Translations under genes and position numbers: made by a program
Part shown: in pieces, positions 1 to 48,734 of the stretch
How positions within the stretch are numbered: position 1 is the first letter of the stretch
Layout of the letters: every line of letters begins with the position of its first letter
The notes under the pieces: generated by a model
What the model was told of the DNA's origin: nothing
The model's input: only the letters and a program-made list of their open reading frames with translations
Database searches by the model: none
Assembly (NCBI GenBank): GCA_019113165.1
Contig: DXHV01000025.1
Location: 1 to 48,734 of the forward strand
DNA: 48,734 bases
Direction of reading: 5' to 3'
Source of the DNA: Candidatus Desulfovibrio intestinipullorum
GTDB lineage: Bacteria > Desulfobacterota > Desulfovibrionia > Desulfovibrionales > Desulfovibrionaceae

Positions 1-113
1 TGCTCCACCTCAAGCCCACAGAAAGTACAAGGATCCGAGATGGTGACAGCTGCTGGCCGAAAGGTTCTGCAGAAAGCCATTTTCTCGTTCTGGGAGAGAA
101 TCCCCCGTCGTAA
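1..113 (+). CDS. TnpB (IS200/IS605 family), 3' end only, cut by window edge
   Basis: The frame with codons starting at position 3 is open to a TAA at 111-113 and ends in residues GENPPS. The stop codon lies in the loop of a perfect hairpin. TnpB/OrfB proteins of the IS605/IS1341 type commonly end in a GNPP-like tail that runs into the right-end hairpin of the element, so I read this as the last 36 codons of a tnpB that starts outside the window. No catalytic RuvC residues are visible in this piece. The copy at the other window edge ends the same way, in VGNPPA, with the same GTAA loop. The element could be intact or decayed; this fragment cannot tell. Confidence 0.6.
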   Translation, partial: LHLKPTESTRIRDGDSCWPKGSAESHFLVLGENPPS

Positions 114-129
114 GACGGGGGAGCTTCAA
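102..129 (+). mobile_element. Right-end hairpin of an IS200/IS605-like element
   Basis: An 8-bp perfect stem (CCCCCGTC, 102-109, with GACGGGGG, 114-121) carries a GTAA loop holding the tnpB stop codon. It is followed by TTCAA at 125-129. TCAA is the right cleavage tetranucleotide known from IS608, so the element probably ends at 129. The end assignment is inference from that one family member. Confidence 0.55.
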
Positions 130-275
130 ACCCGTTGTTGCTCTCCCGAGACGTTCCATGCTGATGCAACAGGCTCGAACCAGCGTTCTCGCAGCCTGTA
201 CCGAACAAGGTGCAACTGCCGGACGCAAGGCTCCCTCTGCCGACAGAGCAGCCATCAGATGTCAGGGGACAAGGG

Positions 276-327
276 AAAAAGCATGAGGACCGAAAAGGGT
301 GTATTGTGTGCACCCTTTCCGGTCCTC
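276..327 (-). terminator. Rho-independent terminator of acs
   Basis: Arms at 285-301 and 311-327 pair over 16 of 17 positions around a 9-nt loop. On the minus strand the stem is followed by a short gap and TTTTT (276-280). It lies about 55 bp past the acs stop codon and in the right orientation for it. Confidence 0.75.
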
Positions 328-382
328 TCTCATTCTACAGACGGGATCTGACCCCGATCACTTGCCTTATACGCAGGCCAGG

Positions 383-2434
383 CTAGCCCCTGCCGTCCGC
401 AGCAGCCTCGGCTTCCATGGAGGCCGTCTCATGCTGGCCAAGCAGGATGTTCTGATGGCCGTAGATGATGGGCTTGATGACCTCGGGATGGGCCACGGTG
501 GTGAGCTCGCCCAGTTCCTCTAGGGAGGAACCGCCGGCAATCTTGCGCAGCAGACGGCGGATCACCTTGCCGGAATGGGTCTTGGGCAGGGCCTCGGCAA
601 ACTGAATGTATTCGGGGCTTGCCAGGGCGCCGATGTCACGGCGCACGGTGTCCAGCAGCTTCTTGCGCAGGGTGTCGCTCCAGGCCACTTCGTCCCTGGT
701 GACAACATAGGCATAGATGGCTTCGCCCTTGAGGGCATGGGGCATGGGCACCACGGCTGCCTCGGCAATTTCCGGGCAGGAGACCAGCACGGCCTCGATT
801 TCCGCAGTGGAGAGACGGTGACCGGACACGTTGATAGAGTCGTCGATACGGCCCAGGATCCAGTAGTAGCCGTCCTCGTCCACCTCGGCACCGTCGCCGG
901 ATTCGTAGCAGCCGAAACGGGAGAAGTAGGACTGGTACTTTTCCTCGTCATTGTAGACACCGAGCATGATGCCGGGCCAGGGCTTGCGGATGACGAGATG
1001 GCCGGACCTGCGGTCTGCAGAGCCGTCCAGGTCGGGCGTGGAATCGTCGCGCATGATGGCGGCATCAATGCCGGGCAGGGGCTTGGTGGCCGAGCCGGGC
1101 TTGAGCTTGGTGGCATAGGGCAGCGGAGCAATCATGGCGCCGCCGGTCTCGGTCTGCCACCACGTATCCACAATGGGCAGCTCGCTGTTGCCGATGTTCT
1201 TGTAGAACCACTGCCAGACTTCGGGACTGATGGGTTCGCCCACGGAGCCCAGGATGCGCAGGGTGCCCAGGTCGTAGCGTTCGGCCCAGGCTTCGCCCAT
1301 GCGCATGAGCGAACGGATGACTGTGGGGGCCGTATAGAGAATATTAACGCGGAACTTTTCCACTATGCGCCAGTAGCGGTCGGGCTTGGGCCAGGTGGGC
1401 ACACCTTCGAACATGAGCACCGTAGCGCCCAGGGCCAGAGGACCGTACACGCCATAGGTATGGCCCGTAATCCAGCCGATGTCTGCCGTGCACCAGTGCA
1501 CGTCGTCATCGTGCATGTCGAAGATCCACTGCGTGGTATGGGCCGCATAGGTCAGATAGCCGCCCGTGGAGTGCAGGACACCTGTGGGCTTGCCGGTACT
1601 GCCGCTGGTGTGCAGCAGGAAGAGCGGATCCGTGGAGTTCATGCGCTCGCAGGGGAAGTCCACGTCCAGGGTAAAGTCCTCGATGAGATCATGCCACCAG
1701 ATGTCGCGGTTGGGCATCATCTTCACGTCAAAGAGCTCGGCATGGTTCACCACAACCACGTGGGCCACGGAAGGACATTTTTCCAGGATGGGATCCAGGT
1801 TGGCCTTGAGGGGCTTGAACTTGCCGGCGCGGACGGCGGCGTCTGCGGTAATGACGATCTTGGCCTTGGCACCCTGAATACGGCTGCGCACGCCGCCTTC
1901 GGCATAGCCGGAGAAAATGGCCGTATGAATGGCGCCGATGCGGGCACAGGCCAGCATGGCGATGACCAGCTCGGGGATCATGGGCATGTACAGGGCCACG
2001 CGGTCGCCCTTGCGCACGCGCAGGGAGCTCAGGGCGTGGGCAACGCGACACACCTCGGTATAAAGCATCTGGTAGGTGTAGCAGCGCACATCCATTTCGC
2101 GCTCGCCCTGCCAGATGAGCGCGGCCTTGTTGCGGCGGCCGATGAGAATGTGCCGGTCAATGCAGTTGAAGGACGCATTGAGCTTGCCGCCCGTGAACCA
2201 GCGGTACTTGTGTCTTTCCTCGTCTGCCTCCAGTACCTTGTCCCAGCGCTTGAACCAGTGCAGAAGCTGCGAGGCGCGGCCTTCCCAGAATTCCTCCGGC
2301 TTTTCCAAGGCCTGCATGTAAATGGCTTCTGCTTCTTCATTGCCGCACACCCATGCGGACGCTTTACCGTGCAAGGGAGGCAAATACGTGCCTGCCTGCT
2401 GTGTCAATGTGCTTGTGTAGTGTTCCTGAGACAT
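383..2434 (-). CDS. acs: Acetyl-CoA synthetase, AMP-forming
   Basis: Makes acetyl-CoA from acetate, ATP and CoA through acetyl-AMP; cytoplasmic. The 683-residue protein shows the adenylate-forming P-loop [10 protein letters not shown] (about 276-285), the WWQTETGG motif (425-432), the hinge/[13 protein letters not shown] segment (about 528-540) and PKTHSGK with the catalytic lysine at about 623, the residue that is regulated by acetylation in well-studied homologues. Length exceeds the usual 650 or so residues because of an acidic C-terminal tail after residue 640. The start has a strong ribosome site (GGAAGGAGGG) just upstream. It is monocistronic, with a terminator at 276-327 and a 1.1-kb empty region upstream. 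It would let the cell activate acetate, either scavenged or released by incomplete oxidation. Confidence 0.95.
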
Positions 2435-3562
2435 TTGGCCCTCCTTCCCAAAGAACAGACTAACTACGTGCGGACTCTCGTCCTAGTATTCACGCCTAAA
2501 GACTTTGCTGTTGTTCGTCAAGGCCGAAAGATTGATTGAGCTTTCAGTCATCAGGTCAAAACAGGAAAACAGTCGCAAATTTGCAACGTTTTTATGAACT
2601 GGCGACACTTTGCACCTAATTTCACTTTTGCACAGGAGAGGATAATACACTCTTTTATACAATAATAAAAACAGGTTATCATATAAAAAGAGTCACTTTT
2701 GCCAAGTTGTTTCTGCATTTTCAGGGCGAGTAAAAAATTTTTAAAAAATTTTTTCCGACACCTTGACTGGTTATGGCATTGGAGCGTCTGTCCCTTTGCT
2801 TTCAGGACACTGAATTCGTGACGAGAGACCGTCATTGCGTATAACGATACTGAATCAGAACCTGAAAGTTCATAATACGGTATACAACCCATGACTCTCC
2901 TGCACGGGCAATGGGGTGCTGCGCCTCCCAGCCTGCAGCCCGAGGGCTGGCCGCCTGCTGCCCCGGAGACCTTTGGGAGCCCTGAAGCTCTGCCACGGGC
3001 CTGAAGCTCTGCCACGGGAAAGTACAGCAGGAGACAGGAGGACAGGAGACAGGTGGCCCCGGCGTCAGAAATGGCCTGCCGGGCAGGGCCTGCAAAGGAC
3101 GAAAACGCCTGTTCAATGCCTTGAAAAAAACGCTTCAAAACAGACACTTATCCTGCAGATTCCTTTGTCGGAACTCTGGCCGACCAAGCGCCGGGACAAT
3201 ATTTCTTGAAGCTGCCGGGCCTTTGTGCTAATTTTTCAGAGCGCACTTTTCTTTCCTGTACAAAGGCATGTTCGGCAACCCTGCCCGGCAGTGCCTGTTT
3301 TTTCATGGAAAAGAGATTTTCGAGCACGTGTAACAAACGTTTTTGCAGTACGCAAAGTCAATTGATAGAGGCTGACTCAAGCTGTCCTTCTGTTTTTCCT
3401 GTGCCCATTGTACCGGCAAGGCCTCCGGCGACACAGTTCGTGGCGCTCTGCTGGTCCAATGGGATATTCTGTACTCAAGACATGGTCCTTTTGCCTGTCA
3501 GGGACAAGACAAAAGACTGAAAGCCGCATCACATGCAAAGAACTCACCTGCATGGAGGTCCA
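2435..3562. other. Long non-coding stretch between acs and the Fur-family gene
   Basis: I see no convincing gene here; open frames lack family motifs and ribosome sites. The stretch is AT-rich from about 2555 to 2760, with an A/T run near 2731-2753 and a GCAAATTTGC palindrome at 2575-2584, so the acs promoter and possible regulator sites probably lie there. Short direct repeats sit at 2981-3053. The right part, just before 3563, should hold the promoter of the Fur-family gene but I cannot place it. Confidence 0.6.
2981..3053. repeat. Tandem and near-tandem short direct repeats
   Basis: A 19-bp unit starting CCTGAAGCTC occurs twice back to back (2981-2999 and 3000-3018). An 11-bp unit, CAGGAGACAGG, follows twice at 3028-3038 and 3043-3053. 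There is no gene here, so the array looks like slippage-type repeats in an intergenic region. Confidence 0.8.
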
Positions 3563-4087
3563 ATGGCAAACGACACCCCTACTACCGCTCCCGCCACACC
3601 CACAGTGGAGCAGTTTCTGGATTTCATGAGCCGCAACAAGATGAATATCACCGCTCAACGGCGTCGTATTGCTGAGGCTTTTTTCAATTACCCTGGCCAC
3701 CACACCCTTGAGGACTTCTATCAGCACATGCAGACCCTGGACCCCAGCATAGGCCAGACCACGGTGTACCGCACCCTCAAGCTGCTCTGTGCTGCCGGTC
3801 TTGCCACCGAAATACATTTCACGGATACCGTTGCCCACTACGAAATTGTCAACGCCGGCGCCCATCACGACCACCTCATGTGCGTCAACTGCGGAAAAAT
3901 CGTGGAGGTGTACGACTCTGCCATCGAGAAGCTGCAAAAGGCCGTGGCAAAGGCCCATGACTTTACCCTGCTCGGGCACTACCATGTCCTCTACGGGCTG
4001 TGCCCAGACTGCCGCAATGCCCAGAAAGACACGGAAGCAGGCGGAGAAATCACGGATCCTGCACGACTGGTCACGCAGCAGAAATAA
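3563..4087 (+). CDS. Fur-family metal/peroxide-responsive repressor
   Basis: A 174-residue DNA-binding regulator. The winged-helix part covers about residues 15-85, with the recognition-helix signature QTTVYRTLKLL (about 65-75). The C-terminal dimerisation part has the metal-binding HHDH (101-104) and two CxxC pairs, CVNC (107-110) and CPDC (147-150), which make the structural zinc site. An upstream ATG at 3533 is in frame, but GGAGG sits at the correct distance before 3563, so I chose 3563. The sequence does not separate Fur, PerR and Zur. A thiol peroxidase gene (28991-29491) in the same window has a TTATyrATAA-like element next to its promoter, which would fit a PerR role but is weak evidence. 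Confidence 0.9.
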   Translation: MANDTPTTAPATPTVEQFLDFMSRNKMNITAQRRRIAEAFFNYPGHHTLEDFYQHMQTLDPSIGQTTVYRTLKLLCAAGLATEIHFTDTVAHYEIVNAGAHHDHLMCVNCGKIVEVYDSAIEKLQKAVAKAHDFTLLGHYHVLYGLCPDCRNAQKDTEAGGEITDPARLVTQQK

Positions 4088-4409
4088 GACAGTCTCTCAA
4101 GAAACAGGAAAACCTGTCCGTCATGGCGCAACAGGGAGCCCCCTTGCGGCAAAGGGCCCCTTTTGCGCCACTTTTTCACTCTTGAGGCCCGGAGGCGAAA
4201 CAAGGGATCGGGCAGACAGGGACCTGGAACAAGGAGCCTGCCGAGTCAGACGATCCTGACGGACCCGACGGGCCTGGCACACAAGCCCTGTTTTGACAGC
4301 CTTTTGGGCTCTGCCCCTGGGCACAAGCCCGTCCGCAAGCCCGGGAACAGGGTGCAGGGCTCAGACCTGTATCATGCCCGTATCATGGTCAGCATTTTGG
4401 GGAGGTTTC
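4088..4409. other. Non-coding gap between the Fur-family gene and the HD-domain gene
   Basis: This G+C-rich gap has several overlapping short inverted repeats around 4138-4175, but none that I can call a clean terminator. An in-frame ATG at 4293 upstream of the HD-domain gene exists, but the stretch 4293-4409 has no ribosome site or conserved features, so I treat it as leader. Confidence 0.5.
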
Positions 4410-5759
4410 ATGGCGTTCTGGTCATCCATTGCACAACACGAAAATCCTTCGTTCGATCCGGCCTCCCTGCCCAGGCAGCCGTTTCTGAGAAGTCGCCAGT
4501 ACCGCCTGAGCGACCACTTTCCCTGGAAGGAGAGCCTGCACTTGAGCTGCACGCCTGTGCTGCTTGCCGCACCGGCCCTGCTTGCACGTCTTGGCACGCC
4601 CCTGCAGCCGCCGCAGCAATTCCCAAAGACGCCCACCAGGGGCGAAGACCTCTCCCTCTTTGCCGGCATCCGCAGGCTTGTGGCCCTGTATCGCGGTCTT
4701 GGCCTGGAGCCCCTTGTCCTGGCAGGCCATGGCCAGGAATTTGCCCGCTGCAACCCCTACACTGAGGACTTTGCCTGGCAGCTCTGCTGTGAAGGGATCC
4801 GCCTCTGCCTGGCCAATCCGCAGGAGAGCCTGTGGAATACCCTGAAAAAACTCACAGCCTCATCCATCATCCTGCACCCTGTCTCCTATCCCTTCCTGCG
4901 ACGCAGCGGTCTTGTGCTCTTTCTCAATGGCTGTGCCGAAGAAGTCCGGCACAGGACAGATCCCCTGGCCTGCAGGCCCTGGTCTGCGTCAGGGGCTGGC
5001 TGGCCCCTCTTCCTCAATCAGGCCCTGCTCAACCTGCTGGCAGATCCTTCGGCAGGCGACCTTGAGCACAGGCTGCTTTGCCAGATACAGGGCACGGGTC
5101 GCTCCAGTCTTTCCGTGCCAGACGCATCGGGCAGGGAAGAGTCCGTGTGCTGCGCAGGCCTTGATGCGGCAGATGATCTCTGCTGCGTGCACCTCACCGA
5201 TCCCCTGACCTTCTCCCAGGCCGAACAGGCAGGCTCACGGCTCACGCCTGGGGAAGCCCAGCGGCTCCTGCGCAGCGTGCACGTTCCCGAACGGGGCATT
5301 GCCCATGCCACGGCCGTGGGTCATGTTGCGAGAGCCCTGGCCCAGAGAGCCCGTCTGCGCGGGAAAAAACTTGATGCGGAACTTGCCTGTGCGGCAGGCT
5401 ATGTGCATGACATTGCCAAGGGCTTTCACCGTCATGAACTCATAGGCTCCCTGTGGCTCAACTACCTGGGCCTGGGCCAGATGGCCCACTGCATGAAGGA
5501 CCACAGGGACCTTGTGCTGGCAGATTCAAAACCCGTCACGGAGCGGGAACTGGTCTATCTGGCAGACAAGTACTGCTACGGACCGCGCCATGTGCCCCTG
5601 GAACAGCGCTTTGGTCAGAAGATGGCCCTTTTTGCCAGCAATCCCCATGCCGTGGCAGGCATACAGAAGCGCCTGCGCCATGCCAGGGAACTTGAGGCAC
5701 GGCTCACCCGGGAACTGGGAGAGAGCCCTGACCGCATTGCCTTCAATGCCCTGAAATAG
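4410..5759 (+). CDS. Degenerate MobA-like domain fused to HD phosphohydrolase domain
   Basis: A 449-residue two-part protein. The C-terminal third is an HD domain: His299, the His-Asp pair 333-334 in YVHDIAKG, and Asp386 in YLADKY form the expected metal site. The N-terminal 290 residues weakly resemble the MobA-like nucleotidyltransferases that make molybdopterin dinucleotides: segments like IILHPVSYPFLRRSG and GWPLFLNQALL match the later part of that fold, but the LAAGxSxRMG nucleotide-binding motif is absent, so catalysis by this part is doubtful. The start at 4410 follows GGGGAGG; an upstream ATG at 4293 has none. It is first in a plus-strand run with a histidine phosphatase and XdhC, a grouping I associate with the DVU_1551-type accessory set for molybdenum hydroxylases. 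The HD assignment is firm; the MobA relation is inference. Confidence 0.75.
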   Translation: MAFWSSIAQHENPSFDPASLPRQPFLRSRQYRLSDHFPWKESLHLSCTPVLLAAPALLARLGTPLQPPQQFPKTPTRGEDLSLFAGIRRLVALYRGLGLEPLVLAGHGQEFARCNPYTEDFAWQLCCEGIRLCLANPQESLWNTLKKLTASSIILHPVSYPFLRRSGLVLFLNGCAEEVRHRTDPLACRPWSASGAGWPLFLNQALLNLLADPSAGDLEHRLLCQIQGTGRSSLSVPDASGREESVCCAGLDAADDLCCVHLTDPLTFSQAEQAGSRLTPGEAQRLLRSVHVPERGIAHATAVGHVARALAQRARLRGKKLDAELACAAGYVHDIAKGFHRHELIGSLWLNYLGLGQMAHCMKDHRDLVLADSKPVTERELVYLADKYCYGPRHVPLEQRFGQKMALFASNPHAVAGIQKRLRHARELEARLTRELGESPDRIAFNALK

Positions 5760-5916
5760 AGGGCACGATTCAGTTACTGAACAAGGGCAGGCCCGCTGCC
5801 AGGATCCGGCAAACAGGGGATCCTTTGGAGGCTCCTGCCTGGCACCATCTTCTCTTCTGTTCCACCTCTTGTGCGTTCTTCGCCCTTATCGCCGCCTACA
5901 ATTCAAGGATTTTTTC

Positions 5917-6531
5917 ATGCCGACAGCAAACAGTGACGCTTCAAACCAGCAGGGCATTGTGCTCCTGCGCCACGGAGAACTTGTTCCCAACCCCGAACAC
6001 CGCTTCATAGGCCAGAGAGACGTCGAACTCTCCTCTGCAGGCACAGCCCGTTTCGAGGCCCTGGGAGAGGAACTGGCCAGGGAATTTGCCGACAGGCAGC
6101 CCCAGGCCTTTTTCTGCTCGGATCTGCGCAGAGGCATAGCCTGTGCGGACATTGTGCGCAGGGCCTTCAGACCCAGAGGCGGCACCATGCCCGTCATTGC
6201 CGATCCGGGCTTTCGCGAAATCAACCTGGGCGCCTGGCAGGGACTGACCAAGCAGGAAGTGGAACAGCGCTATCCTGGCGCCCTGGCCGAACGCGGCGCA
6301 GACTTTGCCAACTATGCCCCTGCAGGCGGAGAAAGCTTTGCCATGCTGCAGCGCAGGGCCCTCATGGCCCTGGTCCGGGCCCGCATGCACACGCCCACGG
6401 GCATCATCTTTGTCATAGGCCATGCGGCCTTCAACCGCTGCATCCTGGCCGACTATCTGGCTCTGCCCCTGTCAGAGGCCATGAACATTGCCCAGCCCTA
6501 CGGAGCCGTAAGCTTTCTCGAACAGCGCTAG
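5917..6531 (+). CDS. Histidine phosphatase superfamily protein (phosphoglycerate mutase-like)
   Basis: A 204-residue phosphatase of the branch-1 histidine phosphatase superfamily. The phospho-accepting RHG is at 18-20 (LLRHGE), the conserved glutamate at about 101 (FREINLGAWQG) and the second catalytic histidine at 169 (VIGHAAFN). Relatives include alpha-ribazole phosphatase and cofactor-dependent phosphoglycerate mutase; the size fits a small-molecule phosphatase better than a glycolytic mutase. The start at 5917 follows AAGGA; an upstream ATG at 5869 has no such site. It lies between the HD-domain gene and xdhC in the same orientation, so a role in molybdenum-cofactor nucleotide chemistry is plausible, but the substrate is unknown. 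Confidence 0.9.
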   Translation: MPTANSDASNQQGIVLLRHGELVPNPEHRFIGQRDVELSSAGTARFEALGEELAREFADRQPQAFFCSDLRRGIACADIVRRAFRPRGGTMPVIADPGFREINLGAWQGLTKQEVEQRYPGALAERGADFANYAPAGGESFAMLQRRALMALVRARMHTPTGIIFVIGHAAFNRCILADYLALPLSEAMNIAQPYGAVSFLEQR

Positions 6532-6591
6532 CCGCAGAGTCAGGCCTCGCCCTTCCTTCTTCCCAAACATCCCCCAGGCAGGAGTCCTGTT

Positions 6592-7671
6592 ATGTCCATA
6601 GTGGAATCCATTGGCCATGAACTTGCAGCCAGAAAGAATCTGGCTCTTGTCAGTATTGTCAAACAGCTTGCCTCGGCGCCACGGCATGCCGGAGCCTCCA
6701 TGCTGGTCGGAGAGGAAGGCCTGCTGGCCGGAACCATTGGCGGCAGCATCCTGGAAAAACAGGCCATAGAAGCCGGCATGCGCGTTGCCAAGTCCGGTGT
6801 GGCCGAGTTCATGGATTTTCAGCTCTCCGGCACTGATGCCGCCAGCAACGGCATGATCTGCGGAGGCTCCATGCGCGTCTTTGTGGAGCCCTTGCGTCCC
6901 GACGGCCCCACCACCGTGCTCTTCCAGCGCCTGGCCATTGCCCAGGGCGTGGGCGACGACATGTTCAGTGTCGTGCCCGTGGTGGCGCCCGGCGCCAGGC
7001 GCCTGTGCCGCAAGAAGGCAAAAACCTGGCCCCTGCCCACGGAACTGAGCGCCCTTGTCCGGGAAGAACTGGAGAAGAACGATCTGGCAGCGCCCCTGGA
7101 ACTGGAAGACTCCCGCGGTCAGCGCTTTGTCATCGAGCCCTGGCCCGGCCCCTGGCGCCTGCTCTGCCTTGGCGGCGGCCATGTGGCCCTGGCCACGGCA
7201 CGACTGGCCGCCTCCACGGGCTTTACCGTCTGTGTCCTGGACGACAGGGAAGAATTTGCCAGCAAAGAGCGCTTCCCCATGGCGGCCGTGACCAGGGCCG
7301 TGCCGGAGTACGAGGACTGCCTGGCAGGCATTGCCACCGAAGAAAAGACCTTCATTGTCATCATGACCAGGGGCCATGTCTATGACAGAAAGGTGCTTTC
7401 GCAGGCCCTGCGCACCCAGGCCTCCTATATCGGCATGATTGGCTCGAACAGGAAGATTGCGGCCACCTTTGCAGGTCTTAAGGAGGAAGGCTTCACGGAC
7501 GAGGATCTCGCCAGGGTCACGGCGCCGGTGGGCCTTTCCATTGGTGCGGAAACGCCCGAAGAGATTGCCGTGAGCATCATGGCCCAGCTCATTGCCACAC
7601 GCTCGCTTCTTCAGGGCACGGATCGCCATCTGAATGCCGACCTGGCAGGCCGCGTGCACAAGTTCGGCTAA
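6592..7671 (+). CDS. XdhC/CoxI-family molybdenum hydroxylase maturation protein
   Basis: A 359-residue protein with the XdhC N-terminal domain (about 15-100, with the HAGASMLV and GTIGGSILE segments and a conserved Cys90 in MICGG) and the C-terminal Rossmann domain (GGGHVALATA, about 194-203; YIGMIGSNRK further on). XdhC proteins bind the molybdenum cofactor, protect it during sulfuration and insert it into xanthine-oxidase-family enzymes. The likely client here is the aldehyde oxidoreductase at 24233-26962, the only such enzyme in the window. AGGAG lies 9 bases before the ATG. It is the last gene of the plus-strand accessory run that starts at 4410. Confidence 0.92.
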   Translation: MSIVESIGHELAARKNLALVSIVKQLASAPRHAGASMLVGEEGLLAGTIGGSILEKQAIEAGMRVAKSGVAEFMDFQLSGTDAASNGMICGGSMRVFVEPLRPDGPTTVLFQRLAIAQGVGDDMFSVVPVVAPGARRLCRKKAKTWPLPTELSALVREELEKNDLAAPLELEDSRGQRFVIEPWPGPWRLLCLGGGHVALATARLAASTGFTVCVLDDREEFASKERFPMAAVTRAVPEYEDCLAGIATEEKTFIVIMTRGHVYDRKVLSQALRTQASYIGMIGSNRKIAATFAGLKEEGFTDEDLARVTAPVGLSIGAETPEEIAVSIMAQLIATRSLLQGTDRHLNADLAGRVHKFG

Positions 7672-8036
7672 GGTTTGTTCTCCAGCCTTCTTTTGTCCGC
7701 ATTGTCGCACGCATGGGGCGTATTTCAGGGAGCTGACAGACCTTTTTGCCTGCGCACAGTGCTCCCCTGCACAGCCTTCCAGTCAGCGCAGGCGACTTAA
7801 CCACGCAGCAAAGTTGTCTGACCGCACAAGGGGACTTCCCTTTTTGCCCCATGGCGTATAGACTGAGTTCTTAGTAGAAACGAATCACCCAAACAGGCTT
7901 CACGTTCTGCAAAGGGAACACCATCCTGCACTTCTTTGCACTGCAACCCCTGCCAGCACACTAGAGCCACGCATACACAGGATTTGGGTGCGTTGTTTCC
8001 GGTGTTTTTTGTCCACGTCAACCCTGGGAGTACATC
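7672..8036. other. Non-coding gap upstream of the EF-G-like gene
   Basis: This gap of 365 bases has no gene I can support. It should hold the xdhC terminator and the promoter of the elongation-factor gene; I see a GGGAG ribosome site just before 8037 but no promoter or terminator good enough to place. Confidence 0.5.
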
Positions 8037-10100
8037 ATGGCAAACCCTCTCGATATGCAGCGCTCGTACGCCATTGTCGGCACGGGCGGCTGCGGCAAGA
8101 CCTCCCTTGCAGAAATGCTGCTCTTTGATGCCGGCGCCATCAACAGGATGGGTGCCATCGAGGAAGGAACTACCTGCCTCGACTATGAACCTGAGGAAAT
8201 CCGCCGTCGTGGTTCCATTCAGCCCGGCGTCGCCACCTTCCTCTGGAACAAAAACCGCCACTTCCTGCTGGATATTCCTGGCGATGGAAACTTCACTGGC
8301 GATCTTGAGTACCTGCTCAAAGGCGTGGACAGCGTCCTCTTTGTGATCGATGCCGTGGATGGTGTGCGTCCCCTGACCAAGCGCTTCTGGAACCACATCC
8401 GCGAAGAAAATCTGCCCACTCTCATTGTCGTGAACAAGATGGATCGCGACCGTGCCAACTTCTCCATGGCCATTGAAAGCCTGGGTACCCTTGGCATCCG
8501 TCCCGTGGTCCTGCAGCTGCCCATCATGGAAGGCGGCGTGTTCACGGGCTATGTGGATGTGCTGGCCGGCAAGGCGTACCATTTCGGCGACAACGGCAGC
8601 GTGGCCGAATGCCCCATTCCCGATGCCCTGCAGGACGAAGTTTCCCTCATCCACGATCTCGCTGTGGAAAATATTGCCGAAAGCGACGAAAACCTGCTTG
8701 AAAAGTACCTGGACGAAGGCGCCCTGTCTGCCGAGGAACTGCATACGGGCCTGCGCAAGGGTGTGCTCGCCGAGCAGATCTACCCCGTCGTGGTCACGGC
8801 CTCCCTGGAAAACAAGGGCGGCACCTATGTGCTCGAAACCATCGCCGACCTCTTCCCCTCGCCCCTGGAAAATCCCGGTATCGTGGACGAAGCAGGTGGC
8901 ACCCACAAGGTGGATCCCGAAGGCCCCCTGACCTGCTTTGTCTTCAAGACCGTGGCCGATCCGGTTTCCGGCCAGCTCTATTCCCTGCTGCGCGTGCTCT
9001 CCGGCACCCTGACCTCCGATGCCACCCTCACCAACATGACCAGTGGCGAAGTGGAACGCATGGGCGGCCTGCTTACCATGACAGGCAAAACCACCCAGGC
9101 CTGCAAGGATGCCATGGGTCCCGGCAGCATCGTGGCCGTGTCCAAGCTGAAAACCACCAAGACCGGCGACACCCTGGCAGACAGCAAGGCGCCCTTCAAG
9201 GTGGCCGTGCCCGCCCTGCCGCCGCAGCTCATCACCTTCGCCATTGCCCCCAAGACCCGTGGCGAGGAAGACAAGGTCTTTGCAGCCATTCAGAAGCTGC
9301 TTGACGACGACATCACCTTAAAGCTCGAACACGACGAGGAAACCGGTGACATCCTGCTCTCCGGCATGGGCCAGCTCCACATCGAGCTTGCCGTGGAACG
9401 CGCCAAGCGCCGCTTCAAGGTGGACATCATCCTCAAGACACCCAAGGTGCCCTACCGTGAAACCGTCAAGGGCAAGGTGCAGGTGCAGGGCCGCCACAAG
9501 AAGCAGTCCGGTGGCCGCGGCCAGTTCGGTGACTGCTGGATCGAGATGGAAGGCCAGCCCAGAGGCTCCGGCTACACCTTTGAAGACGCCATCGTGGGCG
9601 GCGCCATCCCCAAGCAGTACATTCCTGCCGTGGACAAGGGCATTCAGGAAGCCGCAGCCCGTGGCTACATTGCGGGCTACCCTGTGGTGGACTTCAAGGT
9701 CAAGCTCTACGACGGCAGCTACCACTCCGTGGACTCTTCGGAAATGGCCTTCAAGATTGCCGGCTCCATTGCCTTCAAGAACGCCATGGAAAAGCTCAAG
9801 GCTGTCCTGCTTGAACCCATCGTGCTCATGACCGTCTCCATCCCCGACGAGAGCATGGGCGACGTCATTGGCGACCTCTCTTCCCGTCGCGGCAAGGTCA
9901 TTGGTTCCGACTCCCAGGGCGGCGTCACCGAAATCAAGGCCCATGTGCCCATGAGCGAAGTTTTGCGCTACGCCTCCGACCTGCGCTCCATGACCGGCGG
10001 CCAGGGCTTCTTCACCATGGAATTCGACCACTACGAAGAAGCACCTGCTCCTGTGGTGGACAAGGTTGTTGAAGAATACAAGGCAGCCAAGGGCGAATAA
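8037..10100 (+). CDS. Elongation factor G-like translational GTPase (atypical paralogue)
   Basis: A 687-residue protein with the full EF-G domain order: GTPase domain, domain II, then III, IV and V. The P-loop GTGGCGKT is at about 15-22 and NKMD at 133-136. Two key GTPase motifs differ from canonical EF-G: the switch I RGITI is RGSIQ (58-62), and the G3 motif DTPGHVDF is DIPGDGNF (79-86), so the catalytic histidine is Asp. This points to an EF-G-like paralogue, a group known in Desulfovibrio and other bacteria, rather than the housekeeping fusA, which normally lies in a ribosomal protein operon. It could be slow or impaired in GTP hydrolysis. It stands alone, with a strong terminator downstream. 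Confidence 0.9.
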   Translation: MANPLDMQRSYAIVGTGGCGKTSLAEMLLFDAGAINRMGAIEEGTTCLDYEPEEIRRRGSIQPGVATFLWNKNRHFLLDIPGDGNFTGDLEYLLKGVDSVLFVIDAVDGVRPLTKRFWNHIREENLPTLIVVNKMDRDRANFSMAIESLGTLGIRPVVLQLPIMEGGVFTGYVDVLAGKAYHFGDNGSVAECPIPDALQDEVSLIHDLAVENIAESDENLLEKYLDEGALSAEELHTGLRKGVLAEQIYPVVVTASLENKGGTYVLETIADLFPSPLENPGIVDEAGGTHKVDPEGPLTCFVFKTVADPVSGQLYSLLRVLSGTLTSDATLTNMTSGEVERMGGLLTMTGKTTQACKDAMGPGSIVAVSKLKTTKTGDTLADSKAPFKVAVPALPPQLITFAIAPKTRGEEDKVFAAIQKLLDDDITLKLEHDEETGDILLSGMGQLHIELAVERAKRRFKVDIILKTPKVPYRETVKGKVQVQGRHKKQSGGRGQFGDCWIEMEGQPRGSGYTFEDAIVGGAIPKQYIPAVDKGIQEAAARGYIAGYPVVDFKVKLYDGSYHSVDSSEMAFKIAGSIAFKNAMEKLKAVLLEPIVLMTVSIPDESMGDVIGDLSSRRGKVIGSDSQGGVTEIKAHVPMSEVLRYASDLRSMTGGQGFFTMEFDHYEEAPAPVVDKVVEEYKAAKGE

Positions 10101-10130
10101 GGCTTAAGGCTGTTCCGACAGACTTGTCTT

Positions 10131-10166
10131 GTCCGGCTTCAGGAACACCTGGAGCCGGACTTTTGT
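10131..10166 (+). terminator. Rho-independent terminator after the EF-G-like gene
   Basis: A 13-bp stem with one wobble pair (10131-10143 with 10148-10160) and a 4-nt AACA loop is followed by TTTTGT. It lies 30 bp past the stop codon. Confidence 0.9.
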
Positions 10167-10269
10167 GTATCTGCCCTCTCTGAAGCTTCTGCCCCGTCCC
10201 TGCACAACACCCCTCTCCTGCACAACACCATACCGAGACTGGCAAGACCGAAACTGACAAGGAACTCCC

Positions 10270-11466
10270 ATGCTGCAGCGCCCGAAAGACACAGTTCACG
10301 AAGACTTTTCCGAAAACTTTTCCAAAGCCTTGCTCGAGGAATCCCGCAAGGATTCTTGCGAAAGCGCTCCGGCCGAAAGCTCTTTCCGACCTTGCCTCAT
10401 GCACAGACGTTCCTTTCTGGCAGGCACCCTGGGACTCATGGCAGGCCTCTTCTGCGCCCCTCCCCTGACAGCTTCAGGCTTTGGCAGCACAGCCTGTGCC
10501 TTTGCTGCAGACAATACGGAGCATGCGGACATTCTGGCAGAATATGCGGCCCGCCTGCAGTACCACATGGAAAACAACGGCGATTTGCGCCTGCCGGCCC
10601 TCTCGGCCAGGGATCGCCGCCGTGCCATTCCCAATGACAACAGGCCTCCGGCCAGACGCACACCCGTGACAACTCTTCCTCCCAATTCATCTGCCCTGGA
10701 GGGCGTGGTGCGCCGGGTACATATTGAAAGCGGAGAGAAGGTCTGCGCCCTGACCTTTGACATGTGCGAGCTCGCCACCACAACCACAGGCTTTGATGCG
10801 GACATTGTCATCTGGCTGCAGGACAACAATATCCCTGCCACCTTCTTCATGGGCGGCAAATGGATGCGCACCCATGAACGAAGGGTCCGACAAATCCTGC
10901 GCGATCCGCTCTTCGAGATTGGCAACCATGCCTGGGCCCATGGCAACTTTGCCCTGCTCTCGCTTAAGCGCATGCGCGAGGAAATACTGGATACACAAAG
11001 CCAGTACGAGCTTTTGCGGGAAGAGAACATTGCCAATGCCGGACGCAGCGGTCTTGGCGAGAGTCTGCCGCCCCCGGAAGCCCTGCGCCTCTTCCGCTTC
11101 CCCTATGGCCGCAGCTCCGAGCAGGCTCTGCAACTCCTCAATGAATACGGACTTGAACCCATCCAGTGGGATGTGGTGGCCGAGACTGGCGGCAACAATG
11201 CCAGCGTGTCCAGAGCGCGCCAGGTCATAAACAAGGTTCAACCAGGTTCCATCCTCCTCTTCCACGCCAACCTTGTGCCCAGAGGCTCCTTCCAGCTTTT
11301 GCGCTATGTGGCCACGGGCCTGCAGCGCAAGGGCTACCGCTTTGTGACGGTGGGCGAGCTTCTGGCTCTGGGCACCCCAGAGCGAGCCAGGGATGGCTAC
11401 TTTGAAAAGCCAGGCGATAATGCCGAACTGGACAAGCGCTTTGGCACTGAAGGGACAGGAAGGTAG
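10270..11466 (+). CDS. Polysaccharide deacetylase-family protein with Tat-type signal
   Basis: A 398-residue NodB-fold protein, probably exported. Residues 45-79 form a twin-arginine signal (HRRSFLAG followed by a hydrophobic stretch), but it is preceded by a 43-residue extension because the only good ribosome site (AAGGA) belongs to the ATG at 10270; a start at 10399 would give a normal Tat signal but has no such site. Deacetylase motifs are TFDMCE (162-167), HAWAH (220-224), RFPYG (about 278) and LFHANL (about 331). The second metal aspartate of the usual TFDD is replaced, as in a subfamily with TFDLCE that I recall from proteobacteria. The substrate (peptidoglycan, other glycan) is not evident. 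It lies alone between two terminators. Confidence 0.85.
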   Translation: MLQRPKDTVHEDFSENFSKALLEESRKDSCESAPAESSFRPCLMHRRSFLAGTLGLMAGLFCAPPLTASGFGSTACAFAADNTEHADILAEYAARLQYHMENNGDLRLPALSARDRRRAIPNDNRPPARRTPVTTLPPNSSALEGVVRRVHIESGEKVCALTFDMCELATTTTGFDADIVIWLQDNNIPATFFMGGKWMRTHERRVRQILRDPLFEIGNHAWAHGNFALLSLKRMREEILDTQSQYELLREENIANAGRSGLGESLPPPEALRLFRFPYGRSSEQALQLLNEYGLEPIQWDVVAETGGNNASVSRARQVINKVQPGSILLFHANLVPRGSFQLLRYVATGLQRKGYRFVTVGELLALGTPERARDGYFEKPGDNAELDKRFGTEGTGR

Positions 11467-11524
11467 GCTTTCAGTCCCGGATACAAGACATTAAAAACAG
11501 ACGGCCTGATGTGCGGCCAAAAGC

Positions 11525-11576
11525 AAAAGTGCCCTGCAGCTTCTTTCTGACGTGAAAGCTGCAGGGCACTTTTTTC
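11525..11576 (+). terminator. Rho-independent terminator (bidirectional stem)
   Basis: Arms AAAAGTGCCCTGCAGCTT (11525-11542) and the matching strand ending at 11574 form a stem of about 18 bp, followed by a T run at 11570-11575. It ends transcription from the deacetylase gene; the A run on the left also gives a T run on the minus strand, so it may serve the porin transcript too. Confidence 0.9.
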
Positions 11577-11590
11577 TGATCTTTGCGATC

Positions 11591-11655
11591 AAAAAAGAGG
11601 ACCCGAATGGATCCTCTTTGTAGACATTCACAGTCTGAGGGGCGAACCCCTCAGA
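11591..11655 (-). terminator. Two hairpins after the porin gene, terminator-like
   Basis: On the minus strand, an 8-9 bp stem CTGAGGGG with loop (11634-11655) comes 20 bp after the porin stop, then a second stem AAAGAGGA/TCCTCTTT (11595-11620) followed by TTTT. Such double hairpins suit a highly transcribed gene. Confidence 0.75.
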
Positions 11656-11674
11656 GCTGATTCATGCAAGGTAA

Positions 11675-13252
11675 TTAGAAGGAGTACACGAAGGAAACGT
11701 TGACGTTCCAAGCGTCGCGGGTTTCGGTGCTGTTACTGCCGTCCATGTAACGACGCATACCGTCATACTTGGTGTCAGCCAGCCACAGGGCAAGGTAGTT
11801 GGCATCCAGCATGATGGTGAAGTTTTCGTACATCTTGTACTCGTTGTGCAGACCGATTTCCAGCATGGTATCCTGATCAGTCAGGTACACGCTTCTGAAG
11901 CCATAATCGGCACCGTTGGAGGTGTAGCCCTGCCACTGGTCAAGGGTAGCTCTCTTAGCCAGTTCCTTGAAGATCTTGTGGTTGTTAGTACCTCCGATCA
12001 GGTTGACACGCAGGGTGTGCTTCAAATCTTCGATGAAGGACACATCCTTCACACGGAGGCCAACGCCCCAAGTACCGGCCATGTTATTGCCAATTGCACC
12101 TTCACGGGCGATGTAGGGATGACCATCAAAGGCGTAGTAGGAGAAGTCGTTATCACCGTTGTTGACGGAGAGGTAGGGCATACGCTCGGAGCCATCGCCC
12201 AAGTTGCTGTTGTCACCAGAAGCGTACCAGCCAACCAGGCCGGGAATACCCCAATCCATCTTGTATTCGAGGAGCAGGGCGGCCATCCAGCCAGCACGGT
12301 TCAGACGGGATTCATCCCAGTCAACGCCGCCGGCAGTGAAGTCGAAAGCCACACGGAAGGGGTCAAAGTAAGTGATGTCTGCGGTCAGGCCAGCCCACCA
12401 AGCAACAGCGTACTTGTCGAGCTTGACACCGGAGATATTACGGTTCAGGTCAGAACCAATCACACCCCAAGCGGGGAGCAGGCCAGCAGCCATCTGCTTA
12501 GAGGCACTTTCACCGACAAAGTTGCCGAAAGTATCCCAATAGGAGCTACCATCCGGGTTTTCACCCTCAAGGCCAAAGGCATTGGGACCGATAGCGGCAA
12601 TCATGCCCCAGGGGGTCACCTTGATGCCATCAAAGGTCAGCGGAATGGTCAGACCAAAGGCATCAATGTTGTCCATAAAGTTGGCAGGACGATCATAACG
12701 ATAGTTATCCGTTCCGCCAGCAAAGTTGTCGTTGTAGGGACGGGCCCAGAAAGCGGTCACGCCCACATTCTCGGTGAACTGGTAGGACAGAGTGATGCCG
12801 GCCACGTCATCGTTGAAGGCCTGGTTCTTCTGCACGGCGAAGGAGGGCAGAGCCATGCCCTGGAGGCCCATGCGAACCTTCAGTTCAGTGTTGGGCACCA
12901 TCCAGTCGATGTAGGCACGACGCACTTCGACAATCTGCTGGTCAGCACCCAAGGCACCACCGCTGTCAGCATTACCCCAAGTGGTGTTGCCGATTTCGAA
13001 GAACACGGTACCGGAGAGGGATTCAGAAGCAACAGCGTCCAACTGCAGACGGACACGCTGCTTGGCGTTGAATTCGTCTTCCTTGCCATTGTAGCCGGTC
13101 TGACCATTGCCACCGGTGAAATTACCATTCTGGCCATAGTCAAAGCTCATGACCCATTCGCCCTTGGCCTTGAAGTCAATGGCGTTAGCAGCTGTAGTAC
13201 CCGCACCAAAAACGAGACCAGCAGCAATCAGAAGTGTAGCAAGCTTTCTCAT
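11675..13252 (-). CDS. Outer-membrane porin, Desulfovibrio type
   Basis: A 525-residue outer-membrane beta-barrel protein. A 24-residue signal peptide ends in AANA before Ile-Asp. The mature part has alternating polar/aromatic strands and ends in the aromatic SFVYSF, the C-terminal phenylalanine signal for outer-membrane insertion. The many Trp, Tyr, Gly and Asp residues and length match the homotrimeric porins that dominate the outer membrane of Desulfovibrio. GGAAGG lies before the ATG. The coding region reads as highly expressed: no rare-looking codons, strong terminators downstream and a long structured leader (13253-13440). It would supply general diffusion of small anions and substrates. 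Confidence 0.92.
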   Translation of the reverse strand: MRKLATLLIAAGLVFGAGTTAANAIDFKAKGEWVMSFDYGQNGNFTGGNGQTGYNGKEDEFNAKQRVRLQLDAVASESLSGTVFFEIGNTTWGNADSGGALGADQQIVEVRRAYIDWMVPNTELKVRMGLQGMALPSFAVQKNQAFNDDVAGITLSYQFTENVGVTAFWARPYNDNFAGGTDNYRYDRPANFMDNIDAFGLTIPLTFDGIKVTPWGMIAAIGPNAFGLEGENPDGSSYWDTFGNFVGESASKQMAAGLLPAWGVIGSDLNRNISGVKLDKYAVAWWAGLTADITYFDPFRVAFDFTAGGVDWDESRLNRAGWMAALLLEYKMDWGIPGLVGWYASGDNSNLGDGSERMPYLSVNNGDNDFSYYAFDGHPYIAREGAIGNNMAGTWGVGLRVKDVSFIEDLKHTLRVNLIGGTNNHKIFKELAKRATLDQWQGYTSNGADYGFRSVYLTDQDTMLEIGLHNEYKMYENFTIMLDANYLALWLADTKYDGMRRYMDGSNSTETRDAWNVNVSFVYSF

Positions 13253-13274
13253 GACTTTCCTTCCTTAAATATAA

Positions 13275-13359
13275 GCACCATATTTGGGTGCCTGTTTGGC
13301 AGAATCAATCCCCAAGATGGGTTTGATACAAACTGGGGATGTTGCTCCGGTTGAACCGG
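13275..13359 (-). promoter_or_regulatory. Structured 5' leader of the porin mRNA
   Basis: Three hairpins lie in a row ahead of the porin start: GCACC/GGTGC (13275-13291), a nested stem ATCCCCA/TGGGGAT (13308-13340) containing GTTTG-ATA-CAAAC (13321-13333), and CCGGTT-G-AACCGG (13347-13359). They could stabilise the mRNA or be a target for small-RNA or protein control of porin synthesis. Function is inference; the pairing is visible. Confidence 0.5.
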
Positions 13360-14085
13360 GTTGGGAAACAGGGAAGTTCTGAGACCCCCTGTCGTTGGAA
13401 GCAACATACTCAGTTCTGGTCCTGTATGCAAGTCTTATCGTCAAAAAATTTTTACTCTTTAGGGTTTTGGTAAAAAAAAGTTTTTTTGCCTTTTCTAATA
13501 GTCTCAAAGAGTTACCGAAAAACAGTCAATTTCCTGTAAAATTATTTTTTTCTCCTTTCCGCCTCAAATGCCCCCGTGAGAGGCCTTTCTGCCTCTCGCA
13601 GGCCTGAAATCGGGCCCTGCGGTACAATCTTTTGGATTTGCACCACCCCCTGGCCGCCACTTCGAGCGTGTCCAGGCTTTCCCTGTTCGCAAGATGTGGC
13701 CAGTTTGGCCATTTTCGCGGACATGAGCGACATTTTTCGCCCAAAGCCTAGGGGAGATGGAGGAGAATCCTTGAGTACAAAAATTTCGCCCCGTAAAGAG
13801 TGGCGACACTCTGCCCTGCAAGCGTCAAAACTTTATGACAGCAAGGTCACACTTGAGTGAAAAATCTGTAACCTTGATGAATTTCCATGTATCAGAGCAA
13901 TATTTTTCCTGCTTATCCTTTGTCTTCATACATACTCAGACATGCAATCTATTCTTTCCTGTTGTTCTCTGTCTGATTATTTTGCAAGATTTCATCATTT
14001 TATTTCAGAAAATTTCCAAATATTCATATAAATCAAACAAGATTATTTCAGAAATTATCTGAATGCAATGAAAGAATTCCTTCTG

Positions 14086-14114
14086 TTGACAAGGAAAAAA
14101 ACTTCCTGCATAGG
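14086..14114 (+). promoter_or_regulatory. Candidate promoter of thyX
   Basis: A perfect -35 TTGACA (14086-14091) is followed 17 bases later by a poor -10, CATAGG (14109-14114). The ATG lies at 14138. An inverted repeat, TTCAG-N7-CTGAA (14047-14063), sits upstream and could be an operator. Confidence 0.4.
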
Positions 14115-14137
14115 GCTAATCAACCCGGGAGGTCACC

Positions 14138-14935
14138 ATGATCAAGGAACAGTACACAGGCCAGGGCAAGGTTTTGCTGCTTGCCGGCGGCGGTCATATC
14201 TATACGGATATCGCAGCGCGCTTTGTCCGCTCGGAACGCAGCCTGGAAGAAATCGTTGCCTCGCCCTACTCGAAAAAGATTGTCGAGAACATCCTCTCCA
14301 GCGGCCATGGTGCTGCCCTGGAATTTGACTTCTTCCTCTTTGGGGTGGAGGGCTACAGCCGCGTCACGGAGACTCAGCTTGTGCGCAAGCGCCTGGCTTC
14401 CTACCTTATAAAGTCCGGCCGTGCCGAACTGGGTGGCAAGCGTGTCTTCTCCGTTGTCTACCCAAAGTCCGTGGCCGACTTTGCTGCCGACGTCACCCTG
14501 CCGGACGGGCACACGACCAGACTCACAGGCCATGATCTCGCAGAGATCTCCAGACAGTGGTACGATGCAGGCTTGGATGCCGGACTGCCGGAACAGGATT
14601 TGCGCTATCTCAAGCCCCAGGCCACGGAGTTCAAGGCCATCATTGGCATGAATGCCCATGCCCTGCGCGACTGGTTTGCCATCCGCTGCTGCCGCAATGC
14701 TCAGGCCGAGATCCGCGACCTGGCTCTCAAGATGCTCAGGCTCTGCCGCAAGGCTGCCCCGGACCTTTTTGCCGGTGCCGGTCCTTCCTGCGTACAGTTG
14801 GGCTACTGCCCGGAAAACAGGTTGCAGCATCCAAGCTGCCGGGGACGTGTGCTGACCAAGGACGAAGCCCTGCAACTGCTCAAGCAAGCCAGGGGAACGA
14901 GCCCTCTTCATCTCGAAGAACTGGAGGAAGAATAG
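14138..14935 (+). CDS. thyX: ThyX-like flavin-dependent thymidylate synthase
   Basis: ThyX makes dTMP from dUMP with methylene-tetrahydrofolate, FAD and NAD(P)H. The 265-residue protein has the ThyX signature RHRxxSxxxxSxR as R83-K84-R85 with Ser88, Ser93 and Arg95 all in place; only the central His is Lys. Other ThyX hallmarks are present: LEFDFFLFGVEGYSR before the motif, and LRDWFAIRCCRNAQAEIR (about 172-189) with the substrate-binding Arg and Gln. A cysteine-rich tail (about 207-240) follows. GGGAGGTCACC precedes the ATG. The gene is 69 bp upstream of an unknown gene in the same direction. The His-to-Lys change could mean a different activity or just drift. Confidence 0.82.
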   Translation: MIKEQYTGQGKVLLLAGGGHIYTDIAARFVRSERSLEEIVASPYSKKIVENILSSGHGAALEFDFFLFGVEGYSRVTETQLVRKRLASYLIKSGRAELGGKRVFSVVYPKSVADFAADVTLPDGHTTRLTGHDLAEISRQWYDAGLDAGLPEQDLRYLKPQATEFKAIIGMNAHALRDWFAIRCCRNAQAEIRDLALKMLRLCRKAAPDLFAGAGPSCVQLGYCPENRLQHPSCRGRVLTKDEALQLLKQARGTSPLHLEELEEE

Positions 14936-15004
14936 CCAGCACTTCCCCTGCGGACCTGCCCACAAGTCTCTGCTCGCAAGCCTCGGAGCACAAAAGGAGG
15001 AGTC

Positions 15005-15853
15005 ATGAATCCTTGCAAAGGCTCTGCCGCCATTGAGAAGGCGTCCCTGGAAACGATCAATCCTGCTGCAGTCAGAGCGTATCTCGAACGCAGCCAGGCC
15101 GTGTTGCGGGGGAAGTTTTTCACCGAGGCCCTCTGCTACGAACTCCTGGGCCAGCAACTGATCGTCCCGAACTCTTCCTCTCTTGTCGACTATGGCGCAG
15201 CCCTCGCAAAGTTGATCCGGCAGCTTGCCGCCATCGAGCACAGAAGCCAGTTTGCCATCTTCCGCGAACTTGAACAGGCAGACGCCGACATCCTGCAGGC
15301 TGGATGGAGCGATGAAACGCTGCCTTCCTTGTGTACGCACACGACGTTTCTGACTCAATTACAAAAGTTCCTGTACGCTGCCGCCAGTCTGTCAGCTGAA
15401 ACCGCCGCTGCCCAGTCGTTCCTGCACTCGCTTCGCTGCGACACAAGGTGCACCGGAGACTTCCCGGTGACCCTGCTCTCGCCCGTTCCGGAAAAAGCAA
15501 CAGACAAAGAGGCAGAGGAGCGCACTGCGGCCATCATTCCGCATGTGCAGGTTCTTCTGACCACCGTGGAACAGGCTGTGCATAACCCTGGGCAGGAAGA
15601 CAGGGCAGCCTCGTTGCTCCAGGGGCTGGCAGAGGCAGGAGCAGGCCATGGCGACACGGAACCCGCACAGGCCAGTGCCTTCTGTTTGGCTTTGGCCAAT
15701 CTCCTTGATGTTTCCCCAGAAAACACCCTCAGCATCAGGATTGTGCCTGCTCTCACGCGAGACGAAGAGAGTCACGCGTCTCTTGTCATCCTGGGTACCG
15801 GCCACAACGCTCTGCTCAGGGAAGCTTGCGACTTGCTGCCACACAAGGCCTGA
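15005..15853 (+). CDS. Hypothetical protein, possibly co-transcribed with thyX
   Basis: A 282-residue predicted soluble, mostly alpha-helical protein; I recognise no family. A good ribosome site (AAAGGAGG) 6 bases before the ATG, codon use like its neighbours and close spacing to thyX (69 bp) support a real gene. There is no signal peptide and no membrane segment. Composition is rich in Ala, Leu and Glu, with a few scattered cysteines (residues 4 and about 44, 111, 143, 147) in no clear metal motif. A 9-bp inverted repeat (GGGAAGCTT, 15819-15827, with 15856-15864) spans its stop codon. It converges with the AMP-ligase gene. Confidence 0.6.
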   Translation: MNPCKGSAAIEKASLETINPAAVRAYLERSQAVLRGKFFTEALCYELLGQQLIVPNSSSLVDYGAALAKLIRQLAAIEHRSQFAIFRELEQADADILQAGWSDETLPSLCTHTTFLTQLQKFLYAAASLSAETAAAQSFLHSLRCDTRCTGDFPVTLLSPVPEKATDKEAEERTAAIIPHVQVLLTTVEQAVHNPGQEDRAASLLQGLAEAGAGHGDTEPAQASAFCLALANLLDVSPENTLSIRIVPALTRDEESHASLVILGTGHNALLREACDLLPHKA

Positions 15854-15990
15854 CAAAGCTTCCCGCTCTGCAAAAGGCTTCCTCAAGAAAAAGCAAAGGA
15901 TCAGAGGACATCACATCCCCTGATCCCAGTCAAAAACTTCCGGCTGTCCCAGACAAAAAGAAGCCGCACACTCTTTGCTGTTCAAGTCCC

Positions 15991-17346
15991 CTACAGGGGC
16001 ACATGACAGCGTTCGCCTTTTTTCGGATGGATGATGTCGCGTGTCCCTGGGGCAAAGCGCCCGAGCAGACGGTCTATGCGCGAGAGGGGACTGGTGCAAT
16101 TGCACCTGTCTATCCGCAGACTGGCTGCATCCCCTGTCCGGTAGCGCACAAGGGGCATGACCTCCTGGCGCAGGGTGGTGAGAACCAATTCCCCCACTTC
16201 TCCTGGGGGCAGGATTTCCCCAGTCAGAGGATCAATGATTTCGCAGAGTACATCGGCATGACGGATGTGGTAGCCAGTCTTGCCCCGGCACTCCAGAGCA
16301 CAGCCAAAGCAGGTCTCGGTGATGCCGTAGTGGTCCAGCGTGGCCACCTGCCAGTTTTTTTGAGCCTGTTGCAGCAGGGAGTGATCGCACCAGTCGGCAC
16401 TCACAAGGAAGGAACGCAAACGCCCTGGTGCCTTGTCTGGAAAGATGTGCAGCAAAGTCTGCAACTGTCGCGGAGCAAGAACAAGACTGGTCGGAGAAAG
16501 CTTCGCAATGGTTTCCTGTACAACCTGATCGGAGGCAGCGGAAGGCAGGGCATGCACCGTGACGCCCAGAGGGGAGAGTCCCCTGTTCAAGAGGTCGGCC
16601 ACGCCATCCGGGCGTTCTGCCCCGGGCAGGCAGACAAGAAGGACATCGCCGTTGCCCACAATCTGGGCCATGCCGGCTGCAAAGAATTTTCTGGTGCGCT
16701 CCAGGTCCCGCACACTGAAGGCCAGACGCTTGGCTGCGCCCGTGGAGCCAGAGGTGGTCAGGGTTACGATGCGGGCCACTTCGTCCTGACTCGTACACAA
16801 AAAGCGTCTGTAGTCGCCGGCAATGTCCCTGCCTGAAGTGAGTGGCAGGGTGGCAAGGATTTTACGAACCGGAGCAAGCAGGACAAATTCGCTCTCGTCC
16901 AAAGCAACTGTGCCAGGAGCCTCCAGCATGGTCTCCCAGATCTGCCGGCAACTTTGCTGCAATTGCATGAGAGAAGATTGGTACGGAGCAAGGAGGGTGC
17001 GGTAAAAAAGCGAACCGAAGCCCTGCCGCTTTTCCGTCCCAAGACAGCCCAGACGTTCAAAAAGCCGGACCAGCAGCCGTGCCTGCAGGGCAGCAACCGC
17101 CCTGCCTGGCAACCCTTGTGCCTCTGCAAATCCCTGTTCTTCCCAGGCTCTGGCAAAGAGGGGATCATGCAGATCCCGCACACTTTCCCTGGCTTCGCTG
17201 CTCAGGAGAAAATCCTGCGGTCCCAGGGAATGTTCCCAGACTTGTCCGTAGCTTTGTCCGCAGACTTGGTCCGAGACCTGCCCGGCTCTGTCCGCTTCCC
17301 GTGCACTCGCGTTTGTGTTCTGTTCTGGCCTTGCATGATTCGACAT
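15991..17346 (-). CDS. AMP-dependent ligase, PaaK-like, without C-terminal domain (DVU_1553 type)
   Basis: A 451-residue adenylate-forming enzyme. The P-loop TTSGSTGAAK is at 197-206, the YGITET segment at about 338-343 and YRTGD further on. Relatives activate a carboxylate as an acyl-AMP, then form a CoA thioester. The protein stops at about the hinge (RIDRLLGRF, then 20 residues), so the mobile C-terminal domain of about 100 residues that carries the catalytic lysine is missing; no other frame downstream encodes it. Residues 1-150 are a long extra N-terminal region. It is the last gene of the minus-strand unit with the radical SAM protein. NCBIfam has, as I recall, a DVU_1553 family of AMP-dependent CoA ligases in this exact context. 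The substrate is unknown. Confidence 0.85.
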   Translation of the reverse strand: MSNHARPEQNTNASAREADRAGQVSDQVCGQSYGQVWEHSLGPQDFLLSSEARESVRDLHDPLFARAWEEQGFAEAQGLPGRAVAALQARLLVRLFERLGCLGTEKRQGFGSLFYRTLLAPYQSSLMQLQQSCRQIWETMLEAPGTVALDESEFVLLAPVRKILATLPLTSGRDIAGDYRRFLCTSQDEVARIVTLTTSGSTGAAKRLAFSVRDLERTRKFFAAGMAQIVGNGDVLLVCLPGAERPDGVADLLNRGLSPLGVTVHALPSAASDQVVQETIAKLSPTSLVLAPRQLQTLLHIFPDKAPGRLRSFLVSADWCDHSLLQQAQKNWQVATLDHYGITETCFGCALECRGKTGYHIRHADVLCEIIDPLTGEILPPGEVGELVLTTLRQEVMPLVRYRTGDAASLRIDRCNCTSPLSRIDRLLGRFAPGTRDIIHPKKGERCHVPL

Positions 17347-17488
17347 GCGTCCCTCGCTCTTTTTTCCTCTCTTGTCCTGGCCTTATCTTTTGCGTCCTTC
17401 TGCATTGCTTCCAGTCCCCTGCTTCTCCCAAAACGGGAAACAGGGCGGTGCAATGCGTGTCATGATCTGTGCTCCGGTTGCAGAGGAC

Positions 17489-17878
17489 TCAGGATGCAGC
17501 CTTATGGCCCTGTGTACCGGCCTCGTCCCCGGGAGTCTTATCCTTCGGAGTCTCGTCCTGCAGGCCCTCTTCCTTGGGAGTCTCGTCCCTGGAGGCCTCA
17601 CCCTTCTGGCCTTCTTCAGCCTGTGCCTTCTGTTGTGCCCTTTGCGCGGCCAGTTCTCTGGCAAAGCAGTGGGTACAGAGGGCAAGCTGCGGATACTCTA
17701 TGCCAAACTGCTGCAGCATGAGCTCCCGTTCTCTGGCACTGGCACAAGGCAGGATGCCAAAACGGCCGTTTTGCGTGCCATTGATGCCGCAGTCATCGGA
17801 CAGGGTGCTGGCCGCATGGATGGTATTGGTGTAACTGTTGATGAGAAAGATTTCGCCAAGAACGTTGTTCGTAAACAT
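17489..17878 (-). CDS. Small cysteine-containing protein between radical SAM and ligase genes
   Basis: A 129-residue protein I do not recognise. The first 85 residues look like a folded domain (motifs LSDDCGINGTQNGRFGILPC and a CTHC pair at about 68-71), then a charged low-complexity tail follows with repeats of DETPK. It starts 72 bp after the radical SAM stop, ends 142 bp before the ligase start and is on the same strand, so it is probably part of the unit. The ribosome site before the ATG is poor. It is in the same frame as the radical SAM gene, with open sequence right back to that gene's TAG stop, but no start codon lies in between. It may be an unannotated partner in this gene set, or a chance frame. 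Confidence 0.55.
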   Translation of the reverse strand: MFTNNVLGEIFLINSYTNTIHAASTLSDDCGINGTQNGRFGILPCASARERELMLQQFGIEYPQLALCTHCFARELAAQRAQQKAQAEEGQKGEASRDETPKEEGLQDETPKDKTPGDEAGTQGHKAAS

Positions 17879-17950
17879 GGATGTCGGACCCGTGAATGAA
17901 TGGAAGTTCCAGGATAGTGTGCTGAGCCAGACAAATGCAGAAAAGAGACG

Positions 17951-19384
17951 CTAGCTCTGTTCCTGCAGTCTGTCTGGATAGAGGGGGATGCCGGTGAGGC
18001 TTGTCATGTTCTGGGCACAGAAGGGCACCATGCGACCATCCGGCCGCACAATATGGATGCAGCATCCGCGCAGGCGTTCTATATCAAGGCTCAAGGCATC
18101 CTGAAAGGCCATGCAGGAAAGGGTAAAGCGCCGGTCCGCACTGCGTTTGTCCAGGAATCTGGAGAAGGCATCCTGTCCGCCTCCGCAGCACAAGGAGGCG
18201 GGCTTTTTCGTCTCACTGCTCTCGCCGCAGCATGAGCTGCCCAGGCCTGGCCGGCTCCACTGCCTGGCAATGAAGGCCTTGGCCACTCTGGAGCCTTCTT
18301 CGGCCCGTATGCTCTGTTCCCCATGCAGGGCCGTCACACTTTCCTCCAGAACAAGGTCCTTGCCAACCCGTGCATAGACAGACGAAAAACTGCACAGGGA
18401 GTGTTCGCAGCAGGGTGGATGAAAGTCGCTTGCTTTAATCCATTCCGGCGCCTGACTGGCCAGGGTCTGCATGACATGGCCTAAGGTGAGCCTTGGACTG
18501 TGCACGACATCAACCGGACTTCTGCCAAAATAGGAGGCAGGCTGCAGGTGCAGGCCCCGTACCACCGGACCACGGCCTACGGCATCGCGCAAAAGATCGC
18601 CCAGTTCCTGATCATTGACGCCCTTCACAAGGGTGGCCACCAGTACCACACCAAGGCCTGCCGCAGCGCAGTTGGCAAGGGCTGCTTCCTTGATTTCCCG
18701 CAGGTTGGGCACACGTGTGCCCCGGAAATAGGCAAGAACGTCTGCTTTGAGGGAATCCCACTGCAGATAGACAGAGTCCAGTCCGGCCTCGGCAAGCTTG
18801 CGGGCATAGTCCTTGTCCTGTCCCAGTCGCACGCCGTTGCTGTTCACCTGCACGAGCGGAAAGCCCAGAGCCTTTGCCTCTCTGATAATGTCCGGCAAGT
18901 CTTCCCGGACCGTGGGCTCGCCCCCGGAAAGCTGCACATTGCAGGTACCGGAGCGGGCCAGCAGATTGGCCAGCATGGCACTGATGGCTGCTCTGGACGG
19001 GTCCTTGGGGATCTCGCCCTCCCCGGCACTGGCATAGCAGACCGGACAGGCCAGGTTGCAGCGCATGGTCACTTCCAGAAGGCCGTGACAGGTGTGCTGG
19101 GCATGGGCCGGGCACAGGCCGCAGTCATAGGGACAGCCCCTGTCCAGATCCGTTGCCGGATCCTGCGGATAGGAAGGGGTCTTGGTCACCTTCCACTTCT
19201 GAAAGGGCGTAATGTCCGGCGCCTCCTTGGGCGACGGCCAGATGCAGGTGGCAAACTCTCCGTGCTCCGGGCAGGTTCTGGAAAGCAGCACGGCGCCGTC
19301 TGCATCATTAATATAGTACGCATCCAGCCTGCGCAGGCATACGGGACACAGGGACTGTGTCGCGTAGAGAATGTCCCGGCTCAT
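17951..19384 (-). CDS. trsS: Radical SAM protein of the TrsS / MJ0619-like group
   Basis: A 477-residue radical SAM enzyme. An N-terminal cysteine module has CPVC (13-16) and CPEHG (38-42), then CPYDCGLC (84-91). The [4Fe-4S] motif CNLACPVC has Cys109, 113 and 116, followed by SGGEPT (153-158). This order is that of the archaeal pterin methylase MJ0619 and the tetraether synthase group, which make C-methyl or C-C bonds at unreactive carbons. The C-terminal part has more cysteines (CCEHSLC at about 335, SSCCGES, LCCGG). NCBIfam calls the bacterial form in this context radical SAM (seleno)protein TrsS; here I find no in-frame UGA, so it is a cysteine form. Start chosen at 19384 because AAGGAGG precedes it; the frame opens further upstream without a site. 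Confidence 0.88.
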   Translation of the reverse strand: MSRDILYATQSLCPVCLRRLDAYYINDADGAVLLSRTCPEHGEFATCIWPSPKEAPDITPFQKWKVTKTPSYPQDPATDLDRGCPYDCGLCPAHAQHTCHGLLEVTMRCNLACPVCYASAGEGEIPKDPSRAAISAMLANLLARSGTCNVQLSGGEPTVREDLPDIIREAKALGFPLVQVNSNGVRLGQDKDYARKLAEAGLDSVYLQWDSLKADVLAYFRGTRVPNLREIKEAALANCAAAGLGVVLVATLVKGVNDQELGDLLRDAVGRGPVVRGLHLQPASYFGRSPVDVVHSPRLTLGHVMQTLASQAPEWIKASDFHPPCCEHSLCSFSSVYARVGKDLVLEESVTALHGEQSIRAEEGSRVAKAFIARQWSRPGLGSSCCGESSETKKPASLCCGGGQDAFSRFLDKRSADRRFTLSCMAFQDALSLDIERLRGCCIHIVRPDGRMVPFCAQNMTSLTGIPLYPDRLQEQS

Positions 19385-19430
19385 GACCGACCTCCTTGAG
19401 GGGATGGCAATGCACTTCCCTGGCAAATGG

Positions 19431-19904
19431 CTAAAGCGTGTCTTCGCCACTGTGGGCCATGGGGTCCAGGCCATAGTTTTCGACAAGCTCGCCTATCTTG
19501 TCCCAGCAGTCGGCCAGAAGCTCGCCACAGGCCACCTGGTTGAAGGTTCCGTCCGCTTCCCTGCTGCCCAGACCTGCGGCCACCTGCGGACAGGTCCAGC
19601 CGCCATATTCTTGTGTCCTTTCGTAGAACCAGGTCGCGTACTCGTTGAGCAGAGGCGTGAGCATGCTTTCCGCCTCCTCTCCGTCCCGGCCCTTGCCGGC
19701 CAGAAAGGAGAGCACGCAGGCGCCACCGGTAAGCAGTCCGCACGGCCCCTCGGACTGGCCAATGCCGTGACACAGGCCCTGCATGGCCCGCATGAGACCG
19801 GGATTTTCCTCGCCACGGGCATTGAGGAGGAGCTGCAAAAGGAGCTGGCTGCAGCAGTAGCCCTCGCGGACAGCAGGCATCAGATCGAGCAGGACTGGAT
19901 TCAT
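19431..19904 (-). CDS. C_GCAxxG_C_C family protein (DVU_1555 type)
   Basis: A 157-residue redox-type protein with the C_GCAxxG_C_C pattern: Cys17-Cys18 in GYCCSQ, CGLLTGG (55-61) with Cys63, and Cys126 and Cys133 near the end. Members of this family are thought to bind a metal or take part in electron transfer; no activity is established. The start at 19904 follows GGGAGGG; an ATG at 19955 has no such site. It lies 46 bp upstream of the radical SAM gene and is probably the first gene of that transcript, because a terminator for the tRNA (19982-20026) sits just before it. NCBIfam has a DVU_1555 family of this type in the same neighbourhood, from memory. Confidence 0.85.
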   Translation of the reverse strand: MNPVLLDLMPAVREGYCCSQLLLQLLLNARGEENPGLMRAMQGLCHGIGQSEGPCGLLTGGACVLSFLAGKGRDGEEAESMLTPLLNEYATWFYERTQEYGGWTCPQVAAGLGSREADGTFNQVACGELLADCWDKIGELVENYGLDPMAHSGEDTL

Positions 19905-19981
19905 GATTCCCTCCCAGGGAATTTGTCTGGCGCTGCCCCTGTCTTTGGGCAACACGCGCAGGCTGGCTCAAAAAAGGACAC

Positions 19982-20026
19982 AAAAAAACGGTCCCTGCGA
20001 GATGACAACCATCAGACAGGAACCGT
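19982..20026 (-). terminator. Rho-independent terminator of the tRNA gene
   Basis: A 10-bp stem with one wobble (19988-19997 with 20017-20026) is followed on the minus strand by seven T (19982-19988). It lies 16 bp past the tRNA 3' end. Confidence 0.85.
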
Positions 20027-20041
20027 GAACGTGCAAATATG

Positions 20042-20117
20042 TGGTGGGCCCGCTAGGACTCGAACCTAGAACCAGCCGGTTATGAGCCGGAAGCTCTGCC
20101 AATTGAGCTATGGGCCC
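20042..20117 (-). tRNA. tRNA with CAU anticodon (Ile2 or elongator Met)
   Basis: The 76-nt gene folds as a cloverleaf with encoded CCA: acceptor GGGCCCA, D stem GCTC/GAGC, anticodon loop CTCATAA, T arm CTAGG-TTCGAGT-CCTAG, then discriminator A and CCA. The anticodon is CAU. It is not an initiator: it has no row of three G-C pairs next to the anticodon loop as in tRNA-fMet. C4-G69 and C5-G68 in the acceptor stem match the pairs that the lysidine synthase TilS needs in tRNA-Ile2, so Ile2 is possible, but elongator Met is not excluded. Two pairs are mismatched: A7-C66 and U27-C43. Confidence 0.9.
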
Positions 20118-20130
20118 GCCAAAAAGTGCT

Positions 20131-20158
20131 TTTATGCTTGTTCCCTGTCTTCTGTCAA
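20131..20158 (-). promoter_or_regulatory. Promoter of the tRNA gene
   Basis: On the minus strand TTGACA (20153-20158) is followed after 16 bases by CATAAA (20131-20136), 13 bp before the tRNA 5' end. The fit to a sigma-70 promoter is good. Confidence 0.75.
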
Positions 20159-20245
20159 GTCTGTTACAATTGGCAAAAATCGCGACGCCACATCTCTGGC
20201 CTCTTCAGGCACGGCCGGCTTTCCCCGGTCGTTTCAGGAAGTGTT

Positions 20246-21106
20246 TCACTCCGAAACTTTTCGTGCAGCCCAGAGACCGTAGCCAAAGCGCCTGCGATCG
20301 GATGCACAGCTGCACTGGCCCCCTGGCAGCAGCCAGTCCAGATCGCCGGCACAGTCGTACCAGACAAGCTCGGCGACCAGACGCGCCAGGGCCTTGCTGT
20401 GATCCTCGCGCACGGCCACGCTAAAGCCCGCTCCCTGAAAGCGTTCTTCCCACTGCCAGGGAAAGAGCGCTCCGGCAAGGCAGCTTGCGCCCTGCTGCAA
20501 AAGCTCCTGGCCATTGTTCTCTGCCTCGCCGGATGGAGCGGGAGCAGTTGCTGCCTGCACCTGCGCAAACTCCGGTCGCAGCAGGAGATCCGTGACCAGC
20601 AGCAGGCTCCCTTTTTTGAGGACACGGGCACATTCGGCCAGGCACTTAGGGGCATCCACCAGGGAGAGCACGCATTCGGCCACACAGGCGTCCAGGCTCT
20701 GGCTGGCAAAGGGCAGACTGAGCAAATCGCCACAGACAAAGCGGGCCTGGCTCTCCAGACTTTTCTCGCCTGTGTGCGAGGCGCAGGAAGTTTGTGCTGC
20801 ACCCTCGGCGTCTTCTGTCCCCCCTGCCCCTTCAGCTTCCTCTTCGGGACTGCTGCCAGACCAGGGGCCGGGATGCCAGTCCAGGCCCACGGCCTCATAG
20901 CCCAGGGCAGTACACAACTGGGTCGTTGCTCCGGGGCCGCAGCCAAGATCCAGGACGCGGGCTCCTGGGCCAAGGCCCAGGGTTTCCAGGATCCTCAGGC
21001 CGTGCTCCGTGAGGGCAAGGCCGCCAGGGCGCAGGGTGTCTCCGGCCACGGCCCTGAAGGAGGCTGTGCCGTACAGGGGCCTGGTCTGGACACTACTTGT
21101 CCTCAA
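20246..21106 (-). CDS. SAM-dependent methyltransferase (DVU_1556 type)
   Basis: A 286-residue class I methyltransferase. Motif I is VLDLGCGPG (51-59), an acidic end of strand 2 is seen at GLDWHPG, and the CGDLLSLPF and LARVLKKG-type segments follow. An acidic, Gly/Ala-rich insert (about 84-115) breaks the usual spacing after strand 2. The C-terminal part has no other domain. The start overlaps the end of the upstream zinc-ribbon gene by 14 bp, so the two are probably translationally coupled. In the D. vulgaris-type cluster a DVU_1556-family methyltransferase occupies the same place, from memory. The methyl acceptor is unknown; candidates are the product of the radical SAM enzyme or a small thiol or metalloid. 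Confidence 0.85.
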   Translation of the reverse strand: MRTSSVQTRPLYGTASFRAVAGDTLRPGGLALTEHGLRILETLGLGPGARVLDLGCGPGATTQLCTALGYEAVGLDWHPGPWSGSSPEEEAEGAGGTEDAEGAAQTSCASHTGEKSLESQARFVCGDLLSLPFASQSLDACVAECVLSLVDAPKCLAECARVLKKGSLLLVTDLLLRPEFAQVQAATAPAPSGEAENNGQELLQQGASCLAGALFPWQWEERFQGAGFSVAVREDHSKALARLVAELVWYDCAGDLDWLLPGGQCSCASDRRRFGYGLWAARKVSE

Positions 21107-21311
21107 CCAGGGCCTCCACTTCCTGCATCTTGCCCTCGGCCAGATACTCGGGGATCAGGGTCATGCCGCACTTGGGACAGCGCGGCAGGGTCACGTCAAA
21201 GGCACTTTGCAGATAGAGGGCCTGCACCTTGATCTGTTCCAGCGGCACGCGGCAGCGTCCGCAGATCCAGGTGCCGTGGTCCGGCGCAAAATTCTGTTCT
21301 TGTCGCAGCAT
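21093..21311 (-). CDS. Small zinc-ribbon/redox protein (DVU_1557 type), copy 1
   Basis: A 72-residue protein with two CxxC knuckles: CGRC (17-20) and CPKC (45-48), a zinc-ribbon or rubredoxin-like metal site. The line ICGRCRVPLE-...-CPKCGMTLIPEYLAEGKM is shared with the next gene. GGGAAGG precedes the ATG. It overlaps the methyltransferase gene. I recall an NCBIfam DVU_1557 family redox protein in this context. It could carry electrons between the FAD/Fe-S protein and a partner, or just structure a complex. Confidence 0.82.
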   Translation of the reverse strand: MLRQEQNFAPDHGTWICGRCRVPLEQIKVQALYLQSAFDVTLPRCPKCGMTLIPEYLAEGKMQEVEALVEDK

Positions 21312-21416
21312 ACTTTACCTTCCCTCTCAAGAAGCTGTCAGATGGCAGCGCAGACAAAAGGCTACAAGAGAAGTACAGACAATACAAAAACTACAGATAC
21401 GAATTTTTGACTGGAA

Positions 21417-21659
21417 CTACACGCCGTTCCAGGTCTCTTCCATGCGCTTTTGCATGTCCACCATGCGGCCTTCGGCCAGAGGCTTGGGCACAAGGGTGAG
21501 TCCGCACTGCGGGCAGCGGGCAAGCTGCATGAGCAGGCCACCGTGGGCATAGCGCGTGGGCACGCTTTCCACTTCCAGGGGCCTTTTGCAGCGTCCGCAG
21601 ATCCAGCGCCGTTCCTTCACGGCACTCTCCTGTTCCATGGCTTGTTCCCTGCTGTCCAT
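21417..21659 (-). CDS. Small zinc-ribbon/redox protein (DVU_1557 type), copy 2
   Basis: An 80-residue paralogue of the gene at 21093-21311. CGRC is at 21-24 and CPQC at 49-52, and the common frame is WICGRC, PLEV, RCPxCGxTLxPxxLAEGxM. The start codon overlaps the upstream oxidoreductase stop in a TAATG junction, which implies coupled translation; the longer frame that starts inside the upstream gene is a shadow. The two copies are about 40 percent identical by eye and 105 bp apart, which is a tandem duplication that has diverged. Confidence 0.85.
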   Translation of the reverse strand: MDSREQAMEQESAVKERRWICGRCKRPLEVESVPTRYAHGGLLMQLARCPQCGLTLVPKPLAEGRMVDMQKRMEETWNGV

Positions 21660-24046
21660 TACCGGCCCCCGGAAATGCGACCGCGTTCGTCCTCGGTCTG
21701 CTTGGCAAAGGCCGTGCTGGCCACTTCGCCGCCGGCGCCGGGCACGCGCATGCGGTGGCACCAGGCATCGTGCACCACATAGGTGCCGTCCTCGTCCTGG
21801 GTGTATTCCACCCAGAAGGTCACATTGCGGGGCCTGTAGCTCGTGAGCCTGTGGCCGGAATCAAGATCCTCGAAGAAGGCACCGCTGCGCTCGCCAAAGG
21901 CCAGCGTTGCTTCCACGTCTTCCTGCAAAATGTGCTTTTCTTCCAGCTTGCGCAGCATTTCCTCGGCATAGCGCATGCGTGCCTGCGGTACAGGCTCAGG
22001 GATGACCTCGCCAGCCAGCACATGGGAGAGCAGGCGCCGGACTTTTGCTCTGGCAGCCCGTCTGGCAGAAAGACTGGTGGAATCTTTCGCTCCGGTCTGA
22101 TCACAGGCCGGTCCGAAGGGCAGCAGGTCCAGGATGTGCCAGCAGGCCACGCCCTGATCGGCAATGCGCTCGCGGCACATGATGCAGCTTGCCAGGGACG
22201 GTCCGCCAAGGCCCTCGGCACGCAGTCTGGCCATCTGCCTGGCTGCTTCCGGATCCGAGCACCACTGATTGCCGCCATAGCCGCAGCAGGCCGTCGTCAG
22301 GCCCGTGAGTTCGGGCTCGGTCACTTCCACGCCGCACTTCTTCGCCAGGCTTCGCACTGCCTTCTGCCAGCCTTCGTCGCGGCGGGCAGAACAGGGATCC
22401 TGCACCACCAGGGTCTGCGGATGATCGGCACGGTCCGCTCTGGCTGCAGGCAGGGCCTGGTTATCCAGGACTTCCCAGAGGGACACACTTTCAAGTTCAG
22501 GCAAAAATTCCCTGAAAATGGAGAGACAGGAGGAACAGGCCGTGATGAGGCGGGGATTGCCCATCCTGGCAAGAGCTTCCTTCATGCCTGCCACATGCTC
22601 GGCAAAGCGCTTTGTTTCGCCTGCCCAGTGGGCGGGAATGCCGCAGCAGGAGAGATAGATGCCCGTGCCCCCTGGCAGATTGTCTGCCAGGTACTGATAG
22701 ACGGCTGCCACCTGATCCGGCCGGCAGCCCGTAAGCTGACAGCCCGGGAAGAAGACCTGGGCCGGTGTTTCCGTCTGCGTGCCGGGGTGCACGAAAAGAC
22801 AGGGATCCGTGGAGGCCGACTCCATGTCCTCCATGGCAAACTCGAAGGCACTCTGGGGCATAAAGCCCTTGTGCACCATGTCTTCCCTGGCAGCCAGACA
22901 GAGGTCGGCCATGGAAAAGTGCTCTGGGCAGAGTTCCTCGCACAGGCGGCACAGGGCACAGCTGTCAATGAGGGAATTGGCCTTGCGTATGCCCTGGGCA
23001 ATGGTGAGATTGTTGAAAATCATGCGCGCAAAGACACGCGGATAGCCCTTGTACTTCTGCATGTAGGCACAGGCCTTCACGCAGATGAGGCACTGGCATT
23101 CCAGGCAGCGCCTGGCCTCGGCCTGTACCTCTTCCCTTGTCAGCGTTCCCTCGTGGGGGACAAGACGCGGACTGGGCTCTATGCCGTCCAGAATCATGGC
23201 AGGGCTTCTGGTCTCCCGCTCGCGGGAAGCCGTGAGCGACACGTGCGTTGCCAGTCGCTCCATGGTCACGGCTGCCGTGCGGCCTTCGCCGCCGCTGCGT
23301 GCGGCCGAGACAAATGTGTGGCCCGTGGGCGTGGTCTCCTTCCAGCCGCCGGCGCAGACCTTGCTGTCCCCTTCCTGCCAGAGCAGGGTCAGGGGATCGC
23401 AGGCCTCCCTTGCGGGAGCGATGTCGCACTGCGAGGCATCCACAAAGACGGCGTCTGCCGAGGCACAGAGCTCGTCCAGAAGGGCTTGATCAAGAGCCGG
23501 CACTTCCCTGAAGGTCACCTTGCCAGCCAGAGCGGCCCATTCGGCCGCAGGACCGCGCTGATCGTCCCATTCTTCGGCAAGCTTCGGGAACTGTGCCTGC
23601 AGGGCCGACTCAGGCGTTCCCGTATGACAGCAGACAACCGTATAGCCCTTGCCTGCCAGGTCGGCCGCACAGACCAGGCCTGCCACGCCCGTGCCCATGA
23701 TGGCCATGGTCTGGCTTTTCCTGCGCACCGGAAAGCCTGCGCCAGCTACCGGTTCCTCGCGCACAAGCCAGGCTTCCAGGCTGCCAATGGCCAGAGGTCC
23801 GCCCAGGTTGGCCCGCAGGCAGCTGCTTTCACAGGGGTGCTCGCAGATGCGGGACATGATGCCAGGCAGGGGCAGGACTCTTTGCAAAAGCTTGCGTGCT
23901 TCACGCGCATTGCCCTTGCCAAGCTGGACAAGCACGCCCTTGATGTCCACGTTGAACGGGCAGAGAACCTGGCAGCGCGGGGGATTGTCCTGGCTGCAGC
24001 GGGCTTCCAGGGCATGCATGCCCTGCTGATCAAGAGTGACGGCCAT
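21659..24046 (-). CDS. FAD-dependent oxidoreductase with Fe-S dicluster and CCG domains (DVU_1558 type)
   Basis: A 795-residue composite electron-transfer protein. In order: a GltD-like cysteine domain (Cys17, 25, 29, then CEHPCESSC at 68-76), an FAD-binding Rossmann motif GTGVAGL (118-124), a ferredoxin-type dicluster (CLECQCLICVKAC at about 325-337 and CALCRLCEELC at about 367-377), and two CCG-type domains as in heterodisulfide reductase HdrB/HdrD (FFPGCQLTG with CCGIPAHW, and CCGYGG with CIMC). A C-terminal segment of about 130 residues has no assignment. It would pass electrons between a nicotinamide or flavin donor and a thiol/disulfide or hydroxylase partner. AAGGAG precedes the ATG. 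It is the next gene after the aldehyde oxidoreductase. Confidence 0.88.
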   Translation of the reverse strand: MAVTLDQQGMHALEARCSQDNPPRCQVLCPFNVDIKGVLVQLGKGNAREARKLLQRVLPLPGIMSRICEHPCESSCLRANLGGPLAIGSLEAWLVREEPVAGAGFPVRRKSQTMAIMGTGVAGLVCAADLAGKGYTVVCCHTGTPESALQAQFPKLAEEWDDQRGPAAEWAALAGKVTFREVPALDQALLDELCASADAVFVDASQCDIAPAREACDPLTLLWQEGDSKVCAGGWKETTPTGHTFVSAARSGGEGRTAAVTMERLATHVSLTASRERETRSPAMILDGIEPSPRLVPHEGTLTREEVQAEARRCLECQCLICVKACAYMQKYKGYPRVFARMIFNNLTIAQGIRKANSLIDSCALCRLCEELCPEHFSMADLCLAAREDMVHKGFMPQSAFEFAMEDMESASTDPCLFVHPGTQTETPAQVFFPGCQLTGCRPDQVAAVYQYLADNLPGGTGIYLSCCGIPAHWAGETKRFAEHVAGMKEALARMGNPRLITACSSCLSIFREFLPELESVSLWEVLDNQALPAARADRADHPQTLVVQDPCSARRDEGWQKAVRSLAKKCGVEVTEPELTGLTTACCGYGGNQWCSDPEAARQMARLRAEGLGGPSLASCIMCRERIADQGVACWHILDLLPFGPACDQTGAKDSTSLSARRAARAKVRRLLSHVLAGEVIPEPVPQARMRYAEEMLRKLEEKHILQEDVEATLAFGERSGAFFEDLDSGHRLTSYRPRNVTFWVEYTQDEDGTYVVHDAWCHRMRVPGAGGEVASTAFAKQTEDERGRISGGR

Positions 24047-24232
24047 GTTTTCTCCTTATGTTGAGCCCTGCCTGACAAGCCAGGGATTTCCGCAGGCTCG
24101 CTCGCCGAGCCCGGGCTCCGGGACCTGTCTTTCGGGCGCCTGGCGCAAAAAGAAAGAAAGGGGGAATGAGTGTGACCCCATCCCCCCTGGTTTTTACTCA
24201 GTCTTGGACAAACTGAAAAGGCGTGTCAGCGC

Positions 24233-26962
<2,730 letters not shown>

Positions 26963-27022
26963 GAAGCCCTCCTGTTGGGAGCTGGACCGACCATCCATGT
27001 CTGCCCCAAGGAGACATGATAC

Positions 27023-27045
27023 GACAAAAAAGGAATTTTTTTGTC
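27023..27045. promoter_or_regulatory. A/T hairpin in the mop leader
   Basis: GACAAAAAA (27023-27031) pairs perfectly with TTTTTTGTC (27037-27045), 60 bp upstream of the mop start and 70 bp past the MoeA-like stop. It could act as a weak terminator between the two genes on either strand, or as an operator. A TTGACT (minus) lies near 27057-27062 but without a good -10. Confidence 0.35.
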
Positions 27046-27114
27046 TAAGGCCAGAGACGATCAGTCAAAAAATATATTGATGTCACGTTGTTGACTGCAT
27101 TTCAGAGGGTTCTT

Positions 27115-28158
27115 CTAGGAACCTGCTCCGAAGCTGCAGACAGGATAGTGACATTGAGCGCAACTGCGGCAGAAGCCTCCGTAGCCGAGACGCTGCATGT
27201 CTGCGGCCTGCAGGTGCTGTCCTGCCAGAAGGCGGGGCACCACGATGTCGAAGATGCTGGTCTTGCAGTACATGACACAGCCTGGCAGGCCGAGCACGGG
27301 CACGCGGCCCTGCGGGGCTTCTATATAGGAAAGCAGGAACATGGCGCCGGGATAGACAGGAGCGCCGTAGCAGATGATCTCGGCACCGGTGCGGCGTATG
27401 GCCGTGGGCGTCTGATCATCGGGATCCACGGACATGCCGCCTGTCACGCAGACAAGGCCGCAGCCCCTGTTCACAAAGTCCGTGATGGCCTGTGCCGTGA
27501 ACTCCGGATCATCCCCGGAGAGCACCTGCCCTTCCACGGGGCAGTCAAGGTCGGCAAACTTCTGGCGGAGCACCGGTCCGAAGCCGTCCTTGATGCGGCC
27601 CTTGAGGACTTCATTGCCTGTGGTGACAATGCCGACCTTCGGGCTGGCAAAGGGCAGCACCGAGAGCACGGGACGCGTGATTTTCTGCTCCATTTCCAGA
27701 AGCAGGCTTTCGTCCACGACCAGCGGTGTCACCCTTGTTCCTGCAACCGCTTCGCCCTGACGCACCCGGATGTTTCCGGGCAGTGTGGCCAGGGTGATGT
27801 CTCCCAGGGCATTGAGGCAGAACAGAAGCTCCCTGTCTATGCTGAGCAGTCCGTTGCAGTCTGCCACAAAGTTGATACGACCCTCCTTGGGGTCCGTACA
27901 GGAAAGATGTTCGCCGGCCACACAGCGGGCTATGCGCCAGGCCGCGTCGTTTTCATGCACCATGCCGGGCTGTGGTTCATAGACATAGAGGTGTTCCTTG
28001 CCCACATCGAGCAGAACGGGAATGTCCTCTTCCGTCACCACGTGTCCCTTGCGGAACACCGGGCCCTTGCTCTCTCCCGGCACAATCCGGGTGATGTCCT
28101 GACAGAGAATGCTGCCGACAGCTTCCTCCACGGCAATGGTCTTCATGGAAAAACGCAT
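27115..28158 (-). CDS. MoeA-like molybdopterin-binding protein with C-terminal cysteine cluster
   Basis: A 347-residue protein with the MoCF/MoeA molybdopterin-binding fold: VGIVTTGNEVLKGRIKDGFG (about 195-214) and GGMSVDPDDQTP (about 252-263) are the classic loops. MoeA proteins insert molybdate into molybdopterin; this form is shorter than E. coli MoeA (411 residues) and lacks its domain order, so it may be a client-specific version. The C-terminus has an unusual cluster, CRSCAQCHYPVC, with Cys330, 333, 336 and 341, fit to bind zinc or an Fe-S centre. Start at 28158 chosen for AAGGAG before it; a second ATG at 28146 is possible. It is upstream of mop on the same strand. Confidence 0.85.
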   Translation of the reverse strand: MRFSMKTIAVEEAVGSILCQDITRIVPGESKGPVFRKGHVVTEEDIPVLLDVGKEHLYVYEPQPGMVHENDAAWRIARCVAGEHLSCTDPKEGRINFVADCNGLLSIDRELLFCLNALGDITLATLPGNIRVRQGEAVAGTRVTPLVVDESLLLEMEQKITRPVLSVLPFASPKVGIVTTGNEVLKGRIKDGFGPVLRQKFADLDCPVEGQVLSGDDPEFTAQAITDFVNRGCGLVCVTGGMSVDPDDQTPTAIRRTGAEIICYGAPVYPGAMFLLSYIEAPQGRVPVLGLPGCVMYCKTSIFDIVVPRLLAGQHLQAADMQRLGYGGFCRSCAQCHYPVCSFGAGS

Positions 28159-28864
28159 GAACTTCTCCTTTGGGAGACTCCGCAGATAAGACCGGTCCGC
28201 TGCCCCCTGCAAAGCAGGCAGCACACCCGCACCCGATTCTGCGAGGTTCTAGATATAGAGTACAATTTATCACGAAAAAAGACAATATTTTTATCAAAAT
28301 TCTTGAAAGCGTGATTTATTTTTCCCGGTTCTCCTCCCCGCACGCCCTGCCTCTGCCAGGGCAAGCCTGCCCGGACGGGTTCATGCACAAACGCTCTTTC
28401 TCAAGATGCTTCTGATGCAAGGCAGTTGGACCTCATGTCCCGCCCTGTTCTTCTCTCTGTCAGACAGGCGTAAATGTCCTGTATACTCACGGATAGCATT
28501 GATTGCAGCGTGAGCAGGAGACTGTTTGTGCGATCAGTTTTTTTTGCCTGCACAGCATTGTGCAGGGCTTCATGTCCAAAGTACACAGCTCCTGGCTCCC
28601 AAAAACAGAGCAAAGCGCTGGTACGGCCTGTCTCCATGAAGCATCATCAGCCCCCGGAACCTGGCCATGTCCCGGGAGTCCATGCACGGGCTTCATGCTG
28701 CTCTCCCTGGCGGAGCACAAGGTCTCGCAGGGGGAACAGCTGCCAAGCATACGGCAAAAGTCGCTCCTTGTCAGGAAGCAGGCCAAAAGCGTGCCAAAAA
28801 TCCGTGTCTCGTCTGCCTGTGTCCCTGAATGCGTGTCTGCAAAGCCCTTCGGGAAGCAGGACAC

Positions 28865-28910
28865 AAAAAAAGGGTACCTGTCCCCGGACTTTTGGGGAGG
28901 CAGATACCCT
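28865..28910 (-). terminator. Rho-independent terminator of tpx
   Basis: Arms 28871-28885 and 28894-28910 pair with a small bulge, and the minus strand continues with a run of T (28865-28871). It is 80 bp past the tpx stop. Confidence 0.7.
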
Positions 28911-28934
28911 GAAAAATCTCGGCCATGGCTCGGA

Positions 28935-28965
28935 GGCAGACAGCCGAACAGTTCGGCTGTCTGCC
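28935..28965 (-). repeat. Perfect 14-bp inverted repeat after tpx
   Basis: GGCAGACAGCCGAA (28935-28948) and its complement (28952-28965) are separated by 3 bases. No T run follows, so it may be an RNA-stabilising hairpin ahead of the true terminator. Confidence 0.7.
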
Positions 28966-28990
28966 CCGGACAGGCCTTTTTCAGAAAAGA

Positions 28991-29491
28991 CTAGACAAGA
29001 GCCCTGATGGCGGCAAGCACGTCGTCAAAGTCGGGCTGATTGGTCACTTCGCTCACAAGCTGGGTGTAGGCCACGGTGCCGTCCTTGACGATGAAGATGG
29101 CACGGCCAAGCAGGTCGAGTTCCTGGATGTAGACGCCGTAGGCCTTGCCGAAATTGCCGTTGCGGTAGTCGGAGAGGGTTTCCACGGCCTCCACGCCGGC
29201 AGCACCGCACCAGCGAGCTTGGGCAAAGGGCAAGTCGCAGGACACGCACACAATGGCCACCTTGTCGGACAGGGCGGCAGCTTCCTTGTTGAAGCGGCGC
29301 ACTTCCATGTCGCACACAGGGGTGTCCAGGGAAGGCACGCTCACAAGAACGAGCACCTTGCCGGCGTAGTCGGCAAGCGTCCTGGGAGCAAGCCCCTTGT
29401 CGGTCAGGGTGAATTCGGGAGCCTTGCTGCCCTTGACGGGCAGGTCACCTTCAAGATGCAGAGGGGCGCCTGCAAAAGTCACTTCAGTCAT
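28991..29491 (-). CDS. tpx: Thiol peroxidase (Tpx), atypical 2-Cys peroxiredoxin
   Basis: Reduces hydrogen peroxide and organic peroxides with thioredoxin as reductant. The 166-residue protein has the peroxidatic Cys60 in SLDTPVCDMEVRRFN and the resolving Cys at about 95 in RWCGAAG, the standard Tpx pair, and the Tpx N-terminus (VTFAGAPLHLEG, with PVKGSKAPEFTL). AAGGAG precedes the ATG. It has its own promoter (29597-29625) and terminator. In a strict anaerobe it forms part of oxygen defence. Confidence 0.96.
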   Translation of the reverse strand: MTEVTFAGAPLHLEGDLPVKGSKAPEFTLTDKGLAPRTLADYAGKVLVLVSVPSLDTPVCDMEVRRFNKEAAALSDKVAIVCVSCDLPFAQARWCGAAGVEAVETLSDYRNGNFGKAYGVYIQELDLLGRAIFIVKDGTVAYTQLVSEVTNQPDFDDVLAAIRALV

Positions 29492-29596
29492 TAGTATACT
29501 CCTTCACGCGCAGCGTGTTCGAGGCAGAGAGGTTCAAAATCGGGGGAACAGGACAGCCGGGCAAAGTCCCATGTCCTGCACATGTGTTCTGGCAGG

Positions 29597-29625
29597 GATA
29601 TGCCCTGATTTGAGAGCGTTGTCAA
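29597..29625 (-). promoter_or_regulatory. Promoter of tpx
   Basis: TTGACA (29620-29625) and CATATC (29597-29602) with a 17-bp spacer on the minus strand, about 105 bp before the ATG. A small palindrome TTATTGATAA (29632-29641) just upstream of the -35 resembles half of a PerR/Fur-type box; that link is a guess. Confidence 0.6.
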
Positions 29626-29657
29626 GAACTATTATCAATAAGGAAGAAAAGAGGACA

Positions 29658-30515
29658 CTACTTCCAGACAAGGGCCGACCATTCGCCGCCGACGACGCGC
29701 TCGGGCTCACCAAGGCCGCAGGCCTGATAGGCCGCGGCCACACTGTCTGTCTGTATGGTCAGAAGGCCGGAGAGCACAAGCACCCCGCCCGCAGCCTTCA
29801 CAGTCACGATGTCCCTGGCCATCTCCATGAGGGGGCGGGCCAGGATATTGGCCACAACCACATCAAAGTCCCTGCCTGCCACGGCATCTATGCTGCCTGT
29901 GCCAATGGCAAAGTCTTTTTCGGCAATCTTGTTGATGTCGCGGTTTTCCAGGGCATTGTCTATGGCAATGGGGTCAATGTCCCAGCCCTCGCCGGCAAGA
30001 CCGCTTAAGACAAGGCCAATGCCAAGCACGCCGGATCCTGTGCCAAGGTCCAGAAAGCGCATGCCCTGGCCTATGCGCCCTTCGTCCAGAAGGTCGGAGA
30101 GCACGCCCAGGCACAGGGCCGTGGTTGCGTGATGGCCGGTGCCAAAGGCGCTCTTGGGCTCGATGACTATGGCCTTGCGGCTGCCAAGATCGGTCTTGTC
30201 CACAAGCCAGGGCGGCAGCACCACAAAGCGCGTACCGCACTCCACAGGCGTGAAGAACTCCTTCCAGGCAGTGAGCCAGTCCTGCACGACGACGTTGTCG
30301 CGCACGCACTCGGCCTCCGGGACCATGGCCTGCACGGCCTGCTCCACATCCTGAATGAGGCCTGCGTTCTCGCAGTGCACCCGAAAGAGGGTGTCTCCGT
30401 TGTCCAGGCTCTGTTCTTCCCAGCCGGAGGAGACCTTGAGGGTCAGAAGGCCCGTGAGCGTGTCATAGGCAGCTTCCGGAGCCGTAATGTCAAGTCGTAT
30501 CAATTGTTCACTCAT
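29658..30515 (-). CDS. prmA: Ribosomal protein L11 methyltransferase
   Basis: Methylates lysines and the N-terminus of ribosomal protein L11. The 285-residue protein has the PrmA N-terminal substrate domain, the SAM motif FLDLGTGSGVLGIG (about 157-170), and the NILARPL motif that replaces NPPY in this family. Key landmarks FGTGHHATT and the VVLPPW segment are in place. An in-frame ATG at 30695 would add 60 residues without homology; start 30515 gives the usual family length and has a weak GGTGA site. It is 166 bp upstream of tpx, which has its own promoter. Confidence 0.95.
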   Translation of the reverse strand: MSEQLIRLDITAPEAAYDTLTGLLTLKVSSGWEEQSLDNGDTLFRVHCENAGLIQDVEQAVQAMVPEAECVRDNVVVQDWLTAWKEFFTPVECGTRFVVLPPWLVDKTDLGSRKAIVIEPKSAFGTGHHATTALCLGVLSDLLDEGRIGQGMRFLDLGTGSGVLGIGLVLSGLAGEGWDIDPIAIDNALENRDINKIAEKDFAIGTGSIDAVAGRDFDVVVANILARPLMEMARDIVTVKAAGGVLVLSGLLTIQTDSVAAAYQACGLGEPERVVGGEWSALVWK

Positions 30516-30811
30516 ATCGTTCACCAAGAGGGGAGAGAGTTCTTTCTTTAGGACGCCCTGCGTGACAAAATGATGGCTTTTGCAGGGCATGGTCTTGAGA
30601 TCTTCTGCAGATAACGGCCTGTGGTACTCCACCTCTCGCGTGCATGGAATGGGTACCCTGGCGTTCTGGACATATTGTAGGGAATCTGTCATCAAATTGC
30701 CACATAAATGTCACAGACGTCTGCCGCACCCGTCTGCCAGCGCACAAACTGTTCTTTGGTAAGGATGCAGCAGTTTTCTCCTTGGCCGCCAGAAAAACAA
30801 GGAAACACATC

Positions 30812-32068
30812 ATGGCCAGTCAGCAAGCTTCTGCTGCCCGTTCCGAAATAACAGCCATCTCCATTGTCACGGCCCTGTGCCTTGTGGGCGACTCCTTCCT
30901 CTATGTCGCCCTGCCCCTGCACTGGGAGGAAGCAGGCCTTGGCTCCCTGCTGGAAGTGGGGCTCATTCTTGCCGCCAACAGACTTGTACGCATCCCCTTG
31001 AACCCGCTCATCACCTGGTTCTACACAAGATGCTCCTGCAGGACGGGCATTGTGCTGGCAACGCTGCTGGCCATTGTCTCCACAGCCGGCTACGGCCTGT
31101 GTCAGGGCCTTGTGCTCTGGCTGCTCATGCGCTTTCTCTGGGGCTTTTCCTGGACGCTGCTGCGCCTTGGCACGCTCTTCTCCATCCTCAGGGTGAGCAC
31201 GCCGGATACACTGGGCTATCTCACAGGCATCAACAACGGCCTCTACCGCCTGGGCAGCCTTGGCGGCATGCTCCTTGGCGGCATCCTCTCCGACACCTTC
31301 GGACTGCAGGCAACGGCGCTCTTCTTTGCGGGCGTCTCCTGCCTTGCGCCCTTCTTCATGAGAAAGATTCCAAGGAGCGAGAGCCGGGACAGGCAGAAGA
31401 ACTGCCCGGATCAGAGCCTGAACTGGAAGGACGTCTTTGCCTCGCAGCCCGGCCCTGTCCTCTGGGTCATGATGACGGCCTTCGTTGTGGCCATGACCTA
31501 TCAGGGGCTGACAGCCTCCACCATTTCCATGCTCCTTGAGGATCACTCGCACGAACAGCTCCTCTTCCTTGGCCTGACGCTCAGTGCGGCCACCATCTCC
31601 GGCGGCCTGCAGTCCCTGCGCTGGATCTGGGAGCCCTTCCTGGCTCCGGTCTTCGGCCGCCTGTCCGACGGCCCCCTGGGCCGCTGCAGGCTGTCGGCCC
31701 TGGCCTTTGCCTTCGGTGCCCTGACCCTCTTTCTGGGGGCCCAGGACCTGAGCCTTGCCGGCTTGTGCGCAGCCCTTGTGGTGGTTTTGCTGGCAGCGAC
31801 CCTGCTCACCACGGCAACGGATGCCCTGGGCAATGACGCAGCCCTGCTCTCCCCCAATTCAAGAATCTTTCTCTCGGCCTTTGCCCTGTTCACGGACCTT
31901 GGCGCAGCCGCAGGCCCGCTTCTGGCCTATCTCATCATTGCCCTGGCCGATGTGTCCCTGGCCTGGATTGTGACAGGCCTGTGCCTGGCCGTCTTTGCCG
32001 CGTACTGGTGGTTCCACCCGGAACTTCCCAGGCTCCGTTCCCGGTCTCCATCCAGAGAAGCCCGCTGA
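30812..32068 (+). CDS. MFS transporter
   Basis: A 418-residue inner-membrane protein with 12 likely transmembrane helices in two halves of six, split by a charged loop (about residues 185-215). The conserved loop 2-3 motif is weak, but the AALFFAGVSCLAPFF and GRLSDGPLGRCRLSAL segments fit the major facilitator superfamily. The substrate is not evident. An upstream in-frame ATG at 30644 is not supported; AAGGAAAC lies before 30812. It is divergent from prmA (296-bp gap) and convergent with the membrane-protein gene at 32120. Confidence 0.85.
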   Translation: MASQQASAARSEITAISIVTALCLVGDSFLYVALPLHWEEAGLGSLLEVGLILAANRLVRIPLNPLITWFYTRCSCRTGIVLATLLAIVSTAGYGLCQGLVLWLLMRFLWGFSWTLLRLGTLFSILRVSTPDTLGYLTGINNGLYRLGSLGGMLLGGILSDTFGLQATALFFAGVSCLAPFFMRKIPRSESRDRQKNCPDQSLNWKDVFASQPGPVLWVMMTAFVVAMTYQGLTASTISMLLEDHSHEQLLFLGLTLSAATISGGLQSLRWIWEPFLAPVFGRLSDGPLGRCRLSALAFAFGALTLFLGAQDLSLAGLCAALVVVLLAATLLTTATDALGNDAALLSPNSRIFLSAFALFTDLGAAAGPLLAYLIIALADVSLAWIVTGLCLAVFAAYWWFHPELPRLRSRSPSREAR

Positions 32069-32119
32069 CACAACGTCCGCCTAGGCAGAGGGCGTTTTCG
32101 AGAAACAGCCGTCGCCCCT

Positions 32120-32659
32120 CTACTGGGCAGCTGCCCCTGCAGACTGAGTGCTTCCTGCTGCGGGGGCAGCAGGCTGGGCGGCCCTGGCCGCCTCGTGGGC
32201 CTTGCAGGCCTCCTCGCTGATGACAAAGTCAAAGAGCCTTGCGCCTTCGGCCGTCTCGTAGATGTAGTCGTAATGCACGCCGTACTGCATGTAGTCGCGC
32301 ATCTCGGGCAGACTGCACACCCGGTCCAGGACCGCCGCCCTTGCTTCCTGGCCTTCCCTGAACTCGCTGCCCCTGACGGTATAGTAGTAGATCATGGACG
32401 GGCCCTCGCCCACCTCTACCTTGCGCAGGGTGATGAGGTCGCCAAAGCTCTTGGGGGTCTCGGCATTGAGCTGACGTGCCGCTTCCTCAAAGCGCTTGCG
32501 CACTTCTGCGCGCAAATCCCGGTAGCTCTCCTCAAGACCGGAGACCACGGGCACAGGACTTGTGCCCCTTTCCTCGTAGCGTTCCCAGGCCCAGATGACG
32601 GCAAAGCCCAGGAAAATGCCCACCAGTATGCCCCAGCGTCCGACTTTCTTGCGTGCCAT
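32120..32659 (-). CDS. Membrane-anchored hypothetical protein
   Basis: A 180-residue protein with one N-terminal transmembrane helix (about 9-26) after the positive start ARKKVGR, so it is inserted with the C-terminal part outside the membrane. The exported part has a helical segment with many Glu and Arg (about 40-70), then a mixed domain containing YYYTVRG and YDYIYET, and a low-complexity tail of Ala, Pro and Gln. I recognise no family. AAGGAAGGAG lies 8 bases before the ATG; a GTG three codons upstream would be too close to that site. It is third in a run with the lipoprotein and DUF2333 genes on the minus strand. Confidence 0.7.
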   Translation of the reverse strand: MARKKVGRWGILVGIFLGFAVIWAWERYEERGTSPVPVVSGLEESYRDLRAEVRKRFEEAARQLNAETPKSFGDLITLRKVEVGEGPSMIYYYTVRGSEFREGQEARAAVLDRVCSLPEMRDYMQYGVHYDYIYETAEGARLFDFVISEEACKAHEAARAAQPAAPAAGSTQSAGAAAQ

Positions 32660-32764
32660 GCTGCTCACTCCTTCCTTGCATTCTCAAAAGACTGTGTCTC
32701 GTGCGCGTGGTCTCTCGGGCACACACAACCCTGAAGATCCGTGTGCCCGAACCCGCGCCCCCTG

Positions 32765-33487
32765 TCAGATATCGCGTTCCTGCACGCCGCCGGACGACTT
32801 GTCATGGGTCGGCGGCGCCGTCACCGGCCGCTCGCCAGGCAGGGCGTCTTCCACCACCGTGGGCGGAAGCTCGTCTTCGCTGCGGCCATAGCCCGACATG
32901 TCCCTGGCCTGCAGGATGGGACGGGCAAGGCCCATTTCTTCCACAGAGGCCAGGATGGTGCCATGGGTCATCTCCCGGCCTGACGGGGCAGGTGCCAGGA
33001 CATAGTAGTGGCGGACCCGGTTGCCCCTGAAGGTTTCCACCGTGCAGCGCATGAGCCAGTCGTCGTGATCATCCCTGTTCCAGTCCACCACGGCCAGCAT
33101 GCGCATGGCCAGGCGCTGGGAAGGGTGCACAATGGCAAAGCCCTGACCGTCCCTGTCGGGATACACTCTGCTTGACGGCGTGAGGGTCTGATGGAAGGTG
33201 GCCCCAAGGTAGATGTGGTGGCCCTTTTCGTTGAAAAGAAAGTCCGGCGAGAGACGATCAAACATCAGTGTGCCGAACTGCCCATCGGGCTTGCCTGCGT
33301 CATGGTAGGCCAGGCCTGTGTCTGCCAGTCCCTGTGCCTGCATCTGCTTCGGAAAGAGGCGGATGAGTCGTGCGTATTCGCCGTTGTCCACAACCTCTGC
33401 GCTCCTGCCGCTGCCCTGGGCGCAGCCTGCAAGCAGCAGGACGCTCCACAGACACAGGATGAGGCCTGCATGCCTGATATGCTGCAT
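32765..33487 (-). CDS. Hypothetical lipoprotein
   Basis: A 240-residue protein with a lipoprotein signal: positive start, hydrophobic core and the lipobox LLAGC with Cys22. The exported domain is of unknown fold; it has repeated Asp/His-rich stretches (DWNRDDHDDWLMRC) and an acidic C-terminus. The much longer in-frame ATG at 33664 would destroy the signal; AAGGAG precedes 33487. The residue after Cys is Ala, so outer-membrane sorting is likely by the +2 rule. It lies between the 180-residue membrane protein and DUF2333 genes, so a shared envelope role is plausible. Confidence 0.72.
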   Translation of the reverse strand: MQHIRHAGLILCLWSVLLLAGCAQGSGRSAEVVDNGEYARLIRLFPKQMQAQGLADTGLAYHDAGKPDGQFGTLMFDRLSPDFLFNEKGHHIYLGATFHQTLTPSSRVYPDRDGQGFAIVHPSQRLAMRMLAVVDWNRDDHDDWLMRCTVETFRGNRVRHYYVLAPAPSGREMTHGTILASVEEMGLARPILQARDMSGYGRSEDELPPTVVEDALPGERPVTAPPTHDKSSGGVQERDI

Positions 33488-33581
33488 CCTTGAATCTCCT
33501 TGGAGTCCTCGAACATCTGTCCGGCCTGCCTGATGTGCCTGGCCGGAAAAAAGCGCTGTTCCAGAAAAAGAAGTCAGAAAG

Positions 33582-33612
33582 GGCGACCTGCAAAAGGTTT
33601 TTGCAGATCGCC
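33582..33612 (-). terminator. Hairpins between DUF2333 and lipoprotein genes
   Basis: A 14-bp stem with one mismatch (33582-33595 with 33599-33612), and a second perfect 10-bp stem AAGAACAGGG/CCCTGTTCTT (33632-33661) just after the DUF2333 stop. The U run after the first is short (CCCTTTCTGACTTC), so termination may be partial. Confidence 0.5.
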
Positions 33613-33675
33613 GCATGAAGTCTTTGATCAGAAGAACAGGGAACCGCAGCCCCCTGTTCTTCAAAAGAAGTTCTG

Positions 33676-34596
33676 CTACTTTTCCATGGCATTGCGGATG
33701 TCGGTCAGACGATTGCTGACAACGTCCACGTGCCGTGCCATGGCGGCAATGTGATTGGGCCAGAAGCTGTCACCCACGCCGTAGGATCCGCCCACGACAT
33801 AGATGGGATTGAACCTGGAAATCATGGACAGGCGCTTGAGCAGCTCGTCCACGTTTTCCTTGCCGCCACGCTCCGCAATGGAGGTGTCGCACTGCAGAAG
33901 ACCCTCTATGACGCAGTCGACCACGTGGCTTATGCCCTTGACATAGTAGATGACATCGTCGCCGTGGAAGTGGCCGACCTTGTCGTCATTGAGGACACCC
34001 AGGGTGTAGTCCACGGTCTTGATGGCCCAGTTCAGGATTTCCACGATGTCGCTGGTGGTCAGGTTGTAGACCTGGGCCTTCTTGTCTTCGGGATTGCCGG
34101 TGACCTTGGAGGCCCACAGACGCCAGTTCTTGATGCCGTCGCGATAGCGCTTTTCGCTGTTGTACAAAAACCACCAGCCCCAGACATCGTCGGCATAGGC
34201 AAAGTCCTTGGTGGTGGCATTGACCAGCATGGGCGGCAGGGTGTCGCGCTCGCCAAAGCGGGCCACGGTCTTGGCCAGGACCTCGGAGGCGGAACGGGTG
34301 GCATAGATGACGCCGCGCTGATAGTTGGTCTTGTTGTCCACGATTCTGGGCACAAGGAGAATGTCATTGGGCAGCCAGCCGAACAGGCCGTCCAGCTCTT
34401 CTTCCATGGGCTGGACCAGGGCCTCGGCAATGCACGAGGCACGAGCCACGTCATCCTTGGGCGTCTCGGCAGGAGCCTTGTAGGTCTGGTTTGCGACCGT
34501 GGTCAGCGCCCCCACACACAGAATATAGAGGATATACACGCCAACAAGGCCAAGAAGCACTCGCGGAAGCCAGGTGCGCGGAGAAAAATCGGTCAA
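33676..34596 (-). CDS. DUF2333 family membrane-anchored protein
   Basis: A 306-residue protein with one transmembrane helix (about 11-31) and an exported domain matching the DUF2333 family as I recall it: GWLPNDILLVPR, YQRGVIYATR and DWNI-like features are typical. The function of this family is unknown. The start codon is TTG at 34596, preceded by GAGGAGG at 8 bases; no better ATG exists near. It is first in a minus-strand run with the lipoprotein and the membrane protein at 32120. Confidence 0.85.
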   Translation of the reverse strand: MTDFSPRTWLPRVLLGLVGVYILYILCVGALTTVANQTYKAPAETPKDDVARASCIAEALVQPMEEELDGLFGWLPNDILLVPRIVDNKTNYQRGVIYATRSASEVLAKTVARFGERDTLPPMLVNATTKDFAYADDVWGWWFLYNSEKRYRDGIKNWRLWASKVTGNPEDKKAQVYNLTTSDIVEILNWAIKTVDYTLGVLNDDKVGHFHGDDVIYYVKGISHVVDCVIEGLLQCDTSIAERGGKENVDELLKRLSMISRFNPIYVVGGSYGVGDSFWPNHIAAMARHVDVVSNRLTDIRNAMEK

Positions 34597-34736
34597 GGGG
34601 ACTACCTCCTCGAAATAGCTCGTTCAGAAAAAAGACCCTGACCTGCGCATGAGGGCATGCGTTGTTTGAAAGACCAGGGGGAAGTGTTGCAACGTATGTG
34701 TGAGCAGTGCTGCCAAAAGGTCTCAAAAGATAAGGG

Positions 34737-34763
34737 GCATGGCCTGCTCAAGGCAGACCATGC
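34737..34763 (-). terminator. Candidate terminator of the YcaO gene
   Basis: GCATGG (34737-34742) with CCATGC (34758-34763) form the base of an 11-bp stem with one wobble pair and a 5-nt loop. The minus strand continues CCCTTATCTTTT. It is about 40 bp past the YcaO stop. Confidence 0.5.
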
Positions 34764-34799
34764 AAAAGTAAGGTAAGGAGTTTTCCTCCTTTGGCAAGC

Positions 34800-36659
34800 T
34801 CAGGGGGCAGGAGCTGCGGAATTTTCCTGCTCGTCCCTGTCCTCGTCTGTATCGGCGCCCTCATCGACGCTTGTGCCTGCCGCAAGCTCTGCCTCTATGC
34901 TCTTCAGGGCATCCCGGGCAAAGCCAAGGGTCGGATCCAGTTCCAGGGCGGCAAGCAGATGCTCCCTGGCCTCCTTCAGGTGCCCCAGTCGCCATTTGCA
35001 CATGCCAAGATTGGCCAGATCCATGACCGAGCCCTTGTCCGTGGCAAGGGAGGCCCTGAAGGCCTCGGCTGCTTCCTCGTAGCGATTCTGCCTGAAGCGG
35101 GCAACGCCCAGATAGTTTGTGTATTCCTTCATGTCAGGGCACAGCTCCACGGCCCTTGCAAAAAAGTGTTCGGCACCCTGCCAGTCGCCGTACATGGAGA
35201 GGGCATAGCCTGCGTAGAAACTGGCAAGGCCCTTCGCCATGTCGTCCGGCTGACGGTCAATGCTCTGGCTGAAGAGGTCGGCGCTCTCAAGCCAGCGTTC
35301 CTCGCGCATGGCCAGCATGCCGGCAAAGAAGGGCAGAAAGTGCGCCACAGGGTAGGCTGTGGCTATGATCTCCAGATTGTGCCTGGCCTCGGGCACCTCC
35401 TGCGTCTCACTGACAATGCGGCCCGCAAAGAGGCCAATGCTTTCATTGCGATCCCGTTCCCTGAAGCTCAGGCCCGGAATGATGAGGTAGTGGGCCGGCA
35501 CCTGCACATCGGGATTGGTGGTCTCCACGGCGTAGACATTGAGCGGCGCCAGGCCCTGCACGGCGGCGCGCACTTCCTCGGCTATGTCCGCATGCTCGAT
35601 GCTCGGCAGGGAGGAGAGGGGCACCGTGTCCCCGGCAAGGACCCAGTCGCACTCGTCAAGGGAGGCAAACTTGGGCAGACCGGAGGCCTCGTAGCAGGCA
35701 TTGGTGCAGAAATCCCCGCCCAGCTGGGCCACTTCGGTCACGGCCCGAATGGCGGCCTTGACAGGCGAGGAGGCGGTGCCTGCCGTAAAGACGATTTCAC
35801 TTGAGTCTGGGTAGGTTGACGGATCCCAGGCCAGGGCCGCCACCGTGGGCAGAGGCATGCCTGAAGAGAAATCCTTGAGTATGAGCTGGATACCCTGGGC
35901 GGCAAAGCGCTCCAGAAGACTTTTCAGCACGGGATCCGTGCAGGATTCTGGATCAATGGTCGGCGTCTGCCTGTGATCCCTGTCCACAAGGCAGCAGACA
36001 TGGCGCTCCACCAGCTCGCAGATGCCCTGCAGGAGGGATTCTTCCGTACTGTTGCCGCAGCTTGAGCCGTTGAACTCGCTCAACGTCCGAAACCAGTCTA
36101 ACGGCAGCCACACGCGTTTGCCGTCGGAGAGGCGTGTGGCCGGATAGAAGTTCCAGTGGATGCAGTCCATGACCCGCAGACTGTCCTGGGCATTCAAATC
36201 ATCGTGCACGGAGCGGTTGATTTCCTCCAGGGGCAGGCAGTCCTCGCCAAAGAGCGATCGTGCCTCGGAAAAGGTGGCCTGCACAAAGCAGGGCCTGCGT
36301 TCCCAGAAGGAGAAGAAGGCATAGCGCTCCATGAGTTCCATCAGAGCCGAGGCCCGGGCCTGATCGGCCGAGGCGCCCTTGCCCATCTGCTTGCGGGTGG
36401 GCAGGATGCGGCGGGCATCCTGGCCGCAGACGCTGAGGTAGACGGGAATGCCCAGGCGTCCCACGTCCACGCGCCTGGTCTCGCGCAGGATGTCCGAGCC
36501 GAGGCGCTCCAGGCGCTCCAGCACGCGGGCCACCGTGTCTGCCGGCGCAATGGTCTTGTCACTGTCCGTGGTATAGCCCTTGGGACAGGCCTGCAGCCTG
36601 ATGAGGGGCAGGTCTTTCTCGTCCGGGACGGCAATGGTTTTCTTCCTGGCAAAGGTCAT
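34800..36659 (-). CDS. ycaO: YcaO-domain protein with C-terminal TPR repeats
   Basis: A 619-residue protein. Residues about 40-400 are a YcaO domain, an ATP-using fold that phosphorylates amide backbones to make azolines, thioamides or amidines; the ATP/Mg-binding segments are GKGAS-ADQARASALMELMER (93-112) and TEESLLQGICELVER (about 203-217). Residues about 425-600 hold roughly four TPR units. This order is that of E. coli YcaO, which assists RimO in beta-methylthiolation of ribosomal protein S12; I find no precursor-peptide gene nearby, so a RiPP role is less likely. The C-terminus ends AAPAP, reminiscent of the PxPxP end of azoline-forming members. It is 75 bp downstream of a protein-methyltransferase-like gene. 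Confidence 0.88.
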   Translation of the reverse strand: MTFARKKTIAVPDEKDLPLIRLQACPKGYTTDSDKTIAPADTVARVLERLERLGSDILRETRRVDVGRLGIPVYLSVCGQDARRILPTRKQMGKGASADQARASALMELMERYAFFSFWERRPCFVQATFSEARSLFGEDCLPLEEINRSVHDDLNAQDSLRVMDCIHWNFYPATRLSDGKRVWLPLDWFRTLSEFNGSSCGNSTEESLLQGICELVERHVCCLVDRDHRQTPTIDPESCTDPVLKSLLERFAAQGIQLILKDFSSGMPLPTVAALAWDPSTYPDSSEIVFTAGTASSPVKAAIRAVTEVAQLGGDFCTNACYEASGLPKFASLDECDWVLAGDTVPLSSLPSIEHADIAEEVRAAVQGLAPLNVYAVETTNPDVQVPAHYLIIPGLSFRERDRNESIGLFAGRIVSETQEVPEARHNLEIIATAYPVAHFLPFFAGMLAMREERWLESADLFSQSIDRQPDDMAKGLASFYAGYALSMYGDWQGAEHFFARAVELCPDMKEYTNYLGVARFRQNRYEEAAEAFRASLATDKGSVMDLANLGMCKWRLGHLKEAREHLLAALELDPTLGFARDALKSIEAELAAGTSVDEGADTDEDRDEQENSAAPAP

Positions 36660-36734
36660 AAGCAGGTTCTCCCTGATGGAAGGGCTGACGCAATCAGCAA
36701 AGGGGGTGAGAGCGGCTAGGACGGGACGTGCGGG

Positions 36735-37508
36735 CTACTTTTGCACAATGAGCAGGGAATAGAGGCGGCGCTGCAGCGCGCCTTCCTTGTCCGTGAAGGC
36801 TCCCGGCAGGTAGAGTTCCTGCACCTTGAAGCGCTTGGCGGCCTTCTTGGCAAAGTGGGGCTTGCGCCGGGCCATGTCTGTGCAGAAGACGGCCTGGCCG
36901 TCCTGTGCCAGGTGGCGATCCAGGAAGTTGAGCAGCGGGGTGTGCAGATCGTCCAGGTAGAGGATCTCGGAGGCGACAATGATGTCCAGCTCGCTGTCCA
37001 GGTAGGGATTTTTGCCGGGACGGGTCACATCCACATGCTGCACATGGATGAGGTGCTCAAGATGATTTTTCAGCACATTGGCCCTGGCAAAGAGCAGGGC
37101 TTCGTCTTCCACGTCAGAGGCCGTGATGCTGGCAAAGCCCAGGCGCGAGGCAAGCAGGGACAGGACGCCGCAGCCGCAGCCAAGCTCCAGCAGATTCCTG
37201 CCCTGGGTGGCCGCCTTCTTGCGCAGATAGGTTTCCAGCACAAAGGAACCCGGCCAGATCTTGGCCCAGAGCGGCAGATCCTTGAGGGGATTCTTGATGG
37301 CCTTTGTGGCCAGCAGCCTGTCCAGGTACTGCGTCATGTTGGCAACATCCAGCACCTGAAAGGTCACGTCATCGTACTGCAGCGGATGAAAGGACACCTG
37401 AAAGCGCCGGGCTATCTCGTCGAGCACTGCCTTGAGCTCGCTGCTCTCCTCTTCTGTTCCGTCTGCCTGCACAGAACCTGAAACTGCCGTCTCGTCGGAC
37501 ATGACCAT
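36735..37508 (-). CDS. METTL21-like SAM-dependent methyltransferase
   Basis: A 257-residue class I methyltransferase with an acidic N-terminal 25 residues. Motif I is LLELGCGCGVLS (about 106-117), an acidic SDVEDEAL follows, and SEILYLDD and the WPGSFVLETYL segment match the METTL21/EEF2KMT group of protein-lysine methyltransferases. In eukaryotes those methylate elongation factors and chaperones; bacterial members are little studied. GGGAGG lies before the ATG at 37508. It precedes ycaO on the same strand, which hints at a common target in the translation apparatus. Confidence 0.82.
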   Translation of the reverse strand: MVMSDETAVSGSVQADGTEEESSELKAVLDEIARRFQVSFHPLQYDDVTFQVLDVANMTQYLDRLLATKAIKNPLKDLPLWAKIWPGSFVLETYLRKKAATQGRNLLELGCGCGVLSLLASRLGFASITASDVEDEALLFARANVLKNHLEHLIHVQHVDVTRPGKNPYLDSELDIIVASEILYLDDLHTPLLNFLDRHLAQDGQAVFCTDMARRKPHFAKKAAKRFKVQELYLPGAFTDKEGALQRRLYSLLIVQK

Positions 37509-37599
37509 ACCAACCTCCCAAAAATATCAGTGCAAAGTTTTGGGGACAGTATCACAGACGGCAGCGAGTTGAAAGTGTCTTCTTTTTATTCGTACTCTG

Positions 37600-37782
37600 C
37601 TAATCAGTTAGAATAACAAGAAAAAATATGTTCAGATCGTCTTCCTGCAACGGCACTATGCCTTCACTCTTGGGAATGTGCGAGTCCTTCGACTTGAGAG
37701 TGAGCACAGACACTCCTGGAATCTTCGCGAATTCCAACAATGGATTTTCCTGATTTTGATGAATGGACAGCAAGTTTTCCAC
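37600..37782 (-). CDS. Possible small overlapping frame at the ATPase 3' end
   Basis: A 60-codon open frame with a GTG start overlaps the last 119 bp of the ATPase gene in another frame. It has no clear ribosome site and no family. Its composition (LSIHQNQENPLLEF, then a hydrophobic end) looks more protein-like than the ATPase's own Ser-rich tail over the same bases, so it may be the true C-terminus after a frameshift, or a relic of a lost partner gene. Confidence 0.25.
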   Translation of the reverse strand: MENLLSIHQNQENPLLEFAKIPGVSVLTLKSKDSHIPKSEGIVPLQEDDLNIFFLVILTD

Positions 37783-39052
37783 CTTCTATGTCAGCCTGTT
37801 CTTCTCCCATCATCGCCAGGTAGCTGTTTGCAGCGTATATGGCTGGAATTTTTCCTGTATCATGTGCCAATTCTTGCAGAGCAGCTCTCGCTTTGTCAAA
37901 TTGTCCCGCATCAATAAGACGATCAATCTGTTCCAATTTAGCAGTCACTGATGGAGGACGACTTTGTGTACCCATTATTTCTCTAAGCAACTCCGATGCT
38001 TCCATACCATATGAACGATCCGGATGACAGGGTGCACACTCTTCCTGCATTATCCAAATATTGTCAGCTTTTACATTGCCAAGAACAAGATGTGAATGTG
38101 TTGTGACAAGAAATTGACAATTAGGGAATGTTGTCAACAAACGATCTATAAGAATACTTTGCCATGCGGGATGGAGATGAAGCTCCAGTTCATCAACAAG
38201 AACAATACCATCACCTTCCAAAGGATTTTCCAAAGCTGGGTTGCAAATCGCAAGGCGCTGCGCGAGGTCGCCCAGCAGGGCTATCAGGCATTTTCCCCCG
38301 TCAGAGAGCTGTAAAAAATCCAATTTTTTTTCTTTTTTCAGTACGGAAATTCTAAATGGCTTTTGAGTCACATGCAGTTCACCAAATTCAGGTATAACTT
38401 TACAAATGGCATCGTTTACGGCCTGCACCTGCTTTGCCTGCCAGCGCGCATAATGATCATTTTGCAAATTTTTCCTGGAAGAATTTTCGTTCATTCGAAA
38501 AAGAGCGATAAAGGAACGAAAATCAGTAATGCTTTCCAGCGCATTTTCCAGTGCATCAAAAGGGTGTATTGCCGGCCTGAAACCTCTTATGCGTTCGGGG
38601 ATTTCGAGAATGGCCCTGTTTGCAGGGTAGGAAACCACCAGCGGGAAATTTTTTGTAAACGGGAGCTCTTCTTCTTTGAGTTCTTTTTGCATCCGGGAAA
38701 AAGACCTATTCTTTTCTTCCGTATCGCTGAATTTTCCTGAAAAATTTTCAAAATATTTTGAACAAAGCTCGTTTTCGCTATAGGAATACTTCGCCAAAAT
38801 ATAAGAATTATCGTGCCGGCACCGTATCTTTCCACACATCTTGTCAAAATCATTATTAATATCAGAAATCTTGCATAGTACACTATCTGTTGTTAAATTG
38901 CTACATTGTGAAAGCATCAAAGCAATAAAATAAAGCATGCTTGACTTTCCAACACCATTAGTTCCAATAAATACATTGAGCCTTTCATGCAATTTCAGGA
39001 AAAAATCAGGAATACCCCTGAAATGAGTACCTTCTATATACTCTACATACAT
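37664..39052 (-). CDS. ABC-type AAA ATPase, PtuA/OLD-like (candidate defence ATPase)
   Basis: A 462-residue ATPase of the SMC/RecF type: Walker A GTNGVGKSS (30-38), signature LSDGGK (249-254), Walker B IVLVDELELHLHP (283-295) and H-loop TTHSH (317-321), with a Cys/Ser-rich insert in between. This form, with nPLEGDGIVLVDE and HPAWQ, is shared with PtuA and other AAA ATPases of phage defence systems. The segment is much more AT-rich than all neighbours, which suggests recent transfer. Start at 39052 chosen for GGAG before it and because the frame upstream is noise. No HNH (PtuB), TOPRIM or DUF4435 partner lies downstream. The last 50 residues are Ser-rich and atypical; see the overlapping frame. 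Confidence 0.82.
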   Translation of the reverse strand: MYVEYIEGTHFRGIPDFFLKLHERLNVFIGTNGVGKSSMLYFIALMLSQCSNLTTDSVLCKISDINNDFDKMCGKIRCRHDNSYILAKYSYSENELCSKYFENFSGKFSDTEEKNRSFSRMQKELKEEELPFTKNFPLVVSYPANRAILEIPERIRGFRPAIHPFDALENALESITDFRSFIALFRMNENSSRKNLQNDHYARWQAKQVQAVNDAICKVIPEFGELHVTQKPFRISVLKKEKKLDFLQLSDGGKCLIALLGDLAQRLAICNPALENPLEGDGIVLVDELELHLHPAWQSILIDRLLTTFPNCQFLVTTHSHLVLGNVKADNIWIMQEECAPCHPDRSYGMEASELLREIMGTQSRPPSVTAKLEQIDRLIDAGQFDKARAALQELAHDTGKIPAIYAANSYLAMMGEEQADIEGGKLAVHSSKSGKSIVGIREDSRSVCAHSQVEGLAHSQE

Positions 39053-39294
39053 AGTATCACTCCAATGTACAATCAACTGTTCTGAAACACGCGAGAAACA
39101 TGCTTCGGCTCTCTTCCTGCAACGCTGCAGCCCCGTTCCCCGGGCGTCTCTCGGGCCCTGGGCCGCTCCTGGTACAGGACAGACGCTCTTTCCTTTCCGC
39201 CCGACAGGGGAGACGCTCTGGATACGGAAAATCCCGGGGCAGACTGCCCCCAAAAGCCTGCCTGTCCCTGCCAGACAGTTGCCTGGCCCAGTGA

Positions 39295-40503
39295 CTACCA
39301 CTTCTCCTGCAGAAGAAAATCCGCGATGTGCATGATCCGCACCCCCTTTTCGTTGTACGCGGGCAAATCCTCCATGGTCACAACATACTTGGGATACTGA
39401 TCCCTGATTGCCAACAGGCTGGCAGTCTCCCTGTCGGAGTCTTCGGGTAACTGGCGACAAACCTGCACGTAGAGACGTTCGTCCTTTTGCATGGCAATAA
39501 AGTCGATCTCTCTTGTGCCGTCCTTGCCAATGTACACATCGTACTTTCTTCGCTTCAGCTCGAAATAGATGATGTTTTCCAGCATGGAGGCAATCGATTT
39601 CCTGTTGAAGCCAAGCCTGCAGTATTTGAAGCCAGAATCCACAACAAAAAACTTTTCCTGAGTCTTCAGGACGACATTTCCCTGCAAATCATACCTGCGG
39701 CAACGGGAGACGACAAAGGCCTTTTCCAGCCATGCCAGGTAGTTGTAGACAGACTCGACGGTCAGAGAGCGTCCCTCTGCCCTGAGAAACTTCACAATGG
39801 CGTTGGCAGAAAACGTCTTGCCCACGTTTTCCAGAACGTAGTTCACCACTCTGGTGAACAGCTCGTACCTGGCGATATGGTAGCGCCTGGCAATGTCGTG
39901 CTCCACGACAGACGCAAAAATGCCTTCCACGATCTGGCAGGCGGTCTGGACATCGAAGGTGTTGGCGGCAATGACAGGAAATCCGCCCGTGCGCAAATAG
40001 GCGTCGAACAGTTTTTTGGGATCTGTCTGGGGATCATGCCCGGCTGCCCTGAAGTCCAGGTATTCGCCAAAGGAGAGAGGAAAGACGGGTATGGAGACAT
40101 AACGGCCGGACAGATAGGTGGAAATTTCGCTGACCATCAGCCTGGAATTGGAGCCTGTCACATAGATGTCTGTGTCGCCCTCTTCCAGCAGGCTGTTGAT
40201 GGCCTTCTCCCAGTTTTCTATCTCCTGCACTTCGTCCAAAAGCAGGTAGCAAAAGCCCCTGCCCTTCGTCCGCTCGCGGATGTCCAGATACATTTCCCTG
40301 TCGTCCAGGGCATGGTCGATATGCTCGGACGTATAGGTTCTCCAGACAATACGCTCTTCCGGAATGCCGCTGGCAATCAGATCCTCGCGGAGCATGGCAA
40401 GAATGGTGGACTTGCCACAACGCCGGACACCGGCCAGGATCTTCACAAGGGGGACGTTGCGCAAGGAGCGCAGGGCGTTCAGATACAGCGGTCTGGCAAT
40501 CAT
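39295..40503 (-). CDS. ATP-binding protein of the AAA_14/DUF4143 family
   Basis: A 402-residue protein with an N-terminal P-loop ATPase domain (Walker A AGVRRCGKST, about 24-33; Walker B YLLLDEVQE, about 86-94) and a C-terminal DUF4143 domain (about 200-400) with LENIIYFELKRRKYDVYIG and EIDFIA, a nuclease-like REase-fold segment. Such proteins are common, often several per genome, in accessory regions of bacteria and archaea; function is unknown, with proposals in genome defence or mobile-element biology. The ribosome site before the ATG is modest (AGGGAAAAG). It is upstream of the AT-rich ATPase (242-bp gap) but less AT-rich, so the two need not have arrived together. Confidence 0.88.
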   Translation of the reverse strand: MIARPLYLNALRSLRNVPLVKILAGVRRCGKSTILAMLREDLIASGIPEERIVWRTYTSEHIDHALDDREMYLDIRERTKGRGFCYLLLDEVQEIENWEKAINSLLEEGDTDIYVTGSNSRLMVSEISTYLSGRYVSIPVFPLSFGEYLDFRAAGHDPQTDPKKLFDAYLRTGGFPVIAANTFDVQTACQIVEGIFASVVEHDIARRYHIARYELFTRVVNYVLENVGKTFSANAIVKFLRAEGRSLTVESVYNYLAWLEKAFVVSRCRRYDLQGNVVLKTQEKFFVVDSGFKYCRLGFNRKSIASMLENIIYFELKRRKYDVYIGKDGTREIDFIAMQKDERLYVQVCRQLPEDSDRETASLLAIRDQYPKYVVTMEDLPAYNEKGVRIMHIADFLLQEKW

Positions 40504-40942
40504 GAGCTTTTCCCTGTTACAATGAAGAAGGCAGTTATTTTTAGAAGTTTTTACTTTTTTTCAGCAAAAATTGTCAATATAGCCATCCTTTTTCCTTCAA
40601 CAGGGAAAAGATGTCCGGTGTCCGTCCAGAGTGCTGCCGTGGGGTCGTGGGGCCTTTGCGCATTCAGAGACAATTGCCGGACGCTCTCCCCTGCTTCGCC
40701 CGGCTTCAGGCGCTGACCTGGCTCCAGAGGTTCTGCCTGCCCCTCCCCAATCGGGATGTCGGGAGGGGGTCAGTTTTTCTTGCGTTCAGGGGGCCGTCCT
40801 CCTTTCGCCTGACAGTCTTGCGCCTGGCCGGGCGCAGCAAAAAAGACCGGGATCGCCTGCTGAGAGAAAACGATCCCGGTCTTGTAGTGCCGAAGTCGGA
40901 GGCTGTGCCAGAGGAAAGCGTCAGGCTCAGTGCCCGGCACTG
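40504..40942. other. Non-coding gap with the glutamate synthase terminator
   Basis: These 439 bases have no supportable gene. The left side (40510-40605) is AT-rich and likely holds the promoter of the DUF4143-type ATPase gene; the right side holds the terminator at 40839-40883. Confidence 0.55.
40839..40883 (-). terminator. Rho-independent terminator of the glutamate synthase operon
   Basis: A perfect 13-bp stem AAGACCGGGATCG (40843-40855) with 40871-40883, 15-nt loop, followed on the minus strand by TTTTTT. It lies 60 bp past the last gene of the operon. Confidence 0.9.
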
Positions 40943-43273
40943 TCACACTGCCACTCTGTCCCCCAGGCCGTGCACAAGGGGTGTATTGTCGTGCATGGTC
41001 CAGATGCCGCAGGGACAGACGCCGGCGCAGACGCCGCAGCCAATGCAGCGATCCTCGTCGGAGACATAGACAAAGCCGTCCGCTGTCTCATTGCGGGAGA
41101 TGGCCTGTTCGGGACAGGAGGCCTCGCAGGTATGGCAGTCGCGGCAGGTGCCGCAGCTCACGCAGCGCCTGTAGTCTTCCCCCGGCGTGCAGGGCAGTTC
41201 CTGATACCTGGCAAAGGCCGCCGTATGGAGCTTTTCCCTGGCAATCACGGTCTTCCTTGCCGGTTCCAGGGTTATGCCCTGCAGATAGGCATCCGCAGCA
41301 TCGGCGGCCGCATTGCCGGACCCTATGGCGTGCACGAGCAGGCCTGGACGGATGCAGTCGCCAGCGGCAAAGACGCCTTCGGCTATGCTTTGATCGGCCC
41401 GTGGTGCCAGCCAGGCACGAAACTTCGGGGTCTGCTCCGGCAGATAGGAGAGGTCCGGCTGCTCGCCAATGGTGATGATGACCTGCTCGCCCGGGATGAG
41501 ACGCCCGTCTGCGGTCACAATACCCTTCTCGGTGATTTCCCTGGTCTGCACAGGCCAGAGGATCTCGCCCCCAAGGCTCTTGATGTGCTCTATTTCGTGG
41601 GCAAAGGCCGCAGGCTTCTGCACATCGATGCAGATGACCTTCTTTGCGCCCATCTTGTAGGCGCCTGCGGCAGCGTCCATGCCGGCATTGCCGCAGCCAA
41701 TGACGATGACCTGGTCGGCCACAGGAGGCTTTTTCCCTGCATTGACAGCCTTCATGAAGTCAATGCCTGCCACAATGCGCTCATGCCCAGGCCAGTCGAA
41801 GACACGGGCCACATGGCCGCCCGTGGCCACGATGACGGCATCAAATTCGGCCCTGATGGCGGCAAAGCGCTCCGCGTCCACGGGATGGTTGCAGACAAAG
41901 TGCACACCCATGCGGGCTATGCGATCCAGTTCCTGCTCAAGCAGGTTCTCGTCCAGGCGCTCGCGGGGAATGACCTGCTCCATCTTGCCGCCCATGCGGG
42001 CTTCCCGCTCGAAGACGGTGACCTCGTGGCCCTTGCGGGCCAGACGCCAGGCTGCGGCCAGGCCTGCCACGCCGCCGCCAAGGACAGCCACCCTCTTTCC
42101 GCTCTTCTCTTCAGGACAAGGTACTTCGGCGGTACTGGAAAGCCTGCCCAGGGGGCCTATCTGCACGGGCTCATCAAGTCCTGCCCTGGTGCAGGCCTGC
42201 ATGCAGGGATTGGGACAGACGGATCCGCACACGCAGCCCGGGAAGGGACTGTAGTCCAGGATGAGCTTCAGCGCTTCCTCTCTCCTCCCTTCCCTGAGCA
42301 GATTGTAGCGCAGCTGGGTGGGGATGCCTGCCGGACAGGCGTACTCGCAGGGGGCACAGTGGGCGCGGTTTTCCCACTCCGGGCGTCTCAGACGCCATAT
42401 GCCCCTGGCAAGCAGGCCGTTGTGCTCTTCGAGATTGTCGGGAAAGACGTCCGCAAAGATGCCGCCAGGGACCCATTCCTTTCTGCGGAACTCGGCCACG
42501 GACTCAACGCTGGGGCGTTCGCTTTCCCTCTGCTCGCTGTAACTTAAAGGAACAATCTTGCGCCACTGCTTCCAGACCGTGAGCTCGCGGCTGCGCCGCT
42601 TTTCCTGCACGGCGTCAAGGAAGTCGGCCAGGCCGCGTTCCAGAAAGACAATGTCGTCCTCGTCCAGGGCCTCCATGCGCAAGTCGGCAGGCAATTCGGC
42701 CACGGGGCCGCGCACATAGACCGTGCCGCCCACCATGCCCACGCAGGGGCGCTCGCCAAGGACTGATGGCAGGGTCTGGCTGTCGCAGCCGCAGACCACG
42801 GCCTTTCCGCCGCCCATGAACTCGAAGGAAAAGCTGCCCGTGTTCTTGAGTATCCACAGCTGCGGCTCCTCGTAGAGGGGGTCGTGCTTCATGAGAGAGC
42901 CCGAGCGTGTCCCGGCCCGGCCGCCTATGTAGATGACGCCGCCTGCGGCGCAGTGGCCGGCCGTATCGCCGGCATCGCCCCGCACCACGATGCGGCCGCC
43001 GGCATTGAGCCAGCCCACATCGGCCGGCGCCGGCCCGTCCACCAGGATTTCCGTGCCGGGCATGGCCATGCAGCCCACGCGCTGACCGGGATTGTGCACA
43101 AGAAAGCGCAGTGGCCTGCCTTCCCTGTTCCACAAAGGCCCGCCGATGTCATGCTGGCCCGAGGCCTCCACATTGAACTCGGTCTCGCCCCTGGCCACGG
43201 CTTCTTCCAGGGCCAGCAGCAGATCCTGCGTGGACATGCGCACGTGTTCGTTCAGTGTATGTATGGTAAGCAT
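40943..43273 (-). CDS. Glutamate synthase GltB3 domain fused to GltD-like oxidoreductase and ferredoxin
   Basis: A 776-residue fusion. Residues 1-245 are the GltB alpha domain, a right-handed beta-helix with repeating Gly-rich turns (GGRIVVRGDAG, GGVIYIGGRAG). Residues about 300-680 are a GltD-like NAD(P)H oxidoreductase: cysteine domain CAPCEYACPAGIP, FAD motif GGGVAGLAAA, and NAD(P) motif GCGNAGMDAAA. Residues about 700-760 carry two [4Fe-4S] ferredoxin motifs (CVSCGTCRDCHTC and CIGCGVCAGVC). With the next two genes upstream it forms a split glutamate synthase in which this chain supplies electrons. Such splitting is known from archaea and Desulfovibrio-type bacteria. It starts 18 bp after the GltB2 stop. 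Confidence 0.9.
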   Translation of the reverse strand: MLTIHTLNEHVRMSTQDLLLALEEAVARGETEFNVEASGQHDIGGPLWNREGRPLRFLVHNPGQRVGCMAMPGTEILVDGPAPADVGWLNAGGRIVVRGDAGDTAGHCAAGGVIYIGGRAGTRSGSLMKHDPLYEEPQLWILKNTGSFSFEFMGGGKAVVCGCDSQTLPSVLGERPCVGMVGGTVYVRGPVAELPADLRMEALDEDDIVFLERGLADFLDAVQEKRRSRELTVWKQWRKIVPLSYSEQRESERPSVESVAEFRRKEWVPGGIFADVFPDNLEEHNGLLARGIWRLRRPEWENRAHCAPCEYACPAGIPTQLRYNLLREGRREEALKLILDYSPFPGCVCGSVCPNPCMQACTRAGLDEPVQIGPLGRLSSTAEVPCPEEKSGKRVAVLGGGVAGLAAAWRLARKGHEVTVFEREARMGGKMEQVIPRERLDENLLEQELDRIARMGVHFVCNHPVDAERFAAIRAEFDAVIVATGGHVARVFDWPGHERIVAGIDFMKAVNAGKKPPVADQVIVIGCGNAGMDAAAGAYKMGAKKVICIDVQKPAAFAHEIEHIKSLGGEILWPVQTREITEKGIVTADGRLIPGEQVIITIGEQPDLSYLPEQTPKFRAWLAPRADQSIAEGVFAAGDCIRPGLLVHAIGSGNAAADAADAYLQGITLEPARKTVIAREKLHTAAFARYQELPCTPGEDYRRCVSCGTCRDCHTCEASCPEQAISRNETADGFVYVSDEDRCIGCGVCAGVCPCGIWTMHDNTPLVHGLGDRVAV

Positions 43274-43290
43274 TGCCTTGTCCCCCTTGG

Positions 43291-44922
43291 TCAGCAGGCA
43301 TACTGCAGGTGCAGCTTGTCGGCCACGGCCCGGTCCGTGGCCACCAGGGCATCGGATCGTCCCACGGGCAGGGAGCTGTTGCCGACCGGCGCCATGAGCT
43401 TGCGCAGCTCGGCATCAAAGGCCAGCACGTAGTCCACGACGGCCTGGGCGCCCCTGTCCACGTCCAGGCGGCGCATGAGGCGCGGATCCTGGGTGCAGAT
43501 GCCGGTTGGGCACTTGTCCGTGTTGCACTTGTTGCAGCGGCCCTGCTCGTTGCCGATGCAGCCCAGGAGCTGGATGAGGATCTTGCCCACGATGACGCCA
43601 TTGGCGCCAAGGCAGATCATCTTGAAGGCATCGGCTGCGGCATTGCCGGTCATGCCTATGCCGCCGCCCACCCACAGAGGGATCTGGCCCTGCAGGCCCT
43701 GGGCCACGGCAGCCAGGTAGCAGTCGCGCAGCTTGGAGACGATGGGGTGGCCGGTATGGTCCAGGCTCACCTCGTTGGCTGCGCCCGTGCCGCCCTGTAT
43801 GCCGTCCAGGAAGAAGCCCCCGCAGATGCGGTAGGGGTCGCGCAAAAGATTGTTGTAGACGGAGACCGAGGTGGCCGAGGCCGCGCACTTGATGGCCACG
43901 GGCACGCGGAAGCCGAAGGCCGCGTTGAGGGAGAGGTGCATCTTCTGCACGGACTCTTCTATGGAATAGAGGCCCTGATGGTTGGGCGGCGAGTGCAGGG
44001 TGGCCCTGGGCACGCCGCGCAGGGCCTGAATGTGCGGACGGACCTTGGCGGCAGGCAGAAGACCGCCGTCGCCGGGCTTGGCGCCCTGGCCTATCTTGAT
44101 GAGCACGGCTGCGGGATCGGTCTTCATGTGCGGCAGGGCCCGCACAATGCGGTTCCAGCCAAAGTGGCCCGAGGCAATCTGCAAAATCATGTACCTGAAC
44201 TGATCGCTTTCCATGAGCCGGCGGGGCACGCCACCCTCGCCAGAGCTCATGCGCACGGGCAGATGGCACTTTTCGTTGAGATAGGCCACGGCCAGGGTCA
44301 GGGCCTCCCAGGCCCTGGGCGAGAGCGCGCCTATGGACATGTCGGAAAAGAGGAGCGGATAGATCCAGCGCACGGGCGGGGTGCGGTCCTGCAGGACCAG
44401 GTTGTCGCCGTCCACGGCCAGAGGAAGACTTCTGGCCTGAATGACCCGGCCAAGGGGAGCGCGCACGTCAAAGGTATGGCGCTCCGAGTCAAGAGCCGGG
44501 TCGGTCATCTGCGAGATGCGGCCCACGACAATGCGGTCCAGGGTGCGCTGCGTGTTCAGATTGGTTCTGCCGCCGCGCTTGACGGGTCCTGTCTGGCGCT
44601 TCAGAAGCGTCTGACGCGTGTCGGCATTGCGCACAGGCCGGATGGCCCTGTTGGGACAGATCTTTTCGCACATGCCGCAGCCCGAGCAGGCATGCTCCAG
44701 GTCGGCCCTCTGGCGAATCACGGGCACGGCTTCGTGCCGGCGGGCTCCGGCGGGCACGTCATCGCCAAACACGGGCCTGTCCCTGCGCTCCACGTCCACC
44801 ACTATGGCGCCAAAGGTGCAGGCAGCCACACAGGAACCGCACAGGGTGCAGCGTTCGGGCCTGTAGTCTATGACCCACTGCAGATCATTAACCGTGATAT
44901 CCTGACTGGCTACTGCTTCCAT
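43291..44922 (-). CDS. Glutamate synthase central/FMN domain with N-terminal ferredoxin (GltB2)
   Basis: A 543-residue FMN- and Fe-S-binding synthase subunit. Two ferredoxin motifs open the chain (CTLCGSCVAAC, about 25-35; CSGCGMCEKIC, about 79-89). The FMN barrel covers about 150-520, with GQGAKPGDGG, GIQGGTGAA and the Fe-S cysteines in CNKCNTDKCPTGIC (about 467-480). It makes glutamate from 2-oxoglutarate and ammonia delivered by the GltB1 subunit. Its start overlaps the GltB1 stop by 13 bp, so translation is coupled. This domain order is the ferredoxin-linked form found in anaerobes. Confidence 0.92.
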   Translation of the reverse strand: MEAVASQDITVNDLQWVIDYRPERCTLCGSCVAACTFGAIVVDVERRDRPVFGDDVPAGARRHEAVPVIRQRADLEHACSGCGMCEKICPNRAIRPVRNADTRQTLLKRQTGPVKRGGRTNLNTQRTLDRIVVGRISQMTDPALDSERHTFDVRAPLGRVIQARSLPLAVDGDNLVLQDRTPPVRWIYPLLFSDMSIGALSPRAWEALTLAVAYLNEKCHLPVRMSSGEGGVPRRLMESDQFRYMILQIASGHFGWNRIVRALPHMKTDPAAVLIKIGQGAKPGDGGLLPAAKVRPHIQALRGVPRATLHSPPNHQGLYSIEESVQKMHLSLNAAFGFRVPVAIKCAASATSVSVYNNLLRDPYRICGGFFLDGIQGGTGAANEVSLDHTGHPIVSKLRDCYLAAVAQGLQGQIPLWVGGGIGMTGNAAADAFKMICLGANGVIVGKILIQLLGCIGNEQGRCNKCNTDKCPTGICTQDPRLMRRLDVDRGAQAVVDYVLAFDAELRKLMAPVGNSSLPVGRSDALVATDRAVADKLHLQYAC

Positions 44923-46016
44923 CGCACGATCTCCAGGCTGTTTCTGATTTCCACAAGTTCGCGTTCATTGGGGTAGAGGTCTGCGGAGGTGTCGCGGTCG
45001 GGCATGATTTCATTGATGCCGCAGACTTCCGAGGCTATGGCCACCATGTGCTCGTCCCTGGCAAGGACCACGGGACGCAGCTTCTTGGAATCGCAGCAGG
45101 TGATCATGGTGGAGTCGGGCAGCATGCCGATGATGGTATTGGGGCCGTTGATCTCGAGATTGGCCAGGGACTGGCGGATGAGGCGCAGAACCTCGCGGTC
45201 GGGCCGTGCCTCTATCTCGGCAAAGGGCAGGGGCGTGATGACGTGCTTGAAGTAGCGCAGGGGCCATTTGAGCTCGTGCAGCACGTAGTGCAGGGAATAG
45301 AGAAAGTTCTGGCTGTCCGACTCGAAGCCCATGTAGCCGCGGAAGAGGGACTTCTGAAATTCCGTGTTCTTGGTGAAGAAGGTGTTCTCGCCATTGGCGC
45401 ACAGGGTGAAGCCCTGCAGGAAGAAGGGATGGGCCGCGTAGCGGACAATGGCGTAATTGGTGTTCTGGCGGCACTGCACCACGATGTTGCGGGCAAGCAG
45501 GCGGCCGTCGTCCTCCCAGAGCCGGAAATAGGTGGCTATGTCGGCCGGGTCGCCAATTTCCTTCAGGGTGAGCACGTCCGGCCAGAAGGAATAGACATAG
45601 CCGTCCTCGTGCTCTTCCAGGAGTCTGCGCAGGGCAAGACGGGTGTCGAGCAGCAGATCCTCGCGCTCTTCCTGTGTCCGGTAGCGGTAGATCTCGGGAT
45701 AGTCGTAGTTGCGAAACACATAGCGGGGCATGGCCTCTATGCGCAGGCCGGGCTGACGGTTCACGTCCGGGACCCACTGGGCCACCTGCACAAAACCGTG
45801 CTGCTCCATGTACTCGTTGACCAGCTGTATGCCACGGCCCGTACAGGCCATGGAAAGCAGGGGCTGGTTCTTGTAGTGGCTGAAGGCTCCTTCGAGATCC
45901 TTCATCACCATGGCAAAGCCCGAGTTGTCATGACCTTCCTGCTGGGAAATCATCAGCCGCAGGGCCAGGGACGGGGGCACGGGCTCAAGGCTTTTAATGG
46001 AACCGATTCGACACAT
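44910..46016 (-). CDS. Glutamate synthase glutamine amidotransferase subunit (GltB1)
   Basis: A 368-residue class II (Ntn-type) glutamine amidotransferase: after removal of Met the catalytic Cys2 is the N-terminus (MCRIGS). It hydrolyses glutamine and channels ammonia to GltB2. The segments GHDNSGFAMV and the NGE/NFF region fit the GltB1 form. A GTG codon precedes the ATG in frame, but Cys must follow the start, so 46016 is correct. It is the first gene of the split glutamate synthase operon. Confidence 0.9.
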   Translation of the reverse strand: MCRIGSIKSLEPVPPSLALRLMISQQEGHDNSGFAMVMKDLEGAFSHYKNQPLLSMACTGRGIQLVNEYMEQHGFVQVAQWVPDVNRQPGLRIEAMPRYVFRNYDYPEIYRYRTQEEREDLLLDTRLALRRLLEEHEDGYVYSFWPDVLTLKEIGDPADIATYFRLWEDDGRLLARNIVVQCRQNTNYAIVRYAAHPFFLQGFTLCANGENTFFTKNTEFQKSLFRGYMGFESDSQNFLYSLHYVLHELKWPLRYFKHVITPLPFAEIEARPDREVLRLIRQSLANLEINGPNTIIGMLPDSTMITCCDSKKLRPVVLARDEHMVAIASEVCGINEIMPDRDTSADLYPNERELVEIRNSLEIVRWKQ

Positions 46017-46073
46017 CACTCTTCTCGCAGGAAAAAAAAAGCTCCTGTGGAGCCTTTAGGTGGGGAATGAGGG

Positions 46074-46164
46074 GAAAAAGACAAGGGAAGCGGGCGCGTT
46101 GCACGGAAGGCAGGAGGAGCCGGCCTGACGAAAAGGGCAGGTCATGGCGCCCGTCTTCCCTTGT
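46074..46164 (-). terminator. Long inverted repeat after dapL, probable terminator
   Basis: ACAAGGGAAGCGGGCGC (46081-46097) pairs with 46147-46164 over 17 bp with one bulged base, around a 49-nt loop. The minus strand continues CTTTTTCCCC. It lies 23 bp past the dapL stop. Confidence 0.55.
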
Positions 46165-46186
46165 ACCCTTGACGGAGGAGGGGCAA

Positions 46187-47407
46187 TCAGAAGGTCTTCA
46201 GCCGCTCAATGGCCTCGGCCGTGTCCTCGGGCGTGCCAAAGGCCGTGAGGCGCACATAGCCTTCGCCGCTCAGGCCAAAGCCGGCACCAGGGGTGCACAC
46301 AAGCTGTACCCTGTTGAGGAGCTCGTCGAAGAAGGCCCAGGAATCCATGCCAGGGGTGCGCACCCAGATGTAGGGGGCATTGACACCGCCATAGACCTCC
46401 AGTCCCTGGGCCGTGAGGGCCTCTCTCAGGGCCCTGGCATTGTCCAGGTAGCCTGCGACCTGCTTCAGCACCTGGTTTCGGCCCACCCTGGTGTGCACGG
46501 CCTGGGCGGCACGCTGCACAATGTAGGGGCAGCCATTGTACTTGGTGCACTGGCGACGGTTCCACAGGCCGTTCAGGGCCACACTGCCGCCGCGGCCGTC
46601 GCTCACGGCAAGGGCATGGGGCACCATGGTGGCCGAGCAGCGCAGGCCGGTGAAGCCTGCCAGCTTGGAATAGCTGCGGAATTCCACGGCCACTTCCTGG
46701 GCGCCTTCTATTTCATAAATGGAATGGGGAATGTCCTTTTCGGTGATGAAGGACTCGTAGGCCGCGTCATAGAGAATGAGGACTCCGTTTGTGCGGGCGT
46801 ACTCGACCCAGGCCGTGAGGGCGTCGCAGTCGAGGGCCGTGCCCGTGGGATTGTTGGGCGAGCACAGATAGACAATGTCCGGCGCCGTCTTGGGGAACTC
46901 GGGGACAAAGTTGTTCTCGCGCACGCAGGGCAGGTAGACCAGTCTGTCAAAGCGGCCATGGTCCAGGGGCTGGCCGGCGCGGCCGGCCATGGCATTGCTG
47001 TCCACGTAGACCGGATAGACGGGATCCGTGATGGCCACCACGGCCTTGTCGTCAAAGAGCTCCTGGAAGTTGCCAATGTCGCTCTTGGCGCCGTCGCCGA
47101 TAAAGACCTCGTCAGGCCCCAGGCTCACGCCCAGGTTGGCGTAGTCGCGCACAATGGCTTCGCGCAAAAAGGCATATCCCTGCTCGGGGCCGTAGCCGTG
47201 AAAGCTCTCGGCCCGGCCCATTTCGTCCACTGCGGCATGCAGGGCTTCGATGACGGCAGGCACCAGGGGCCTGGTCACATCGCCTATGCCCAGGCTGATG
47301 ACGCGCTGGTCCGGGTGGGCCTTCCTGTAGGCTGCCACCTTGTGGGCAATGTCCGTGAAAAGATAGCTTTTCTGCAGGGAAAGATAATGCTGGTTGACTT
47401 GTACCAT
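46187..47407 (-). CDS. dapL: LL-diaminopimelate aminotransferase
   Basis: Converts tetrahydrodipicolinate straight to LL-diaminopimelate with glutamate as donor, the short lysine/peptidoglycan route used by Desulfovibrio, chlamydiae and plants. The 406-residue PLP enzyme has the Schiff-base Lys248 in [10 protein letters not shown] and the DapL landmarks [22 protein letters not shown] and [11 protein letters not shown]. It lies 118 bp downstream of dapF and upstream of the glutamate synthase genes, so glutamate supply and use are neighbours. Confidence 0.96.
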
Positions 47408-47467
47408 GGGGGAATATCCTTGCTAATCCTTGACTGATTCCTGCCTGTCCCGCGTCTCGATACGAGG

Positions 47468-47494
47468 GCCGGCAGTCCCCGGGGGACTGCCGGC
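47468..47494 (-). repeat. Perfect inverted repeat between dapF and dapL
   Basis: A GC-rich palindrome, GCCGGCAGTCCCC with its complement (47468-47480, 47482-47494), forms an 11- to 12-bp hairpin in the 118-bp spacer. No T run follows on either strand, so it is more likely an mRNA processing or stability element than a terminator. Confidence 0.7.
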
Positions 47495-47525
47495 AGGCCC
47501 TGCTTCTTCCTGCGTCGCTTCGCTC

Positions 47526-48398
47526 CTACAGGAAGAGGGAGCCTTCAAAGACCGGCACGGCAGGTCCGGTCATGTAGAGATGGTTGTCGTGCTCGTTCCA
47601 GTTGATGCGCAAAACGCCGCCGCGCAGATGCACATCCACCGTGCGATCCGTGAGCCTGTTGCACACGCAGGCAACGACCGTGGCGCAGGCGCCGGTGCCG
47701 CAGGCCATGGTCTCGCCGGTGCCGCGCTCCCACACGCGCATGGAGACGGCAGACACCGAATCCACGCGCACAAATTCCGTATTGACCCGTTCGGGGAAGA
47801 GCTCGGCGTGTTCAAAGACGGGTCCAATCTCGGCCAGATTGAGATCGTCCAGGGCGGGATCCTCGGGGCCAAGGAAGACCACGCAGTGGGGATTGCCCAT
47901 GGACACGGCCGTGACGAGATAGGTCCTGCCCAGAATCTCCAGAGGCTTGCTGATATAGGGGGCCCTGGCATCCATGCCGGCCTCCACCTTCAGGGGAATG
48001 TCGCAGGCTTCAAGCACGGGCTCGCCCATGTCGATGGTGGCGCCGCTCACCCTGCCTTCGTCGGCCAGCAGTCGGGCCACCTTGACGCCGGCGCCGGTCT
48101 CGATGCGGATGACGCGCTCGCGCACAAGGCCGTGCTCGTAGACATAGCGCGCCACGCAGCGGATGGCATTGCCGCACATCTGGGCTTCCGTGCCGTCGGG
48201 ATTGAACATGCGCATGCGCACGTCGGCCACGGTGGAGGGTCCGATGAGCACCAGGCCGTCCGAACCTATGCCAAAGTGGCGGTCGGACACCCGTCTGGCC
48301 AGGGCGGAAGGATCGCCCACGTGTTCGTTGAAGGCATTGATGTACACGTAATCGTTGCCGCAGCCCTGCATCTTGGTAAAACGAAGAGTCTGTGTCAT
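47526..48398 (-). CDS. dapF: Diaminopimelate epimerase
   Basis: Turns LL- into meso-diaminopimelate for peptidoglycan and lysine. The 290-residue protein has both catalytic cysteines: Cys75 in MCGNAIRC and Cys233 in ACGTGACAT, plus the N-terminal KMQGCGNDYVYIN and GNPHCVVF segments. It directly precedes dapL on the same strand, which gives two sequential steps of one pathway. CAGGAG precedes the ATG. Confidence 0.97.
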   Translation of the reverse strand: MTQTLRFTKMQGCGNDYVYINAFNEHVGDPSALARRVSDRHFGIGSDGLVLIGPSTVADVRMRMFNPDGTEAQMCGNAIRCVARYVYEHGLVRERVIRIETGAGVKVARLLADEGRVSGATIDMGEPVLEACDIPLKVEAGMDARAPYISKPLEILGRTYLVTAVSMGNPHCVVFLGPEDPALDDLNLAEIGPVFEHAELFPERVNTEFVRVDSVSAVSMRVWERGTGETMACGTGACATVVACVCNRLTDRTVDVHLRGGVLRINWNEHDNHLYMTGPAVPVFEGSLFL

Positions 48399-48604
48399 GG
48401 CTTCTCCTGGAACAGTGTTCCCTTGTCATGCATAGTTTGTTGTCCTGATCCGGAGGCTTCTGCTCTGCCGGAACCAGAGGACGATTATGAAAAGTCCTGT
48501 GCTGCAAACTAGCATGCAGGCAACGGTATTGCCAAGACAGCCTCATCCACTTTCCTGCTCTGGGCTGCGCGTACAAAAGGGGCAATGTATTCCTTTTCAG
48601 GACA

Positions 48605-48634
48605 TTGACATCCTCCCCCCGCTTACGCAGGGGG
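48605..48634 (-). mobile_element. Right-end hairpin of an IS200/IS605-like element
   Basis: On the minus strand CCCCCTGC (plus 48627-48634) pairs with GCGGGGGG (plus 48615-48622) around a GTAA loop that holds the tnpB stop codon. AGGATGTCAA follows; the TCAA (plus 48605-48608) is the likely cleavage site, and AGGATGTCAA after the stem is a common IS1341-type right end. Confidence 0.65.
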
Positions 48635-48734
48635 ATTCCCTACTGCGTTGCTGACCTTGCGGTCAGTCGCTTCGACGGGTTCCTGCTGCTGGACGGCTTG
48701 TGCCGACTCACTTGAGCTGAAGCTGTATTCTCCA
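48623..48734 (-). CDS. TnpB (IS200/IS605 family), 3' end only, cut by window edge
   Basis: The last 36 codons of an open frame that enters from the right edge end in VSNAVGNPPA with TAA at 48623-48625. The GNPP end and the hairpin at the stop codon are typical of TnpB of the IS605/IS1341 type. The preceding EPVEATDRKVSN stretch, after a Ser/Gln-rich segment, also fits the variable TnpB tail. No RuvC or zinc-finger residues are inside the window. Confidence 0.6.
   Translation of the reverse strand, partial: GEYSFSSSESAQAVQQQEPVEATDRKVSNAVGNPPA

Follow-up and report, generated by a model that had tools for sequence, protein, structure and literature searches.

The molybdenum enzyme Mop has been studied at length in Desulfovibrio without its metabolic role becoming clear, and the primary paper on the radical SAM protein TrsS is reportedly that of Haft and Tolstoy (2025). 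The part of the Desulfovibrio Mop literature available to us (PDB 1dgj, 1sij) makes no mention of a link to TrsS and names flavodoxin as the putative partner of Mop (PMC10223205, available part). For Clostridium ljungdahlii, the accessible sections of PMC5640608 describe two sets of Mop, CCG, 4-Cys and C_GCAxxG genes, the first of which rises on syngas and/or H2/CO2; quinone synthesis genes were not found, and the authors propose a membrane-bound carrier as the contact of the CCG pair. NCBIfam covers the set by the DVU_1551 to DVU_1557 and TrsS families (NF045645, NF045646, NF045663–NF045669), whose model names, as far as the entries were accessible, hold no pathway, Mop-free clade, HGD-D or MtaA-like partner, missing NAD(P)H domain or truncated ligase; the literature found by search, as far as its text was accessible, gives no function for TrsS. 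More distant relatives are tetraether synthase (Tes) and the HMPTM pterin methylase, which have the N-terminal zinc ribbon PF23545 and the radical SAM core in common with TrsS, the phenylacetate-CoA ligase PaaK, which has an AMP-binding core in common with DVU_1553 (4r1l, 130 bits for a relative), and the HdrB/GlpC-type CCG proteins.

We analysed a stretch of 48,734 nucleotides (the window) with NCBIfam and Pfam profile searches scored against curated cut-offs. The gene set that a sequence-only reading had listed in order on the minus strand was recovered with small corrections (Table 1), and its conserved members match the NCBIfam families, most of them above cut-off. The two zinc ribbons are duplicates, both of the DUF7479/DVU_1557 type. 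The phosphatase matched generic histidine-phosphatase models only, every one below cut-off. The small Cys-containing ORF had been read as a member of the set; to judge from a tblastn search against the loci compared, in which the window's own locus (L011) was the sole solid match, it probably does not belong to the conserved system. In base composition at each codon position, it is similar to the adjoining genes.

Table 1. Features of the gene set in the window, with profile scores and proposed module.
Feature	Position	Strand	Evidence and role
MoeA-like molybdopterin-binding protein	27115..28158	-	PF00994 74 bits; partner module, Mo cofactor
Mop, molybdopterin-dependent aldehyde oxidoreductase (predicted)	24233..26962	-	NF045668 1566 bits (cut-off 1100); partner module
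FAD/4Fe-4S/double-CCG protein (diclust)	21659..24046	-	NF045663 804 bits (cut-off 530)
DUF7479/DVU_1557 zinc ribbon, copy 1	21417..21659	-	NF045645 56 bits (cut-off 60); PF24292 66 bits
DUF7479/DVU_1557 zinc ribbon, copy 2	21093..21311	-	NF045645 91 bits (cut-off 60); core
DVU_1556 class I SAM-dependent methyltransferase	20246..21106	-	NF045667 170 bits (cut-off 155); core
tRNA-Met (cat)	20042..20117	-	ARAGORN; Rfam RF00005
DVU_1555 C_GCAxxG_C_C protein	19431..19904	-	NF045669 149 bits (cut-off 103); PF09719 71 bits
TrsS radical SAM protein	17951..19384	-	NF045646 537 bits (cut-off 490); PF04055, PF23545; core
Small Cys-containing ORF	17489..17878	-	no Pfam/NCBIfam family
DVU_1553 AMP-dependent ligase	15991..17346	-	NF045666 317 bits (cut-off 300); core
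DVU_1551-like NTP transferase	4410..5759	+	NF045665 159 bits (well below cut-off 315); partner module, Mo cofactor
Histidine phosphatase	5869..6531	+	TIGR03162 111 bits (cut-off 163)
XdhC-family maturation factor	6592..7671	+	NF045664 336.5 bits (just below cut-off 350); partner module, Mo cofactor

Across 297 genomes of the phylum, 25 contained both TrsS and Mop, 8 TrsS alone, 1 Mop alone and 263 neither (Fisher p = 2 × 10−28, not corrected for relatedness), such that 25 of the 26 genomes with Mop above the family cut-off also contained TrsS. The single Mop-alone case is a contig-edge fragment. Nine genomes contained looser Mop relatives only (741–832 bits, cut-off 1100), and because all nine fall outside the 33 TrsS genomes, the association is specific to Mop proper. 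TrsS and Mop (at least 1000 bits) were both visible in 44 of 80 loci; Mop was upstream and on the same strand in 43 of these 44, at a distance of at most 8 kb in 42, and the operon was found again, with the same gene order, in many phyla. The zinc ribbon was found in just 26 of the 44 Mop loci, small ORFs being easily missed. The gene set is thus a genuine redox system, conserved in a wide range of microbes together with its neighbourhood, which bears out the sequence-only reading of one system. That a Mop operon happens to lie beside an unrelated radical-SAM operon is scarcely credible given the strength of the association and the identical order in many phyla, even though one genome (G324) has the Mop and TrsS modules on separate contigs. 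Two further genomes (G118 and G323) have two Mops above cut-off and one TrsS each.

Mop had also been proposed as a core enzyme, a proposal that genomes with TrsS and the ligase but no molybdenum hydroxylase would contradict. We searched for PF02738 in 30 genomes, picked mostly for Mop missing beside TrsS (one of them, G269, carries Mop without TrsS, and G181 and G335 appear to be the same genome), and found no match in 10, several of them near-complete (G105, 100% complete; G161, 99%; G069, 98%; G138, 90%; G241, 85%; completeness is not given for G328, G330, G339, G340 and G341). All 10 have a match to TrsS, in G069 as a partial frame, and to the ligase. In the careful TrsS tree of 55 rows, which includes 5 of the 22 archaeal rows, the Mop-free members form one clade (UFBoot/SH-aLRT 100/99) that contains the tree rows of the PF02738-free genomes. 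Mop state changes once on the tree of these 55 rows, and none of 500 label shuffles gave an equally low count; L145, L111, L147 and L136, whose Mop state is unclear, were left out of the count of changes. The 55 rows were hand-picked after the Mop-free group had appeared in earlier, poorly supported trees; support for this group was 99 in a quick tree of the 55 rows and a poor 0.198 in a FastTree with all 138 rows, and a first TrsS tree, built with truncated outgroup rows, is not relied on. None of the 15 genomes of the Mop-free clade has Mop above cut-off, and on the Mop-linked side five genomes (G281, G331, G344, G642 and G644) have neither Mop above cut-off nor a fragment of it. Mop as a core enzyme therefore holds in only part of the TrsS tree and fails elsewhere, where the Mop-free clade, a sister branch, keeps the TrsS core. 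Since this clade has other partners, TrsS, the ligase, the methyltransferase and two small proteins can be taken as the core, and Mop looks like an interchangeable partner rather than the heart of the system. The presence of the core in genomes without any molybdenum hydroxylase also makes it improbable that the core modifies Mop or its molybdenum cofactor, as the near-constant company of TrsS with Mop and the MoaA-like similarity of TrsS (72–74 bits) might suggest; moreover, two Mop structures have been solved, the available part of PMC10223205 gives the Mop pterin as the cytosine-dinucleotide form and nothing further, and the MoeA-like, NTP transferase and XdhC proteins already suit the cofactor task.

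One partner in the Mop-free clade is an ATP-driven dehydratase-type reductase, seen at four loci in two phyla; HGD-D and BadF-type activase genes adjoin TrsS in L071, L076, L146 and L248. This HGD-D type occurs in 6 of 12 genomes of the Mop-free clade (weakly in G161) and in none of 24 others (p = 5 × 10−4), in a comparison where the query came from the Mop-free clade, some genomes are kin and the 24 others were hand-chosen. Such neighbours would fit a catabolic pathway in which the set degrades one compound, with TrsS and the methyltransferase acting early, Mop turning an aldehyde into an acid and the ligase forming a CoA thioester, and with a 2-hydroxyacyl-CoA-dehydratase-type enzyme and a MaoC-like hydratase used instead in Mop-free species. 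Also in keeping with catabolism, a FAS1/MaoC-like gene adjoins the ligase or sits between TrsS and the ligase in L101, L074 and L146, sigma-54 activator genes adjoin the operon in several Clostridia, Acetobacterium and other loci, −24/−12 sites scoring at least 9/10 lie upstream of 5 of 70 operons (0.65 expected from shuffles), and a TRAP transporter gene and an NMT1-like gene occur in L159 (Mop-free) and L145 (Mop-linked side), respectively. However, we regard the catabolic pathway as unlikely: archaeal loci have the core without any of these enzymes, transporters vary between loci, a catabolic role for the small Cys proteins is not apparent, and the FAS1/MaoC-like type, with 31 copies in a genome that has no TrsS above cut-off (G371), is unspecific and was rejected as a partner marker. 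Before the window's own operon, the best sigma-54 promoter score was 7/10, which is chance level.

In the archaea, an MtaA-like methyltransferase lies beside TrsS in all 22 loci, which are Mop-free, and none of the 22 has a CCG protein or Mop. The archaeal trio of methyltransferase-like protein, fused small protein and TrsS is a reduced version of the core and suited to study. TrsS was above cut-off in 47 of 101 sampled genomes of one archaeal order, and the archaea with the Mop-free core include relatives of methane-making archaea. The best solved relative of TrsS is the tetraether synthase 7tol (435 bits), and the window's TrsS scores 327 bits against the Tes model NF045702. Together with Tes homologues in bacteria and an ester-reducing Ger (PMC11868695, available part), this would accommodate a lipid chemistry in which TrsS couples or methylates alkyl chains, HGD-D/BadF proteins are ether-forming reductases and Mop clears fatty aldehydes. 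We consider this very unlikely, since TrsS lies below the Tes cut-off of 450 and in a different neighbourhood, no lipid gene was seen among the bacterial neighbours annotated (part of all neighbours), and the PcrB/UbiA genes near archaeal ligases sit on the opposite strand. The window's TrsS is an open frame without internal stop or in-frame TGA, and so without a sign of selenocysteine; as the family is named a (seleno)protein, it covers Cys forms too. AMP-dependent CoA ligases (ANL) have a catalytic lysine in their C-terminal domain. The window's ligase stops 45 residues past the RYRTGD motif and lacks this domain, as in 12 other loci (of 103 ligases, 13 are short, 78 long and 12 without the motif as written), and it scores 81.5 bits against PaaK (cut-off 646.3). 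The C_GCAxxG gene was not found in several Mop-free loci, where small ORFs are easily missed.

The window's Mop matches the Desulfovibrio enzyme at near full length (1610 bits for 1dgj, 1351 bits for 1sij) and carries PF02738, PF20256, PF00111 and PF01799, that is, MoCoBD and two [2Fe-2S] domains. Residues F425, F494, L497, R533, Y535, L626 and E869 of D. gigas Mop, which we take to be the substrate/catalytic site, are kept in 62–67 of the 67 Mops of the loci; by its relatives and this conserved site, Mop is predicted to oxidise an aldehyde.

The diclust protein resembles HdrB/GlpC-type proteins in two C-x(30-46)-CC-x(25-42)-CxxC motifs, to which it adds a C-terminal domain of ~90 residues and an FAD-type domain that has no NAD(P)H site. 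No Pyr_redox match (Pfam), and hence no NAD(P)H-binding Rossmann domain, was found in the window's copy. The GGGNxAxD-type NAD(P)H motif is present in 2 of 78 diclust proteins, both Mop-free, and missing in the other 76, including the window's; the spacing from FAD motif to 4Fe-4S is 180–213 residues vs. 363 with the insert, which is missing from all 29 other rows aligned. Two CCG motifs occur in 69 of 77 copies and one in 8. The FAD motif as written was found in 60 of 78 copies and the C-terminal signature in 35 of 78, counts that do not show every part in each copy. In Mop-free loci, the C-terminal ~90 residues are encoded by a gene of their own, and the diclust proteins of L143 and L159, which lack this part, may be separately recruited fusions rather than the ancestral state. 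In L146 (Mop-free), a NuoF-like gene precedes the CCG gene and would be an alternative NADH input. L109 and L110 have Mop and no diclust nearby. The missing domain corrects the name 'pyridine nucleotide-disulfide oxidoreductase' given to dozens of proteins and predicts a path of electron flow.

Our preferred explanation, held tentatively and at somewhat less than even chances, is that Mop feeds electrons through diclust to a carrier X of the TrsS core. The partner module, Mop with its cofactor kit (MoeA-like protein, NTP transferase, XdhC and perhaps the phosphatase), would oxidise an aldehyde; because the NAD(P)H domain is gone, Mop electrons would enter diclust in place of NAD(P)H and leave at the two heterodisulfide-reductase-like CCG sites onto X. 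The core module (TrsS, AMP-ligase, methyltransferase, DUF7479 and the ~90-residue domain, with C_GCAxxG in most Mop-linked loci) would act as one pathway that makes or services X. This carrier may be a disulfide, a protein with a Cys pair (DUF7479, for example) or a small molecule from TrsS, methyltransferase and ligase. We count for this explanation the TrsS/Mop association and its specificity, the locus order, the closeness of TrsS and ligase, the Mop-free clade, the diclust motif counts, the NuoF-like gene, the double Mops, the split modules of G324 and the accessible part of PMC5640608. Against it we count the archaeal loci without CCG protein and Mop, the C_GCAxxG and zinc ribbon gaps, the diclust copies in which the FAD motif or the C-terminal signature was not found, L109/L110, L143/L159, the five Mop-less genomes on the Mop-linked side, the initial tree support of 0.198, and flavodoxin as Mop partner (PMC10223205, available part), which would bypass diclust. 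A bolder and rather unlikely extension is that an undescribed redox cofactor, a thiol or small electron carrier common to unrelated enzymes, is the product of the TrsS core, and that in Mop-linked species aldehydes have replaced NAD(P)H as the electron source of this cofactor. If so, the cofactor would serve the molybdenum aldehyde oxidase of most bacteria, the ATP-driven dehydratase-type reductase of certain Chloroflexota and Desulfobacterota, and the methyl metabolism of Methanomassiliicoccales-type archaea alike. With Mop tied to a radical-SAM core, the question of which aldehyde it uses becomes that of what the core makes and whether aldehyde oxidation feeds it.

The window's layout differs in places from that of its relatives. 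TrsS and the ligase overlap or lie less than 60 nt apart in 81 of the 100 loci having both, vs. a gap of 605 nt in the window, with the small Cys ORF in between. The tRNA-Met gene sits between the methyltransferase and C_GCAxxG genes; a tRNA at the corresponding place was seen in none of 12 relatives scanned, and an Rfam scan of the window and six relatives returned tRNAs and no other RNA family. In several relatives, the XdhC, NTP transferase and phosphatase genes lie downstream of the ligase, so that their placement 8 kb away in the window looks like a local rearrangement. The phosphatase comes after the NTP transferase in the relatives' operon, and MoeA-like orthologues lie immediately before Mop in several relatives.

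In a single, evenly drawn sample of 297 genomes from the window's phylum, the radical SAM protein TrsS, the aldehyde oxidoreductase Mop and the AMP-dependent ligase exceeded the family cut-offs in 33, 26 and 33 genomes, respectively. The co-occurrence of TrsS with Mop that the sequence-only reading had proposed to check was found: 25 genomes encode both, 8 TrsS only, 1 Mop only and 263 neither (Fisher p = 2 × 10−28, kinship ignored). Among the TrsS-only genomes, G134 has a Mop fragment and the TrsS contig of G281 is just 4.9 kb long; in the sole Mop-only genome, G269, a contig end cuts Mop. Among the matches listed, in which 32 of the 33 ligase genomes can be named, the ligase accompanies TrsS in 31 of 33 genomes, and the ligases of G248 and G290 score 289 and 275 bits, below the cut-off of 300. 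Nine genomes contain looser Mop relatives alone (741–832 bits), and none of the nine is a TrsS genome.

The gene list given earlier for the window, whose genome is 2.77 Mb in 87 contigs and 98% complete, was borne out by reading frames and family scans (see table). Its families are already defined by NCBI. The literature covered by our search names no function for the gene set; the primary TrsS paper, outside the coverage of that search, may already describe parts of the neighborhood. The small Cys ORF preceding the ligase has, among the compared loci, no relative beyond the window's own copy, and tRNA-Met is absent from the corresponding position in all 12 relatives scanned.

Features of the gene set and other genes mentioned (window coordinates unless stated)
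Feature	Position	Strand	Remark
DVU_1553 ligase	15991-17346	-	short form
TrsS	17951-19384	-	
DVU_1555 C_GCAxxG protein		-	
tRNA-Met	20042-20117		splits the operon-like run between the methyltransferase and C_GCAxxG genes
DVU_1556 methyltransferase		-	
DUF7479 zinc ribbons (two)	21093-21311 (one copy)	-	
FAD/Fe-S/CCG protein	21659-24046	-	NF045663
Mop	24233-26962	-	
MoeA-like		-	
NTP transferase, histidine phosphatase, XdhC		+	8 kb off
YcaO protein with TPR repeats	34800-36659		
FAD/Fe-S/CCG protein relative	40943-43273		intact Pyr_redox_2
DVU_1553-type ligase run of G290	3901-7343 of locus L106		

A wider scan (one genome per species) gave 574 candidate stretches; according to the record titles, the best 80 of these belong to Desulfobacterota, Bacillota, Chloroflexota, Synergistota, Spirochaetota, Acidobacteriota, Myxococcota, Alphaproteobacteria and archaea. 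HMMs built from the window's relatives detected, in these best 80 of 574, the ligase in 66, methyltransferase in 61, FAD/Fe-S/CCG protein in 60, C_GCAxxG protein in 52, Mop in 50, zinc ribbon in 40, NTP transferase in 35, XdhC and phosphatase in 29 each, and MoeA in 20, where many loci end at contig edges, small ORFs are readily overlooked and at least two pairs share one contig (L162/L075, L141/L099).

The proposal that Mop is a core enzyme of the system is supported in one part of the TrsS tree alone: in a PF02738 search of 30 genome handles, chosen mostly for TrsS without adjoining Mop, 10 carry TrsS and the ligase without any molybdenum hydroxylase (G105, G138, G161, G241 and G069, 85–100% complete, the last with a partial TrsS frame; G328, G330, G339, G340 and G341), and the remaining 20 have at least one. 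In an IQ-TREE phylogeny of 55 TrsS rows, picked after first trees had been viewed and rooted with the distant Tes-like (tetraether synthase) proteins, a single clade (UFBoot 100, SH-aLRT 99) unites 11 Mop-free rows from bacteria with 5 from archaea, and the window's own TrsS has a long branch; a FastTree of all rows supports the same group poorly (0.198). Because the Mop-linked rows are paraphyletic around this clade, Mop linkage looks ancestral and abandoned once. None of 15 handles of the Mop-free clade has Mop over the cut-off, and four (G155, G334, G335, G336) have other hydroxylases with lower scores (421–799 bits). On the Mop-linked side, 22 genomes have a TrsS locus without Mop: 14 of these encode Mop over the cut-off elsewhere, one reaches 1099.7 vs. 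1100 bits, two have fragments, and no Mop was found in five (G281, G331, G344, G642, G644). That the gene set serves maturation of Mop we consider improbable, and a role in lipid chemistry more improbable still.

HGD-D proteins and a BadF-type activase adjoin TrsS in four loci of two phyla (L071, L076, L146, L248). Six of 12 Mop-free-branch genomes encode this HGD-D type (G161 at just 157 bits) vs. 0 of 24 others, which were chosen by us and include four of G105's order with no TrsS match (p = 5 × 10−4, kinship ignored). G105, with a single TrsS, has seven matches of one HGD-D type (contigs C2, C20, C23, C28, C33, C45). A FAS1/MaoC-like gene adjoins the ligase, or separates it from TrsS, in three genomes; as a branch-specific partner it was rejected, the type being common elsewhere. 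In L120, L124, L172 and L174, a NifS-like aminotransferase gene directly precedes TrsS or its preceding small gene.

The FAD/Fe-S/CCG protein is named pyridine nucleotide-disulfide oxidoreductase by NCBIfam. Its Rossmann insert is kept in L143 and L159, both Mop-free, and absent from all 29 other aligned rows; a GGGNxAxD-type motif occurs in the same two of 78 long copies, and wherever both could be located, the FAD and ferredoxin motifs lie 180–213 residues apart vs. 363. Of the 78 copies, 60 match our FAD pattern and 35 carry the ~90-aa signature at the C-terminus. The family scan detects Pyr_redox_2 where present, as the window's intact relative demonstrates. Of 77 copies, 69, the window's included, carry two CCG motifs and 8 carry one; in L146, a NuoF-like gene lies upstream of a free-standing CCG gene. 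Our reading is that the CCG part is fixed and the electron input variable (Mop, NAD(P)H domain or NuoF), and mainly for this reason Mop is placed upstream as electron source. In the scheme that we favor, Mop would take electrons from an aldehyde and pass them to the FAD/Fe-S part and thence to CCG, which would reduce a putative carrier X made or serviced by the TrsS core (TrsS, ligase, methyltransferase, DUF7479 and ~90-aa domain). A catabolic route, the strongest of the three rivals, appears unlikely.

The residues that we take to be the substrate and catalytic residues of the D. gigas enzyme were mapped onto the 67 Mops of the loci; since each is conserved in 62–67 of them, the aldehyde site is predicted to be the same across phyla. 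PMC10223205 describes a Mop with cytosine-dinucleotide pterin and a flavodoxin as putative partner. PMC5640608 reports two Mop/CCG/4-Cys/C_GCAxxG sets in Clostridium ljungdahlii, the first of which rises on syngas and/or H2/CO2; its authors, who detected no genes for quinone synthesis, propose that the CCG pair interacts with a carrier bound to the membrane. A sigma-54 activator gene adjoins the operon in seven loci (Clostridium, Acetobacterium and kin), more weakly in others. Good −24/−12 sites (at least 9 of 10) lie upstream of 5 of 70 operons vs. 0.65 expected from shuffles; none was found upstream of the window's operon.

Thirteen of 103 ligases, including the window's, end 42–69 residues past the RYRTGD motif. 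Of the others, 78 are long and 12 have no match to the motif as written. Eleven of the 13 come from the window's family or genomes named Desulfovibrio or Mailhella, and two from family f20 (L094, L095); the long form occurs in L087 and L088 of f20 and in L103 of the window's genus. The short ligases keep the core motifs and lack the C-terminal domain, which bears the catalytic lysine in such enzymes. In these ligases (the window's and those of 12 other loci), the brief tail frequently contains KGG. In G290, a DVU_1553-type ligase is tightly clustered with an EPSP-synthase-like gene and the gene for GTP cyclohydrolase FolE2, apart from TrsS. EDK is the C-terminal end of 79 of 90 DUF7479 proteins, a constancy that suggests a docking or modification site.

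TrsS exceeds the cut-off in 47 of 101 genomes of the order of a Methanomassiliicoccaceae genome. In all 22 archaeal loci compared, an MtaA-like URO-D protein precedes TrsS; a fused ~90-aa/DUF7479 protein lies between them in 21, and the ligase is in the vicinity in 21. The bacterial methyltransferase, C_GCAxxG protein, FAD/Fe-S/CCG protein and Mop were found at 100 bits in none of the 22. The URO-D protein scores far under the curated MtaA-type cut-offs (49 vs. 244 bits) and keeps an HxCG...C pattern, which we take to be the zinc site of MtaA-type methyltransferases. Common to bacteria and archaea are TrsS, the ligase, the ~90-aa domain, DUF7479 and some kind of methyltransferase-like protein. 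Among loci L229–L247, a ZnuABC-type zinc transporter lies upstream of the URO-D–TrsS genes in several, and a DUF169 gene close to TrsS in 13.
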